From the NCBI GenBank assembly GCA_902728285.1, contig CACVBU010000404.1, forward strand, positions 137,994 through 201,993: DNA of 64,000 bases. The letters run 5' to 3'. The translations under genes were made by a program, and so were the position numbers. Shown here piece after piece: positions 1 to 64,000 of this stretch (its first letter is position 1; each line of letters starts with the position of its first letter). The notes under the pieces were generated by a model that ran no database searches, had not been told where the DNA came from, and was given only the letters and a program-made list of their open reading frames with translations. Source of the DNA: Clytia hemisphaerica (taxonomy: Eukaryota; Cnidaria; Hydrozoa; Leptothecata; Clytiidae).

Positions 1-1190
1 TGAGGACCTCAAAAGTGAATTTTCAATGTGCAAGATTACAATTTTGGCCTGGTTGGTAGCTGGGTTTTAAAAGTGAAGCTTTTTTTTTCGTCAGATATGA
101 ATGTTTGGTAAATTTAGAACCCTGTCAGAACATAAAATCAAAAACTTTTCCTACTACTTTTCCACACTGATTTTCCACCCTGAAAATTGCACAAAATAAC
201 AAAAAGTTGATCCTGTCATGAATACTCATTTTGAAAATTAGTAAATTTGGGGATCTGTCAGATATCTTCAGAGCTTAAAAAAGGGACCCTGACCAACGGC
301 ATATCCCCTTACCGGGTTTTGCCTGAGTGTGCCTCCTCCAGGCTTTGAATATTGTTGATTGTCTGTCTGTTATACTTTTCTGGTCATACTGATTTTGATA
401 CTAGGTGCATTGGCTCTAACCTGTAGATTACTCGTAGCTTGTTAAATGTTTTTCATAAAAGAAAGTTATATCTGAAGAAGCTAATCAAATTTCAAAAAAC
501 ACTTAAACTTTTCTCACATCATATGACAACAATCAAATGACCAATGAATTTTAACAACCCAAAATCCTAAAAGACAAAAGACAAAACAAACCAAATTTCA
601 CTAGAGACGCATAGAACTAGAACAATTTTAAACAAATTTAGCGAATAGGAACCCAATATTTAACATGAAAAGAGATCTAAACTGAAAGAAAATGGAAAAA
701 GTATGAAAAGATGAAGACCGAAGTCTGAGATCAGGTGCGGTACCTAGAGTAAGCATCCCCTGCCACCCGCGAGTCACCCGTCATCTTCCTGAAGAAAAGA
801 AGTAGTGTTGGCCTGACACTATCCAGAAGTGAATAGAGAAATAAATGAAAGAAAGCAAAAAGAGATAACGAAGAAAGTACAAAAAGTCAGCCTAGAACCC
901 GATACGGAATCCCGTTTTCGAGCGACCGTAATTGCTGAGAGAAAAAGGAGAATGATTTGAAAGTTGAAAGACACCAACCAAAGTATGTAACAACAAAACT
1001 AAAACTGACAATCCACACACACAATCACAAAAATACAGAAATTTTTTTTAAAAGCAAACCAAAATTAACTGCTTAAAAAAGCGTACGTAACGTGATCAGC
1101 TATAGAACAGAGGGTTATATTTATTCTCTGATTCTGATCCTATTGCTAGATTATTTCTGCTTAGAGTATATACTTAATTTTTGTAAATAA
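1..1190. other. No gene recognised; repeat-like sequence
   Basis: I see no open frame that looks coding in this stretch. The part from about 480 to 1080 is purine-rich with a GC-richer core (about 720-960), which resembles dispersed-repeat sequence, but I cannot name a family and found no terminal repeats. Confidence 0.4.
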
Positions 1191-1399
1191 TTATTTGTAA
1201 AAGAAACTTCTTTTCATATTTAACAGTGATTTTAAAATTGAAATTGAAAGAAAATAGAAGTCCACCAAGCTTGCATAAAGCTGTTCTTTGTAGCTGATGT
1301 TCTTGAACAAGAAATCAAGTGGCAAGAAAAAGGCAATCAACGGAAGACCAGCTCCAACAATTGTAATGAACAGTAAAACTGCTGATTCATTACAAAACT
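1191..1399 (-). CDS. Possible terminal exon of a membrane protein (unidentified)
   Basis: On the minus strand an AG acceptor (1401-1400) is followed by a frame of 68 codons to a TAA at 1193-1191. Its first half is strongly hydrophobic with the run ITIVGAGLPLIAFFLPL, like one transmembrane helix, and the second half contains another hydrophobic stretch. I do not recognise the family. Upstream exons would lie at higher coordinates, interrupted by or beyond the LINE, and I could not find them. It could be a relic, or chance in AT-rich DNA. Low confidence. Confidence 0.22.
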
Positions 1400-1589
1400 C
1401 TGACAGGTACTAATTTTCTATTGCTCATATATCCTCAACCTCGTTCTCAGTGATTTACCAGTCTTTCGATGCTTACTGATAGTACCAGATGATACACTGA
1501 CCTTGTCTGATTTAGAAATGCTGGAAACAAAACGTTAGATTTCATTTTATTTAAAGCCATTACACTGTTCATGGCATGGACCAGGGGTT

Positions 1590-3810
1590 AATAATAATAA
1601 TAATAATAATAACGAATGTTTTAAGTGGCTGGCTCCGAAAAATTCTAGAGCTTTTAGACAGCTCAAGAATTGTTTCCACGAAGGGCCACTACGAACAGAA
1701 CAAGAACAGTAACAAAAAGGAACAGGAAAATTGGATTTTAAATAATTGGAGAATTAGGTGAAGAAATGTTTTCTTGCTCTACTCTTGAAAGACACAATCG
1801 ATTCAGCATCACGGCATTCCCTGGGTAGGTTATTCCAGATAGGAATTGTAGAGCTTGCGAAGGTTTTTGCTTCAAATCTGTTTCTGTTTTGCCGTACTGC
1901 TAAATATTCTGAGCGGCTAATCTAGTGTAGTGGTCGTGAATGTTTCTAGCGAGATTTACACGCTCACAAATATATTCGGGAGCAAGATTGTTAATAGCTT
2001 TAAAAGTCATCAATGCAGAAGAATAGTCACAAAGCTGACGAAAATCTTTATTCATTGTGTGGACTTGATTTATCTGCCGAGAAAGAGAATCAAACTTTCG
2101 TAATACTGCAGCAGACACCTTGCTCCATGAATTAAGGCAGTAGTTGAGATGCGGAAATACAAGAGCGTTTATTAGTAGATTTTTAGTACTGTCATCAACT
2201 AGATGTGATATTCTTCTAATCTTGTTTAGACTAAGATAAACTTTGCTACGAACACTGCTAGCTTGTTTTTCCCAGGACATATTCTCATCGAATATGACAC
2301 CAAGGTACTTCACGTCACTTTTGCATTCAATTTCAGCGTCTTGAAAAACAACTGGTGGAAGAGTTTTGCATTCGTTAACCTTTTTGTTTCTTCCGAAAAA
2401 GATAACTTCAGTTTTATCAGTATTGACTGAAAGCTTGTTGTTGTAAAACCAGGCACTGAGATCCTGAAGCTGTTGTTCCAGTCCTGTTTTTAAAGAAATA
2501 GGGCTACGAGCACTTTGAACAATGATTGTGTCATCAGCATATAAATGGCAAAACGTTTTGGGTTGGTCAATACAGTCAAAGATGTCGTTGATGTATAAAA
2601 GGAAGAGTAAGGGCCCCAGGACAGAACCCTGTGGTACCCCATAAGCTTCTTCATTTGCCATTGAGGATTGAGTTCCATCTATTACAGAGCATTGTTTTCT
2701 GTTACTCAAATATGACTGGAACCAATCGAAGGGTATATCTCTCATACCATAACAGAATACCTTTTTCAAGAGAATTTGGTGGTCGACAGTATCGAATGCC
2801 TTTTTAAGGTCGACAAGAACAGCCCCTACATACTTTCCATTTGCTAACTCGTCAAGAATGAAATCGGAAACGCAGATAACTGCAGTGTCCGTTGAGTGTC
2901 CGTATCGAAATCCTGATTGTGATGGATTCAGGATCTTATTGTTGTCAAGGAAAGTCGAAACTTGTTCATGAACTACTTTCTCAAAAACCTTCATTGTGAT
3001 TGGGAGGATGGAGATCGGTCTGTAGTTATTGACACTGTCCACTTCACCTTTTTTGAACACAGGGGTTACCCTTTTTTGTTTCCAAGTTTCTGGGACAGCC
3101 CCTGTTCTAAGAGACAGATTGAAGATGTGAGAAAGGTAGAACGAGAGGATAGGAGAACCAAGCTTCAGTGATTTGACACAAATACCATCTAGTCCTGTAG
3201 ATTTATCATTATCTAGCTCCTTAATCAATTTTTGTACAGTCGCCAGAGAGACATTACTGAAGATGAAGGAGTTAGGGCAGACAGACGGACAAATGTGATC
3301 AGTACGAGAGAAGTTAAATGCAGCTGCTAACTTTGAGCCAACTGAGACAAAGAAGGAATTGAATTTTTCAGCAATTTCTTTACTGTCAGAAATTTCGACC
3401 CCTTCATCGTCTGTGATGAATTGGGGTGAGTTGTTTGATTTCTTGTCATTTGGGACAAGATTATTTAGAGTTTTCCAAAGTTTCTTGGAATTTGACTTGT
3501 TTTCATCAAGCACGCGTTGATAGTGTCCCTTTTTAAGTCGATTATTCAAACTAACGACATAGTTTCTCTGTTTTTTGAATCTGTTCCAATCAATAACAGT
3601 TTTCGTCCTGGATGCAATTTTTTTCAGATAATCCCTTCTTTTTATTGCATCTAGAAGGTCTTCTGTAACCCAGTGAGGGCTGGAATCGCGCAACCTTTTT
3701 TTGGTTAAAGGAGCGTGACGATTTAATATCCCGAGGATATTTTCATTGAACTGAGAGACAGCAGTATCAACATTGTTTGTATGGATTACTTTCGACCAAT
3801 CAAGGTTTAG
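1590..3810 (-). mobile_element. 5'-truncated non-LTR retrotransposon (LINE) with ATT-repeat tail
   Basis: The minus strand encodes a reverse transcriptase with no endonuclease domain before it. Open reading continues upstream of the first usable start to about 3810, where homology-like sequence stops abruptly at a C-rich minisatellite, as expected for incomplete reverse transcription. Downstream of the stop a short 3' region ends in a triplet repeat, read as (ATT)n on this strand, at about 1591-1612. Microsatellite rather than poly(A) tails occur in CR1/L2- and RTE-type clades; I cannot assign the clade without a search. Confidence 0.85.
1900..3693 (-). CDS. LINE reverse transcriptase (truncated and frameshifted)
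   Basis: This is the polymerase of a non-LTR retrotransposon, which copies its own RNA at a nicked chromosomal target. Visible reverse-transcriptase blocks in order are a region with RPISILP, the AFDTVDHQILL block holding the first catalytic Asp, the YGVPQGSVLGPLLF block, and the catalytic YADDT, followed by a thumb region. The position used as start is a TTG; the frame is open further upstream to about 3810 without an ATG, so the true N-terminus and the endonuclease are missing. The frame stops at 1902-1900, but the next frame continues the usual C-terminal tail (FEAKTFASSTIP, ending KHFFT) to a stop at 1756-1754. A single-base frameshift near 1903-1910 has therefore broken it. A dead copy. 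Confidence 0.88.
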   Translation of the reverse strand: MRDSSPHWVTEDLLDAIKRRDYLKKIASRTKTVIDWNRFKKQRNYVVSLNNRLKKGHYQRVLDENKSNSKKLWKTLNNLVPNDKKSNNSPQFITDDEGVEISDSKEIAEKFNSFFVSVGSKLAAAFNFSRTDHICPSVCPNSFIFSNVSLATVQKLIKELDNDKSTGLDGICVKSLKLGSPILSFYLSHIFNLSLRTGAVPETWKQKRVTPVFKKGEVDSVNNYRPISILPITMKVFEKVVHEQVSTFLDNNKILNPSQSGFRYGHSTDTAVICVSDFILDELANGKYVGAVLVDLKKAFDTVDHQILLKKVFCYGMRDIPFDWFQSYLSNRKQCSVIDGTQSSMANEEAYGVPQGSVLGPLLFLLYINDIFDCIDQPKTFCHLYADDTIIVQSARSPISLKTGLEQQLQDLSAWFYNNKLSVNTDKTEVIFFGRNKKVNECKTLPPVVFQDAEIECKSDVKYLGVIFDENMSWEKQASSVRSKVYLSLNKIRRISHLVDDSTKNLLINALVFPHLNYCLNSWSKVSAAVLRKFDSLSRQINQVHTMNKDFRQLCDYSSALMTFKAINNLAPEYICERVNLARNIHDHYTRLAAQNI

Positions 3811-4075
3811 GTACCCCCTAAGAAAATAGGTACCCCCTGAATTTTAGGTACCCCCAAACAACAGACGTTAGTAGGTACCCCCTGTGATTGGTACCCCCTG
3901 TGACTTGAGTATATGTCAAGAAATGAAAAAATTGTATATTCTTACAATTAAAAAGAATAATGATAGTTAGATAAAAGCAAGATAAAATATAGTTCCCAAG
4001 CCCCCAGACCTTACTGCATAAAAGTTAGATACCCCCAGAGATCATAGGTACCCCCTGAAATTAAAAAAAAATCCA
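3811..4075. repeat. Degenerate minisatellite of C-run units
   Basis: About six copies of a unit close to TAGGTACCCCCTGA are spaced unevenly between 3808 and 4058. The LINE 5' junction falls at the first unit, so the LINE was probably inserted into, or truncated at, this repeat. Function unknown. Confidence 0.6.
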
Positions 4076-4106
4076 GTCCCAAGCCTTTTTCAGGAAGATT
4101 TTGGTT

Positions 4107-4139
4107 GTAGCCCCCCCCTGCGGGCTGGGGGGGGGGTTC
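4107..4139. repeat. C-run/G-run inverted repeat (hairpin)
   Basis: A run of eight C is followed by a short GC-rich loop and a run of ten G, with AGC and GCT bordering. The stretch can fold into a strong hairpin and is probably an end or relic of a G-rich TIR element. Confidence 0.5.
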
Positions 4140-4892
4140 ATGCCATGCTGTTGCACATTTTTGTAGCGCTATGATAATTCTGGCGTCCTCTGGCGTCCTC
4201 AGTGATGTAGAAAAGACACGTGGGTGAGCTTAACATTACACAATTTTTGTCCTCTTCCCTCCCCTTCTACCCCAGCTTATCGATAGTCTTTTATCCAAAG
4301 GAAGAATACATTTAATAGCAGGAAAACCCTAATTTGAAAAATCTATGTTGAACGGTGAAAAAGAATGCGGCATTATATTTTGATTTTTCCCTTCTTTTTT
4401 TTTGGAAAAATCTTTGGAATTTTCGATCATTGGCTAGAAATCGAAATATACTGACAAACTCGACACAATCCCAGTAAATCTATAATGTAACACCTTGTCT
4501 TCTAACCAGTTCAATTAAAAAAGAAACTCTGTCAAGAGTTTTTAAACCAAATTCAAATTCATCTTCTTCAATCTATTTTTGAACTAACTTTTCAAGTCGT
4601 GTGAAGGGAAAAAGATCGCAGCATTTCAGTTGAAAGGTTAATGTCGCAGTGTTTCTTTTGTTTAGATTCCATTTTTGTTAAGACGTCACTTCAAACTTTA
4701 AATACCTTATTTAAAAAAAAGAAGTCGATGACCTTTGCTCTCGACCTTTCTATATTTGGCAAGGCGTTTCAATATTCATATTAGAGTGTTTTGATGAACC
4801 TACCATGACTTACTTATTCGACATCTAAATGAATGTTAATGTTATTTAATTTCTTCATGAATGCTTTTCTCAGACACTTTATTTCAGATGTT

Positions 4893-5219
4893 ATTCCGGG
4901 GGGGGGGGCACTCGATTCAAAAACGACCAAAATTAGGCCCTTGAAATCGGACCCTTACAGTGTAGAGAAAATTTTGTAAAAATTTGAGCAAATTTGAGCG
5001 AAAATCGACCGTTACGGTGTATGTTTTGAGAATTTTTGACCATTTTCAGGCAAAATATGGTCAGATTTTCGAAATTTTACACCCTTAGAGTGCTATTTTT
5101 TCATCTTTGCTGATTCCGACCCTTACAGTGCACTTTGGGAAGCTTGGAAAATTTACCCTAAAGAGCCGCACGTATGGTAGGTACCTTATCATCTACCTTG
5201 AGTGCCCCCCCCCCTCTGG
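4893..5219. mobile_element. MITE with G-run terminal inverted repeats and internal minisatellite
   Basis: The left end contains GGGGGGGGGCACTC and the right end GAGTGCCCCCCCCCC, so the ends are inverted repeats. Between them a unit close to GACCCTTACAGTGTA recurs four times at roughly 50-70-base spacing (around 4950, 5005, 5090, 5120). No transposase is present. Superfamily unknown. Confidence 0.6.
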
Positions 5220-5960
5220 GGTGCTATTATGAAAGATAAATTTTTTAGACAATTATTTTGTCATTGGATATGCATAGAAACAGTTTCGCAACACTATATT
5301 TTGCTTTGTGATCAATCCTGTCAAATTGAAACCAATTTTTGTATCTTGAGATGGAAAGTTTATACATTAGACACTAGGTCAAATAATGGAACAAAGCCCT
5401 GTACGAAAAAATGATTGAAGTGGTTCAGTCGTTGAGTATATTCTGCCATTCTTATTTTGCTTTTTATTGTAGCTCGTTTGGTTTTAAAAAGCCCAGTTAA
5501 AAATCTTTAATATTTTGTTGCCATGGAGAAGTGAATATTATTGTGATACCCTATCAGTTTTTTAAATTAGAGTGATATCGTTTGCTTGTACGCATTTTAA
5601 TTCACAAGCTTTTTCACAATGGATTAAGAAGGATGTGGAGCGAGATTGGTCAGAAAGATGAGAATTTTTTGTTTATATCAGCCCAATATAACAATATTCA
5701 GACACTGTCCTGATATGAAATATGTGTCTAATATGTAACGGGAACACTCATGTTAAAATAAAACCTTTAACTAAATTTTTAGATCTTCGTTTTATTTTTA
5801 TCATAACTGATCGAAAAATCTAACGTCTTTTCAGCTATTTTGACTAATTCAATTCTCTATGAATATCAACAACCTTTCTATAGGATTACTATTAAATCTT
5901 TTCTTTTTCCTTTAGTTTAACATTTACAATGCAACATATTGCAGTTATAAAAACCTTGAA
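5220..5960. other. Intergenic, nothing recognised
   Basis: AT-rich sequence between a MITE and the first exon of the receptor gene. It may contain that gene's promoter, but I see no convincing core-promoter element. Confidence 0.4.
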
Positions 5961-5964
5961 TTGA

Positions 5965-8900
5965 ATGGCATCAATAGTGACAATGAGAGAGAGCAGCATG
6001 GCTCGCTCATCCAACCCTTTTACTTCTTATAACCCTAATAAACGAGACTCGCACAGTTTCACTGACCCACCTGTTCTCGATGAAGTCAAAACGAATAGTG
6101 AAGAGATGGGCAAAAGGTGGGTTCTTGTGTCAAGGAGAATAAAACACCCTTTAAAAATGTTCTTAAAATGCTCTTATTTTCACCATTTTCTTTGATTTCG
6201 TAAGAAACTGGATGTTTTCGTGTCCGCAAAGCCTTGAATTGTTCTTAACTTATTCTTAATATTTTGGCCGTCGAAGCTTTATGTTCACTCTCCTTAAGGG
6301 AAAACATGGTTCCCAAAATAAAGATAAACATACCTTTTTCTATTAGAACAAACAATATAAGAACATAGGGCTTCAATGACCGAAATATTAAGAACAAGCT
6401 AAGAACATTTTAAGAACATTTTTAAAACGCAAAAAGTTAAGATCATCCGAAGGTTTTTTTGAATATTCATTATAAACAAACGTGTACCTTTCTGTTGTTG
6501 CATTCTCTGATTGACTGCCACCTAGAAAGAAAACGTGAATTTAAATTCAAAATAACTCGTATTAAAATTTCCCAACTGTGTTCGCGATTTTCAAAACAAT
6601 ATTCTTCTTCTTTCCCATCCTGCTGCGTGAACAACTCTTTCTCAAATTTCTGCCCTCATACCACCTTATGAGGCGCTTTGTGTCCAGGTTCATTGTGATT
6701 GATATTATCTATAGATTTTGTTATTATATAAATTAAAACTCGAAATGGTTATTCTTAAATATAATTTTTGGAGTTACGTAAATCAAAACGAAAATATTTT
6801 AGTTACCTAAGTCGAGTAGTTAAGTTATAACATTAATTTTATCTCAAACCAAAAACAAATCATAGAGGGGCTTTCAATTTGAAAAAGTAATTTGATGTTA
6901 TACTACTCAAATCACACTTTTTTATAAGAACAAACTATAAGAACATAAGGTTTCGATGGCAAAAATATTAAGAATATTTTAAAATTTCGCGGACTCTAAA
7001 AATCCACCTTATTTTTTTAGAACAATGCACAAAAATACTCACAAAATGGCGAAAACGAGAACATGTTAACCTTTAGACACCGCTGTTTTTAAAAACAGCG
7101 CGCGCTGCTGCCGCTGTTTTTTTCATGAAATTGGAGGTTTCGCGGAAAATGTCATAAAATCTGAACCGCTAAAGCTTAAGTAAAAAGTAAACCCATTTTG
7201 AAATGCTAAGGATCTATTTTTTCAGATAATACTAAAAAGACGCCTCATCACCCTTTTAAACCTGACTACACAGCCTCAAATCAAAACAGTAAAAATTCCA
7301 TGTTTACGATTTTTTCACTTTTTTTCTTTTTTTTGACAAATTGAATGAAAAAAGTGGGTACAAGGTAAAGATTGGTCCCAGAAAAATTATTTTGTTTTAG
7401 TTTATGTTATAAGCCACCATTGTGTGAAATTTTAGGGCTGAAGAAGCTCATTTCATCTCAGAATCTAAGTTTCGGTGAAGCACACTTTTCCACCAAAATC
7501 GACACTCTGGCCACAACAGGTAAATTAAGTGGTCCTGTTGCTCTAAAATTGGCCCTGCACTTACCCTAAGCCTATAAAATTACTACAATAATCATAACAG
7601 ACTCTCTATCATGTAAATTCCAGCAATAAAACACCAGAATAGTGGAAAAACTGAGGCAAAACAGCCCTGAGTTGTTGGAGCTAGAGATAGGCATGTATGT
7701 CAGGAAATACCCCCTAAAACCCCTTCAAACCACATAGAAACTGCCAATAAAGGTTCTCTATCTCATATAATGATATTTATATGCTGAAACCAAGAAAAAA
7801 AACAGACATAAACATGACTTTTCAGTCCAAAAATCCATCAAACAACCTCTGTCCACCACTAAAACGATGTTTTGTTGACATTTGAAAAATACACCGACAT
7901 TGAGTTCCGATATCTCGAGATGTATAAAAGCAGGACCCGTAAAATTTTGAATGAATGAACCTTCACCCCTATCCTGTCTGCTAAATTTTACAGAATAGAA
8001 AAGTTCAAACTGGTCTTTATTTTATTAAACTTTGAAAGGACCCCAGTATCAAAACGTACGTGGTACGTCTCTCGGCCTGTATATATGACGTACGTGGTAC
8101 GTCTCTCGGCGTCTAAAGGTTAAGAACATTTGTAGGTTCCGAAAATCCTAATTTCGAATGTTCTTATAAAAAGAAAAACGTGTATCTTTTTACAATTTTA
8201 AGTAACGTGACTGGAAATGTTATTCTACAATATCATTTTTCCAGTTACGTAAATGAAAAATGTAAAATGAATTTTAGTGACCTAACTCTAGCAATTAAGT
8301 TATAACATTGTTTTTCCAATTATCTAAAAGCGCAGCCAAGTTGGTCTAAGTTTCTAAAACGCGATATTTAATTTTACGAAAATGGTGTCTTTGATTAAAT
8401 AAAAGAGTACAGTAAAGTCTTCAATTAACGGACACTCTAATATGCGGATACCTCTGATTAGCGGACAATTCTATTTTCCCCGGCCATTTCCTAGTCAAAT
8501 CCTCAGAAAAAAATTTCCAAAAGGCGGACACTCAATCAGGGGACCCTCCAATCAGAGACAAAGTTTTTCGCACGAAATGGTCAAAACCCTACTTTCCTCT
8601 CTAATTAGCAGACATCGACTGTTAAACTGGTCACAGACGTTAAAAAACTACATAGGATTGATTTATCCAAACTATTTATTTCTTAAACACTTCAAAGTTT
8701 TATTGAACAAATTGCTCATAGAAGTTTTGAGCGCTCCCTTTAGTATCCAGTTGCTGAATTTGCTTACGTCATAAAGATTATATTTTACAGGAACCTCAAC
8801 ACTTCTATGACTCGTAAAAACTAAATTGTTGCATTGGGCTCTTCCAGAAAAAATCCGTTCATGGGGGGTGGAGGATATATTATTTTTTTCATGAATTACC

Positions 8901-11900
8901 CCTGGACCCCGTGGACACAAAAAATTACCCCTGGACATTGGAATTTACCCCCTGGACATTGCAATTTTTTGGTATTTTTTCAATACCCCTAGGACAATTC
9001 ATCCTCCACACCACATGAACGGATTTTTTCTGGAAAAGCCCATTTTAATAACCATTCTCTTGTTCTTCGATGTCCTAGTGTCTCTAGAAAAGCACTTCAG
9101 ACTAAAATTTTACATACTTCACCCCTTGATAGTACCAAATAAAAAATTAGATCACAGAATTGAAAAGATTCTAAAAGGCGGACACTGACCCTATTCTCCG
9201 ATGGTGTCCGCTAATTGGAGATTCCACTGTATTGTCCATATGGCCTGATAAACTACAATTACTAACTATGTTTATTCAGCAAGTTGTAATAATTGGTATA
9301 GCTCGCGCTGATTGATTCGTATAGTAGAATTCCTCAAAATATCTTAGTTTTAGACGACTAATTCAGACATAGGAGGAAATAAGCAAAAAATTATTGAAGG
9401 GACAAATTATACAAACTGATATTATCCCGTTACGTTATCGTATTATCATATAACACCCTTATTACTGTATTACATGGCTTAAAGCGTGTGATCCTTTGCA
9501 ACTCGTTGGCTAATAAAAATATGTTATTTGCTCTAATTAATGAAAGATTAAGTTTTCGTCTTGCTCGTTCACTTGGACGTCGATAAATTGACGCTTTTTG
9601 TAAATTGGATGATTAAGGTCTAGCTATAGAACACACTGTGTCACTAATGAGGGTTATTATATACACGTTTTTTTATAAGAACATACAAAATTTGTGAAGC
9701 CTTCAGATGTTCTTAACTTTTTGAGTTTTAAGCCTAAAAAGGTTCTCCACATGTTCATGTTCTTATTTTCCCCATTTTTTATGTATTTTTGTCCATTTTC
9801 CTATAAAATTGGCTGTTTTTAACATTTTGGCCATGGAAGCCTTATGTTCGTATATAATTTGTTCTTATAAAAAGAAAACGTGCATAGAACTTATGTTTGA
9901 CGTGAAGGCGATTTGCTTTTCTGCTGTTTGTCTATTTGTTTATTTGTTTGTATTCATTCCACTTGAGCTTTAGATAGACTCAACTTTGAAAGACTTTCCT
10001 TGTATAATGTTGTATGCCAAATCACAACAGTGGAAAAACTTGGAGAATAAGTTTTTATATATAAGATGTTTAAACTCGTACTGATACTGAAACTTTATAT
10101 ATTTAAATAATACTGTTGTTTGTTTTGATGGCATGTAATTTCAGGAGTTTTGACATGAATTTATTCTCGTTTGAACTTTTTGTTTGACTTGATTGACATT
10201 ACAGTTCTATGAAAGGTTAAAAAAATAAGCAGCAGAAAGCTTTACAGCGTCAATAGTTAATAAAGGGTTCAGTTGATTTTAATTTTTTTCGCTGGTGCTT
10301 TTTTTTAATGATTTTATTACTAATTTAAATGATTGTTAAGGATGTTCAGTCGGAAGGATATTAGATATAGTCGTTGTTTCTATAATGAAATTTCAATTTT
10401 TTTGATTTGCTTCTTTCTTATAAGAACGGCAGAAGATTTCGCCTAAAAGTCATTCTCTCGGCATCTCTCTTCACGCCTTTTTAATAAGAACAAATCATTT
10501 AAGGCTTCGAAGGCTAAAATACCAAGAACTTCAAAACGCATAATTTCTAAGGATATTGCACAAAAATACTCACAAAATGGTCAATGTATTTAAGTAGGGT
10601 ATAAACTGGAATATATTTTTTTCAATTTAATAAAAGGGGCAACAAATTTTAATTTTAGAGCTCTCTGAAATATGCCCCAGATTGTGATTTTTGCGGGTTT
10701 TAGCCAACTTAGATCGATTTCCCACTGACCACCATGGACAAATCTAACCCTTTTCACAAGATGCCATTGATATTTCCTGATACTTGGCATAGTTCTCCAT
10801 CATTTTGATAGATTTGAGATGGTTTACTTGTTTTGTTGCACTTTTAGAGACCTCCAAATTATGCTCCAGATTCCGATTTATTTAAAATTTGAAGTTTTGA
10901 GCTCTATTTGGCTACCATTTTGAAATCAAAAGAGGGGCTTAAAAAGGGTTATGCTTTGATTTTCCTAAACTTCTTTAGGGTACTGAATATGAGCCCAAAA
11001 TCTCATGACATCTAACCAAATAGAAAAACAGTGACAGGACTCTATATTGACAAAAAGTCACTTTTTCTACCTAGAAAGGCATTTTTGAGAGCTTTTTGAC
11101 CCATTTTTTGTAAATATTGAGTTCTGTAAAAGACTGGATGGCAATCTTAGGCTTTATTTCACCCTAAACTATAATTTTTCATAGTTTTTGGTAAAAAGGT
11201 TTCAACAAAAACACTTTCAGAGTCAAAAAGAGCCCAAAAATAGGCTTTTTTCCATTTTGGACTTAGGGATGTAAAATTTGCGCCAAAAGTCTACTGTCCT
11301 TTTTATTAAATTCGAAAATTCTAAATCCAGTTTACACCCTATTTTAAGAACATTCTTATGTTTAATACTCAAAAAGTTATAAACATCCGAAGGCTCTAAA
11401 ATCTTTTGATGTTCCTTATTAAAAAAGCGTGTACCATCAATTTTTCTAATCCTCTCCACATTATCTACTTTCAAACGTCATAAATTGAGCATTTTTTCCA
11501 TAAACCCTTTTCTTTCCAACAAAGTAGAACTAGTAGATTTTGATGAGGCTCGGCTGTTCTTATTTTTTTGGCACTTCGAATTGTACTTCTCCAGTTCTTA
11601 TTCATAAGGTGAAATTAAGGTATTTTACGCTTTATACCCAATTTTTATACTTTGACTCCTAAATTACTGGAGATTACATGCAATTCCAGGCTCAGCATTG
11701 TTCTTAAATTGTTTTTTTTGGCGATCTTACTTAGGCCTCATTGTTCTTATAAAATTGTTCTTATAAATGAAAAAGAGTTTAGCATACAGAAAAAATATCA
11801 CACGTCATCTTTTATCCATGTCCGTTTCCTCGTGGACGTCGAGTTATATTTCGGACGTGTCCACTGATGACCAGCATTTGGATTCTGAAAAGTATGAATA

Positions 11901-14900
11901 ACCTTCGGTATAATTTCCCTTTAATCTTTATTCGTTTGTCTTCTCCTCGTCAATTGGTCAATTAAAGTGTTCCGTGTCCAGCTTTAAAGGACTAACATAA
12001 ACTGATAGTGAATTCCCTTCTTTGTGATCGGAGGACAGCTTGATAGTAAAACTGGGGTAAAACTAGGGTAAAACTACTCAGTAAATAGTAGAGTAGCTTG
12101 GGCCGTGTGTATCTGCGAAACTTTACCACATCCTTTGGAAAAGGAAATACTTACTTTTGACTCTACCAAAAGACATTTAATTTTTATGAAGCTATGGTAT
12201 GTCTCTGGTCTGAGATAGACTCTCTAAAACTATGATCTTTTTAGTATAACTTTTTTAAGTATATTTTTCAGGAGGATGGGGTACCTTAGGACCTCCAGTG
12301 ACTAACTAAGTTACAGTGAGTTCATGAGAGTTTTCAGTTGAATATTTAGCTTCTTACCAATAATTTATATTTTTTCATTATTTAGCTCCGACCCCAGTTT
12401 GAATTCAAGTTATGCTGATGTTTTTGAAGCCAGTGGTATTGTGGTAAGCTATTTACGCTTCTTCTATAAGAACATGCAAAATTTATTAAAATTTTCTTAT
12501 TTTATTTTTTTAGTACAGTACATCTGGGCAATTCCCTAATAATAAGTCACCTTTGTTATTTTAGAGTGCACAAAGCCTTAAAATGTTCATAACTTGTTTT
12601 TGATATTTTGGCCATTAAAGCCTCACGGATGCTCTTATATAGTTTGTTCTCATAATCCTGGTTTTTCTTAGTGTCAAACATCCCATCCTTTCAATTTAAA
12701 TGTGAAAAGGGCTTACTTACCTTCAGTACCCCTTAGTTAAGGGCTAAACGTTAGTCGCTGGACAATGACATGCACGGCTGCGGTTCTTGGTGCCAGTCAG
12801 TTAAATCCATTGTCTTGGCTGTTGTCGATCAATGGTTTTATCGAAATTACGGATTAGAAAGAAAAGTAGGTTTCGAGGGAAAAAAGTGTGCAAAGTTCTT
12901 CCGTCTTGTACGGATTTACGTCTGATCGAAGTACAAAAAAGAATTTAACAAACTTAAAATTACAAAATTTGAAGAATTTTGTCTCGTTTGTTGTTGAAGA
13001 TCTATGTCCGTGTCCGAGACGAATATCTTTGCTTTGGCCACTGGGGAAATGAGACGATCTTCGCTTATAAAGATATACAATCTCAAAGAGGTACCTTGAG
13101 TCGTTTAACATTTCTTTGTGATTTCCTTTCTGTCAGATTCGTGATTATGAAGGCTCATTTTCGAAAAGTCCCTTACATCAAAATGCAGTGACGTACAATT
13201 TGAACAAATGCAAATCAAACGTTGTCATTCCATATTTCAAGCTTCTATGTCTGGTAAGTAGGAATGGATCAGCGCCAATCTTCTCCTATAACCACTGAAA
13301 ATAAAAGATCCTTAAAATTGTTATTTTTACGATTTATAGGGAAGATTCTACAGAGAGATTAATCAATTTATATATAAAAGTTATAATCATTCTCATCTGT
13401 TCTCATATCTAATGTGATTTAATTCCAATTTTTGGAGTTTTTGGTGCTCTAGTAGAAACAAATCTCTCATTAAATCATATCCAAGACTTAAGAAAAGAGG
13501 CTGGTAGCGATAAGGGAGCCTATGCACTTTTTTTACATATTTTAAACACGAGTAGTTGAAAGTGCACAGTTTTAGTTGTCAACTTCTAAACTCCACTTCA
13601 CCTTAGACCAATCTAACCAATTTAAGCTTTTCATATGCTACCGGTCGAGCTAGCCGACCCGCGAACTAGAAGTAGAGTTGCTACAAACTATTTTCGTTCT
13701 ATGCTGTCTTTTTTAGATAGGTTGACGTCCCTTTGGGTGCACATACGATTGCTGTATAACCTTTTTTCTTTGAATGCGTGGTTTTAAGACTCTCAATTAT
13801 TAATAAACAAACTAACAAGACTTAGCTATTCATGTGCTATCGGCCGACCTTCTTGACCCGTGAACCAGGACCAAAGTTTCAAGATATTTCTGTTATCTTT
13901 TTAGATTGGTTGGCGTCCCTTTGGATACAGATATGATTGTTGTCCAGCGTGGTTGATCAATTTTTGGAATTATTTGTACACTTTCATTTTCTTTTGTATT
14001 CTTATATTTTGGTACGTTATTCGTGTCTTAACTTGTAATGGACAGTTGGTTGTGGATAAACCTGCACATATCATTAAACCTTCTGTGGTAAGATTTTTTT
14101 TCACTGTTATGCTAACTCTCTTGTCACTTAAATTATTCATTACAACAATTAAGCCACCGCCTAAATCATCGTCTCAGGTTCTAATTTTCGTTTGCAATGT
14201 GTCTGAAGGTAGAGCTTTTGGATACGGTCCGCATGTTTGTTGGTTCAATCCCTCGCCGGTTCATATATCGAAGACCGGAAAAGTAGACTGGAGTCGTTTA
14301 TAATGCATGTAATACTAATAATACCAATACTAATAATAATAATACGGGATTTAGTTTGTATAAACGACTGGAAGAATCCGGTGTTCCAGCCTTATAGATA
14401 CAGGGGCTAGCTACGCAGAAACTTGCGTAGCGAGAAAACAATTTATCAAGCAACAACAATCTCTCAAAACGAAATCAACTCAAATGAAAAACTTTCAATA
14501 CACAAATCCCGGTTTGTGTAATTTACGATGCGCGATCCAACGATTCACGATGCACGATGCACGATCCATGCATATATTATATTAATTATTCTAATTATGC
14601 ATTTACAGGTTTTAGTAATCACATATTTTAATTCCTTCTTTTGTATTCCTGGAAAATCAATGTAAAGTATGCGTGTATATATATATTTTAACCTCAACAA
14701 TCAAATCAAATCAAAACATAAACTTTTTTGTCCATGCTTTGAATTGAATATCTTGTAACCTTTTTATTTAAAAAAACGTTTCTCCGATTAAACCAACCAA
14801 ATGCATTGGATTGAGACAGGGTTATAAACAAAAATTTACAATGTTGTGGTAAAGTAGGGAAGACGTTTTTTAATGAAGAGCACGTGTATAAACTCACTTT

Positions 14901-17299
14901 TTTTGAGAAAGATCAAATGAATTAACTTGATCATCAAACAAAGAAAAAGATCAAATAAATAAGGGCACCAGTTGCAATTCAGTTGGTGAAAGGCTTTTAT
15001 AAGAACATGCCAAAAGTAATAATGTAGCCAATGATTCCTTATTTGCATTAGTCACTGTTCTTAAAAAAATAATGAACGTACAAAAATGAGTTTGTGTCTT
15101 AATAAACTTTTCGCGCCAAAACTTTTCTATGACGTCAAGGCTTTTTCTTTCATTTTAAAAACGAGTGAGGCATGCGGCGAACATTTTCTTTCTCTCGTTA
15201 TATCAATTTTTGTTTTTTTCTACACAGAAGATATAAGTTATTTTAATCATTCTGATTATGATAAATTATTTCCCCTTCTTTTTTTAATTTTTTTTTCGTT
15301 ATTGTTATATGATGTTTGTAGCTAGCATTATGAAAACTTATTCGTGCATAATTAGAATGATTAACATAATATATGCATGGATCGTGCATCGCGCATCGTG
15401 AATCGTTGGATCGTGCATCGTAAATTACACAAACCGCACAAATCCACACATATTTTTTTTCTCAAGAATTACTTTGAGCAGGAAAAAATTATAATCGCAA
15501 ATATTGACACTTTTCTTTTGTTTGGAGTTAGTGCACAAAGGTTTCTAGACGACTAAAATTGTTCCATTCATTACGTTTTGCTTTATTTATACTATGTATA
15601 ATAAATTAGTCGTCTAGCTTGCTAGACTACCGGAAAAGTGGTTCTTGATGCCTCTCCTTATTGTTCACTGATTAAAAAGAAAGTCCTAAGAAGTGGGGCA
15701 ATCCAGGGATAAAGTTATAGAAATACTTAACTTATCAACTGAAAACAGCCATTTTTAGAAAATTCATACATATAACAAAACGGGTGCTATTTTAGGCTAT
15801 TTAGACACACAAAATTCCAAGTCTTATCTATCGGCCCTTTAGGGGGTTGGGTCGTAATATATAATGGACCTAACATCAAATTTTCTTGTTTCAGACCCCA
15901 ATTACACCAACGTATGGACCAAACGTCACTTTTATCAATTGGACCACGACAAACTCTTCTAACTTTTTCAACGGGTCCAACCAACAAGAACTCCAGATTC
16001 GAACCTGTAATCATATCTTTGGCACCTACGTCATTCCCAATTTCTTGCATTTTTTCGCATTCCTGATTGGGTTTTATCATTTTCGCGTTCAAGAACATGA
16101 AGGCTTATACGCTCTCATGGAAAAGGTAAGAGATGAAAGAATATTTCTTCCCTTATGTCTTCAAAAAATTAGAATTCTGATTTCGAGAGAAGAATTGTTG
16201 GAAAGTCTCTCCAAGGTTAGAAAACTTTTCGAAAATTTTCTTTCTAAAGATTCTTCGCTTCGCTTCACCAGGGGCTGAGCTAGTTCCTCTATGTAGATAT
16301 ACAATGCTGTCATTTTTTCTTCTGATCACGGTTGAACATCTAATTAGCGGGCACCATCTGGAGACAAGTTAGTGTCCGCTAATTTAAAGACTTTAAACTA
16401 ATGGGCTCAAATTTCAGAACTACACTTTACCAATGGGAAATTATTCCATGGCTAGCCACTATAAATATGTTTTATTATTGTTTGAGATATATTTTGATAA
16501 TGTTTCGATAATGCACTATTTATAAAAGTTTTCCTTCTATCGAAGATAGATTAGGTACACTTTTTCTATTATAATATTAGAACAAGAACTAAAAAATAAG
16601 AAAAATTTAATATTAAGTCTCGATGGAATATCTTAGTAAACAATTTTGAAAATATCTTAATAAGAGAGATACACCTTTACTTACCGAGAAAATTATCAAA
16701 GTCTTGCAAAACTATCATTTTGCGTTTCTGAAAAATTTGTCGCTTTCCAAGGCGTCTCACGGAAAACCAAAGTAATTTAGGTGAGACTTAGCAATTAGAA
16801 TCCGGTTTGATTCGATAAAACTTAGGTATAACAAGAGAAATTTTTAATGTATTATCATCGCTCAGGCTGGATTTAGGATGTGAGAATCTGAGTGGATCTA
16901 AAATTATCAATTCATGAAAATCAAAATAAAATCGTCGAAAATCGTAATTAAATAAAATGTTGAAAATATTTTATAAACTTGAGACCGCTTACGTCCTAGA
17001 GGTAATGCTATAGGTTTATCTTACTTTTAAAGTGTTAAGAGATATTCCTTTACTCACCGATAAATTTTTCAAATTTGTGCAAAGAAATTGTTTGTTTATC
17101 TGCGTGTTTGAAAAATTTTTCCGCTTTCAAAGATGTCTCGTCAAGGATTTCTGGTATAGAGGACTTGAAGATATACGTAGTTGAAAAAAATTAGAATTAG
17201 ATTGTGTCTATATAAAGTAGTTTAATTTGAAGTAAAGAAGCTAAAGTTTATGGTTTGTAAAAAGCTAATAGTCGTTAACTAAAAGTCGGCCGAGAAAAA

Positions 17300-17343
<44 letters not shown>

Positions 17344-20300
17344 TTAAGGTGTCGCAGACCTGATACTGTATTTCGAACTTAAATAAAAAAGTAATTATTG
17401 AATAATTGAATAAAAAACTCTTAAAGAAAGAAATTTTTGCGGCGACTCTGACGGATTTTGCGGATCCCCAAAATATTTTCAAAACAACCATACCACCGAC
17501 GGGTGGTTTCTACGGTGATTTATAGTCGTTGATCTTTCAAATCAAACGTGAAATTTTCTCCTAGGTATATCTTCAAAGCCACAACCCAAGCAAAATGACC
17601 AAAAGGTTGAGGTAAGATCTTTTTATTTCGCATCACATCCAAGCTAAAACAAGACAAGAAGCCCAGTGACTCAAAAAAGTAACAAGGCGCCATTTCTTCT
17701 AAAATGAGCTTGAATTGACAAAGCGCTGCTTTTTCAAAAACAAACTACAGCACCACGGACAGCAAATCTCGCAAAAGTTCACGTGAATGAGTGAATTGTG
17801 AATCGTGATTGTGCGAATTGGGTCTGCTGGGTGGGGGCTCTTAACTTAACATTAAATTAACATTCGAGACTTAATACTAAACCATTCGTCAAATCAATTT
17901 TCACTCCTCATCTTCAAAATGCACAACCAATTCAAACAGTTCTTCTCACTTTCAGATTATATTTATTTCTTGGTGTATTTTGGTTGATTACATGTCTTGG
18001 AACCATGATTCATTATTTCTTCGCATTCGGACTTCACATTGGAACCGGAATTCCCAAGTCAAGACCAATGTAAGTCTATGATATTCGACTCTTCGATGAA
18101 AACCCGAATAACCAAGTGATTCCAGTGTACAAAAGTTTTTCAGTCTCAGCTTCTGTCTTCCGCTTCTTCTGCCTTTGCTCATCTAGTAGTACGCGCGCTT
18201 TGGACACTAGCTTTTAGAAACAAGTCTTTAGTAATAATCCTTTTCAGCCATAAGATATTATGTTTATCTCAATTAGCTAACTCTACTAAATAGCAGAAGC
18301 TTCAAATTTTTTGATCCATTTGACGTCAATCAATCCTGGCAAACTCGAACGCAATCTCCTCACACTTTAAGGGTTAGCAGCACAGATATTTTAAATAAAA
18401 CACTAGATAGAGCTGCCTATCTTTATCTTTCCTAAGCCAAGACAGGTTAAGCAAAATAATGCGCCATCTTTGCTTAAAGCAGGTCACAGTAGAAACATAT
18501 ATTTTCACTGTTGAAACTTTTTCGACACTTTAATGACTTCAGAATTTCAAGGGTCGCGCAAGCTAATTTGTGACGTCCAAGATGGCGAATTATTTTACTT
18601 CCAGTAGGGTAGGAAAGCCTATATCTATTGTTTTATATAAGATATCTGTGGTTGAAAGGTGTATCATCTTACATTCATAGTTTAATGTATTCCATGGCCA
18701 CTCTGATCACTGTTTCCAACTTACTATCGAACTGTGTCAACTTGGCAGCAGCATTAAGTTATTGTGGACAATGTGCTTTGCTGACCTATTACATCGATGA
18801 TGTGGCTGAGAGGCTGGAAGAAAAGTCCACCGAACTGAAAACTGCCATGAAGGTATGTTTCTTTTCATACTTAATAACATTATGTAACATTGTGCAAACC
18901 TTTTTATTTTTAAAGCTAAGTTGACGGTATTTAAGAGGAAGTCGGAATCTTTGGGAAATTTCAACTGCCAACTTTCAGCCCGCTTTTTGCTTACTGTAGT
19001 AATTAGAAAAGAAAGGGTAGAAAGTTGTCCGTCTAAACTAAAACTTAATTACGCTATTAGTAAAAGAGATTGATTTTCTATCACAGGAAATTTTGGAGAT
19101 CAAACGAAACTTCCATCGTCTAAATGGATCGCTATCAATCAGTGTTTCTTTACTTATCTTTGATGCACTCATCGTTCTTATATTAAGTAAGTAGTAAACC
19201 ATGTGTCGTGTTTTTCGTATACAACTGAATTGAATATTTTTTACCTAGGAGAGATTCTTAACTCTTGGACTTCCCTGCTCTGGGGTACTAGGGTTAAAGT
19301 CGAGCATGTGCGGACCGGAACTCTGATTAACCAAGTAAATTAAAAGAAAATCTAGCACAAAAATGGCTTTAGGTTGAAAAATAATCGCAATTTAGGGTAA
19401 TTTCAAGCATGTTTTTGATGATATCACTCAAAAACAGGGGTGGTACCTGGAAATCTTTTCTGAAAACAGTTACTACCAAGGTCAATAACAAGGCTAATAT
19501 CAAAGAAATCTCTTAGCAATGTAAAGTTTAATATCATTTTTTGTTTCAGATTCTGTGCTTCTCTTTCAATTTTACAACGACATCACGTACGTTTGGCTAT
19601 ATCGTCTGGTGACCGTCTTCGAGTTGTCCCTTTTTTGTTGTTTCGTCTTTGTTTTGGTAAGTACGTGGATTATTTTCTCGAGAATTCACGAAATTTAATG
19701 CTCGCTAAAATTTTCACACCAGGTTTTTTTGCCAAAAACACTTGATTTTTACCAAAATCGTTGGGAAAATGAATTCAGTGGATATTAACACACCCTGGTG
19801 AACTTCAGCGACAGGGTTAAAGGATCAAATCCAAACCATGAATTTCTGGTTATTTTCAAATCAATTATCAATTATGCTCACTTTTTCAAACATGGTGAAT
19901 TATTTCTTTACTCTTGTATTTTTTCAACAACAGGCTGGACGTGCGACATCTCGATCCTCGATTCTTCTCGATAAAGCATTATCAATTCGTGTATTTGGTT
20001 TTCAATCGCACACTCAACTCGATATCGATTCGTTCTTAAATTTCATTCATAAAGTAGAATTACAGGTGAAACACTTTGTGTCAATATTGTCACTAGGGTC
20101 TTTTAGAATCATCAATGGAACTCGGCTATTCAAGAAAATGATCACTTGTCGCTCTTTAAGATTCTATACTACCTGTATCGTTGACTAATTTTTCTGTCCC
20201 CTGAATCATCACCGACAGAAAACCCCTGATGGATGTGTCATTTTGACGTAAAAGCCTTCTTGAATACTATTGACTCTATTATATAAACTCATTGTTGCAC

Positions 20301-20594
20301 AAAAACGCCCTACCCTTATAATCTTGTGACCTCCCTGGATATTTAAAAATCTTTCTACCTGGATATTTTACACCACTCTCCTTGAAATTAGCTCTTTTGA
20401 AAAAGTCTATTGTCTATCTTATGATGATAATTATGAAATTTATCAAGAACTTTTCTTCATTTCAACAGGCGGAGATTTTTACGATTCCAATGAAACCAAG
20501 ATATATGTGGGGTGCTTTGTTTATCGCTGTCCAAGTTATAATTCTCATCTCGCAAACAGGTGGCTTCAATAATGATAACAGTAAATGGCTTTGA
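5965..20594 (+). CDS. Gustatory-receptor-like (GRL) seven-transmembrane protein, 12 exons
   Basis: Exons by splice-site and phase agreement: 5965-6116, 12386-12443, 13137-13253, 13905-14087, 15895-16125, 17565-17611, 17956-18069, 18642-18852, 19087-19186, 19550-19656, 19934-20065, 20469-20594. Together they give 525 residues with GT/AG borders throughout. Seven hydrophobic segments are visible (about 125-150, 209-231, 264-289, 312-345, 385-405, 418-440, 493-512). A long polar N-terminus comes before TM1, and an N-glycosylation-rich loop follows TM1. A charged helical region with RLEEKSTELK lies between TM4 and TM5, and the end FTIPMKPRYMWGALF is followed by a hydrophobic TM7 reaching ISQT. 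This layout and the TM7 pattern match insect gustatory receptors and animal GRLs, which are ligand-gated ion channels with inverted topology rather than G-protein receptors. The ligand is unknown. Exon 1 is the weakest link: it fits the phase of exon 2 but is separated by a 6.3-kb repeat-filled intron. A divergent unrelated 7TM family is the alternative. Confidence 0.72.
6146..6486. mobile_element. Two head-to-head copies of the GTTCTTA-rich MITE family
   Basis: About 6146-6292 reads as the reverse complement of the family (contains TATTTTGGCCGTCGAAG), and 6331-6486 reads forward (TATTAGAACAAAC to AACGTGTA). Both are rich in the family word TTAAGAAC. They lie in intron 1 of the GRL gene, just after exon 1. 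Confidence 0.5.
6912..8184. mobile_element. GTTCTTA-rich MITE split by a piggyBac-like insertion
   Basis: The left end contains TTTTTTATAAGAACAAAC and the right end GTTCTTATAAAAAGAAAAAC followed by GTGTA, which form inverted repeats. The outer element covers 6912-7065 and 8124-8184 plus one TTAA. It is interrupted by the element at 7070-8119. Removing the insert and one TTAA restores a layout like the intact copy at 61784-62040. Confidence 0.75.
7070..8119. mobile_element. Non-autonomous piggyBac-like element, TTAA target duplication
   Basis: The element is flanked by TTAA on both sides (7066-7069 and 8120-8123). It begins CCTTTAGACACCG and ends CGGCGTCTAAAGG, a 13-base inverted repeat with one mismatch. 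TTAA duplication is the hallmark of piggyBac. Inside the left end is the perfect palindrome CGCTGTTTTTAAAAACAGCG, and the right end carries two copies of the inverted repeat GACGTACGTGGTACGTC. No transposase frame is present. It sits in GRL intron 1. Confidence 0.85.
8410..9229. mobile_element. Pogo/Tigger-type MITE, TA target duplication
   Basis: TA at 8408-8409 and 9230-9231 flank ends beginning CAGTAAAGTCTTCAATTA and finishing TAATTGGAGATTCCACTG. CAGT-type ends, TA duplication and GCGGACAC subterminal words are typical of pogo/Tigger MITEs. It contains a second inserted MITE at 8836-9041 and no transposase. Confidence 0.8.
8836..9041. mobile_element. MITE (GGGCTYTTCCAG ends) nested in the pogo-like MITE
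   Basis: Ends are GGGCTCTTCCAGAAAAAA and TTTTTTCTGGAAAAGCCC, flanked by ATT on both sides (8833-8835, 9042-9044). Internally a unit close to TTACCCCTGGACA recurs about four times. It shares its terminal repeats with the element at 53677-53949, so both belong to one family. Confidence 0.75.
9662..9884. mobile_element. GTTCTTA-rich MITE, reverse copy
   Basis: Starts TACACGTTTTTTTATAAGAA and ends TTCTTATAAAAAGAAAACG plus TGCA. It is about 220 bases and reads as the reverse complement of the copy at 61784-62040. Confidence 0.7.
10470..11433. mobile_element. GTTCTTA-rich MITE interrupted by a 0.75-kb TIR element
   Basis: The left part (TCACGCCTTTTTAATAAGAA) and right part (TTCCTTATTAAAAAAGCG, then TGTA) match the ends of the same family as at 61784. 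The middle is replaced by the element at 10595-11341. It lies in GRL intron 1. Confidence 0.6.
10595..11341. mobile_element. TIR element (TAGGGTRTAAACTGGA ends)
   Basis: The left end is TAGGGTATAAACTGGA and the right end, on the other strand, TAGGGTGTAAACTGGA. The flanks ATTTAAG and TTTTAAG look like a 7-base duplication with one mismatch. It is inserted in the MITE at 10470-11433. No transposase; superfamily not assigned. Confidence 0.6.
11540..11785. mobile_element. Decayed GTTCTTA-rich MITE copy
   Basis: GTTCTTA recurs at about 11551, 11593, 11699, 11743 and 11757. Clear terminal repeats are not visible, so the borders are approximate. Confidence 0.35.
12455..12665. mobile_element. Decayed GTTCTTA-rich MITE copy
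   Basis: Begins near TCTATAAGAACATGC and ends near TTTGTTCTCATAATC, with the shared internal word ATTTTGGCCATTAAAGCCT. It follows directly after exon 2 of the GRL gene, in the intron. Confidence 0.45.
13620..13766 (+). pseudogene. Decayed duplicate of GRL exon 4 and its upstream intron
   Basis: About 13623-13766 closely parallels 13822-13955, including the intron words TCATATGCTACCGGTCGAG versus TCATGTGCTATCGGCCGAC, the polypyrimidine/AG acceptor, and the exon start. The functional exon reads IGWRPFGYRYDCC. The upstream copy reads I-G-stop-RPFGCTYDCC, with TGA where TGG (Trp) stands in the working exon. It is a tandem exon duplication now disabled, unless it was once an alternative exon. Confidence 0.65.
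14190..14430 (+). mobile_element. tRNA-derived SINE-like sequence
   Basis: GGTAGAGC (A-box-like) is followed 30-40 bases on by GGTTCAATCCC (B-box), the spacing of a tRNA-type internal promoter. A TAA/TAATAC-rich stretch and a GC-richer body follow. It does not fold into a clear complete tRNA, so I call it SINE-like. It lies in GRL intron 4. Confidence 0.5.
14501..15445. mobile_element. Mutator-like (MULE) non-autonomous element with perfect 9-bp target duplication
   Basis: CACAAATCC occurs at 14501-14509 and again at 15437-15445, directly outside two inverted ends at 14510 and 15436. The ends begin CGGTTTGTGTAATTTACGAT and stay nearly identical for about 90 bases, with clustered copies of CGATGCACGAT. 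Long TIRs plus a 9-bp duplication fit the Mutator superfamily. No transposase frame is visible in the 927-base body. The element sits in GRL intron 4. Confidence 0.85.
17297..17343. repeat. (ATT)n microsatellite
   Basis: An uninterrupted TTA triplet run of about 14 copies lies in GRL intron 5. It is likely to vary in length between individuals. Confidence 0.95.
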
Positions 20595-22920
20595 TGCGCA
20601 TGTATAGAAGTCCAGAAAAATCGTTGAACTAACATTGCATTACAAATTAGAATTGGGCCCTAAATAAACGTCTCTAATGGTCTTAACGATACAATCTCCA
20701 ATGCAGACGATACAAAAATTGGATCTTACATTTTAGGTGACGATGGTTTTTAAAAGCATTTTGAGACATTCTTTTCATTACTGTTTACTCTTAAAGAGTT
20801 GATTTCTGCATACATACACTTCACAAAGTGAAGAAGGAATTGGGAAAAGTTTTCTGGCAAGTGTTAGGAATCTTCCTTGCCCGATATCTTAACTTGCATC
20901 TGAGTTATTCCTTTTTTTTTTTCATTTTTCATTGTATTACATATTTCAATGAATATTTTTATGACAACAGATAAAGCATATCCAAAAAGTTTAATATATT
21001 GCGATAGAATTTATAAATATAAACAGTTGTAAATATTTATCTAAGCAGTTGTTACGTATGTATTCCCAAATGTTACAGTTCAGTTTTATAGTTATACTGA
21101 AAGGATTTTGTAGAGAGGTTTTCAAGTTGACTAACTTATGTAGCTTCCGCCATTATTGATGTAAGCTTTGGATATGCGTTCAAAGGGTTTAAAGAGTCGC
21201 CTCTACAGATTCGAAAGTTGGCTTCCATTATGGCAGGTTTTCCTAAAGTTATGTAAATTTGACAAACCTGAGAAAAGCTCAACAATAAAAATCTTTAAAA
21301 TCATTTATCCAACAACGTCTGGAATCAACAGGGTATGAAAACTGTTTGTTCAATCAAGAGATAATCAATTTCCAAGGTCAATAATAGAATTTGGAAAAAA
21401 AATCAAAGATTAGATTATAAAAGTTGGCAGATTATTAAGATACCACTTGATATAAATTTCGTTTGCAGACACAATTGTCTCTTCAACAAAAAATCGTACT
21501 TGGGGAGGGGGGTCCCCAGGGGGGGGGGGGGAGGGGTCAAAATCTTTTGTCCAGGGGTTCAACTCCTGAAATATGTTAAATCCTTCGTCCCACATGTAAT
21601 TTTTCTCAATTTTCTCAATTGTAGTACAATTTAGTCTACACGTTTTTTTTTTATTAGAACCCAGTTTTTAAGAACATTCAGGCTGAAATTCGTCGAAAAT
21701 TTAAGAACACTGTAAGAACATGCCCAGCCTCGGTTTGGAAAAAAAATGACTAGAAACTACAACTTTTTCCTCTTTTCAAGCAGTTCTAACCGAACTTAGG
21801 GATGGATATTCTAAAATCGAGAGTCAAATATTGTCCAAATTTTACCAATTTTAAGTGCTCTTCATTTTGCATGATTTTTCCGATTTAGAGTAATCTGAAA
21901 AATTAAGAACGCATTTAAGAACATTTCAGGCTGAAAAATGCTAAGGAAATAAGCACATCCAGGCTCAGCCAAGTTTTAGGTGTTCTAATAAAAAAAAACG
22001 TGTATTTTTCTAAATTTTGTATTTTTTTTGTAATAGTATTTTCCATATTTCTTTTCTTTGTACATAACATTATAGAATTCCTAAACCTTGCTCAAAACCA
22101 TTATGTAATCGTGGTCTAGAAGCTATTTTTTATGTAAAACGAAAATTTTCTCAAAGTGTATAATATGATGCAAAAAATATATTTCTTAAACATTCAAATC
22201 ATCACTTGTGTGAGTGCTCTTTTTTTATGAATAACTTTTTCGTTTCGCAATAACTTTTTATGGGAAATAATATATTTCACCGAAAGTCAGTTTAGTCCAT
22301 GATGGGATACTGCTTAAGGCGTATAATTTGACAACAGAAGTTTTCGCGGCTCTGTACCTTTTTAACTTTGATATTCTTAACAAGGCATTTCTCGAAGGCT
22401 AATGTATGAAAAAAGTCTGAAGCTGTAAAACTTCCCCCTTTTCTCAGACTCACTGGGACCCCTTTCCACACTGGAAAAATTGGCCTAAATATCGCCCGCA
22501 GTGGAAATTATATTCCAATTTTCGTCTCAACTGAAATTAACCAGATAAGCAAATCCTCACTGCAAAATATTGTGCTATTTTTTCCATCCCCACTGAATTT
22601 TCTGGCTCGAAAACAAATGGAATTCAAATCCCCAGGCATAAAAAATATGGGAATATTAATCTCCATCGAGTTTTTCCCGTTATTTTTACCTCCACTGGCC
22701 GAAGAAATCCTGCTTGGGTTTGTGAGAAGGGGGTGTACTGAAGTTGAGAAGAAGAAATTCCTTTCTCAAGATTTCTAAGCCAATAAAAATACGAGCACAG
22801 AAAACAGTGCCAGATCCGTTGTTTAGATCCTGGCTTAATCCAAAACTGAAGAATCAAATTGCTTCAACCAACACGCAGTTTGAGGAAGAAATTCTTTCAT
22901 AAGATCAAAATACATTTGGG
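20595..22920. other. Intergenic; one MITE, otherwise nothing coding
   Basis: This stretch contains the MITE at 21637-22004, a G-run near 21520-21535, and repeat-like sequence at about 22445-22790 whose words (ACTGGGACCCC, CCCACTGAATTTTC) resemble the TIR element at 58297-58574. I see no gene. Confidence 0.45.
21637..22004. mobile_element. GTTCTTA-rich MITE, full length
   Basis: Left end TACACGTTTTTTTTTTATTA and right end, other strand, TACACGTTTTTTTTTATTAG. Internal words TAAGAACATTCAGGCTGAAA and AAGAACATTTCAGGCTGAAA are near-direct repeats. Confidence 0.7.
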
Positions 22921-22922
22921 AT

Positions 22923-24385
22923 AGGGATTTCCCGAAAAAAAGTATCGAGTCGTACCACTTCTATAGAAAAAAAGTTATTCTGTGTTTCACCATGGAGGTA
23001 TAAAGAAAAACAGGAGTTGAATGTGTCGGTAATTGGTCGTTGAAGTCTTTTGATTTCTTTTATAAGATGTATCAAAAGAAATTCTAAGCTCGCCCGATGA
23101 AATAAGACTTTTTAGTAGAACTCAAGTTTGCTCTGAACATTCTAATTATCAGTATTGAAGATTCTAGAATTTTAATATACGAAAATTAAATAAAACTTTG
23201 TCCACGACAAAAGTTTATGTTCCATTTTGTTATCCGTTCAATTTTGTTTTGAAAAGATATTTTCTCAAGCCAGAAAATGAAAAGTTCTTTATAAACACAC
23301 CCAATTCCAGACTCAATTTGTAGACATAAAGTCGCTGGAGAATTTTGGAGGAAAGTATCAAGCAATAGAGTTAACTTTAAAGAAAACATTGATCGAAAAA
23401 TCTTATTATTTGACGAGGGATTGCCAAGTTTACAGGTCTTTTTTTAGTCCAAATATTTTCTTACACGGATGTCAGAAACAATGAATCTCGTCTCAACTAA
23501 TTTTTAAAGCTTCAATGAGCCAATAAGATTTCACCAATGGATAAAAGAGCTTATTAAAAATGCACGATATGAGATTATGAGCATACATACATCGTAACTT
23601 TTTTAATCGTAGGGCGAGCTTGGTTACATACAGGGTGTCCCTAATAAAAGTATCGAGTTTGAACATGTGATTGAGTAAAAAAGTTTGTGTGTGTTATCGC
23701 TAAAATATAAGAACATTCTCCATCACATAGGCTCATTACAAAAGGTAGTTACAACGTATAAATTAATCAATAGCCCTTTTACTATTCCCCTGTTGCATAA
23801 ATGTACGTCTTTAAAAATCAAAATTAATAAAAATTCAAATTCCCTCGTTTTACTTTTTTATTGTTCCATACATTCCATTTTTATTATTTTCATAGTTTTA
23901 CATACGATTCTTTACAAACATGTTTTAATTGTTGCGTTTTTCTCATGATCGTAATTTCGTTGCATTTGTAAACAGGCAGAGTATGTTTTTATTGTTACGT
24001 AATGACAAAGAAAAAAGAGGGAGAGCTTAAAATACAATTTTGTGAATACACACTTAAAACTTTCTACTCAATCGCATGTTCAAACTCGATACTTTTATTA
24101 GGGACACCCTGTATAGCATACTTCTCCTGGATTCACTAAATCTGCAATATTTGTGAAAGTTTCTCTCTGTGTCATATTAATTGTCATGAGACATCCTTTT
24201 ATGAATAACTTTTACAAAAAAACAATTCTCAATAACTTTAACGTTATGAAAATTGTAAAGAAAGTTAATTCTTTTTTATCATAACGACTGTTGTAAAAAC
24301 AATTATTGTGTGAACATATTTTGCTACAATTTGTTAAACACACGCAACAACCTTCGAACTCGATAATTTTTTTCGGGACACCCTG
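22923..24385. mobile_element. Tc1/mariner-type TIR element (outer) with nested relative
   Basis: The right end, other strand, reads CAGGGTGTCCCGAAAAAAAT and is followed by TA. The left end has the decayed match GGGATTTCCCGAAAAAAAGT, so the left border is approximate. Both ends continue TATCGAGT. The element contains a related, fresher element at 23631-24111 and no transposase. Confidence 0.55.
23631..24111. mobile_element. Tc1/mariner-type MITE, TA target duplication
   Basis: TA at 23629-23630 and 24112-24113 flank ends beginning CAGGGTGTCCCTAATAAAAG. The inverted repeats continue for about 46 bases with a single mismatch, which suggests recent insertion. The 481-base body has no transposase. 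Confidence 0.88.
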
Positions 24386-24449
24386 TAGGGTGATAACGAT
24401 TTGAGCCGGTTCTTTTGATTTTGATAATCAAAAACGTACTGTTTATTTA

Positions 24450-25685
24450 CAGTATATGGCCCCCAAAACGGAGACGGCCCCCAAAACGGAGGTTGTCATT
24501 AAAAGGAGGATTCTGACTTGTAGATTTATCAGAATTAAACGATTTTTGTTTATTTAGAAAGAATGATGGTTATACTAGAAAATTAGCATGTTTTTGATGG
24601 TTTGAGACGGATTCAAAATAACATATTTGCGTATGAAGGAGATATTTTAACACCAAAATTAGATAAAAATTGCATATAACTCACTCTAGCTCCTTGGATA
24701 TTGAAAATAAGTTATGAAAATGGGGTATAGGAAACTTTCTACACCTAATGCCGTTCAGAAAATGCAGACACATCTGTGACTTTAGAGGATGGGTAAAAGA
24801 TATATAGCATCTTAAAGGTCAACCAGTATTTTGGGACCCTAGAATCAACATTGATAAAACCGAAAATTCTAAATATGAGAAACAGCAAAAAATCTTGGAA
24901 TTCCACTCCTATCAGGTTGAGTTAATAGCTTATAACAAAAAATTAACATTATATATAAAAATTTTCGCTGAATCAGCAAAAATGGCAAATTCTGTCATTT
25001 TCTGCAAATATAGGAAAAATACCTTTTAAAGCTTAATATTTCAGTTTCAGTAAGCTTTGCTTCTCAAATTTCACAGCTTTTCCATACCGAATGGAACTAT
25101 TTCAAAAGACATGATTTTCAGAAATTGATTAATAAGTTGTCTAAATTGGCATTTGAAAAATTTAAAATTTCATTTTGGACTTTGCAATATCGAAATCTTG
25201 AAATATTTCATAAAATCATAAATTTTACATATATCGGGTCGTAATTTTAAGGTAAACACAAATATGTTCATGTTGTTCCTCTATTACCATGGGAATAAGT
25301 ATTTAACTTACACCTCCGTTTTGGGGGCCCCAAACCTGCATTTGACCCAGGGGGGTATATGAAAAATTTTTATCTAACAAATTTATGCCAAACCCTCTAA
25401 ATCACATTTCAAAACTATGGTCAAAATTTTGTATTAATATCTTAAAGATATCTCGAGAAATCGCTAAAATTGCAACCTCCGTTTTGGGGGCCATTAGAAA
25501 AAAGCTACCTATCTTTAAGCTATTGAAAAATATTGTTGAAATTGAAAATTTGGAAAAAGAACTGTCGGGAATAAAGTAGGATTGTTAAATGTTTTCATGA
25601 AAGAAAAATTTTTTGTAAAACCCTCTTTTCCTCTAGCTTTGAGAGAAATTTTAAATTTGATCGCCGTTTTGGGGGCCACATACTG
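24450..25685. mobile_element. TIR element with repeated CCCCCAAAACGG subterminal motif
   Basis: TA flanks (24448-24449, 25686-25687) enclose ends CAGTATATGGCCCCCAAAAC and GTTTTGGGGGCCACATACTG. The core word CCCCCAAAACGG, or its complement, also occurs inside at about 24474, 25314 and 25482. CAGT-like ends and TA flanks suggest a Tc1/mariner/pogo relative. No transposase is visible in 1.24 kb. Confidence 0.8.
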
Positions 25686-25839
25686 TACTGACTATAAAAT
25701 AAAATACAAAAACATGTCATAAAAATCATTACAAAATTTGTTTGTTTGTTATGCATTGCAACTATTTTCTTTTTTATTAGGACAACTTATAATTAAAACT
25801 GTACACCTAATACAAATTCTAAATCTCTTTATAAAAAAT

Positions 25840-27246
25840 CTATTGAATACAACAGGCAGAAGGGGAGTGCCTTTTTGCAAGAGTGTCTCTGTATAGTGTT
25901 AGTTCTTCAGCACGTTTCATCATTGATTTGGTTTTCTCACTCACAACACGATAACTTTCGCTAGATTTGTCAAGTGTTCCACAAATAGAAATACACAATT
26001 CGATTCCTTTATAATATTCTTGTAAGGCTTCGTCATATCTGCTCTCGTCATCCAACGATTCCCCTTGTTCTGCATGTTTCAAGGCTCGATCAAAACCAGG
26101 CAAAATCTCTCTATAATTCTCAATCGAATGTTGTCTTGTGAGTGAGATTAAAGATTTCTTTGCCAGTTGTTTTTGATATAATTTTAATTGCTCTGCTCTT
26201 GTAACATATTGATTTACTTTTGCTTTGATTGCTGTTTTTTTGTCTCTGTCATTTTCAAAATCTATTGCAGGGATAAAATATTCTAATGCTGAACAGTACC
26301 TCTCAATAGCTTGTTTAAAATCTTTCTTCTCATCAAATTTTATAGCTTCAGTCACTGTGCTGATAGCTTTTTGCAATGATTCTTTTCTTGGAGCGTGCTC
26401 AAGATCTACAAATGGATGAGAAAAAAATTCCTCAAATGTTATCCTATTCTCAGGATCTCGTTGCAAAAGTCTGGAAAGCAAATCTCTGCAGTTTGGTGAT
26501 AACACAACTGTGCTTGGAATAACAACTTCATCTTTTGACAAAATCTTCAACTCTAATTCTTCATAAGTTTTAGATGCAAAGGGAGCAGAGCCAAATAAAG
26601 TTTCAAACAAGATCACACCGCTAGACCACAAGTCAACAGATGCATTGTATGAATCTGATAAAAACATTTCAACTGCCATGTAAAGAGGCGACCCCCTCAA
26701 GTTATCTCGTCCCTCTTTGTCTAAGATGTGCTGAGCAAAACCAAAATCTCCAACCTTCAAGGTGGGATTATCTTTTGAGTCGAGCAACAGGTTGTGTGGT
26801 TTTAAATCCATGTGAGAAATATTTCTTTCACGGATATACTGCAATGCTAGAGCCAATTGACGCAAAAATTTCCTAGCAACATTTTCTGGAAGTCTCTTAT
26901 ATTTTTTGATAAAGCTGGATAAATCTCCACCACTACAATACTCAAGAATCAGATAAATATTATTTTCATCCCATTGGAAATCTTTTAATTTTACAATATG
27001 TTCATGGTCTAAACTTTTCAAAATTTCGATTTCACGGAGCAAATTCTCACTTGACTTTTTCCCCAAACTGCTCTTTTTGATGCATTTTACCGCAACTATT
27101 TCACGTATATTTCCTTTCTTGTATCCTTTATATACAGAAGCATACGATCCTTCACCAAGCTTTTCAGTCAGAACGAAGTCCTTCATTTTTGGAGGGCCAA
27201 AATTTAAAATTTGCTTTTTTAAGGTAGTTTCTCTGGAGGCCGCCAT
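25840..27246 (-). CDS. ULK3: ULK3-like serine/threonine kinase with two MIT domains
   Basis: 468 residues in one exon, against about 470 for human ULK3, so it looks complete. Known ULK3 acts in autophagy, in Hedgehog/GLI signalling and in ESCRT-dependent abscission, where its MIT domains bind ESCRT-III tails. Visible kinase parts are the Gly loop LGEGSYASVYKG, VAVK Lys, HMD in place of HRD (vertebrate ULK3 also lacks the Arg), DFG in VGDFGFAQ, and AVE in place of APE. Two helical MIT regions follow, about residues 285-355 and 378-458. The start is the first ATG and agrees with the family N-terminus. The last four residues are CCIQ before the stop, a CaaX-type prenylation signal. Lack of introns contrasts with the multi-exon neighbours and could mean a retrocopy, but the frame is intact. 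Confidence 0.93.
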   Translation of the reverse strand: MAASRETTLKKQILNFGPPKMKDFVLTEKLGEGSYASVYKGYKKGNIREIVAVKCIKKSSLGKKSSENLLREIEILKSLDHEHIVKLKDFQWDENNIYLILEYCSGGDLSSFIKKYKRLPENVARKFLRQLALALQYIRERNISHMDLKPHNLLLDSKDNPTLKVGDFGFAQHILDKEGRDNLRGSPLYMAVEMFLSDSYNASVDLWSSGVILFETLFGSAPFASKTYEELELKILSKDEVVIPSTVVLSPNCRDLLSRLLQRDPENRITFEEFFSHPFVDLEHAPRKESLQKAISTVTEAIKFDEKKDFKQAIERYCSALEYFIPAIDFENDRDKKTAIKAKVNQYVTRAEQLKLYQKQLAKKSLISLTRQHSIENYREILPGFDRALKHAEQGESLDDESRYDEALQEYYKGIELCISICGTLDKSSESYRVVSEKTKSMMKRAEELTLYRDTLAKRHSPSACCIQ

Positions 27247-27432
27247 CTTGATTATTTGTTATGAAGACTCGCTCGCTCAAACATGATGTAATGGTGTAAT
27301 GACGTAAGACATTTTTCCGATATTTGCTGACACTGCATAATATTTACAACAAATTTACTGACCAGCCGAATGATCACTGGGTATCCACACGATCAAAATG
27401 TACTTACCAAAACAGCAAGGATGAAGGACAAA
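27247..27432. other. Upstream region of the ULK3-like kinase
   Basis: This short stretch before the kinase start (minus strand) contains ATGACGTAA at about 27300, a CREB/ATF-like half site. I see no TATA box. A TIR element begins at 27433. Confidence 0.3.
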
Positions 27433-27811
27433 TACACCTTTCCCGTAATTCGTAAAACTAATGCGCGCGCATTATTTTGATGCTCTCCACCGTTTGGTCT
27501 CTGGAGGTAAACAAACCCGTTTTTGCCTGCGTTCCCTTAGGGAAAGTTGGTTTTTTGAGCTTTTCTTAAGTTCTGTCGAACAAAATCCCCTCAAATTTTA
27601 GTATGTTCAATCTATTCATGATATTATACCACCCTGAAAATATTTTGCCAAAAGAAGGTCGCTGTCAAAAGTTAGAGGCTCAAATCCCACTTTCCCTAAC
27701 CCCTCGCAGGCAAAAACGCGTTTTTTGCCTCCCAAACAATTTTATACACAACGGTGGAGCGCACATTTTCCCGGGCCATTTCTGAGAAATTTGAATTACG
27801 GGAAAGGTGTA
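27433..27811. mobile_element. Long-TIR foldback-like element upstream of ULK3
   Basis: Both ends begin TACACCTTTCCCGTAATTC. The inverted repeat continues, with gaps, through CTCCACCGTT and GTTTTTGCCTGCG to GGGAAAG, roughly 115 bases per arm of a 379-base element. The outermost TA may be the target duplication. It lies about 190 bases upstream of the kinase start and could affect its promoter. Confidence 0.75.
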
Positions 27812-28118
27812 TTAATGCTGAATGCTCAGGGATGGTGGTTGGTTTGTATTTGAGGCTCTTAAATGATATTCCTACAGGAAGGATCTGGAGGTCTCCCTGC
27901 ATTAAGTGTATAAAGTGATGAGGTTTTTCCTGCTGCGAAGCTTTAGCTTTTGATGATGCAGATGTGCCCCACCCCACCCGCTACGCAATCTTCAATTGTG
28001 GACACTGAGGTACTGAGGCAAAATACAGTAGGATAAAGGCAAAAGGAGGTGCTGTTGTCAGATCAGATGCCATTATCAATCTCTTGAGATATCCATTTGA
28101 CTCATATTAGCCAGGGAG

Positions 28119-28295
28119 ATGTCAATCGAAAAGTTACAATCAAAATCAATCAAAGATTTTACATCATTTCAAGATTGATTTGGTTCGATTGTACTTCGAC
28201 CAATCACTTTGATTGGTTTCGATTGATTTTGTCAATCACTTCTCGATTGGTTTCGATTATATTCGATTGGTTCGACATTCATTTTTGATTGACAT
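28119..28295. mobile_element. Small TIR element filled with CGATTGGTTTCGATT-type repeats
   Basis: Ends ATGTCAATCGAAAA and, other strand, ATGTCAATCAAAAA enclose six or more degenerate copies of CGATTGGTTTCGATT and its complement. Confidence 0.65.
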
Positions 28296-28378
28296 CCTTT
28301 TTTTGTTACTAGACTAATGAAAAGCCGGAACGATGACACCATGTGTGATCGCCTCTTTCCAAACAAATGAAGCACTGA

Positions 28379-28760
28379 CAGTCAGGCACATCCTGGCAAA
28401 TGAACGGGGTGAGCATTTGCATGGGGTATTCGTCACCCAGTGTAAATGAGATAGGACGTCTCAGGCTAAAAGCGTGAAAATGAATAAAAATGAACTTCAA
28501 ACTGAAAATGGGAAAAAAGGAAGAAAACTGGGAACTTTATTTTTTCGTTAAAAGTTTCTTCAATCTTCGAAGACAAAATTGACCCATGGAAAAAAAATTT
28601 CATCTATGCAGTTCTTTGAAATGAAGCAAAATATTTCCAACCCGGTTCAATTGCATGGGGTATTCAGTGCTATTACATCACTTTTGTTTTCGACCCCTTG
28701 CATTTGCCACCCATCGCAAGTGAAAAATACCCCGTTCATTTGCCAGGATGTGCCTGACTG
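28379..28760. mobile_element. MITE with ACTGA flanks
   Basis: Ends CAGTCAGGCACATCCTGGC and GCCAGGATGTGCCTGACTG are inverted and continue through AAATGAACGGGG. ACTGA directly flanks both sides (28374-28378, 28761-28765). The internal word TTGCATGGGGTATTC occurs twice. No coding capacity. Confidence 0.75.
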
Positions 28761-28765
28761 ACTGA

Positions 28766-31028
28766 TTTGGTCAAATATCATGTACCTAACAGGGGCAATC
28801 GTTTCTTTAATCATGCCTACAAGGTTGGCCTAAATACCTAATCATTTGAAGTCTATGTATATGGTAGAGGTATATAATTGTTTTATTCTAATCCTATTTT
28901 TTTCCAAGGAATATTTTAAGCCCAATTTGAGGGTGGTAGCACCAACAGAACAGGTTCTAGGTTTTTTATCCAGGCAAAAATGCTTGAAATTAGCCAATTT
29001 CGGGCATAAAAAAGGCCGGAGAACCGTCAAAAATTGAAAAAATCAAAAAATATCTCAGATTTGTGTTATTTGGGTCCCAACGGACCAAAAAAAATTATGC
29101 AAACTTAATTTTGAAAAAAAAAGTCTCTATAGCCCACTGCTAATGCTAAGTAGTAAAGTAGAGATTGATGTCTTCTTTGTTCTTAGAATGCTAAAAAGAG
29201 CATGACAATTTTCTCATTGTACATTGAAGAAGACTTTGTGAGAGTTGTAGAAGTCTTTTTAATTTCATTTAGAATTACCTCTAAGTAATTGTACAGGTTC
29301 TTTTCGCAAATGATTTAACTGCAGTCTAAGATATTTGAGATAAAATTATTTCAATCTGAAACGAGTAGACCAAGACCAAATAGTAATTTGTTCCTGTAGA
29401 CCAGTTCTTTACACAATGGTCCCATTCTGGTATCAGGCCATATTTTAGAAATGCAAGGCAGGGTCTGTTGGTGGCCAAAAAGGGCACTTTTTCAGTGCTT
29501 TTCCACTAAAAAGACTGTTTTTACCAATTTTGGTAATTTCAGGGGGGTAGCATCCGATTACAAACGTTAAAAGAGCATGAAAAATGGCCTGGTAGTCACC
29601 TATTAATTGGTCAATAAAAATTTGTTTAGAGGCATTTTTCATTGTTGAGGGCGACCCCTGACAGCCTGAAAGGTTATGTATGACTATACGTATGTAAAGT
29701 GAATATTAAAAAGATGTTATAATAGATGTTATATCCTAGTATACTAAGATTACAGCAAGGTCTTAGTATGCTACGGTTAAACGCGACTGTCAGTGCTGCA
29801 AATAGGGAAATTTCAGTTGGCCGGTAATTTTTCGAGTGTAACGAGCAAAATGAAAAACTGAGCCTCAGAATGACCGGTAGAAACTACCAAATGACTTGTA
29901 ATTACTGGTCACCGGCGGTTATTTGCAGCACTGACTGTATCTACAGGGTGGCAAATTCACAAACTCTTACAGACACAGTGTTGATTCATTTACATGCATT
30001 CCTCACCTGTCCTCACCACTTTTCAGGGGCTGGTTATTTTGGTAAAGGTATGAAAATCAAGTTTGGCCTCTGCTCTGACAAATTTAGTATCAAAAGTTTA
30101 TGCTGCAAAAGGGCTTTATTGTTTACTTGCCTTGTGAGCAATAGAAGAATGAGCTGCAAAACTTCTAAAGGGATTTTTTGAAAAATAAACCACACTTTTT
30201 AATGAAATTACAGTAACATTAAAAAAAACTATGAAAAATTACCTAAATTTGAAAGATTTGAACTGACCCAACCTCAAAAACTAATTTGAAGAACAACTTC
30301 CCAAGAAAAGATCTATGGAGGAGAAAACGCATTGCAGGATAGGCTATTTCCTGGAAATTTTGCCTGACCTCAAACACTTATCTGTTTATATGTGTGGATT
30401 TTTTTTACTTTAGCGTGTAATCAAGGCCTGACAAGTCGAAGTGCTCTCTCAGGAGTTAAATGACAAATTTGACAGTTTTTTATATAAACTTCTCACAGGG
30501 GTTTCTTGTCAATGTATTGTGCAAACATTTTATAGTTGTAAAGTGCGAGTGAAAAAAACGTACGGCTAGCTTAGTTTCTAATCCTGATATGGAAGTTTTA
30601 GTCTAGGCTGGTAGGGTCCAAATTTAGTCTTTCACTGCTTCAGAGTCCAAATTCTGTCTATCAGGGTCCAACAAGCTTTTTTGGGCAACTTTGGGATTTT
30701 GAACTTAAAAAGTCCAGAACATAACCCTAACTGGCCCGGGCATGTTCAAGTCATGTTTTTGCTATATTTTGGCCAAAAGGGGCCATCCACATAGTACGTA
30801 CGCACTAAGGGGGGGGGGGTGGGGGTATCTTATCAAAAGCGTATTCTTGCGTGCAGGGGGGAGGGGAGGGTCGAATGAAAATGTATGTATGCAAAAAAAA
30901 AAATTCAGCCCTTTTTTGCATGTAAAATCGTGTGAAAGAGAATAAAGAGTGAATTGTTGTCCTGCTCTCATGAAATGAAATAATAAACGACATTATGCAA
31001 AGAGAATAATGTGTACATAATTATCTGC
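28766..31028. other. Gene-free interval with a short MITE and G-runs
   Basis: No coding exon was recognised. A 147-base MITE is at 29789-29935. At 30778-30870 a segment GGCCATCCACATAGTACGTA followed by long G-runs looks like one end of a TIR family that is also seen near 32980-33075. Confidence 0.45.
29789..29935. mobile_element. Short MITE (GTCAGTGCTGCAAATA ends)
   Basis: GTCAGTGCTGCAAATA at the left and TATTTGCAGCACTGAC at the right are perfect inverted repeats. The interior also holds opposed CCGGTAAT/CCGGTAG words. Confidence 0.7.
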
Positions 31029-31031
31029 TTA

Positions 31032-32006
31032 GGGAGCGGTCATAAAGTATCTACTAGAGGGGGGTGGAGGATATTTTGAAAAATCCAAAAAAAATTTCGC
31101 ACCCCCCCCTAAGCCCTCAAAAAAAAATTCGAACCCCCCCTCATAAGGCCCAAATTTTTTTCGCACCCCCCCCCCAACTAAGAAAATCTTTACGTGAAAA
31201 AGAATTCATCCAGATGCGGTACAAAGAGTATTATTTGTTTGTATGACAGTTTTTTATGTCAAAATAAGGTAAGGGAGATAGTAGTTTAGCCCTGTTAAGT
31301 TAAAGTATAACAGGGTTAAGACAAGAGTCATCAAGTGGTTTTCTCTGAGCTTCTGTAAAATTTGGAAAAAAATACGGCTTATTTTCCCCAGTAGCGATCT
31401 GGCTTAATTTTCTGGGGGTGCAAACTATGAAATTGGCGCCCCCGGTATTTTCTGTCCTTACTTGCGCCCTCCATTATTAAGTGAAAATATTAAACTGTAA
31501 GAGCAGTATCGTTGAAAGTAACGCCCGGAATCTTTGAGTCAAGAAACTTGGAATTTGTTTTTTGTAATTTGAAATGTTAAGGTGTTTTGACATTAGCAGA
31601 TGCTAAGGAGGCGCAACCATGGTTTGCGCCGACGGGCGAAAATTTCAATATTTTTCACCACCATTTTAGCTAAAAGACACTTCGTTTTGACAATTTTCTT
31701 TTAAGAAGTACTTTTTCAAACCACCCTGATGAGCTGTGAGAGCCACTAATCTACTTCCGTCGCCTAGCTCAATGTTACAAACCAAAAGGGCAAGGCGATG
31801 ATGCCCAAATAATGCCATTAGGAAATGTACATATATGCAATAAGATAAATTATGAGTTTTCTCTTGAGTTTCCCAAAAAAATTTGGAACCCCCCCCTAAG
31901 CCCTAAAAAAAATTTTGGAACCCCCCCCTAAGCCCTCGAAAAAAATTTCGAACCCCCCCCTAGAATCCTCCACCCCCCCCCTAGTAGATACTTTATGACC
32001 GCTCCC
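31032..32006. mobile_element. PIF/Harbinger-like MITE, TTA duplication, C-run minisatellite core
   Basis: TTA on both sides (31029-31031, 32007-32009) flanks inverted ends GGGAGCGGTCATAAAGTATC, which continue through TACTAG and G-runs. A 3-bp TTA duplication with G-rich ends fits PIF/Harbinger. Inside, a unit close to AAATTTCGAACCCCCCCC plus TAAGCCCT recurs about three times on the left and four times on the right. No transposase. Confidence 0.8.
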
Positions 32007-32356
32007 TTAATGCTTTAAATGTGACACTCATATTTTACCAGAAGATTTGCACTTTAATTTTTTAGATGAGGGGTTAATGGAAAACGTATATCAAAGGGGG
32101 TGTGGGCATAATGCGTACGCATATATGTCAGGTTAGATCTTTTCAGTTCCCATTAATCTTGGATTATAATGCAAAAAATCATGGCGACTTGAAAAAGTCA
32201 TACAAATGCCGCCTTCTTTAAATACCTCCTTGAATAAACGCCCTTCAAAAGACCTGTCGACTACTTGATATGTTCTTTTTTTGTGAAATCAGTTGAGATA
32301 ATAATTTCGGAGGGAAAACAAAATCTTAGCCCAATTAACCAATTTTCTGGGGTATT

Positions 32357-32979
32357 CCTAAAGGGTAGGGTATCCCAAATGGGGCCCAATTGGGCTACTT
32401 CTTGGGGTACCCCTTTTTGCCCTAAATTTTACAAAATGATGCTACAACCTTCGATTGATCATTTACAAAAATCAGATTTAAGATTGCCATAAAAACTTTT
32501 AAGTCACAATAGTCATTTTCCCAAAGTTACTGAAGTCTACTATTTTTTTATCATGGTCAGGCGCCATGTTCTCTTACTCAAAAAAATACAGACCAGAATA
32601 AAATTTCTGAAAATTTTTTAATCTATTATGTACACAATAACATAATGAGTTACTTCAATAGGCCGAGTAATGTTGTTATTTATTTTTGAGGTTGCCCATA
32701 ATGATGTTATTGATATTATGCATGTTATGCATATACGACCCCCTCACAAAGCTCTATTTCATACAACACCATGTGCTTTGACCACATGGTAATATGTATC
32801 TTTGAATATCTTCTGCATTATACAATATTAATTAAAATATTTTTTAGATTCGTAATTCCTGGCTTAGCAAATGACTTTCCTCCACAAATTTTCGGTTATT
32901 TAATTCTGGTCTGTAAATTAAATGGGTACCCCAATAGGTAGCCCAATTGGGGCCCCAATTGGGGTACCCTACCTTTAGG
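32357..32979. mobile_element. TIR element with about 60-base GGGGCCCAATTGGG-bearing ends
   Basis: Left end CCTAAAGGGTAGGGTATCCC and right end, other strand, CCTAAAGGTAGGGTACCCCA continue together through GGGGCCC, CAATTGGGCTAC and TTGGGGTACCC. No clear target duplication was seen. The ends are rich in self-complementary words, so each can form a local hairpin as well. Confidence 0.7.
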
Positions 32980-33080
32980 ACCATTCAAAAAGTACGTACG
33001 CTCGAGAGGGGGGAGGGGGTACTCCCAAAAGCATACGAGGGGGAGGGGGGGTCCTTGAGGAGAAGTACGTACGCTCGTAA
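32980..33080. repeat. G-run segment with repeated AGTACGTACGCTCG
   Basis: AGTACGTACGCTCG occurs at about 32992 and 33064, with four G-runs of 5-7 bases between. It resembles the end segment at 30778-30870. The G-runs could form a quadruplex. Confidence 0.5.
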
Positions 33081-33574
33081 TTTTTCCTAAACTGTCTTTT
33101 TTGAGAGAAAAACGCAATATTTTCACATCAAAAAATTGTTTTTGCGATTGTTATTTTTCATTTCTCCTTAGGTATTTTTGTTCATCTTATAGATTCTTTT
33201 AATTTCTTGAGACTTTGTTATACATACGATTGGATACCTACATATTCTACTGTTACAAGAATGTATTAGCTGACTGGATGATAAATTCTCTTTAAGAAAA
33301 TTAAAAAACAGTATAACAAAGAGATTTTAAAAACAGCAGAAGCCTAGAACTTCAAAAGGTATACAGTACTCGAAGGTTAAAAGGAATAAAAAAACCTCTT
33401 TTATAAAAATCTGTATTTTTCAGTATCAAATTCAAGGCTTCTTTTTACATTACTTAAAATAAATCAAAAGCTTAAGGCTTAATATTTCTAAAATAAATGG
33501 AACATAATGAATATAGGTATTTGAGACAAAATAATCAGTTCATATTTCTTTAATGGGTGAAATCATCACATTGT

Positions 33575-34298
33575 TTAACAATTTTCAGTTTCGATTTTGT
33601 GTTGGAATTGTGGACAGCTTCCATCTCTGAATTGATTGCTGAAGGCTTGGTTCATGACTCTCTTCTTCTTACAGGGATTGCTGTTTGGAACTTGATGCCA
33701 TTCACTCCATCCAATATCACGTGGAATTGCACAGTGACCTTAAAGTGAATTAATTAAAAATACACGTTTTATTAACCCTTAATGCAAGAGGAGCCTGGGT
33801 TATAGTTTACCAGAAATGAATGACGTCAAAATGTCTGTTTCTTTAAGAAAATGAAATTGATTCAACATTAAGACCCAGGCTCCAGGCACCTCACGCTTTA
33901 GGCATTATCAATAATCAGTAAAGTTTGATTAACGCAACCCAGTTTAAATTATCCTAAATTTTATCATGCCGATTTTCAAGAAAAAAGCTTGTTGGCATAA
34001 ACATTTGAAGTGATCACTTACATCTAGTTTTGACTTGATCTCTTTGTGAGCAGGTTTGAGAAGCTGGGCATCCTCCATTTCGTGTATGTGATTGGTAGTT
34101 GTGGCTGACTCGTCTGCGGATGTTACGGCATTGTCCAGCTGGGATGGATGAATCACTCTCCCAGCCCCCATAGGTTGCATGGCAAGTTCTGTATGTACAT
34201 TTGGGTGGTGGTGAACGTCTACCGCCCCCGCATCCTTCGACCAGAGTCACACCCAAGGTGCAAGCGATTGCAAAAAAAGCAAGAATTTTGATACCCAT
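33575..34298 (-). CDS. Secreted cysteine-rich protein with two TSP1-like repeats (two exons)
   Basis: Exons on the minus strand are 34298-34022 and 33738-33575, joined by a GTAAGT donor and an AATTCACTTTAAG acceptor. They give 146 residues ending at TAA 33577-33575; without the splice the frame would stop six bases into the intron. Residues 1-22 are a clear signal peptide (LAFFAIACTLGVTLVEG). The mature part has two related halves, each with Cys, a Gly-Trp, a basic run, Gly-x-Cys-Pro and a final Cys (YGGWESD..., IGWSEW...). The pattern resembles degenerate thrombospondin type 1 repeats. A secreted matrix or mucus protein is a reasonable guess; no function is assigned and I do not claim a toxin. 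Confidence 0.75.
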
Positions 34299-34382
34299 AC
34301 TGTGACCTGTCCAACTGATCGTTAATTTTGAAGTGATCTTTATTTTAGCTGGAAAAAAGCTTTTAATGTTTTTCTATGATGT

Positions 34383-34391
34383 TCTATATAA
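34383..34391 (-). promoter_or_regulatory. Possible TATA box of the Cys-rich secreted protein gene
   Basis: On the minus strand TTATATAGA lies about 85-95 bases before the ATG, which would place transcription start some 30 bases on and leave a leader of 50-60 bases. Inferred from the motif and distance only. Confidence 0.35.
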
Positions 34392-34399
34392 GGTATGAT

Positions 34400-35752
34400 A
34401 AAAGTACTTTTACATAGGATTTATCTCGATTTCTCACCTTGGCACCTGTTTGTCTCACACCTTATCGGTTTGAATTAAAACCAGTATTTGATAGTTTTCA
34501 CAGCTGTTTCCTTTTGGTCTTTGTTTACTTATTCCCTTTGACTATATTTGTGGTTTACACTAGCATATTTTTCCGTTTTATAGATTCTTTAACAGTTTTT
34601 AATTGCTTTTAAGTTGAAGTATCAAAAATGTGACCCCGGGTGGTTTGGTACTTTCTGTTCTACGGCTCTTTTCAACTGAATTAGCAATTATTCTTTTTCT
34701 TAACTTGCAAAGCTTGAATACTCACCACGTTAAAATATAATCAAAGTTTAAACACGCATTTCAGCTTCTTTCTCCCTGAGTGTTACTGTCGTCCAATCTT
34801 CATATTAGGCAACATAAGGAGTCAACATGGTTGGGTTTTCAGACGCATGTATTCTGGTGAATAACGGCTTTAAAGCAAATACAGAACACAAGTTTAAAGA
34901 AACTATATACAAAAGTCTATGTTGAAGTACAAGAAAGTCGAGAAATAAGATATAAGATATACTTACTAAAAACCCTTTCTACTTACACTAACATACACTG
35001 ACAGCACAGCAATATTAACACACTTCTGACAAACGTAGAAATTCACTGAACATTTAACAAGAAACATACAATGAACTGTCTCAAGGGACTTACAAGACAT
35101 ATACAATACACAAGAGACACTATTATTCCTAAGATATTAGAATGTACAAAGCTATTAGCAAACAATAAAAGTATATAAACCTAATTAACTACAAATAAAC
35201 ACAATTACATAACAATAAATATAAACTGCTGCTCTGTGGCAGTTATACTGAGTGAAAACATTTATTAAATAATTTCATCGTCATCTTCTTTTCTACTTAG
35301 CCCGAAAAACAATCGATTAAAAACAGAAAATAGTTTGATCGTCAGAGCATTGGCACCACAGATTTCTGCAGTCGTAATTTTTGATCTAGATCTAGAGAAA
35401 CAATTATTTTAGATATTATGAATTTTGAGAGCTCGAAAATAATTACAATCGATTCACTTTTAAATAACATGGTTAAATAAACGTCTAGGAATAACCTGGT
35501 GCAAGGCCATATTAAGATTGAATAAAAAGAGACATTAAGATCCTGGCTTCTTTATACAGGCTAAATGCTTAATCAACATTTAGAAAAAGAATATTCAGCA
35601 GTAAATTTTCTTTTTCTGTAGAAAATATTCAGGTAAAGGAAGGATGGGCAATCCTTTTTGAATTAACTTCTTGATTTAAAGAACATTTTGTAATTTTCCT
35701 AGTATAAGCATCTTCTTGTCTGTTTTTCAGCAGTTTCATATTTGCCCATATT
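34400..35752. other. Intergenic between divergent genes, nothing coding
   Basis: AT-rich sequence separates the minus-strand Cys-rich gene from the plus-strand prenyl synthase. I see no coding exon; it probably holds both promoters and perhaps an upstream non-coding exon of the synthase. Confidence 0.45.
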
Positions 35753-35779
35753 ACTGATCTTTCTCTCCTATTTCCTTAG
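35753..35779 (+). promoter_or_regulatory. Splice acceptor in the 5' leader of the prenyl synthase
   Basis: A long pyrimidine tract ending TTCCTTAG lies 49 bases before the synthase ATG. It suggests that the leader is spliced, either to an upstream non-coding exon or to a trans-spliced leader of the kind known in hydrozoans. Confidence 0.5.
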
Positions 35780-35828
35780 AAAATAAACCAAAACAAAAGC
35801 AACAAACAAGCATAAAACTACAACAATA

Positions 35829-36893
35829 ATGGCACAATCTATGAGTGATTTGAAGCAAAAGATCGAAACCTATCGTCAACAGTTCGATGATTCATTTAAT
35901 GAGATTGTCAACGAGCTGGTTAGCGAAGACGAAGTATTACCTGAGTTAAAACAGGCTGCCGGATGTCTTCGCAAAGCGCTGGAATATAACACCTTTGATG
36001 GGAAGAAGTCACGTGGTTTGATGGTCATTTGCACAGTGGATTTCTTACGAAAAGGAAGCCCGTCTGAGGATGAAGTTAAGAAAGCTATTTGTTTGGGTTG
36101 GTGTATTGAAATTCTTCAAGCTGTTTTCTTGATCGCCGATGACGTCATGGATCGCTCGGAATTAAGACGCGGCCGCCCTTGTTGGTACAAGAAAGTGGGT
36201 TTAGTTTCAATTAATGATACGTATCTTATGGAGCAGTGCATTTATAAACTTATAGATGAACATTTTAAGGACCAGCCGTATTTGTTTGAGCTCTACAAAA
36301 CTTTTCATAGAATCACTTATTTAACGGCAATGGGTCAAGAGCTGGATATGTTAGCCTCTGAACCGATCGATCAAGAATTCAGTATTGATTTGTTTACGGA
36401 GGAAAAATACAAAGCTATCGTGAAATATAAAACGGCTTACTATTCGTTTTATCTACCAGTGTCTTTGGGAATGCATATCGCTGGAGTCACAGATCCCAAA
36501 ATGTTTAAAGAAGCCGAATTAGTGTTAATGAAGCTGGGTGAGTATTTCCAAATCCAGGATGATTTCATTGATTGTTATGGTGACCCTGCAGTGACTGGTA
36601 AAATTGGTCGAGATATTGAAGATGCTAAATGTTCATGGCTTATCATTCAAGCACTGAAAATCGCCACAATTGAACAACGAGAGATCTTGAAACAAAATTA
36701 TGGGAAAGACGACGCTGAATGCGTGAGATTTGTCAAAGACTTGTATAAAGAATTAAATTTAGAGAAAGTCTACTCCGAATACGAGGAGGAAAGTTATAAA
36801 TCAATTTGTCAAATGATTCAATCACATGAAAATGGTTTCCCGAAGGAACTCTTCTTATTTCTTGTAATGAAAATCTACAAACGCCAAAAGTAG
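35829..36893 (+). CDS. FDPS: Farnesyl diphosphate synthase (short-chain prenyl diphosphate synthase)
   Basis: This enzyme condenses dimethylallyl diphosphate with two isopentenyl diphosphates to give the C15 precursor of sterols, ubiquinone, dolichol and prenyl anchors. The single coding exon gives 354 residues, the family's usual length. Visible motifs are DGK..R (residues 58-62), the first Asp-rich motif DDVMD (104-108) followed by RRGRPCWY, GQ (169-170), KYKTA (199-203), the second Asp-rich motif DDFID (244-248), and the basic C-terminus KIYKRQK. All metal- and diphosphate-binding residues appear kept. The residue five before the first Asp is Val99, with Phe100 next; vertebrate enzymes have Phe-Phe here, and this site sets product length, so a longer product is conceivable. 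The ATG has a good context (AACAATAATGG). Confidence 0.95.
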   Translation: MAQSMSDLKQKIETYRQQFDDSFNEIVNELVSEDEVLPELKQAAGCLRKALEYNTFDGKKSRGLMVICTVDFLRKGSPSEDEVKKAICLGWCIEILQAVFLIADDVMDRSELRRGRPCWYKKVGLVSINDTYLMEQCIYKLIDEHFKDQPYLFELYKTFHRITYLTAMGQELDMLASEPIDQEFSIDLFTEEKYKAIVKYKTAYYSFYLPVSLGMHIAGVTDPKMFKEAELVLMKLGEYFQIQDDFIDCYGDPAVTGKIGRDIEDAKCSWLIIQALKIATIEQREILKQNYGKDDAECVRFVKDLYKELNLEKVYSEYEEESYKSICQMIQSHENGFPKELFLFLVMKIYKRQK

Positions 36894-37885
36894 ACTTAGC
36901 AGGATTTTGTTTTATGTTTTAGAGAGTTTTCTTATTAGCAACTATATCACATTTTAAGAGTATTTTTTTTCCGACTGAAAGCAATTTTTTTGGATTTATA
37001 TATTTGAATATTTATAATAAGAAATAATTCATATTTTTCATTTTATTTTCTAGTTTTGGTTTTTAAAGATACAAATAGTAGATAATTTTTATAAAACTAC
37101 ACCACCGAGAAAAGGCATCATTTAAATCTGTCTGCTTCAGCCTGCTTCCGTATTTTGGAATATTGAAAATAATGTTCAAAGTTTGTAGGTGCTGATTGTT
37201 TACTTTACCGATAAACCATGGTGATAAACTGTTCGAAAATTGAAAAAACAATTTTCTTTTAAAATCATTCTGTTTTACGCGATAAAAGTTGTGTACACTC
37301 TTTGAAGATTAATCACTAGTATTTTTTATTTCTTTCTAATTTTTAAGACATAATTTTGTTTTGTTTTTCTGTTTGTGAAATAATGATGAATAGATATAAT
37401 ATGATTTGCTCTGTCAAATAACTGTGAAAGTCTTTGGATGAAGTACTTAAGTTTATTTGGAAAAGCCATTTTCATCGCTAGAAGCATACCTCTATGTCCC
37501 AATCGCCCAATCGAGTGTTTCAGTATTAGGCTAGAGTTAGAAATTTTGAAATTCCTCTGTTCAGCCTAATTTTCTGTTTAAAAATAGAGTTAGATCCACT
37601 GCACTAGGCTTCTTAAAAGTAGTGACTAAAGTCTATTTCAAATTCGCTGACAGTGTTTTTTCAAACCTCAATAACTTTTGATAGAAATTGAATTAGGTTT
37701 TGTGCGCGTTAAAAAGATAATCCGGAGTGGAACATTATCAAAAAGCTATCAGGGTTCGAGTTTGATCTATTTTTGTATTATAGATTTTAGAAAAAAACAA
37801 TGAAAACCAATTCACGATGAAGCATATAAATTCTTCGTTGATGGGAGAGGTAAGTTGTTCCTTAGACTGCGCAAAACAATTTTGC
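36894..37885. other. 3' flank of FDPS and intergenic
   Basis: AT-rich with no coding exon seen. The FDPS polyadenylation site probably lies in its first few hundred bases, but no clean AATAAA is obvious close to the stop. Confidence 0.4.
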
Positions 37886-38266
37886 TTTAAGCTTTTTTCA
37901 CATGCACATAAAATTTTACTTAAGACCTTCTGGATGGAATGGGGGATTTCCCTAAGCTTACGTAGTGTTTTAAGGCCTTAAGTAGAGTTTGCTTACGTTC
38001 AGAAAGTTTTGGACGGAAGGAAAAGTCACGTAAGACACTCTTGATCAATAAAAACTCTACATGATGTCGGGGAAATTCCCAAAAAACAGCCTTACGAATG
38101 ATTTTCCGTAAGGTCTAAAGTCTAAAGTAAAATTTTACGTGCATGTGAAAAAACCTTAATCAATAAAACTCTAGTAAAGTCGGGAAAATTCCCAAAAGAC
38201 AGCCTTACGAACGATTTTCTGTAACGTATAAAGTAAAATTTTACGTGTATGTGAAAAAAGTCTTAA
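37886..38266. mobile_element. Foldback-like TIR element with duplicated right arm
   Basis: The left arm TTTTTTCACATGCACATAAA pairs with two right-arm copies ending TTTTACGTGCATGTGAAAAA (about 38120-38150) and TTTTACGTGTATGTGAAAAA (about 38230-38258). The right half is a tandem duplication of about 110-115 bases (units start at GATCAATAAAAACTC and TAATCAATAAAACTC). It lies just upstream of the receptor gene. Confidence 0.65.
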
Positions 38267-38477
38267 AAAGAGTTTGAAACATCTAATCTAGTTCCCCTTT
38301 TACATTTAACATCTTTTTTCGGGTCTGCAAATTTACCTCAACTTTTCGAACGTTCGAATCGAATTTTTTGTTCGAAATATCCCGATTCGAATGTTTTTTT
38401 GGAATTCGAAATGTGATGTTGACAATAATGGTGCTTGCTTTGAAAAGGATGAATGGACAGGGAAGCGAAGAGTTGAA

Positions 38478-41400
38478 ATGACAGCTTCATTTTATATAAC
38501 GTTATTACTTTTCAGTTTGCTGGGAGGTATACATTCAGCTATTACGCCTTGCCCTGAGAATTGGACACTTTTATCAAGATCAAATTTATGTGTGCGATTA
38601 CAAAATGCAACGTATTTCGACCATAGTATTGGTCTGTGTTCGATTGATGAGATTCATTTACAAGGTTCTGAGACTCGTGTTTGGCCTTTGCTACTTGGCT
38701 TTCAGGATGTTGAAACTGACGATTTTTCTCTCCTGGATATTACTCTTGGATCAAACGTTAAGCGATTGTGGACAGTGCTAGCTAATGGAACATGCTCGAA
38801 ACGAAACAAAACTCATTCAAGTTGGGAGACAAGCTTGGAGATGTCTTGTGATGACACTTCGGAGCTGATCCATTCAGTCTGTATACTACCTTCAAGAATA
38901 ACTCCTATAGACACATCTGAATTTAGAGACTACCATTTTAGTGCTTCATCTTTTTACACAGAAAACAAAACTTTTGGCTTACTTAAATACGAACCTCAAA
39001 ACATTGCTTTGAACAAAACTTTCCGAATCGGTCTATTTGAAGGGGCTGGCTGGTGTTCAAACACAGATTTTGAAAATGAGTTTTGGCAAATTGATTTTCC
39101 TGGCCAAGTATGGATGTCAGGTCTTTACATACAAAATGGAATCGTCAAAAATTGTTCATTATGGATCTCAAAATTTCTTTTAAATTATCATAATGGCGAG
39201 GGATGGCTTTCTGCTTATGTGAACGATACTAACCAAAGTGCAGACTTTCAGAATGAGCATGGCTCGTTTCGATATTGGTTTGACTACCCAATTGAAGTCG
39301 AAAAACTTCGCCTGGAACCTCTTGAATATGAATCAAACTGTTTAGACAGTAATGATACGGAATTTGATCGATTTTGCATGCGCATTCAATTCTATGGCTA
39401 CTACATTCGAAAAGATTTCGGGCTTCGAGTTATCAAAGGTCACGATTTATCACAAAAACATGTAAGATAAATTAAATCTTTTCACTGGAAATTTAAATTA
39501 ACTTGCCATGCTAAGACCTGAGCGCCCTTATTGATGTATTTTTTAATGGAAATATAAGTAAGATGTGATTAAGCTTTTTCTCTTGTAAACTTTTCTCCGA
39601 CTTTTCAACGCTCATGGGAAAATTTTACTCAACTTGAACCATGACAAAAAGGTCCTTTTCAAAAATTTTTATGCAGTTTCGTACTTTAAATACACAAAAT
39701 AAGCTGATTAGTTTTGAGCAGGAAGGCCTTCCCTACTCTACTCTTCCACGTTTATCGTCTGCCGTTTTGTATGACAATGAATTTTGATATTAGCCGTAGA
39801 TTTGCAGGTCTGTATACAGACTAGACCTCCTAAAAAACAGTCGAAAGATGATAGCAAATTTGAAATAATAATCGGGGAATAGTTACTAAAAATTTTTGGA
39901 TTGGTTCATCACCCCCCCCCCCCCTTGACAAAAAAAGATTTCGATTTTTATTCCTCTTCAATTAAGTACGCACCATATTGTAAATACCAGGTTGTGAAAT
40001 TTTAAGAGATTAATTACTAAATATGTACTGAGCTTTAAACTAGAACGATAAACTTGCTACATGATTTACAGAAATTAACTGTGCTTAATTGTACGGGTCG
40101 ATTTCCAAAATACTGCTCTGTTCATAAAAAATATTTTAGATGATTCGAATAGAACATAATAACCTATACGAACTTATTCAAGCAAAGAAGACAATTAAGG
40201 GAACCTATACCATAATTCTGAATTCCTTTGTTTTAATCAGGTTGGTTCACTCGATGAAACATCAGAGACATCTCCAATACCATGGCCTTCTGGATCGTAT
40301 GCGTTACTGAAAACAAACCAAAAATGTCCTAGAACTACCCAAGGAGTGGTTTTAACTGGCTCACTCATTTGGAAAAGCATTGGCACCGGAAACTCGTCAT
40401 CCGCATTCGTTAAACAAGACGTCTGCATCCACAAAAATAACAATAATTCTACTACGGACAACATATCTTTTCCGTCCGCTGATTATTGTATATACGGAAT
40501 ATATTCCTGTCCAGATGGCTTTACGGAGAATCAGTTAAACAGAGATGTCGCACTTGTGGAAGAACATCAAAATCCTACTTTTGTTCAAGGTATATCAAAA
40601 CTTTCTGTCCCTTTCGTATTACGTTTTGACATTTACGAGCTATAAAAGTGCTACGAGCGACTCATTTTCTCATGTTACCCAGAAGTAGCCAATCCTTGAC
40701 TCGTTGGCTTTTTGAATTTATTACGATTAGGATTCTTTTGGCAGCGGCGAAGCATTGCATATATATATATTATATTCTTGTGCAAAACTCCCTTACAAAG
40801 GTTCAGTGACGTGAAATCCTCACCACAATTTTTAGCGCAAGCCCGTCACAGAAGCATTTTTTTTCCGTAGACGGGCGGAAATATCTTTAATGGTCGGAAA
40901 TATCATAGCGTAATGGTCGGAAATATCATTTGATGGTCGAATATCCAAAACTCTGAAAATTTGGAAATTTAATGGTCGGAAATATAATTTGAAGGTCGGA
41001 AATATCTTTTAATGGTCGGAAATTAAGTCAATTTTACAAAATTAAGGGGGTCAGGGGAGTTAGAAGCCGCCTTTGAGTGAAATTTCAGCCTCTATAAGCT
41101 TTCGAAGAGTACCATATTTGATTTTCCTAGAAACTTTCTGGAATGTGATACGGAATCATGATTTTCAGATAAAATTTACTTTCTAACTGCCAATTACTGG
41201 CTGCAATAGAATGACCTCAGCTCTAGTCAAAAAATTGAAAAAAAGCCTTTTTGGCCCAATAAAGCACATTTGACAACTTTTTTCACCTAGTTTCATTGTT
41301 TTTATATAAAAGATTCATCATAGCCCTTACATTATAACAAATTCAGTGACCTAGACCCCTTTGAAGTTTGCCAATGGACCAAAATATCCCAAATTTTAGT

Positions 41401-44400
41401 CATTTTTCGAGCAATGTTAAGAACATTTTTAAATCAAGATAAAAAATTAATGGTAGGAGATCACATAGGTTTCTCTTTTGATCCTAAGAGACCAGGCGGT
41501 TGTCTTTCAGGAACAGAAGAGTTGGAGGAATTTTTTATTGCAATCACTTCAAATGGATAGACCAGGGACTGAACTACCAGGAATTATTATTTTGAGCTGT
41601 AACAAACTCCCCTGGGACAGGTCAGATGGCTCTAAAATACCCCTAAAATCAAATTTGTAGTGTTTTTGTGACGTCATAACTCCAGCTACCATTTTGAAAA
41701 TTTTGATTTTTTTTTGAAAATTGTATAGTACTCTAGGGGCTGAGTTAGGTCAAGAGATACGAAGTACTTACGTTTTCTAAGTTTTGAAAACGAAAGTACT
41801 TCATAGCTCGAGATAGCAAAATTTTCTGACCTTTTTCTTAGTCAGCATAAAATTTCTGATCGATTGGTATATAATATGCAGGGTTTTAAGCTTAAAAAAT
41901 ATTTTTCCTAGGCTAGCAGAGCCTAAGAGCCCATGTGAAGAAATAAAATTTTGAGTCCGCCATTATGGATTTCGAAATTCATGTAGAAAAAAAACTTTTC
42001 CTGAATTTTATTATTTGAACGGTAGGCAAGACCCTCCGAAAATTTCAAGTAAATCAAGTAAGCCAACCAAATGTTACAGCCACTTAAATTTGGAACCAAA
42101 AGTGGTCATTTCAAAAAATCAAAATCGAAAGTGCTTCATGTCTCCAGATAACGAAATTTTCAGACCATGGTTCTGAGATTTTTATTAATCAGCATAAAAT
42201 TTGTGATCGATTGGTATATAATATGTCTATGTTTAAAGTTTAAAAAAACACACGTTTTCTGACTCTTCAAGGACTATACTTTCATGATCAAACGAAAAAA
42301 TGACTATACGCCGATGTGCATACGAGACCTAACTCAGCCACTGAGTATAGTTTACTGGCCATAGTTTCAGAATCACCAAAAATCAATTTCTTATTTGGAT
42401 TTGAGAAAGCATGGTTCTACATCAAAAAACTTTTTAAGTTGCAATGCCGAAAAATGTCAAAAACTTCAAATTGGCATAAATCCCCCATTATGGATTTTCA
42501 AACCAAAATATTTTGGGATTTTACTCAGTTCGTTGTACTTAACAACATATCCAAAAATGAAAAAAAATCTAAGTTTCAAACTATTGGAACTGCCCCAAAC
42601 TGCCCCATTCTTAAAAAAAACTGGCTCTTAAACAGTTTACCAATTTCTTTATTCATCAGAGGGTGACAATTTCACAACATCACAGACCGTCCTCTTGTGT
42701 TGCCGTCAAGACGCCGTCAACCTAACGTTCCCTTTCGTCATACCATTTGCTCTAATTCCAAACAATACGACCGATTGCTCTCCTTTCGATAATTCAACTT
42801 ATGCTTCAGTATTGGTCGAACCTGATGAAGACCCTTCTTTAAGGTACTGTATACATTACCCAACAAACGATGTCGATGAATTAGTACTATCCACACTGAA
42901 CAAAATTCAGATCAAGAATCCCTTATTTCCTACCATCGTTCAAGTCAGATCAAAATCTGGAGGAAATTTCATCAACAGTGGTCTAGATGCTGATAAAGTG
43001 CTGGCTGTGCAATTATTGAATTCATCCAGTTGTCATGCCAGCGTTACGAACCTTACAAATGGTACTGGTTCAATTACGTTATCCAACTGTAACCTTGGTA
43101 GCACCATAGTAACGGTTTCCATAGAAACAGAACGAAATGTAACCGTCCAAAGTCAGATGGAACTCACATTCACAAATGATTTTAACGTCTTAGTTATGGC
43201 AGAACAAACGCAAGTCGTTGACAAACTGGATATCCATTCAAAAACTGGTTCCATTCGAACCCAGTCTTTTGCCACGGACGGTCAGTTTTATCTACACACC
43301 AATCAATCCCATCTCATGTTTTTCATTGAAACAACAGAGGAACAAATCCTTTTCGAACAACATTTGCATAGAAATAAAGAACAACAAAAACTCGTGTTTG
43401 ATATTGAGCATCGTTTTGTACATCAAGGGTTTGAAGATTCAATGTTTGTATCACTACCTCCAGACAGTAATTTTTATGCAATTTTACTTGAAGAGAAAGT
43501 TCAAACAAGCGGACGTGTTGTTCTCCTGCGCACAGATTTCTCCGCTTCCTACAGCGATTTGTATGCTATTTACCGAGCGAACCTTCAACTTTATAAAGAT
43601 ATCATCGTTGACGCCCAAGGTAAGGTTCAGTTTTCTTGTATATACGAAGGGGAGGGGAAACCATCCTGAGAGAGAAGAAAATCGGGGAAAAATTTCCTAA
43701 CCTTTACCCGGACCTTTATAGAGACTGCCGTCTGCACATACAAGCACCTATTTTTGCTTTTAAGAGGGGTCCCAGCGAGGGAACTTTTATAGTGTGACTC
43801 TAGAGTATGGTTTACTCTTCTTTGTTGGAAAAGCCTAACCGTTGAATTTACGTGTGGCATTTAACCTTGTTTTAATAAATATGTGTAGATATACCCCTTG
43901 GGGTGATTAAAAGAGAAAGATTATTATTATAAAGCATGTTACAGAAGACCTTGGTTCAAATTTTGCATTCTTACCTACCCATTTGTAAAAGAAAATTTCG
44001 AGCATGAACGATGTCAAATAACTAGAAAAGCATAATTAAAGTGCGATTTAACCCAATAATACATATAAGCATATCATAAACGACTTTGTGACTCAGAAAA
44101 ATTTACCCCTTCCTTTAAAAAAAAGGACTACTGTACTGTAAAAAGACAAAAATATTTTTTTTCAGGTAAAAATCTTGAAACTCAATTACAAGGAATCCCA
44201 CGAAATATCACCATAATTATGTTTTTGGATTCAATACGCGCCAGTTACGTCCTACCCGAAGCCACACGTCAAGGTTTAACGCCAGCTAATAAGTACCATT
44301 GGATCTCCGTATCTCCACAGTTTACAATCAGTAACACGTTCATGCGTGGACCGTGTCTCTATCACGATCCACCGTGTCACATCACGTTTGACAGCATGTG

Positions 44401-47400
44401 GAATATCTTCCATTATGATGATCTTGACGAATGTGATAAATTACCGAGCGCTTATATGCCAATCTGTACTCCTATAACAGACTTCCGTAACATGATATAC
44501 ACAAATTTAGTTCCGACTGTATTCAATGAAGTTAAACTTATCCTTGACTACATGTTAGTTGAGCTGAATGATACGAACAAAACACTGACCACGGAATTCT
44601 TTGTGAACTTCACTCAAAATATTGTATGTTTTCCTCACGGTTCTGGTCTGCGTTTTGTATTCCGTGAGACATACAATACAGAGAATACTACAATATACGA
44701 TTTTATGTGTCAACCAGGCTGGAGTGGCACTTATTGTAATGAACCGTTTTGTACAAGAGAATCTTGTAATGAAACTCATGGCAGCTGTATCGCGCCCCAG
44801 GTCTGTAAATGTCAACCGGGGCGTTTTGGGCGTGATTGTAATGGTGATTGTAAGAAAACTTGTGTTCATGGTGTTTGTAACGAGGGCATGTTTGGAGATG
44901 GGGCGTGCAAAAGTTGCGAATGGTTGTACCTAGGTTAGAAGTTTTCCTTTATTTTGTATATAGTTGAGAACTCGAACCTCTATTACTCGAATGTATCCTT
45001 TAATTCGAACAAGTTTTCTCGTCCCTTCACTAAACAATCCCTTATTAACCTCCAAATTCCTATAAGTCCTCATAATTCGAAAATTCTATAAATCGAACAT
45101 ATTTAAGTTTCCAATCAGTTCCCATGTGTGTTCGAGTTATAGAGACTCCACTGTTTCATTAGGGAGCTTTTTACTTAAGAATTTGTTTACTTGAAGTTTT
45201 CAAAAATCCACGTCATATGTTGCAGGTTCAAATAAGACTCGTGTAGAAAGAGACAACCAAAGAGATAACGTCATTTAGACGACTCTCTGTTGTTTTAAAA
45301 CTTATTTCAAGAAGATCAGGTAACTTTCAATCATAAGTTATATCTGTTATTGTTTATATTACTTCCTTAGGAAAATACTGCAATGAGTACACCATTATCT
45401 ACGGTTTCATTGCTGCTGGCATTGGAACCACAGTCTGTGGAGTGTTCCTAATGTTGTATATCGTTCGACTCATTCAAACACAAGAGCAGAATGCAGTTGC
45501 GGAGATAGAGGCGTCCGAGAAAGATTACACCATGAAATGGAATGATTTGGAAACATTTGAAGAAGTTGATTATACTTCAAAAGTTGTTGGGAAACAGATT
45601 AATCATAAGTTACTGTATACAACTTATAAGAAAGGTGCGTTGTTCTTTCTTTTCCTTTTCTTTTCAAGTTTTGGCCTCAAAGTGAGTTTCGCATTCCTTC
45701 GTACTGATAAAATGCTTACTCTATACCTTATCTGATATTCCGATGGTGTATTGGCGGCCCACGCTAAAGCTCTGAAGGAGCGGGCCAATATCACGGAGAC
45801 CTATAGTAGTCATCGTTTGATGTACCGCATCACAGTCGTGTCTAGCTGTCCTTACACTTTTTGCTTGACTATCGGTTGCACCCGACTGAATTTAGCATGA
45901 AAATCTCTGCTGCCTGAGAGACCTTACAGAAAAAATGAAAAATGGTAACCCAAAGGTTCCAGATGTTAAACTTTTCCCGACCTTCAGAGCTTTAGCGTGT
46001 CGGAAGAAAATTTCTACATCGAGTACCAGATAACTCTATACCCTGCTGGCACACAACGTTGTTCTAACGTTCATATAACGTTATTTGGACGTTATGAATG
46101 TCACATGGACGTTGAAACAATGTTGTGTGCCAGCTGGGATATAGCTTGTTATATTTAGATTTTTTTTCAACCCCTTGGACCTTGTTAGCGCCCCTCATGT
46201 ACTCCAACTTTCCCTTTTAATTAGGCACCTAACAGTAATTGAAAATCTCTTACCTTGGTTATTTCCGAAAGAAAACGAAGCCTTTCCAAGTGTTTTGACG
46301 CAAATTCGATTTGACGCTTTTGTAGGTAGCAGTCTAGGAGTTCAAAGTGACGTCAAAAAGCGAATGATTAGAACCCAAAAGCCTGAGTATCGAACCTCGT
46401 TTTTAAGTGTGCATTGTCTTTTTAGGTTTGACTTTCACTGGACAACAAGTTTTTATCAAATGTATCGAAAAACCTCACTTTCAAATCACGCTTGGTGTGA
46501 AGAACGAAATACAGCAACTTTGTCAATTATCACATAATAATATTGAACAATTATTAGGTAAGCTTGACAATCATCATCACCCCTGTGTTTAGTGTGGGAA
46601 GTCCGAGTTCTATTTCAAGGCAAGCATCTTTAGTCCCAGTCATACCGTGTAATACTGTTGTGTCAAAACTTGTAGTAACGTCCATTATGAGTTTTTGTTG
46701 TTTATTTACATTCCAAATTTTGAATCACTGCAAAATGATAAGAACCAGTATTGAGCATAGTGTGCAGATTTATATTTATATTTCTCCCCCCTGTATATGC
46801 ATCCCCCCTATTTTAAAAACATTTCGAACCCGCACTAACTACAATGGTGGTTCACAAACCGTTTAATACCAAAAAATTCAAATTTATATGGTAAGAAAGG
46901 GTATAAAATGGCGCCGCAGGCGGAAAATTTGCCATTTACATTGCTATTTTGTTGGACTATACCCAATTCTTTGACCAATTTAAGATATGATACATATCTT
47001 AACCAAAAATTTGTTATCACCCTTATTTTTATATAATACCCCCCCCCTAAAAACTCAAACCCCCCATTCCCTATAAACCCTTCTTGAAAAGAAGAGGGGT
47101 GCTCACACTATGTATTGAGTTCATATGTTCATATTCCAATCTCTCCTCATTTTTATTTTGTAGGTATCATTGTTAGTCAATCACGGGTAGGCGTGGTCAC
47201 ACCGAACGCAAACATGGGAAGTTTATATGATGTTCTACATGCGAAGAATATTTGGTTGACATGGGATGTTCGTTACTCCATGATGCAAGATATTTGCCGT
47301 GGAATGACTTATCTCCATGATATTGCAAAAATCAAACACGGGCGTTTGAAGTCCACTAACTGCTTGGTCTATAAAGGTTTGTACCAGATTGTTTACTCCT

Positions 47401-50400
47401 CAAATGGTCGGGTTTTTCGGATTCTTCTATAGTGTATACGAGCAGAGTGATCGTAGCATGAAGGTAGAGCATCCAGCTACGGTGCGCAAGGTTGTGGGTT
47501 CGATCCTCAGCTGGATTCCCAAAATGGTACTTGATGCCTCTCTGCTTGATGCTCATCAAATAAGGAGACGGATCAAGGGTAAGTGGAGAAATCCAGGGAA
47601 AGGAGTGGCGCCCTCCCCTACCTTCGGGTAGACAGCTTTACGAAAAGGGAGCTTTCGGGTCGCCCTCGACTGCGGTCGCAAACTTTACTTATAGTGTATA
47701 CAATTCATGTTAACATTTTATTAACAATCAAGTGAATCGTGTTGTCGTCTTGTTTATTCTATAGTATACTACTAGTCTCTAATTCGATCTTCAAGGGGCC
47801 AAAATGTTATGTTAAATATTTGAATTAGAGAAAATTTTGAAGAGAGTAATTTGAACCACTTTTCAACTGAGGGGACCAATATTTCAGTTCGAATTACAGA
47901 GAGACTCGAATTAGAATGAGTTGACCACAACTATGTTGGGTTTGCAAGAGTTGGTTTTTAATAAAAGTAACCTAACTTCATAGTTTCTACCCCCTACATT
48001 TAGGGGGGTTTGGGTTTTGATTATCCAAAAGCAAGGGGGGGGGTGTTGAAAGTATGACTTTCCTAAGGGGGGTCTTATTAGATAATGGGGGATTTTCCTT
48101 GAATTATGCGAAATTTCAATTTTTTTCTTTTCCAATAAAGTTTGCGTGCGACACTGTTAATTTTTTTTCTTTCCTTCTTTATTGAAGTAACTTTTTCCTT
48201 TGTAAATAGAAGTCTATATCCAAAACAAAAATCAGCTAACCTAATTATGACTCTTGTACAATCGTTTCATTTATACTGATTTTCTAAGGGGGGTGTGAAA
48301 TTTTAAATGAGTTTCCTAAGGGGGGTTAGCACTTAAGGGGGGGGGGGTCCTCTTACCTAAGGGGGGTTTTGACCCCTCTAGAAACTATGAACTTATATGT
48401 ATGGTCAGTTGTATAACTACAAAAGAAATCATCAAATTTGTGAAAGACACAGTAGAGTCTCTTTATCTCGAACCTCTATAACTCCAATGTCCCCTTAACT
48501 TGAACAAAATTTATTGTCCCTTCTCAGTTATCAATGCCTTATAAACTTTACTCCTTAACTCAGAATTTCCTTAACTCGAACAAATTTGTGTTCCCCGTAC
48601 ACGGGGTTTTGTTATGAGACTCCATTGTATTGTCACTTTTAAAGATATTGTCTTAATGTTAGCGTTTTGTCTCTCTCTTTCTTAGGCTGGCAAACGAAAG
48701 TTGGAGACATCGGCTTAAAGATGGTCAAAGCACGCAAACGCGAGAAGAGATTTGAAGCGAAACGAGATAGCTTCAAATTGAAATCGATGGATGACTCAGA
48801 GAAAGACTACCGAAGTAAGGCAGGCTACAATCCTGGCCATAAATATTGGAATTTTCTTCTATGAACTACCACTGGCTCCTTCCCTTCTTCCCTCCCTCAT
48901 TGTTGATAAGCTGCAGGAGCAAATCAGAGCTCAACAATGGGGAGGGGAGGGAAGACACTTTAGTACCAGTATATATACTACAAAAGCTGAAAAAGATGTT
49001 TGTCCCAATTGTTTATGGCCAGGATTGTAGATCATATGTGTAACTGTGTAACTATATACTACCAGTTTTTTGTCAACGTTTTTGAGTGTCCGGCAATTTA
49101 AATTGCGTGATAATTTTACCATAAGGATCTTGTAGAGAAAAAAAATTGAATCCCATTTCGAAGAGGCTCATGTTGGATTTCGTTGGAATTCAATAAAGGG
49201 GAAAACCTGTAAAATTTCTCAAACAGTTCTTTTAACAAAAGTACAAGATAAAAAAGATACAAAATGTAGGATCTTCAAGTAAAACTTATACAATTTATAT
49301 CTCTTCTTCTAAGGTCTTTTATGGACAGCTCCTGAACTAACATGTAGTGGTGCGACTAATCTTGATCAAGTTATCCGGTTCACTAATAAAGCGGACGTCT
49401 ACAGCTTCGGAATTATCCTCTCGGAAATTATTAGTCGTCGGCCACCGTATAGTGAGATCAGCGTAATGAGCATCGAACATATTGTACAAGCGGTGGCCCA
49501 TTTACGTGAACCAATAGTTAGTTTGGATCAAATGAACCCTGGCCAAGAAACAACAGGAAAGGACGTACTCAAAACTGCTGTGCATGGTAATTATCCTACC
49601 CATTGTGTGACCTTATTTTCTCGTTGATTTGGGCTTCTTTTATTGGTATCTTAAGCTACAGCTCTGATTAATTTTTCGAACCTCATCAATAAAAAGAACT
49701 CGGCCCTTAGTGACTAAATTTTGACTAGGTGACTAAAATTAGGGCCGACTAATAATTAAGGCCGACTAAGTTTTGGCCGGTATAGGTATAAAGTATTATC
49801 TACATTTTGGATTTCTCTATAGTTTGGAAAGTTAGAATGTTTAAATTAGCGACGATGTGAAGATTTACTCCTTTATTGATTTAACCATCTTTTCTTTTCA
49901 GGTACCTTACTGCGGCCAAAAGTCGACTCTTCTTTCTTCCCCGCTGACGAAAGTGAATCTTCAATCCTTAAAATGCTGATGGAAAGCTGTTGGAGTGAAA
50001 GTGAGGTCGAGCGGCCGCCCTTCGCGTACGCCCTTGAGGTGTTAGAACTTATCACGCCCTTAAAAGGATCACCTTTACTCAAACGTGCCATCCTATTGGA
50101 GCGAGAAACGGAAAGTTTGGAAAAATACATTTGCCATGACACAAATCAGATTTTTAAAGAACAAGACAAGATAGCTGATTTACTTGCACGAATGTTACCG
50201 CCCTTTTTAGCGACAAAGTTCTTGTCAGGTGACCCCATGACGCCCACACAACATAACAACGTGACTGTGCTAATTGTCTGTGTTCACGATTTAGATAGAA
50301 TGGTCACACTCTCCAGCCCAACTCAGCTGGTGGATATTATTTCTTATTTATGGAAGACTGTCCACGTTATCATCAAGAAATGCAAGTTGAAGATCAATTA

Positions 50401-53400
50401 TATTAAGAATAGAGGAGATACGCTACTTTTTGGTAAGATTTGTCTTATCTTTCTTTGTACTTTATAGGGGAATATTTTAGTTGACATGTACGAAAAAATT
50501 CTACACTTGGTAGAATTTCCTAGCAATAAATAGCCTCACCTTTCTACCAAAGTAGATATCCAGTTTTTCTGGCTCTACATTATTGGTCGTGGGTTGTGAT
50601 ATCAATTTGGATAGCTGGATCTTTTTAAAATATCAAATTAAAGTGAACAAGAATGAAGTTTCTAAATGTATCTGATCGCAACTTTTTCTTTGATTCTTAT
50701 TTGAGATAGAACAGCAAATGAAGAGGAGTTAGTCCATTTTTTCGAGAAGTGAAATCGAACTGTAATTCTTATTTAATCGAATACTTCTGATGAAGATTAC
50801 GGGTTTGATTTTAAGGACCCGTGGAAAACTCTCAAATAAATGATGAAAGTTGAGCTACAATATTTAAATGATTTGATGCAGAGAACTGGAAAAATTATAC
50901 TATCTGTTACTTTCCAGACATAACTGAAAATCCGCCCTTCGTTAAGAATGGAACAGTTTACGTCGCATACAACGACAGGGATAGCTAGGAGTTTTACAAT
51001 TTGTTAGTCCAACAAATGAATAAGATTCTCTATAACTAGTATTTGGTTTCTTATTAAAAAAAGTTATCAAAAAGTTGGGAAAAAGCTAAACTGTTACTAT
51101 TACTAAAGTTTCTTTAATGCCTTTTGGTCGCATTCTCGCTTTGCATAGCATGAATATTCTCCTCTACCCAAGTCATATCATGTGCACCACCAAAAGTCTG
51201 TTCGAAAGTCAATCGATGTCCTGTCACCCGCACTCTGCTAGTCCTCAGAATCTTGAAAAGTTCCCTCCTCACTTCTCGCAACCTCCAGTAATAAACCAAT
51301 GGGCTTACAACAGAACTGTATAGTGCAATCAATTGAACCCATTCGTAAACCACGGTCTGTTCAAAATGTGTTACTTTACTGATCATTTTCTTTAAACTAA
51401 ATATACTGATCGGGATGTAAGATATGGAAAATGCGAAAATGATGGAGAAACTGGTAATGATTGCTTTGTTTGTGTGTCTGCGAGTCGGTCGGTGATTTTC
51501 TTGCGAGTTTCGACTTCCGATCGTGATCTTGCGCCTCATTTTCGTTGCGATTAAGTATAATCTGGTGTAACAAAACACAACCGTTATATACGTTACTATG
51601 ATTATCAATCCCGCAATGCTTTGGAAATAGATCCATGATGCACTATTATGCCAACAGATGATACAAGCTATAGCCATTAGCGTCCATGATGTTGTCATGG
51701 GAACTAAGAGTTTTCTAAACTTGACGTTATTTTGGTGAAAAAAGGGGTAACATATTGCGATGTATTGCTCCAGTGTGATTGTAAAGATCGTTATAAAGGA
51801 CATGGAAACTAATGTATACCCAACGCTTTGAGTGTATTGTTCTAGCTGACAAAACTTCGTGTAATAGCCACGCCCAATCAATATGGTAGCTCCAGCTGGT
51901 AGTACAGTTAGACCGCCTGTTAAATCAAATATAGACATACATACTAGAAGATAATTGGATAATTTGTGAAGAAGGCGATTTCGCTTCATCGCTATTAAGA
52001 AGAGCAGATTGAAAGTGATTGCTAAGATGCTTCCCAAGATGTATAAACTACCAAGAACAAATAAATGTTTCCTTGTATTCTCATTATATTCTAAATAGAT
52101 GTTCTGATAACAAGAAAGATCTTGGTGGGTGTTCTCAACATTTGAGAATCTGTTATCTGGTAAAGAAGTTGTTTGATTCTGTTGGTGATTGTTGGATGAG
52201 ATATTGATTTTCCGGTACATTTGAAGCATCTTTTTCAATCAATGGTTTATCTTATTAACCTGAAAACAACGAAAAAAAAGCAGTTTTATACTTTGAAAGA
52301 TCATAATGCAATATTTAGAAATCCAGAGAAATCTAGAGCAAATTTTGAAATCTGAAAACTAAAATTGTGTCCTGGATGCAACAGTGATGTGATGTTTCTA
52401 AAAGATAACAAGGATTTTAACTTTAAACATAAAACTTGATTCCAAAGACTGTTTTCCCAAATTGACCGGATAATACTGCTGCGTCAGACCCTCCTCATGC
52501 ACACCTATTTCACTAAAGTTATTTAACCCTTCCTTCATCGCTGGATGAGACAGACCTACAAGTCTGCATCTTCTCCCTAACGTAAACTCGTAAACAATGT
52601 CATTTATCCAATCTATAGCACTTCTTCAGGATGTCATTTTATAAATCAAAATTTGCAGTAAGTTGTCTGATAAAGCATAAAAATATTCAAATTTGTTAAC
52701 TAGTGATGTGTAATGGCCAATTAATCTTACTATCTTTATCTGTTTAGCAATTCAGTGCTGATTTTTTAAGCCAAATTGGTCGTATTAGTAGATTACTAAA
52801 GATCTTAATGATAAACCGGTCTAAGATATTTTCCCTGATTGACGGTCTGAAAACACTCCATCCGTATTAGCAGAACTATTTAGACGCTTTTTTTTATACA
52901 AGAACTATTTTATAAGAACACGAGGCTGAAAATTGACCAAATCTAAGAACAAACTAAGAACAATCCTAAGCCTCAGATTTTAGAAAGCACTGTTTTCAAA
53001 CTCAAGATTAAGTTTTTAAGTAAATAAACTATTAAAAACATCGTCAGAACATTTAAGCCAGAAAATTTCAAAAAATTAAGAACAGCTTAGCCCGAGCGAA
53101 AATTTACTGGTTCTTATAAAAAAGCGTGTAAACTGTCGGACTGGCTGTAGCTTGAAAACATATCAAAATTATTGCATGTTATTCCTTTCTCTTGTTGAAC
53201 ATTTTGATGATAAAATCAAAACAAACATTATATGGGCAATCGAAGAAGATCAGTTGCAGTTGGAGTCAATTAAAGAATTAGAATTCCTATTACATCACAG
53301 ATGATTGCCGTATCTAGTTGACAAAATACAATCCATGAAAATAACGAGAAAAAAGCAAAATTCCCAGCTACTCCCCCTTTCCCCCATTTGCAATGTTCAA

Positions 53401-56400
53401 TGAACGGTGGGACGGCCATGCACACCGGGCTTTGCAGTTGGAGGGGGGATCTTTTTTCTAAATTTCTGAAGTATAACTTTCAGTGTTTTGTCAAACATTT
53501 CTGTCCATGATTGTAGCTTAAAAAGTTAAACTTTATACTTGCATTTTTCTTCTTGACAAACATTTCTATCCATGATTGTAGCTTAAAAAGTTAAACTTTA
53601 TAGTTGCATTTTTCTTCTTGAGAAAATAAGTACTGATCAACTCAAGATATTTATTAATCAAATTCTGTCAATCAATGGGCTTTTCCAGAAAAAAACCGTG
53701 CATCCCTTGTTGAGGAGGTCCAACCTTTTGTGACCTACCCCCTTGGAATTCCAGGCAATTTAAGGATCATACCTCTCTGGAATTCCGAATTTTTACAAAT
53801 TTTCAATCATTACCCCCTTGGAATTCCGCTTATTTTTGACGGATTTTCGTCTACCCTTATGGAATTCCACTGCATTTTCAAACCTTACCCCCTTGGAACG
53901 GAAATGGACCTCCTCAACAAGGGGTGCACGATTTTTTCTGGAAAAGCCCAATATATATCTTGAAATCTTAAAAAAAAATTCTGAATTAAGCAAAACGAAG
54001 ATTATACAATTTCAAAAAGGAATTTTTTTCAAAACTATTTTTTGCAACAAATAAAGACCATTTTGGGCTGTTTTGGGAAACAAAGAAAAAGCCCCTGTGG
54101 AAATAATCAGTTCTCCCTATCTGCGTCAGAGCCAATTAACTGATTTCAAATCGCGATAACTTGTGAGATTCTATCTCCTATATAATGTATTGAACAGTGA
54201 AAATTAGCAAACTATACAATCAAAAGCTATACAATCAAAACATTATGGAAACATTTTTGATGGTTTTTCCACATCTAGTCGCGAAAAATTAAATAATGAA
54301 ATGATTTCAGCGAAAGAGGGAAATGAAAGCCCATTGTCTCCTCGAAATTTTCAGTATTTGTGTTCATATTGCTAGATTTTCTATCTTTAACCTTTAAATC
54401 ATTCTGCAGCACAGAACAACTTCACCCAAAACCATGACCATAGAAATCTAACAACTAAAAATTTAAAGACCGATGTTTCATCTAGAACGTCATATTTATT
54501 CTGATTTCTAAACATTAGTTAACTTCAAAATGTTTACACAACTTATGAATTTTAATTTCAAAAAGAATCTCTTGAAAAAGGGTTTGGTTCTAGAATCTAC
54601 ATCATTCGGTTACGTCTGCCGTTGATTATTTTTCTCGAAGATTGTTCCGTTTTTTATGGACATTATTCATCATCATTAGGAAGGTCTACTCCATCGTTCC
54701 ACTTTTTGTTGACTGTCGACCTTGATCAAGCATTGTAGTTTCTTCACGTCAGCATTCATACACTCATTTTTTTTAAGCATACGGTAAATTTCGGCTGAAG
54801 CTCCCTATGCTTGGTAAAAAATTATGTAAGTTTGGAAAGTGTACATTCTTAAGAGACCAAGTTGTGTTATTTATAAGAGATTTAAAAAAAAAACACATCA
54901 ATTTTTGAATTGTGTTTGTAATTCTCTTCTTCATTCTTCTGTTATTTTCTGAAGTTTTGGAAATTATGATTCTAAAAATTTCTTTGGCTGAGCCTCAAGG
55001 TATGCTTAGTATATGTTTAATTTTTCTGGAAACTTGAGCTTCAGTATGCTTATAAACGTTATGCTTATAAAAGAAATGAGTGTATCCCACCACACGATAT
55101 TTTGATCACTTATCATTATACCAAATCTAATGGTGATAAAAGAGATTTAAATATAAAAAATACTGCAGTGATATTAGTTCTTTGAGAAAAGTACTGCTTT
55201 GTTTGATGTCAATCTTAATCTAGGAATCCTGAGGGAATATATTAGCTACCCTTACATGCCACTGAGCTCTTATATTTGTGGCCAAGGAAAAGCGAAAAAC
55301 CATGCAAGGATGTGAAATTTTGAAAAGATGATTTAATACAGGGAAATAGTCTCATAGTTTCGTATATACTTCAAGGCTGTAGTTTGAGAGGCATTGTAAT
55401 CGAATCGACTCGTAAGTTAGTACGGACATTAAAGGTTTTCAGATGAAAATTCATACGATGTAGGGATTCGACTACCACTTAATTTTTCACTGCACAACTA
55501 CCTTCAAAAATCTTTTTTTTTCATCTTCAAGGAGCTGGATTCGATTCAAACAGTAACCGTCACGCCTATGACGTCACCATGCTTGCTACGCAACTCCTCA
55601 AGACTGCTCGTTCACTCGAGATTACCAACTGCCCTGCACATAGTGTCACACTACAAGCTGGCATATATACAGGACCATGTACAAGCGCTGTGATTACGAC
55701 ATCAGGAACAGCAAACCATACTCTTATAGGTATGTCTTCAGTTTTGTACGAAAAATTTAAAGCTGTTCGATAGTAGTTCCAACCCCCTTTTTTTGGAAAA
55801 AACTTCTGAAGCTTTCTCCGCTGGAAGAGAGATAGTAAGGAAAGGAATTCTTTTTGTGAAGAAAGGGGTCGACTCAAAGTAACAATATGCCGATATTTTT
55901 CCAATTGACATCATAATGTATTTCAAACCTTTAAAACATATTTAAAATGTGTTAGGCGATTATAAAGACTCTGATTATATTCCAAACTCATAAAAAGAAT
56001 ACAAAAACCTATTGTTAAGCGGAGCGAGCAAGCGGAGCGTACCTCCTTTGTCCAAACGCGAGAAATAGTATAGACTTTCCGCATTTTCATTTTTCCATTT
56101 TTTAGTAATTCGCGCCTAAAAATAAAGCAAGTCATTTTCGGTCAACGGACGCGAGAAAAATTAGCTCCAGAGATAAACAAGAAGCAAAAAAATATATTTT
56201 TGTTTTGGATTTGTTTTGTTGTTGTCGTGCTCAGTCTTCGTCCGTTGAAATTCTGGACAGTACAGTACTTTTCTTCCCGAGAAGCTTAAGCTTTAGGTAC
56301 TCCGGATACTGGGTCTAGTAGAAATTCTAAAAAAAAGTGTCCGAATGATCAAGTAACGGTGAAACCTAGATGAAGCTTCCAATTTTTAGGTTACCATTTG

Positions 56401-56615
56401 AGTTTTCATCCACTCGGTAATTTTCTCGTTTTACAGGTGAGGCTATAGACACAGCAAGAATCTTGGAAAGGGATGCTCTACCAAATTGTGTTCACGCTTC
56501 AAAGAAAACGACTCATTACTTAAGTAATAACGAGTTTGATATCGTTTCAAGGACAACTTATCGATTACGAGTCGAGAAACAAATCTTGAGAACTTTTTGG
56601 GTAGGAGCCAAGTAA
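38478..56615 (+). CDS. Lectin/ApeC-type transmembrane receptor with kinase-homology and degenerate guanylate-cyclase domains, 12 exons
   Basis: Exons: 38478-39461, 40241-40589, 42660-43619, 44166-44933, 45371-45634, 46426-46557, 47164-47376, 48686-48814, 49314-49586, 49902-50432, 55532-55729, 56437-56615. All have GT/AG borders; intron 1 is phase 0 and introns 2-11 are all phase 1, giving 1659 residues. Order: signal peptide 1-21; C-type-lectin-like domain about 25-137; discoidin (F5/8C) about 179-307; ApeC about 341-512 (PWPSGSY, YCIYGIYSCPDGF, LLCCRQDA); a long unassigned part; EGF-like Cys-rich stalk about 943-1025; TM about 1028-1052; kinase-homology domain about 1109-1410 with HGR for HRD and DIG for DFG; helical linker; cyclase domain about 1475-1655. 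In the cyclase domain the first metal Asp is Cys1484, the guanine-selecting Glu is Lys1526, the catalytic Asn is Asp1605 and the Arg is Ile1609; only the second Asp (1530) remains. Predicted to bind glycans or microbes outside and to signal without cyclase activity. A start 29 codons upstream is possible, but ATG 38478 begins the signal peptide. The stop overlaps a donor-like AAGTAAGAT, so one more exon cannot be excluded. Confidence 0.85.
40870..41035. repeat. Minisatellite, unit near TAATGGTCGGAAATATC
   Basis: Six or seven degenerate direct copies lie between 40870 and 41030 in intron 2 of the receptor gene. No flanking inverted repeats were identified. Confidence 0.7.
41726..42350. mobile_element. 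TIR element with internal 150-base repeat, receptor intron 2
   Basis: Left end TAGTACTCTAGGGGCTGAG and right end, other strand, CTATACTCAGTGGCTGAG continue together through TTAGGTC. Two internal units (about 41800-41930 and 42120-42265) share CAGCATAAAATTT and GATCGATTGGTATATAATAT. No transposase. Confidence 0.65.
44963..45153. mobile_element. Pogo/Tigger-type MITE fragment
   Basis: Its right end, other strand, reads CAGTGGAGTCTCTATAACTC, the usual pogo/Tigger end, and several ATTCGAAC/TCGAAC words follow. The left end is decayed. It lies in receptor intron 4. Confidence 0.5.
45756..46003. mobile_element. MITE with ACGCTAAAGCTCTGAAGG ends
   Basis: ACGCTAAAGCTCTGAAGG at the left faces CCTTCAGAGCTTTAGCGT at the right. 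One end of the same family is seen again at 63826-63850. It lies in receptor intron 5. Confidence 0.65.
46041..46138. mobile_element. 98-base MITE with GCTGGCACACAAC ends
   Basis: GCTGGCACACAACGTTGTT at the left faces AACAATGTTGTGTGCCAGC at the right. AACGTT-type words repeat between them. It lies in receptor intron 5. Confidence 0.7.
46756..47112. mobile_element. Probable hAT-like MITE with 7-8 bp target duplication
   Basis: Ends CATAGTGTG and CACACTATG are flanked by TATTGAG on both sides (46749-46755, 47113-47119); the repeat is 8 bases, GTATTGAG, if the right border is moved in by one. C-runs lie near both ends. The right flank is about 45 bases before receptor exon 7. Confidence 0.6.
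47425..47690 (+). mobile_element. tRNA-derived SINE
   Basis: GGTAGAGCATCC (A-box-like) is followed 35 bases on by GTGGGTTCGATCCTC, a near-perfect B-box. A GC-rich body follows, including ATGCCTCTCTGCTTGATGCT and GGAGAAATCCAGGGA. A related body piece occurs at 15640-15710. It lies in receptor intron 7, directly after exon 7. Confidence 0.65.
47977..48391. mobile_element. TIR element with CTAAGGGGGG minisatellite core
   Basis: Ends TTCATAGTTTCTA and TAGAAACTATGAA enclose six or so copies of a CCTAAGGGGGGT-type unit. It lies in receptor intron 7. The target duplication is unclear. Confidence 0.6.
48450..48627. mobile_element. Pogo/Tigger-type MITE
   Basis: Begins CAGTAGAGTCTCTTTATCTC and ends GAGACTCCATTG followed by TA. 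It lies 58 bases before receptor exon 8. Confidence 0.6.
51114..52238 (-). CDS. Rhodopsin-family G-protein-coupled receptor, nested in an intron
   Basis: 374 residues in one exon on the strand opposite its host, wholly inside intron 10 (50433-55531) of the pseudo-cyclase receptor. It has a glycosylation-rich N-terminus and seven hydrophobic segments. The end of TM3 reads LEQYIAICYPF, so the DRY motif is E-Q-Y. The end of TM7 reads SPLVYYW, so NPxxY is SPLVY. The CWxP motif of TM6 is replaced by ISYIPIS. TM2 has SIFDLTGG with the usual Asp. Divergent motifs of this kind occur in large orphan GPCR expansions of cnidarians. Ligand and G protein are unknown. The first two Met codons are close together; the first is used here. 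Confidence 0.88.
   Translation of the reverse strand: MKKMLQMYRKINISSNNHQQNQTTSLPDNRFSNVENTHQDLSCYQNIYLEYNENTRKHLFVLGSLYILGSILAITFNLLFLIAMKRNRLLHKLSNYLLVCMSIFDLTGGLTVLPAGATILIGRGYYTKFCQLEQYTQSVGYTLVSMSFITIFTITLEQYIAICYPFFHQNNVKFRKLLVPMTTSWTLMAIACIICWHNSASWIYFQSIAGLIIIVTYITVVFCYTRLYLIATKMRRKITIGSRNSQENHRPTRRHTNKAIITSFSIIFAFSISYIPISIFSLKKMISKVTHFEQTVVYEWVQLIALYSSVVSPLVYYWRLREVRRELFKILRTSRVRVTGHRLTFEQTFGGAHDMTWVEENIHAMQSENATKRH
52881..53130. mobile_element. GTTCTTA-rich MITE
   Basis: Left TAGACGCTTTTTTTTATACA and right, other strand, TACACGCTTTTTTATAAGAA are terminal repeats. Internally TAAGAACA words repeat every 15-40 bases. It lies in receptor intron 10, upstream of the nested GPCR. Confidence 0.65.
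53677..53949. mobile_element. MITE (GGGCTTTTCCAG ends) with TACCCCCTTGGAATTCC repeats
   Basis: Ends GGGCTTTTCCAGAAAAAA and TTTTTTCTGGAAAAGCCC are flanked by AAT on both sides (53674-53676, 53950-53952). Second-level inverted repeats TTGAGGAGGTCC/GGACCTCCTCAA lie inside. The core has about five units near TACCCCCTTGGAATTCC. Same family as 8836-9041, with a different core unit. Confidence 0.75.
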
Positions 56616-57756
56616 GATCCTTCGTTTTTTCTAGTCTAAAAGGTAAGCTGCATACGTATTGCGTCAGGAGATGAACGAATATTGTTTGGCAGAAGGTTTC
56701 ATCGATTTTTCTACACTTTTAAAGGACCGCGGTGCAATGTCATTTTAGCCCTTCAATCGGGGATAACTGTTGCCAAGTTAAAGTTTGTCGTTTTTCTTTT
56801 GTACTCGATTAAACAAGTGGCAAGGAATGCTCTTCTCTTAGATACTTCTTGTTAGAAAGAGTAACATAAACCTTCTTTCACCTCTCGTAACAACTTGATT
56901 TTGATATATCTTAAAAAAAACTGAGAATTTTAAAATTCTGTATATTTTTCATCTCAATATTTTATTGATATTTTTTAGGGTAGACCTGTTTTAAAAGCTT
57001 TCTATATTTATAATACTTATTACTAGGTCATTAATAGGAAATTTAGGAATACAATTGTTCAGTAAAAGTTCATTTTCAAAGTTCATGAAGATTAGATTTA
57101 TAGAAATATTATCTCAATAAAAAATTTTGTTTCAATATTTTGGTAATTCTCCGTTTTTTCGTTTTAAGCGTGGGGGATTTTTGTTGAGTGGGACCATCTT
57201 TAAGCAATTTGCTATCTAAAGGAAGGTTTGATTGGCGGGGATTGGCAGAATTATTACGTGAAAGTCCTTACTTTATTGCCCTAAAATTACGTTACCCTAA
57301 AATTAGTTTTTTCTTTGTTCTGAAGGGCTGTATAATTTCTAAGTACGACTTTGTTATGATTTTGAAAATTTCAGTTTTTGCTAGGTGCTGTTTAGGATAT
57401 CCAATTTTCCTGATTTTTTTAATGTGCAAAGAAGTTTAGATCTTCATTTTATTACTATTTGTTGATAGTTTTATGTGTTCACCTGTCTTACGTTGTATGC
57501 CAATACTTTGTCAACATAATTAAAGAACACACAAAGGAGGAGGAGAAGAATCAATCAAACACTCCTTATATGGTGAAAACAATGTCCCTCCATCGTTGGT
57601 GCTCTTTAATGTTATTATGGAAGTATATAAACTTCAGAAATGTTATAAATCCACGAATTTTCAAATAAAGTCACACATTGAATGACAGTATCACGATATC
57701 TCGATAAAGAATTTTGACATCAATTTGGTTCCTGATGATTAGTTTCTAACTACGAA
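56616..57756. other. Intergenic, nothing coding recognised
   Basis: Lies between the receptor stop and the ER protein start. A short extra 3' exon of the receptor could be here if the donor-like AAGTAAGAT at its stop is used, but I found no matching acceptor and frame that convinced me. Confidence 0.4.
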
Positions 57757-60700
57757 ATGGAGAAAATGGGCATTATTGAACTCTTTCTTACCCTGCTACC
57801 TTTTGTACTTTGCACCGAAGAAGGGATTGTAACTTCACAAAATGTTGACGAAGTTTTGCTGAAAGACAAATTTTCATTGGTACTATTTTACGCACCATGG
57901 CAAAAAGACTGCAAGCCAGTGATTGAAATGATTGACAATTTGCGGACCAAATTCCAAAGCAGGGCAGATATTTTCATAGGCAAAGCAGACATTTATAATG
58001 ATTTGAAACTTGCAACGAAGTTTATGATTGAAGATTATTGTCTGTTGAAATATTTTGTTAAAGGAAGTCAAGTAGCTGAAAGGTATGTATTTTGTACTCT
58101 CTAAAACCTACAAAACTATTTATTATTTGGAGCAAGTTATTCTTACGAAAGTCGGTCATTATCGATTGATTATAAACTGCAGGGTTTTTCTCTTTTGTTT
58201 ACCCCATAGGGGGTAAATCTGTTAAAATCGCAATCAAGAAATATACTTGATTTCAAATTGTCATCACCTATCATATTTCACAATTTGAACTTATTGACAC
58301 GCCTGTCTCACAGCCCGGACGAAACTTTTTCCTATAGCGGGGATAAAAATATCGATTGAAATTTCAATGGGGAGAAAATTTTATTGTTCCAAGGCTAAAA
58401 AATCCAGTGGGGATGGTTTTGGAAAGCAATTTCTAAGTAATGCATTTCGAATGGTCATGAAATCAAAGTCAATTTCTCAGTGGGGCCGAAATTCTAGGGT
58501 AGTTTTCCCACCGGGAACAAAATTTTTGCCAAATTTTCCAGTGGGGCCCAAGCGGGTCTGTGACACAGGGGTGTTTAATGGGATGATTAGTTTAGAAGTT
58601 ATCAGCATTTTAAAATTTTGAGTTTATTTTAATTTAAGCGAATTTAGCTTTGTCACATTTTACAATAAATCCATTAAACCTCATCTAGACGATCTATGAC
58701 CCAAAGAATTTGCAGAATGCGCATTCTTGATAAAATTTCAACGACGTTGTTTTAGCGTTCTGTGTCAGTCGTGTCTTTTCCCTTAACTCTTAAAATCTTA
58801 TCTAGGACCCTTGGGCTTCATGAATCTTTCCAGATCTTTCATATATTTCATAACCTACTTCACTTGACGCTCTCTAATTCGATAAAATTTAAAGTCCCAG
58901 TCATCAAGAATTTCTCATAAACGACGCTCTATTATTCGATAAGCTCCATTATTCGATGGAAATCCAATTCCCCTTGAAGATCGAATTAGAGAGCGTGAAC
59001 TGTATAGACCTTATCTTGTTTTGTTTTCTAGCTATGAGGGAAATTTAAATGAAGAAGACATCGAAGTGTTTATCAACGATCAATCCAACACTGAGCTTTC
59101 AGAAGATGACTTTAAGCGCTCCTTGATCAAACTCGACACTGAAACTTTTGATCGGTACATCAGAGACAAGGAAAAAACTGCTTTGGTTTTGTTTTATGCG
59201 AAATGGAGTGCAAAATGTAAAACTTTATTGGAGACCATGAAACGTGCTGCACGACACTTCAAGGTATACTTAGCTCTGGTTTAGACGGCCCACTCTGCCT
59301 ACTTATGAATTTAATTAGGCAGAAAGCTTACTGTCTAAAGTGCATTTCCCTCTAAAGTCATTACATTGTCCTTATTTGACGTCACTGCAAAGACTCTTTT
59401 CAGTCCTTTCAATGCAAGAATTTTAACTGCCAACTTTTTACCCACCTTTTGCCTACTCCAACAATTGGAAAATGCAGGGCAGAGAGTTGGCCGTCTAAAC
59501 TAAAGCTCCTTCACTATAATGCCAGGTTTTCCTCAGTTTGTCACCAAACTCGAAGACGTAAGCAGTGCCGTAGCAACTGGGGGGGGGGGGGGGAGGGGGG
59601 GCTATGCCCCCCCAATAATTTTTTCAAAAATGGTTATTTTGCAAAATGCAAAGTTTTTCTTTTTTAATTTGTCATAATTGTCGTTATGTGCATGTTTTGA
59701 GTGTATTTTTAAGCAATCTAGAGCTCAAATTTTCAAAATTTCCCCCCTCGGGCCAAACCATGGTTGGCCCTCACGGTGTCACTAAACTTCAGCCCCCCCC
59801 CCAATATGAAAATGCTTCCTACGGCACTTCTCGTAAGTCAAACTGGCCCAAAATGTTTTCTGAAGCTCGATCAACGCTACAGGGGTGTTCCGGACGTTAA
59901 ATGTACGTTGCTAAAAAGTTAATTTTTCTGCAGCGAAGAAAGTTCTTAAAATCTGAGATTTTTCTACAATCCCTCTACTAAGTGCTTATCTTTATATTTC
60001 CGTTTTTCAGACAGAACCCCATTGTTTATTTGCCTACATCGACAGTGAAACCAACCATGAGGTCATGGTTAAAGAGAAAATCGGAGAATATCCAGCATTT
60101 AAATTTTATCCAGTCAATAACAAAGATGGTGAGATGTATCTCCCTGGCAAATTTGACGAGAGATGGTCAGAGAAAAACATTACTAAATATATGAGTATCC
60201 ATTGTAAAAGTAAAGTTGCAGAACAACATGTCATGGATAAACTGGTGAGTGGTCAAAGTGAATGTGGTATCTAATATCAGTAGGAAATCTAGAGAGAATA
60301 CTGATGCAAGGCTCTCGTTAGACTAAGAACACATTCTGGAATTTTATGTACTTCCATAACAATCATAAGATATCATTAAATGAAATTCAAGCCAAATGCA
60401 ACTATCATTCCAAAGTACCAAAGCCAAAGAGGGTTTTTAGAAAATTAATGTATACAGCTGCCCTAGGTAGGAGGAGTCTCCTATCCTCCACATGGGAAAG
60501 TAAGTAAATCCCCCGGCTGTAAAAAAGTGCATTTCATACCTTGGAGTGTGAATGATTTTCCCCATCTGAATGATTTTCTTGCACGTTCCAAATTGTGAAA
60601 TGTACTTTTCGTACCCAGATGGTTTACTCATTTTTTCCTGTGCTCCCCGTCATTTATATCCAATTTTCGAACTCTTACTTATCATACTAAATTGAATTTG

Positions 60701-61043
60701 ATTTACGTTTCAGATTGGTAAGATCAAAGATTTAGACATTTTCACTCGAAACTTTATCATGAGAAGTGGAAACACCAAAGAACAAGAGAGAATCATTCGT
60801 GAGACAGTCCTCAAAATCAACATTCTACCACCTGCCAAGCGATTCACAGCAGATTACTATGTTGAGATTATGAGGAGTGTTATGAAGCAGGGTGAAAGCT
60901 TCCTGGATGAAGAGGTAACAAGGATTGATAAGATGTTGTTGGCTGAGATGTTGGAGAAACATAAGGATGAAATGACTGAGAAAAGAAATATTCTTCAACA
61001 TTTCAGATCGCATAGAAATCACTATCGTAAAGATGAACTCTAA
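57757..61043 (+). CDS. PDI-D type ER protein: two thioredoxin folds, ERp29-like tail, KDEL; 4 exons
   Basis: Exons 57757-58082, 59032-59263, 60011-60244 and 60714-61043, phases 2, 0, 0, give 373 residues. A signal peptide (1-19) leads into a thioredoxin fold with LVLFYAPWQKDCK, then a second with LVLFYAKWSAKCK. The end is an all-helical ERp29 C-terminal (D) domain (about 275-365) with the family's ADYYVEIM and a final KDEL for ER retention. In both folds the CxxC first Cys is absent (QKDC, SAKC), leaving Cys52 and Cys171. The first fold's cis-Pro is replaced by Cys95, while the second keeps Pro214. It should act in the ER lumen as a chaperone or monothiol factor rather than a normal disulfide oxidase. 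ERp29 and Windbeutel, which share the D domain, are non-catalytic secretion factors. The first ATG starts the signal peptide. Confidence 0.9.
58297..58574. mobile_element. MITE with ACACSCCTGT ends, intron 1 of the ER protein gene
   Basis: Left ACACGCCTGTCTCACAG and right, other strand, ACACCCCTGTGTCACAG are terminal repeats. Inside, CAGTGGGG-type words recur. Related sequence lies near 22445-22790. Confidence 0.65.
58866..59000. mobile_element. Small pogo-like inverted-repeat element
   Basis: ACGCTCTCTAATTCGAT at the left faces ATCGAATTAGAGAGCGT at the right, with ATTATTCGAT words between. It ends about 35 bases before exon 2 of the ER protein gene. Confidence 0.6.
59564..59828. mobile_element. 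MITE with AGTGCCGTAG ends and G/C runs
   Basis: AGTGCCGTAGCAAC followed by a long G-run at the left faces a C-run region and CCTACGGCACT at the right. It lies in intron 2 of the ER protein gene. Confidence 0.65.
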
Positions 61044-61783
61044 TGGTTGATTCTCTGACAAGGAATCCCAATCTCATCGTTTTCAACCCTCCTTTAGATT
61101 TCTAAGATCTGTTTTAGATTTTGTACTACCTAAGATGTACTGTTTGTTTAGTTTTTGCAAACGTACTTAACGTACGTAACATTATATTAGTATTGGCCAA
61201 AATCAGTCTCCTCGTTGTGAATTGGAATAGATCTTGGTCCTTGGTCCTTTTTTTTCTGGGTGTACTGAATTTTTAAAATTAGGTAAAATTTCGTGTCAGA
61301 AAACTGGAAATGACTGATTGTTACGAAAATCTGTGGATGGCTGATTGTATGGAAATCTGTTTAAATGTTGCACAAATAATTTTTATTTTTCAAGAACTAC
61401 AATTCATAATATTCCAAAATGAAAAAATTAAATAGTTTATAAAAATATTTTCATCAAATAAATGTAAAAAAATATTACTAAAGCATGCAAAATAAAAAAA
61501 AACTTTCGTCTTGACGATGAAATAAAGTCGTCAAAGAGATTTCAATGAAGTTGGTACGATAATATCCAAAAAAATCTAGTTATAATTCACCAAATTTAAT
61601 GAAAGAGTACTGCGTTGCCGTATAACGGAGAGGGACCTGTAGTAATTACTTTCTCCCATCGGAATATATTCTCACAAGAGGTTAGTTTTGGTTAGGCGAG
61701 ACCAATTTGAAAAATATACGAAAACAAAATCGAAATAAATACATCAATACATCCTATCCTAAAATTCTTTACAAAACGTTGGT

Positions 61784-62040
61784 TACACGCCTTTTTATAA
61801 CAACAAACTATATAAGAAGATAAAGCTTCGATGGACAAAATGTTAAGAACAATTTTAGAACATGTTAAGACTTCGTGGACTCTAGAATGCTAAATTTCTT
61901 TAGAAATTCCTTAAAAAGTTACACATAAATGCTCGCAAACTGGCGAAAATAAGAACATTTGAAGAACGGGTTTTAGGCTTACAAACCTAAGAACATCCAA
62001 AGGCTTTAAAAATTTAAGATGTTCTTGTAAAAAACGTGTA
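61784..62040. mobile_element. GTTCTTA-rich MITE, intact reference copy
   Basis: Starts TACACGCCTTTTTATAACAA and ends TTCTTGTAAAAAACGTGTA. This uninterrupted 257-base copy lies between the converging ER-protein and Rab6 genes and serves as the model for the disrupted copies in the GRL intron. Confidence 0.75.
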
Positions 62041-62099
62041 CTTTGTATAACTATTCGATCAGGGACTTTTTAGATGTGGTATCAAATTGGGTAACTTTT

Positions 62100-63582
<1,483 letters not shown>

Positions 63583-63599
63583 TTAGTGACAAAAGAATA

Positions 63600-64000
63600 A
63601 CAGTAGCAAGGTAAGTTATTTTTTTATAGCACCCGTCAATTTCAACAACTCTGCTGACACCCAAATCATTTTGAAGAAAACACCTGCAACCTTGCACCTG
63701 TGGGGGTCTGGGTCTAGTCTCTAACTTTCACGGTCACGCCTTTTGTATAAAGCTCAATGTGTTACTTTATCTCGCGTTAATGACAATGCAATTAAAATCT
63801 GACACTTGATTTAGAAGTTTTCTACCGACACGCTAAAGCTCTAAAGGACCATCTGGAAGGTTTGGATTACGGAATTTCACCTCATCGCTCAACGGACTTT
63901 GCAGTGGGGAGGTCTGGCCGACGTTTGGTCGAACTGTAATCTTCAGTGTGTAAGGGTTAATTGCAGCACATTAAATGCCGACTATCAATTCTCTCCGATT
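63600..64000. other. Rab6 intron; one end of a MITE family
   Basis: No Rab6 exon encoding the upstream G motifs is seen. CCGACACGCTAAAGCTCTAA at about 63826 matches the end of the MITE at 45756-46003; its other end is not in view. Confidence 0.5.

Follow-up and report, generated by a model that had tools for sequence, protein, structure and literature searches.

We describe here a gene of the hydrozoan Clytia hemisphaerica that encodes a putative recognition receptor on the chassis of an EGF-type receptor guanylate cyclase, with an enzyme site that looks dead. In the account that we favor, a lectin-like, F5/8C and ApeC block was added in front of such a cyclase, the catalytic residues were lost, and the single-pass protein signals through its pseudokinase-linker unit, either via recruited partners or as part of a heterodimer; taken as a whole, we give this account an even chance of being right. 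The gene model, the module order, the descent, the loss of residues and a pattern of conservation inverted relative to intact receptors are demonstrated in this analysis. A receptor cyclase is regarded as an enzyme by definition, and the oyster kinome paper, in the part of its text at hand, describes the group by its active cyclase domain (PMC4883820). Here, two diverged proteins combine an apparently dead site with a conserved pseudokinase and a recognition-type front end, and the genetic accessibility of Clytia lets one ask which roles receptor cyclases may have besides cGMP production.

Gene model and extracellular modules

The gene lies on the + strand of the window, i.e. the whole stretch of 64,000 nucleotides that was analysed. 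Rebuilding the model from the DNA gave 12 exons (38478..56615), all with GT-AG borders, whose joined coding length of 4980 nt specifies 1659 amino acids with a single, terminal stop; intron 1 is in phase 0 and introns 2-11 are in phase 1. The proposal of an earlier, sequence-only reading that 12 exons join in consistent phase into one 1659-residue frame was thereby borne out. An NCBI 'uncharacterized protein' of C. hemisphaerica (P0001; 1659 aa, 4 member sequences) is of equal length and matches at 100% identity over 100%, which implies that the annotators had joined the same exons. P0001 spans the junction between exons 4 and 5, which upholds the earlier claim of a single gene without a split there, and the equivalent junction is spanned, inside a conserved EGF-like motif, by the sister protein P0002 (EukProt protein gene11022-12187_t, 1773 aa, same module order). 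A two-gene or mis-joined model is rejected on the evidence of the rebuilt exons, the identity of P0001 and the continuity of P0002 at this place. The features are as follows (~, approximate):

38478..39461, +: exon 1; signal peptide, C-type-lectin-like N-terminus, F5/8C discoidin domain
aa 1-20, exon 1: signal peptide, assigned by eye
38541-38897, +, aa ~22-140: Cys-rich C-type-lectin-like N-terminus, suggestive only
38928-39413, +, aa ~151-312: F5/8C discoidin domain, by two-sequence profile comparison, below the Pfam cut-off
40241..40589, +: exon 2; first part of ApeC, aa 343-444
42660..43619, +: exon 3; end of ApeC, beta domain, start of ANF/PBP1-like domain
~42862, +, aa ~512: ApeC end, within exon 3
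aa ~515-615, +, exon 3: beta (Ig/filamin-like) domain
44166..44933, +: exon 4; remainder of the diverged ANF/PBP1-like domain (to aa ~940), then EGF-like repeats, aa 945-1020
45371..45634, +: exon 5; end of the last EGF-like unit, TM, juxtamembrane part, start of kinase-homology domain
45394-45465, +, aa ~1029-1052: TM helix, exon 5
46426..46557, +: exon 6; kinase-homology domain
47164..47376, +: exon 7; kinase-homology domain, HGRLKSTN replacing HRDxKxxN
48686..48814, +: exon 8; kinase-homology domain, DIG replacing DFG
49314..49586, +: exon 9; kinase-homology domain
49902..50432, +: exon 10; end of kinase-homology domain, linker (aa ~1401-1470), first half of cyclase domain
55532..55729, +: exon 11; cyclase domain, T1598 at the base-selecting Cys
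56437..56615, +: exon 12; cyclase domain, D1605 at the catalytic Asn, I1609 at the catalytic Arg, stop codon

Among the Pfam families named in the sequence-only reading, ApeC, PK_Tyr_Ser-Thr and Guanylate_cyc are found above cut-off, F5_F8_type_C stays below it here (25.3 bits, cut-off 28.2) and exceeds it in P0002 (50.2), and Lectin_C gave no match at E 10 with either N-terminus, under scan filters that let through few matches with E above about 0.1. ApeC scores 42.5 bits (cut-off 26.5; profile positions 1-165 of 208) and 119.9 bits in P0002; its eight Cys are at residues 357, 390, 411, 418, 458, 459, 484 and 508, and a simple pattern search found no string resembling the DEXD motifs named for ApeC. 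A two-sequence profile of the F5/8C region matches factor VIII C domains with E 7.9e-15. Against the PDB, the N-terminus matched CLEC5A at a sub-threshold E of 0.37, second of three matches behind an unrelated regulator (0.16), and that of P0002 gave seven weak, sub-threshold matches (E 0.73-4.7), all seven of which we take to be C-type-lectin-fold chains; the C-type-lectin identity of the N-terminus is only suggestive. The broader claim of one receptor gene assembled by domain shuffling, whose product carries F5/8C, ApeC and EGF-like modules in its ectodomain and a kinase-homology domain and cyclase fold in its cytoplasmic part, is supported.

The absence of an ANF-type ectodomain, as implied in the earlier reading, is not supported; a diverged one appears to be present. 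By profile comparison, residues 529-878 match the beta and ANF/PBP1 region of EGF-type receptor cyclases with E 5.6e-30 (query 501-1026) or E 3.4e-17 (query 501-945), the latter query scoring 141.6, whereas its reversal scored 18.5 and none of 30 shuffles exceeded 24.1; P0001 alone gave E 1.4e-7. The ANF Pfam model has no match in P0001 and reaches 14.3 bits, under its cut-off of 25.4, in P0002. Since this ANF/PBP1-like domain appears to be retained, following ApeC and preceding the EGF-like repeats, the new modules would have been placed ahead of it and not in its stead. Pfam EGF models remain below cut-off (best EGF_TEN, 22.4 with a cut-off of 65, and EGF_STAB1-2, 20.3 with a cut-off of 27), and in tblastn the EGF-like part of the EGF-type cyclase P0003 matches exon 4 (37%, E 1.2e-8). 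There is one TM helix, at about residues 1029-1052, with 30 N-glycosylation-type sequons outside and 2 inside. Two AlphaFold models were of poor quality, with mean pLDDT values of 43.6 and 35.4. With the first, Foldseek returned 13 matches at E <=0.001 among 1652 (5 filamin-type, 5 mGluR ectodomains, 3 others), with TM-scores by query length of 0.13-0.16; this result and the PDB profile search do not constitute independent evidence because ANF homologues sat in the model's alignment.

Inverted conservation of the cytoplasmic region

The kinase-homology domain (PK_Tyr_Ser-Thr, 110.7 bits; cut-off 23.1) retains the beta3 Lys and the alphaC Glu, and HG replaces HR with the motif Asn retained, as in all 18 aligned rows, this protein included. 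The linker that follows is homologous in alignment to the coiled-coil linker of intact receptors, and the Guanylate_cyc match (61.1 bits, cut-off 21.9; profile positions 3-181 of 183) indicates a class III cyclase fold. The six catalytic positions, which follow the pattern DED[CT]NR in 93 of 109 aligned receptors, read C K D T D I here, five of them being altered: the first metal Asp is C1484, in an ungapped stretch of the alignment, the base-selecting Glu is K1526, and only the second metal Asp, D1530, is kept. P0002 keeps none of the six and has an insertion in the domain. From sequence, the cyclase site thus looks dead in both proteins, and as the catalytic set is incomplete we file the Clytia protein as a receptor-cyclase descendant with a dead site rather than as a working cyclase. 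Some weak or unorthodox activity may remain because D1530 and the fold are retained.

Between the two proteins, identity is 44.8% in the kinase-homology domain, 47.1% in the linker and 16.4% in the cyclase domain. In none of 4278 pairs of intact receptors is cyclase identity lower than kinase-homology identity, and it is at least 44.5% in the 1701 of these pairs whose kinase-homology identity lies between 38 and 53%. Conservation is therefore inverted with respect to intact receptors, pseudokinase and linker being best kept and the cyclase least. Intact cyclase exons hidden in the window were sought with seven receptor proteins (tblastn, E 1e-3), and the only cyclase matches lay in the model's own exons. 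Other matches in the same search, at 26.4-27.1 kb, belong to a separate kinase gene.

Relatives and descent

In module order and catalytic degeneracy the Clytia protein resembles P0002, the only other member known, from which it differs by weaker F5/8C and ApeC matches, by keeping one catalytic residue and by lacking the cyclase insertion; identity is 27% over 92%, and 43% over residues 940-1420. A kinase-homology tree places the two as sisters (100/100) and groups them with all 14 of its EGF-type cyclases (100/100), separate from all 20 of its typical ones. The tree comprises 36 rows of our choosing, three further chosen rows being absent from the alignment and left out. The place of the pair inside the EGF-type group reaches 92/96 only, and their stem is long, at 1.45 changes per column. 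By these sequence comparisons, the chassis is that of an EGF-type receptor guanylate cyclase. Of seven intron positions, three coincide to within 2 residues with those of L014, an intact EGF-type gene of Clytia. Such cyclases (P0003, near-identical to a Clytia locus, and those of Mytilus, Haliotis, Potamilus, Octopus and others) show the same order of beta, ANF/PBP1, EGF-like, TM, kinase-homology, linker and cyclase fold, but P0003-P0007 have no Pfam match to ApeC or F5/8C, and among the 120 matches listed these two labels occur only on P0001 and P0002. With natriuretic peptide receptors and other typical receptor cyclases the protein shares an apparent PBP1-like remnant, TM, pseudokinase and cyclase fold (NPR1, E 1.2e-42), and it differs from them in its added N-terminal modules, EGF-like repeats, apparently dead site and separate tree group.

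A protein search with an ectodomain profile (E 1e-5) recovered only P0001, its length window being too short for P0002, while weak ApeC relatives would fall outside that cut. ApeC exons occur at three other places in the genome (contigs C8, C850 and C412), none of them on a contig with a cyclase match, by scans that missed the window's own exons, so that a diverged paralogue would escape them. Of 20 genome stretches adjoining cyclase matches, none had an F5/8C-ApeC match and eight had kinase-homology matches. An ApeC domain, here with eight Cys, is shared with apextrins and amphioxus ACP1/2/3/5. In the text at hand, the ApeC literature names MACPF-ApeC, tandem ApeC and matrix-type architectures but no cyclase receptor (PMC9585378, PMC8361754), 'cyclase' occurring 0 times in that of PMC9585378 and 'guanyl' 0 times in that of PMC8361754, and a literature search over partial texts found no description of this architecture.

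Possible signalling by a receptor with an altered cyclase

How might such a protein signal? The ancestor would have been an EGF-type receptor guanylate cyclase with beta, ANF/PBP1, EGF-like repeats, TM, pseudokinase, linker and cyclase, which gained the lectin-like, F5/8C and ApeC block at its N-terminus and lost its catalytic residues. The new block would bind a glycan, lipid or microbial wall component, and binding would alter the dimer through the EGF stalk. As the enzyme site is apparently destroyed, its probable mode of signalling is pairing or scaffolding rather than the production of cyclic GMP; output would pass through the pseudokinase-linker unit, its best conserved part, which may recruit partners or form heterodimers with intact EGF-type cyclases of the same animal, damping them. 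Ligand class, dimer partner and direction of effect are what we infer, the first from ApeC and F5/8C proteins elsewhere, and pattern recognition is suggested by analogy with ApeC proteins of other animals. In the portions available, ApeC is called a promiscuous domain that occurs in proteins either secreted or bound to the membrane, and the binding data come from short secreted ones (PMC9585378, PMC8361754).

That contact with microbes or glycans directly raises a cyclic nucleotide, through an active guanylate or adenylate cyclase under a new ectodomain, is improbable in our view. Whereas the fold match is nearly complete and the second metal Asp is kept, and whereas Lys and Thr at the base-selecting positions are residue types of some adenylate cyclases, which K1526 and T1598 would fit, the first metal Asp, the base-selecting Glu/Cys pair and the Asn-Arg pair are all altered, P0002 keeps none of them, and among the three intracellular parts compared it is the cyclase that shows the lowest conservation. 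The idea of the sequence-only reading that microbe contact leads to cGMP as direct output is therefore unlikely, both known members lacking most or all catalytic residues. Least probable is a decaying gene or a mis-joined model: the cyclase domain is indeed without constraint, and F5/8C and EGF matches are below cut-off, but a 1659-residue frame is open across 12 well-bordered exons, the public model is identical, and the sister has the same order and a strongly conserved kinase-homology domain.

A non-signalling receptor for adhesion or clearance, whose ectodomain, over a passive anchor, would serve to capture a ligand or to attach cells to matrix, as in the natriuretic clearance receptor, is a minority possibility. 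F5/8C domains are frequent in adhesion proteins, the ectodomain is large and glycosylatable, and the cyclase appears dead; a passive anchor, however, would not need the kinase-homology domain and linker that are best kept here. With about the same, rather low, probability the kinase-homology domain may recruit cytosolic proteins upon ligand binding within homodimers only, without cyclase partners. The conserved linker and a pseudokinase with beta3 Lys and alphaC Glu argue for this, but no effector is known, and hetero-pairing would be at least as easy since receptor cyclases dimerise and intact cousins share the genome. This last alternative overlaps with the scaffold branch of the favored account, so that the two are not exclusive.

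More speculatively, and with a probability that we place somewhat lower still, Clytia and the animal of P0002 may have a class of pseudokinase-pseudocyclase receptors in which recognition modules precede a switched-off cyclase and which signal contact by pairing with the active receptor cyclases of their own cell and holding these back. If true, an antagonist subunit would be built into cGMP signalling, and there would be a recognition receptor that belongs to none of the Toll, NOD-like and RIG-I-like families. According to the accessible part of a survey that includes Clytia, medusozoans appear to be without some prototypical recognition receptors (PMC8260672), and other recognition receptors are therefore worth testing there. 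On the 36-row tree, 9 of the 14 EGF-type rows keep the catalytic residues. At least three changes of state are needed for these residues on the tree, and the seven degenerate rows all fall in the EGF-type plus ApeC group, so that loss of the cyclase may be a habit of this group. Possible partners do exist, since two EGF-type genes of Clytia have intact sites, L005 and L014.

Gene model and extracellular modules

The receptor gene occupies 38478..56615 on the forward strand. Its 12 exons have GT-AG borders, with intron 1 in phase 0 and introns 2-11 in phase 1, and when rejoined they give the single 1659-residue frame proposed in the sequence-only reading. A database search returned a public protein of equal length and 100% identity (P0001), whose sole label is 'uncharacterized protein [Clytia hemisphaerica]'. 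A break into two separate genes between exons 4 and 5 is unlikely, since the exon 4/5 junction falls within an EGF-like motif that runs unbroken through the sister protein from EukProt, P0002. A rhodopsin-type GPCR lies in intron 10 as a single open frame (51114..52238, reverse strand; 7tm_1, 64.6 bits), antisense to the receptor and separating the two halves of its cyclase domain.

Pfam matches in P0001, encoded on the forward strand (residues)
190-287, F5_F8_type_C, 25.3 bits, below the cut-off of 28.2
343-489, ApeC, 42.5 bits, cut-off 26.5
945-1026, EGF matches below cut-off (EGF_TEN, 22.4 of 65; EGF_STAB1-2, 20.3 of 27)
1105-1334, PK_Tyr_Ser-Thr, 110.7 bits
1472-1656, Guanylate_cyc, 61.1 bits

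Of the modules named in the sequence-only reading, ApeC, kinase and cyclase were recovered by Pfam, and discoidin and EGF stayed under their cut-offs in P0001. The discoidin assignment does find support in P0002 (F5_F8 50.2 bits) and in a two-sequence profile of residues 1-523, which matched C domains of factor VIII (E 7.9e-15). P0002 also scores 119.9 bits for ApeC, 105.2 for the kinase and 34.7 for the cyclase. The ApeC domain of P0001 contains eight cysteines, the number stated for this domain in PMC8361754 and PMC9585378; a simple pattern search found no DEXD-like motif in it. The C-type-lectin claim fared less well. The N-terminal 120 residues have a cysteine pattern common to both proteins, and gave no Pfam match at E 10 in a scan whose filters remove most matches above about 0.1. 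Against the PDB, the two-sequence N-terminal profile had three matches, headed by an unrelated regulator (E 0.16) and CLEC5A (E 0.37), and each of the seven weak matches obtained with the P0002 segment (E 0.73-4.7) is a snaclec-type chain, a type with the C-type-lectin fold. This segment is best described as putatively lectin-like, and unproven.

A probable hidden ANF/PBP1 domain and descent from EGF-type cyclases

Judging from profile-profile comparison, P0001 probably carries a hidden ANF/PBP1 domain behind its N-terminal block. Residues 501-1026 of P0001, combined with P0002, matched a profile of 14 EGF-type receptor cyclase ectodomains with a probability of 99.8 and E 5.6e-30 (each E-value here refers to one single comparison), and the alignment stayed in register across the beta domain and ANF region at 529-878. 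The EGF-like repeats appeared merely as two further, weak alignments, ranked second (E 0.027) and third (E 0.037), and the N-terminal block (21-500) gave E 0.35. With residues 501-945 of P0001 plus P0002, E was 3.4e-17, P0001 without P0002 reached 1.4e-7, P0001 620-945 alone 6.4e-7 and 501-620 alone 0.024; with the two closest template sequences removed, E was still 5.5e-15. The score for 501-945 was 141.6, versus 18.5 for the reversed control and 24.1 for the top of 30 column shuffles. In P0002, Pfam places an ANF_receptor match below threshold at 736-891 (14.3 bits, E 0.021). AlphaFold yielded a poor model (mean pLDDT 43.6), of better quality in the beta domain and where helices and strands alternate; a model of the N-terminal part was unusable (35.4). 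With the first model as query, 13 Foldseek matches reached E <= 0.001: filamin-type proteins and mGluR ectodomains, five each, and three others. They are no independent support because ANF homologues were in the AlphaFold input alignment.

Among the best 120 of 165 proteins matching residues 940-1420, P0002 stood first after the query (43% identity over 99%), followed at 26-30% mostly by long ANF-plus-EGF cyclases, molluscan among them, with other kinases interspersed. A kinase-homology tree was built from 36 rows hand-picked among the matches (P0001, P0002, 14 EGF-type and 20 typical receptors); three further picks were absent from the alignment and so outside the tree. P0001 and P0002 are sisters (100/100), group with the EGF-type rows (100/100) and are nested inside them by a fork at 92/96, on a long stem (1.45). 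The EGF-type receptor P0003 aligns with Clytia locus L014 (contig C332) as ten pieces, which are 82-100% identical and in eight cases >= 93%, and a second Clytia gene, L005 (C308), is close to it; both genes have the DED-C-NR residues. A third Clytia type, L018/L019 (C207, C351), is partly degenerate (N to K, R to S). Of seven intron positions in the intracellular part, three coincide to within two residues when the gene of P0001 is set against the L014 gene, whose borders are rough tblastn ends. Among the P0003-like stretches L005, L007, L008 and L014 (C332, C308), P0003 is near-identical to the C332 locus; an extra copy lies at C332:1213 (L008), and C332:13105 scores as high as that copy.

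Known receptors of this make-up number two, P0001 and P0002. No literature joining ApeC and receptor cyclases was found in a search largely outside subscription journals, and 'ApeC' and 'guanyl' occur nowhere in a cnidarian recognition-receptor survey that includes Clytia (PMC8260672). Scans of the 417 Mb assembly (window on C287) placed nine other ApeC-exon matches at three places (C8, C850, C412), and none of these contigs bears any of 70 cyclase matches, both scans having missed the window's own exons. In four short stretches at ApeC exons (L029-L032), tblastn with P0001 and P0002 matched nothing of the kinase-homology domain below E 0.1.

Loss of catalytic residues, inverted constraint and proposed signalling

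Half-site make-up and residue roles are taken here as in class III cyclases. P0001 has Cys for the first metal Asp (C1484, in an ungapped stretch), Lys for the base Glu (K1526), Thr for the base Cys (T1598), Asp for the catalytic Asn (D1605) and Ile for the catalytic Arg (I1609); the second metal Asp is kept (D1530). All six residues are lost in P0002, where two places shift between alignments and the residue is absent in either version. On these residues a homodimer could form no complete site, and pairing with an intact cyclase would leave both composite sites incomplete. DED[CT]NR is present in 93 of 109 aligned receptors; the other 16 are P0001, P0002, the EGF-type P0005, P0006, P0007, P0035 and P0038, four cod sequences (DEDCTR), P0107, P0133 and three gapped sequences.

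P0001 and P0002 are 44.8% identical over the 315 columns of the kinase-homology domain, 47.1% over the 68 of the linker and 16.4% over the 183 of the cyclase. The 93 intact receptors form 4278 pairs, none of which is less identical in the cyclase than in the kinase-homology domain, and in the 1701 pairs with 38-53% kinase-homology identity the cyclase identity spans 44.5 to 84.1% (median 65.9); the inversion holds for P0001 and for P0002, each against 93/93 intact receptors. The usual direction is documented in a paper on coral (PMC6787079), with similarities of 41-72% (kinase-homology) and 57-86% (cyclase). Since the identities are inverted relative to intact pairs, the constraint on catalysis has been lifted and the pseudokinase and linker are still constrained. 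On the 36-row tree the intact/degenerate state needs at least three changes; all seven degenerate rows belong to the group that unites the EGF-type receptors with the two ApeC proteins, none to the 20 typical rows, and the 109-receptor set holds six ungapped non-canonical sequences outside that group (four cod, P0107, P0133). Cyclase loss thus appears, from the aligned residues, to be repeated within the EGF-type group. In L018, L019, P0005, P0006, P0007, P0035 and P0038 the missing residues are mostly on the Asn/Arg side; these receptors include one in Octopus and one in Clytia.

The analysis shows the gene, its module order, its descent, the catalytic-residue loss and the inverted constraint. 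The ligand class is suggested by likeness to short secreted ApeC proteins, which bind peptidoglycan according to PMC8361754 and PMC9585378. The signal would pass through the pseudokinase and linker, and the receptor may pair with intact cyclases. Alternatively, the inside part could be a passive anchor without signalling role; we rank this below pairing or scaffolding, since conservation is highest in the linker and the kinase-homology domain.

Other frames in the window
1900..3843, reverse strand, reverse-transcriptase frame, presumably of LINE type (RVT_1, 130.6 bits)
25840..27258, reverse strand, single open frame of a kinase with MIT domains, which we take to be ULK3-like (Pkinase 229.7; MIT 108.6 bits in two stretches)
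35787..36893, forward strand, single open frame of a polyprenyl synthetase (253 bits)
57739..61043, forward strand, exon-like frames, putatively thioredoxin/PDI-like by eye
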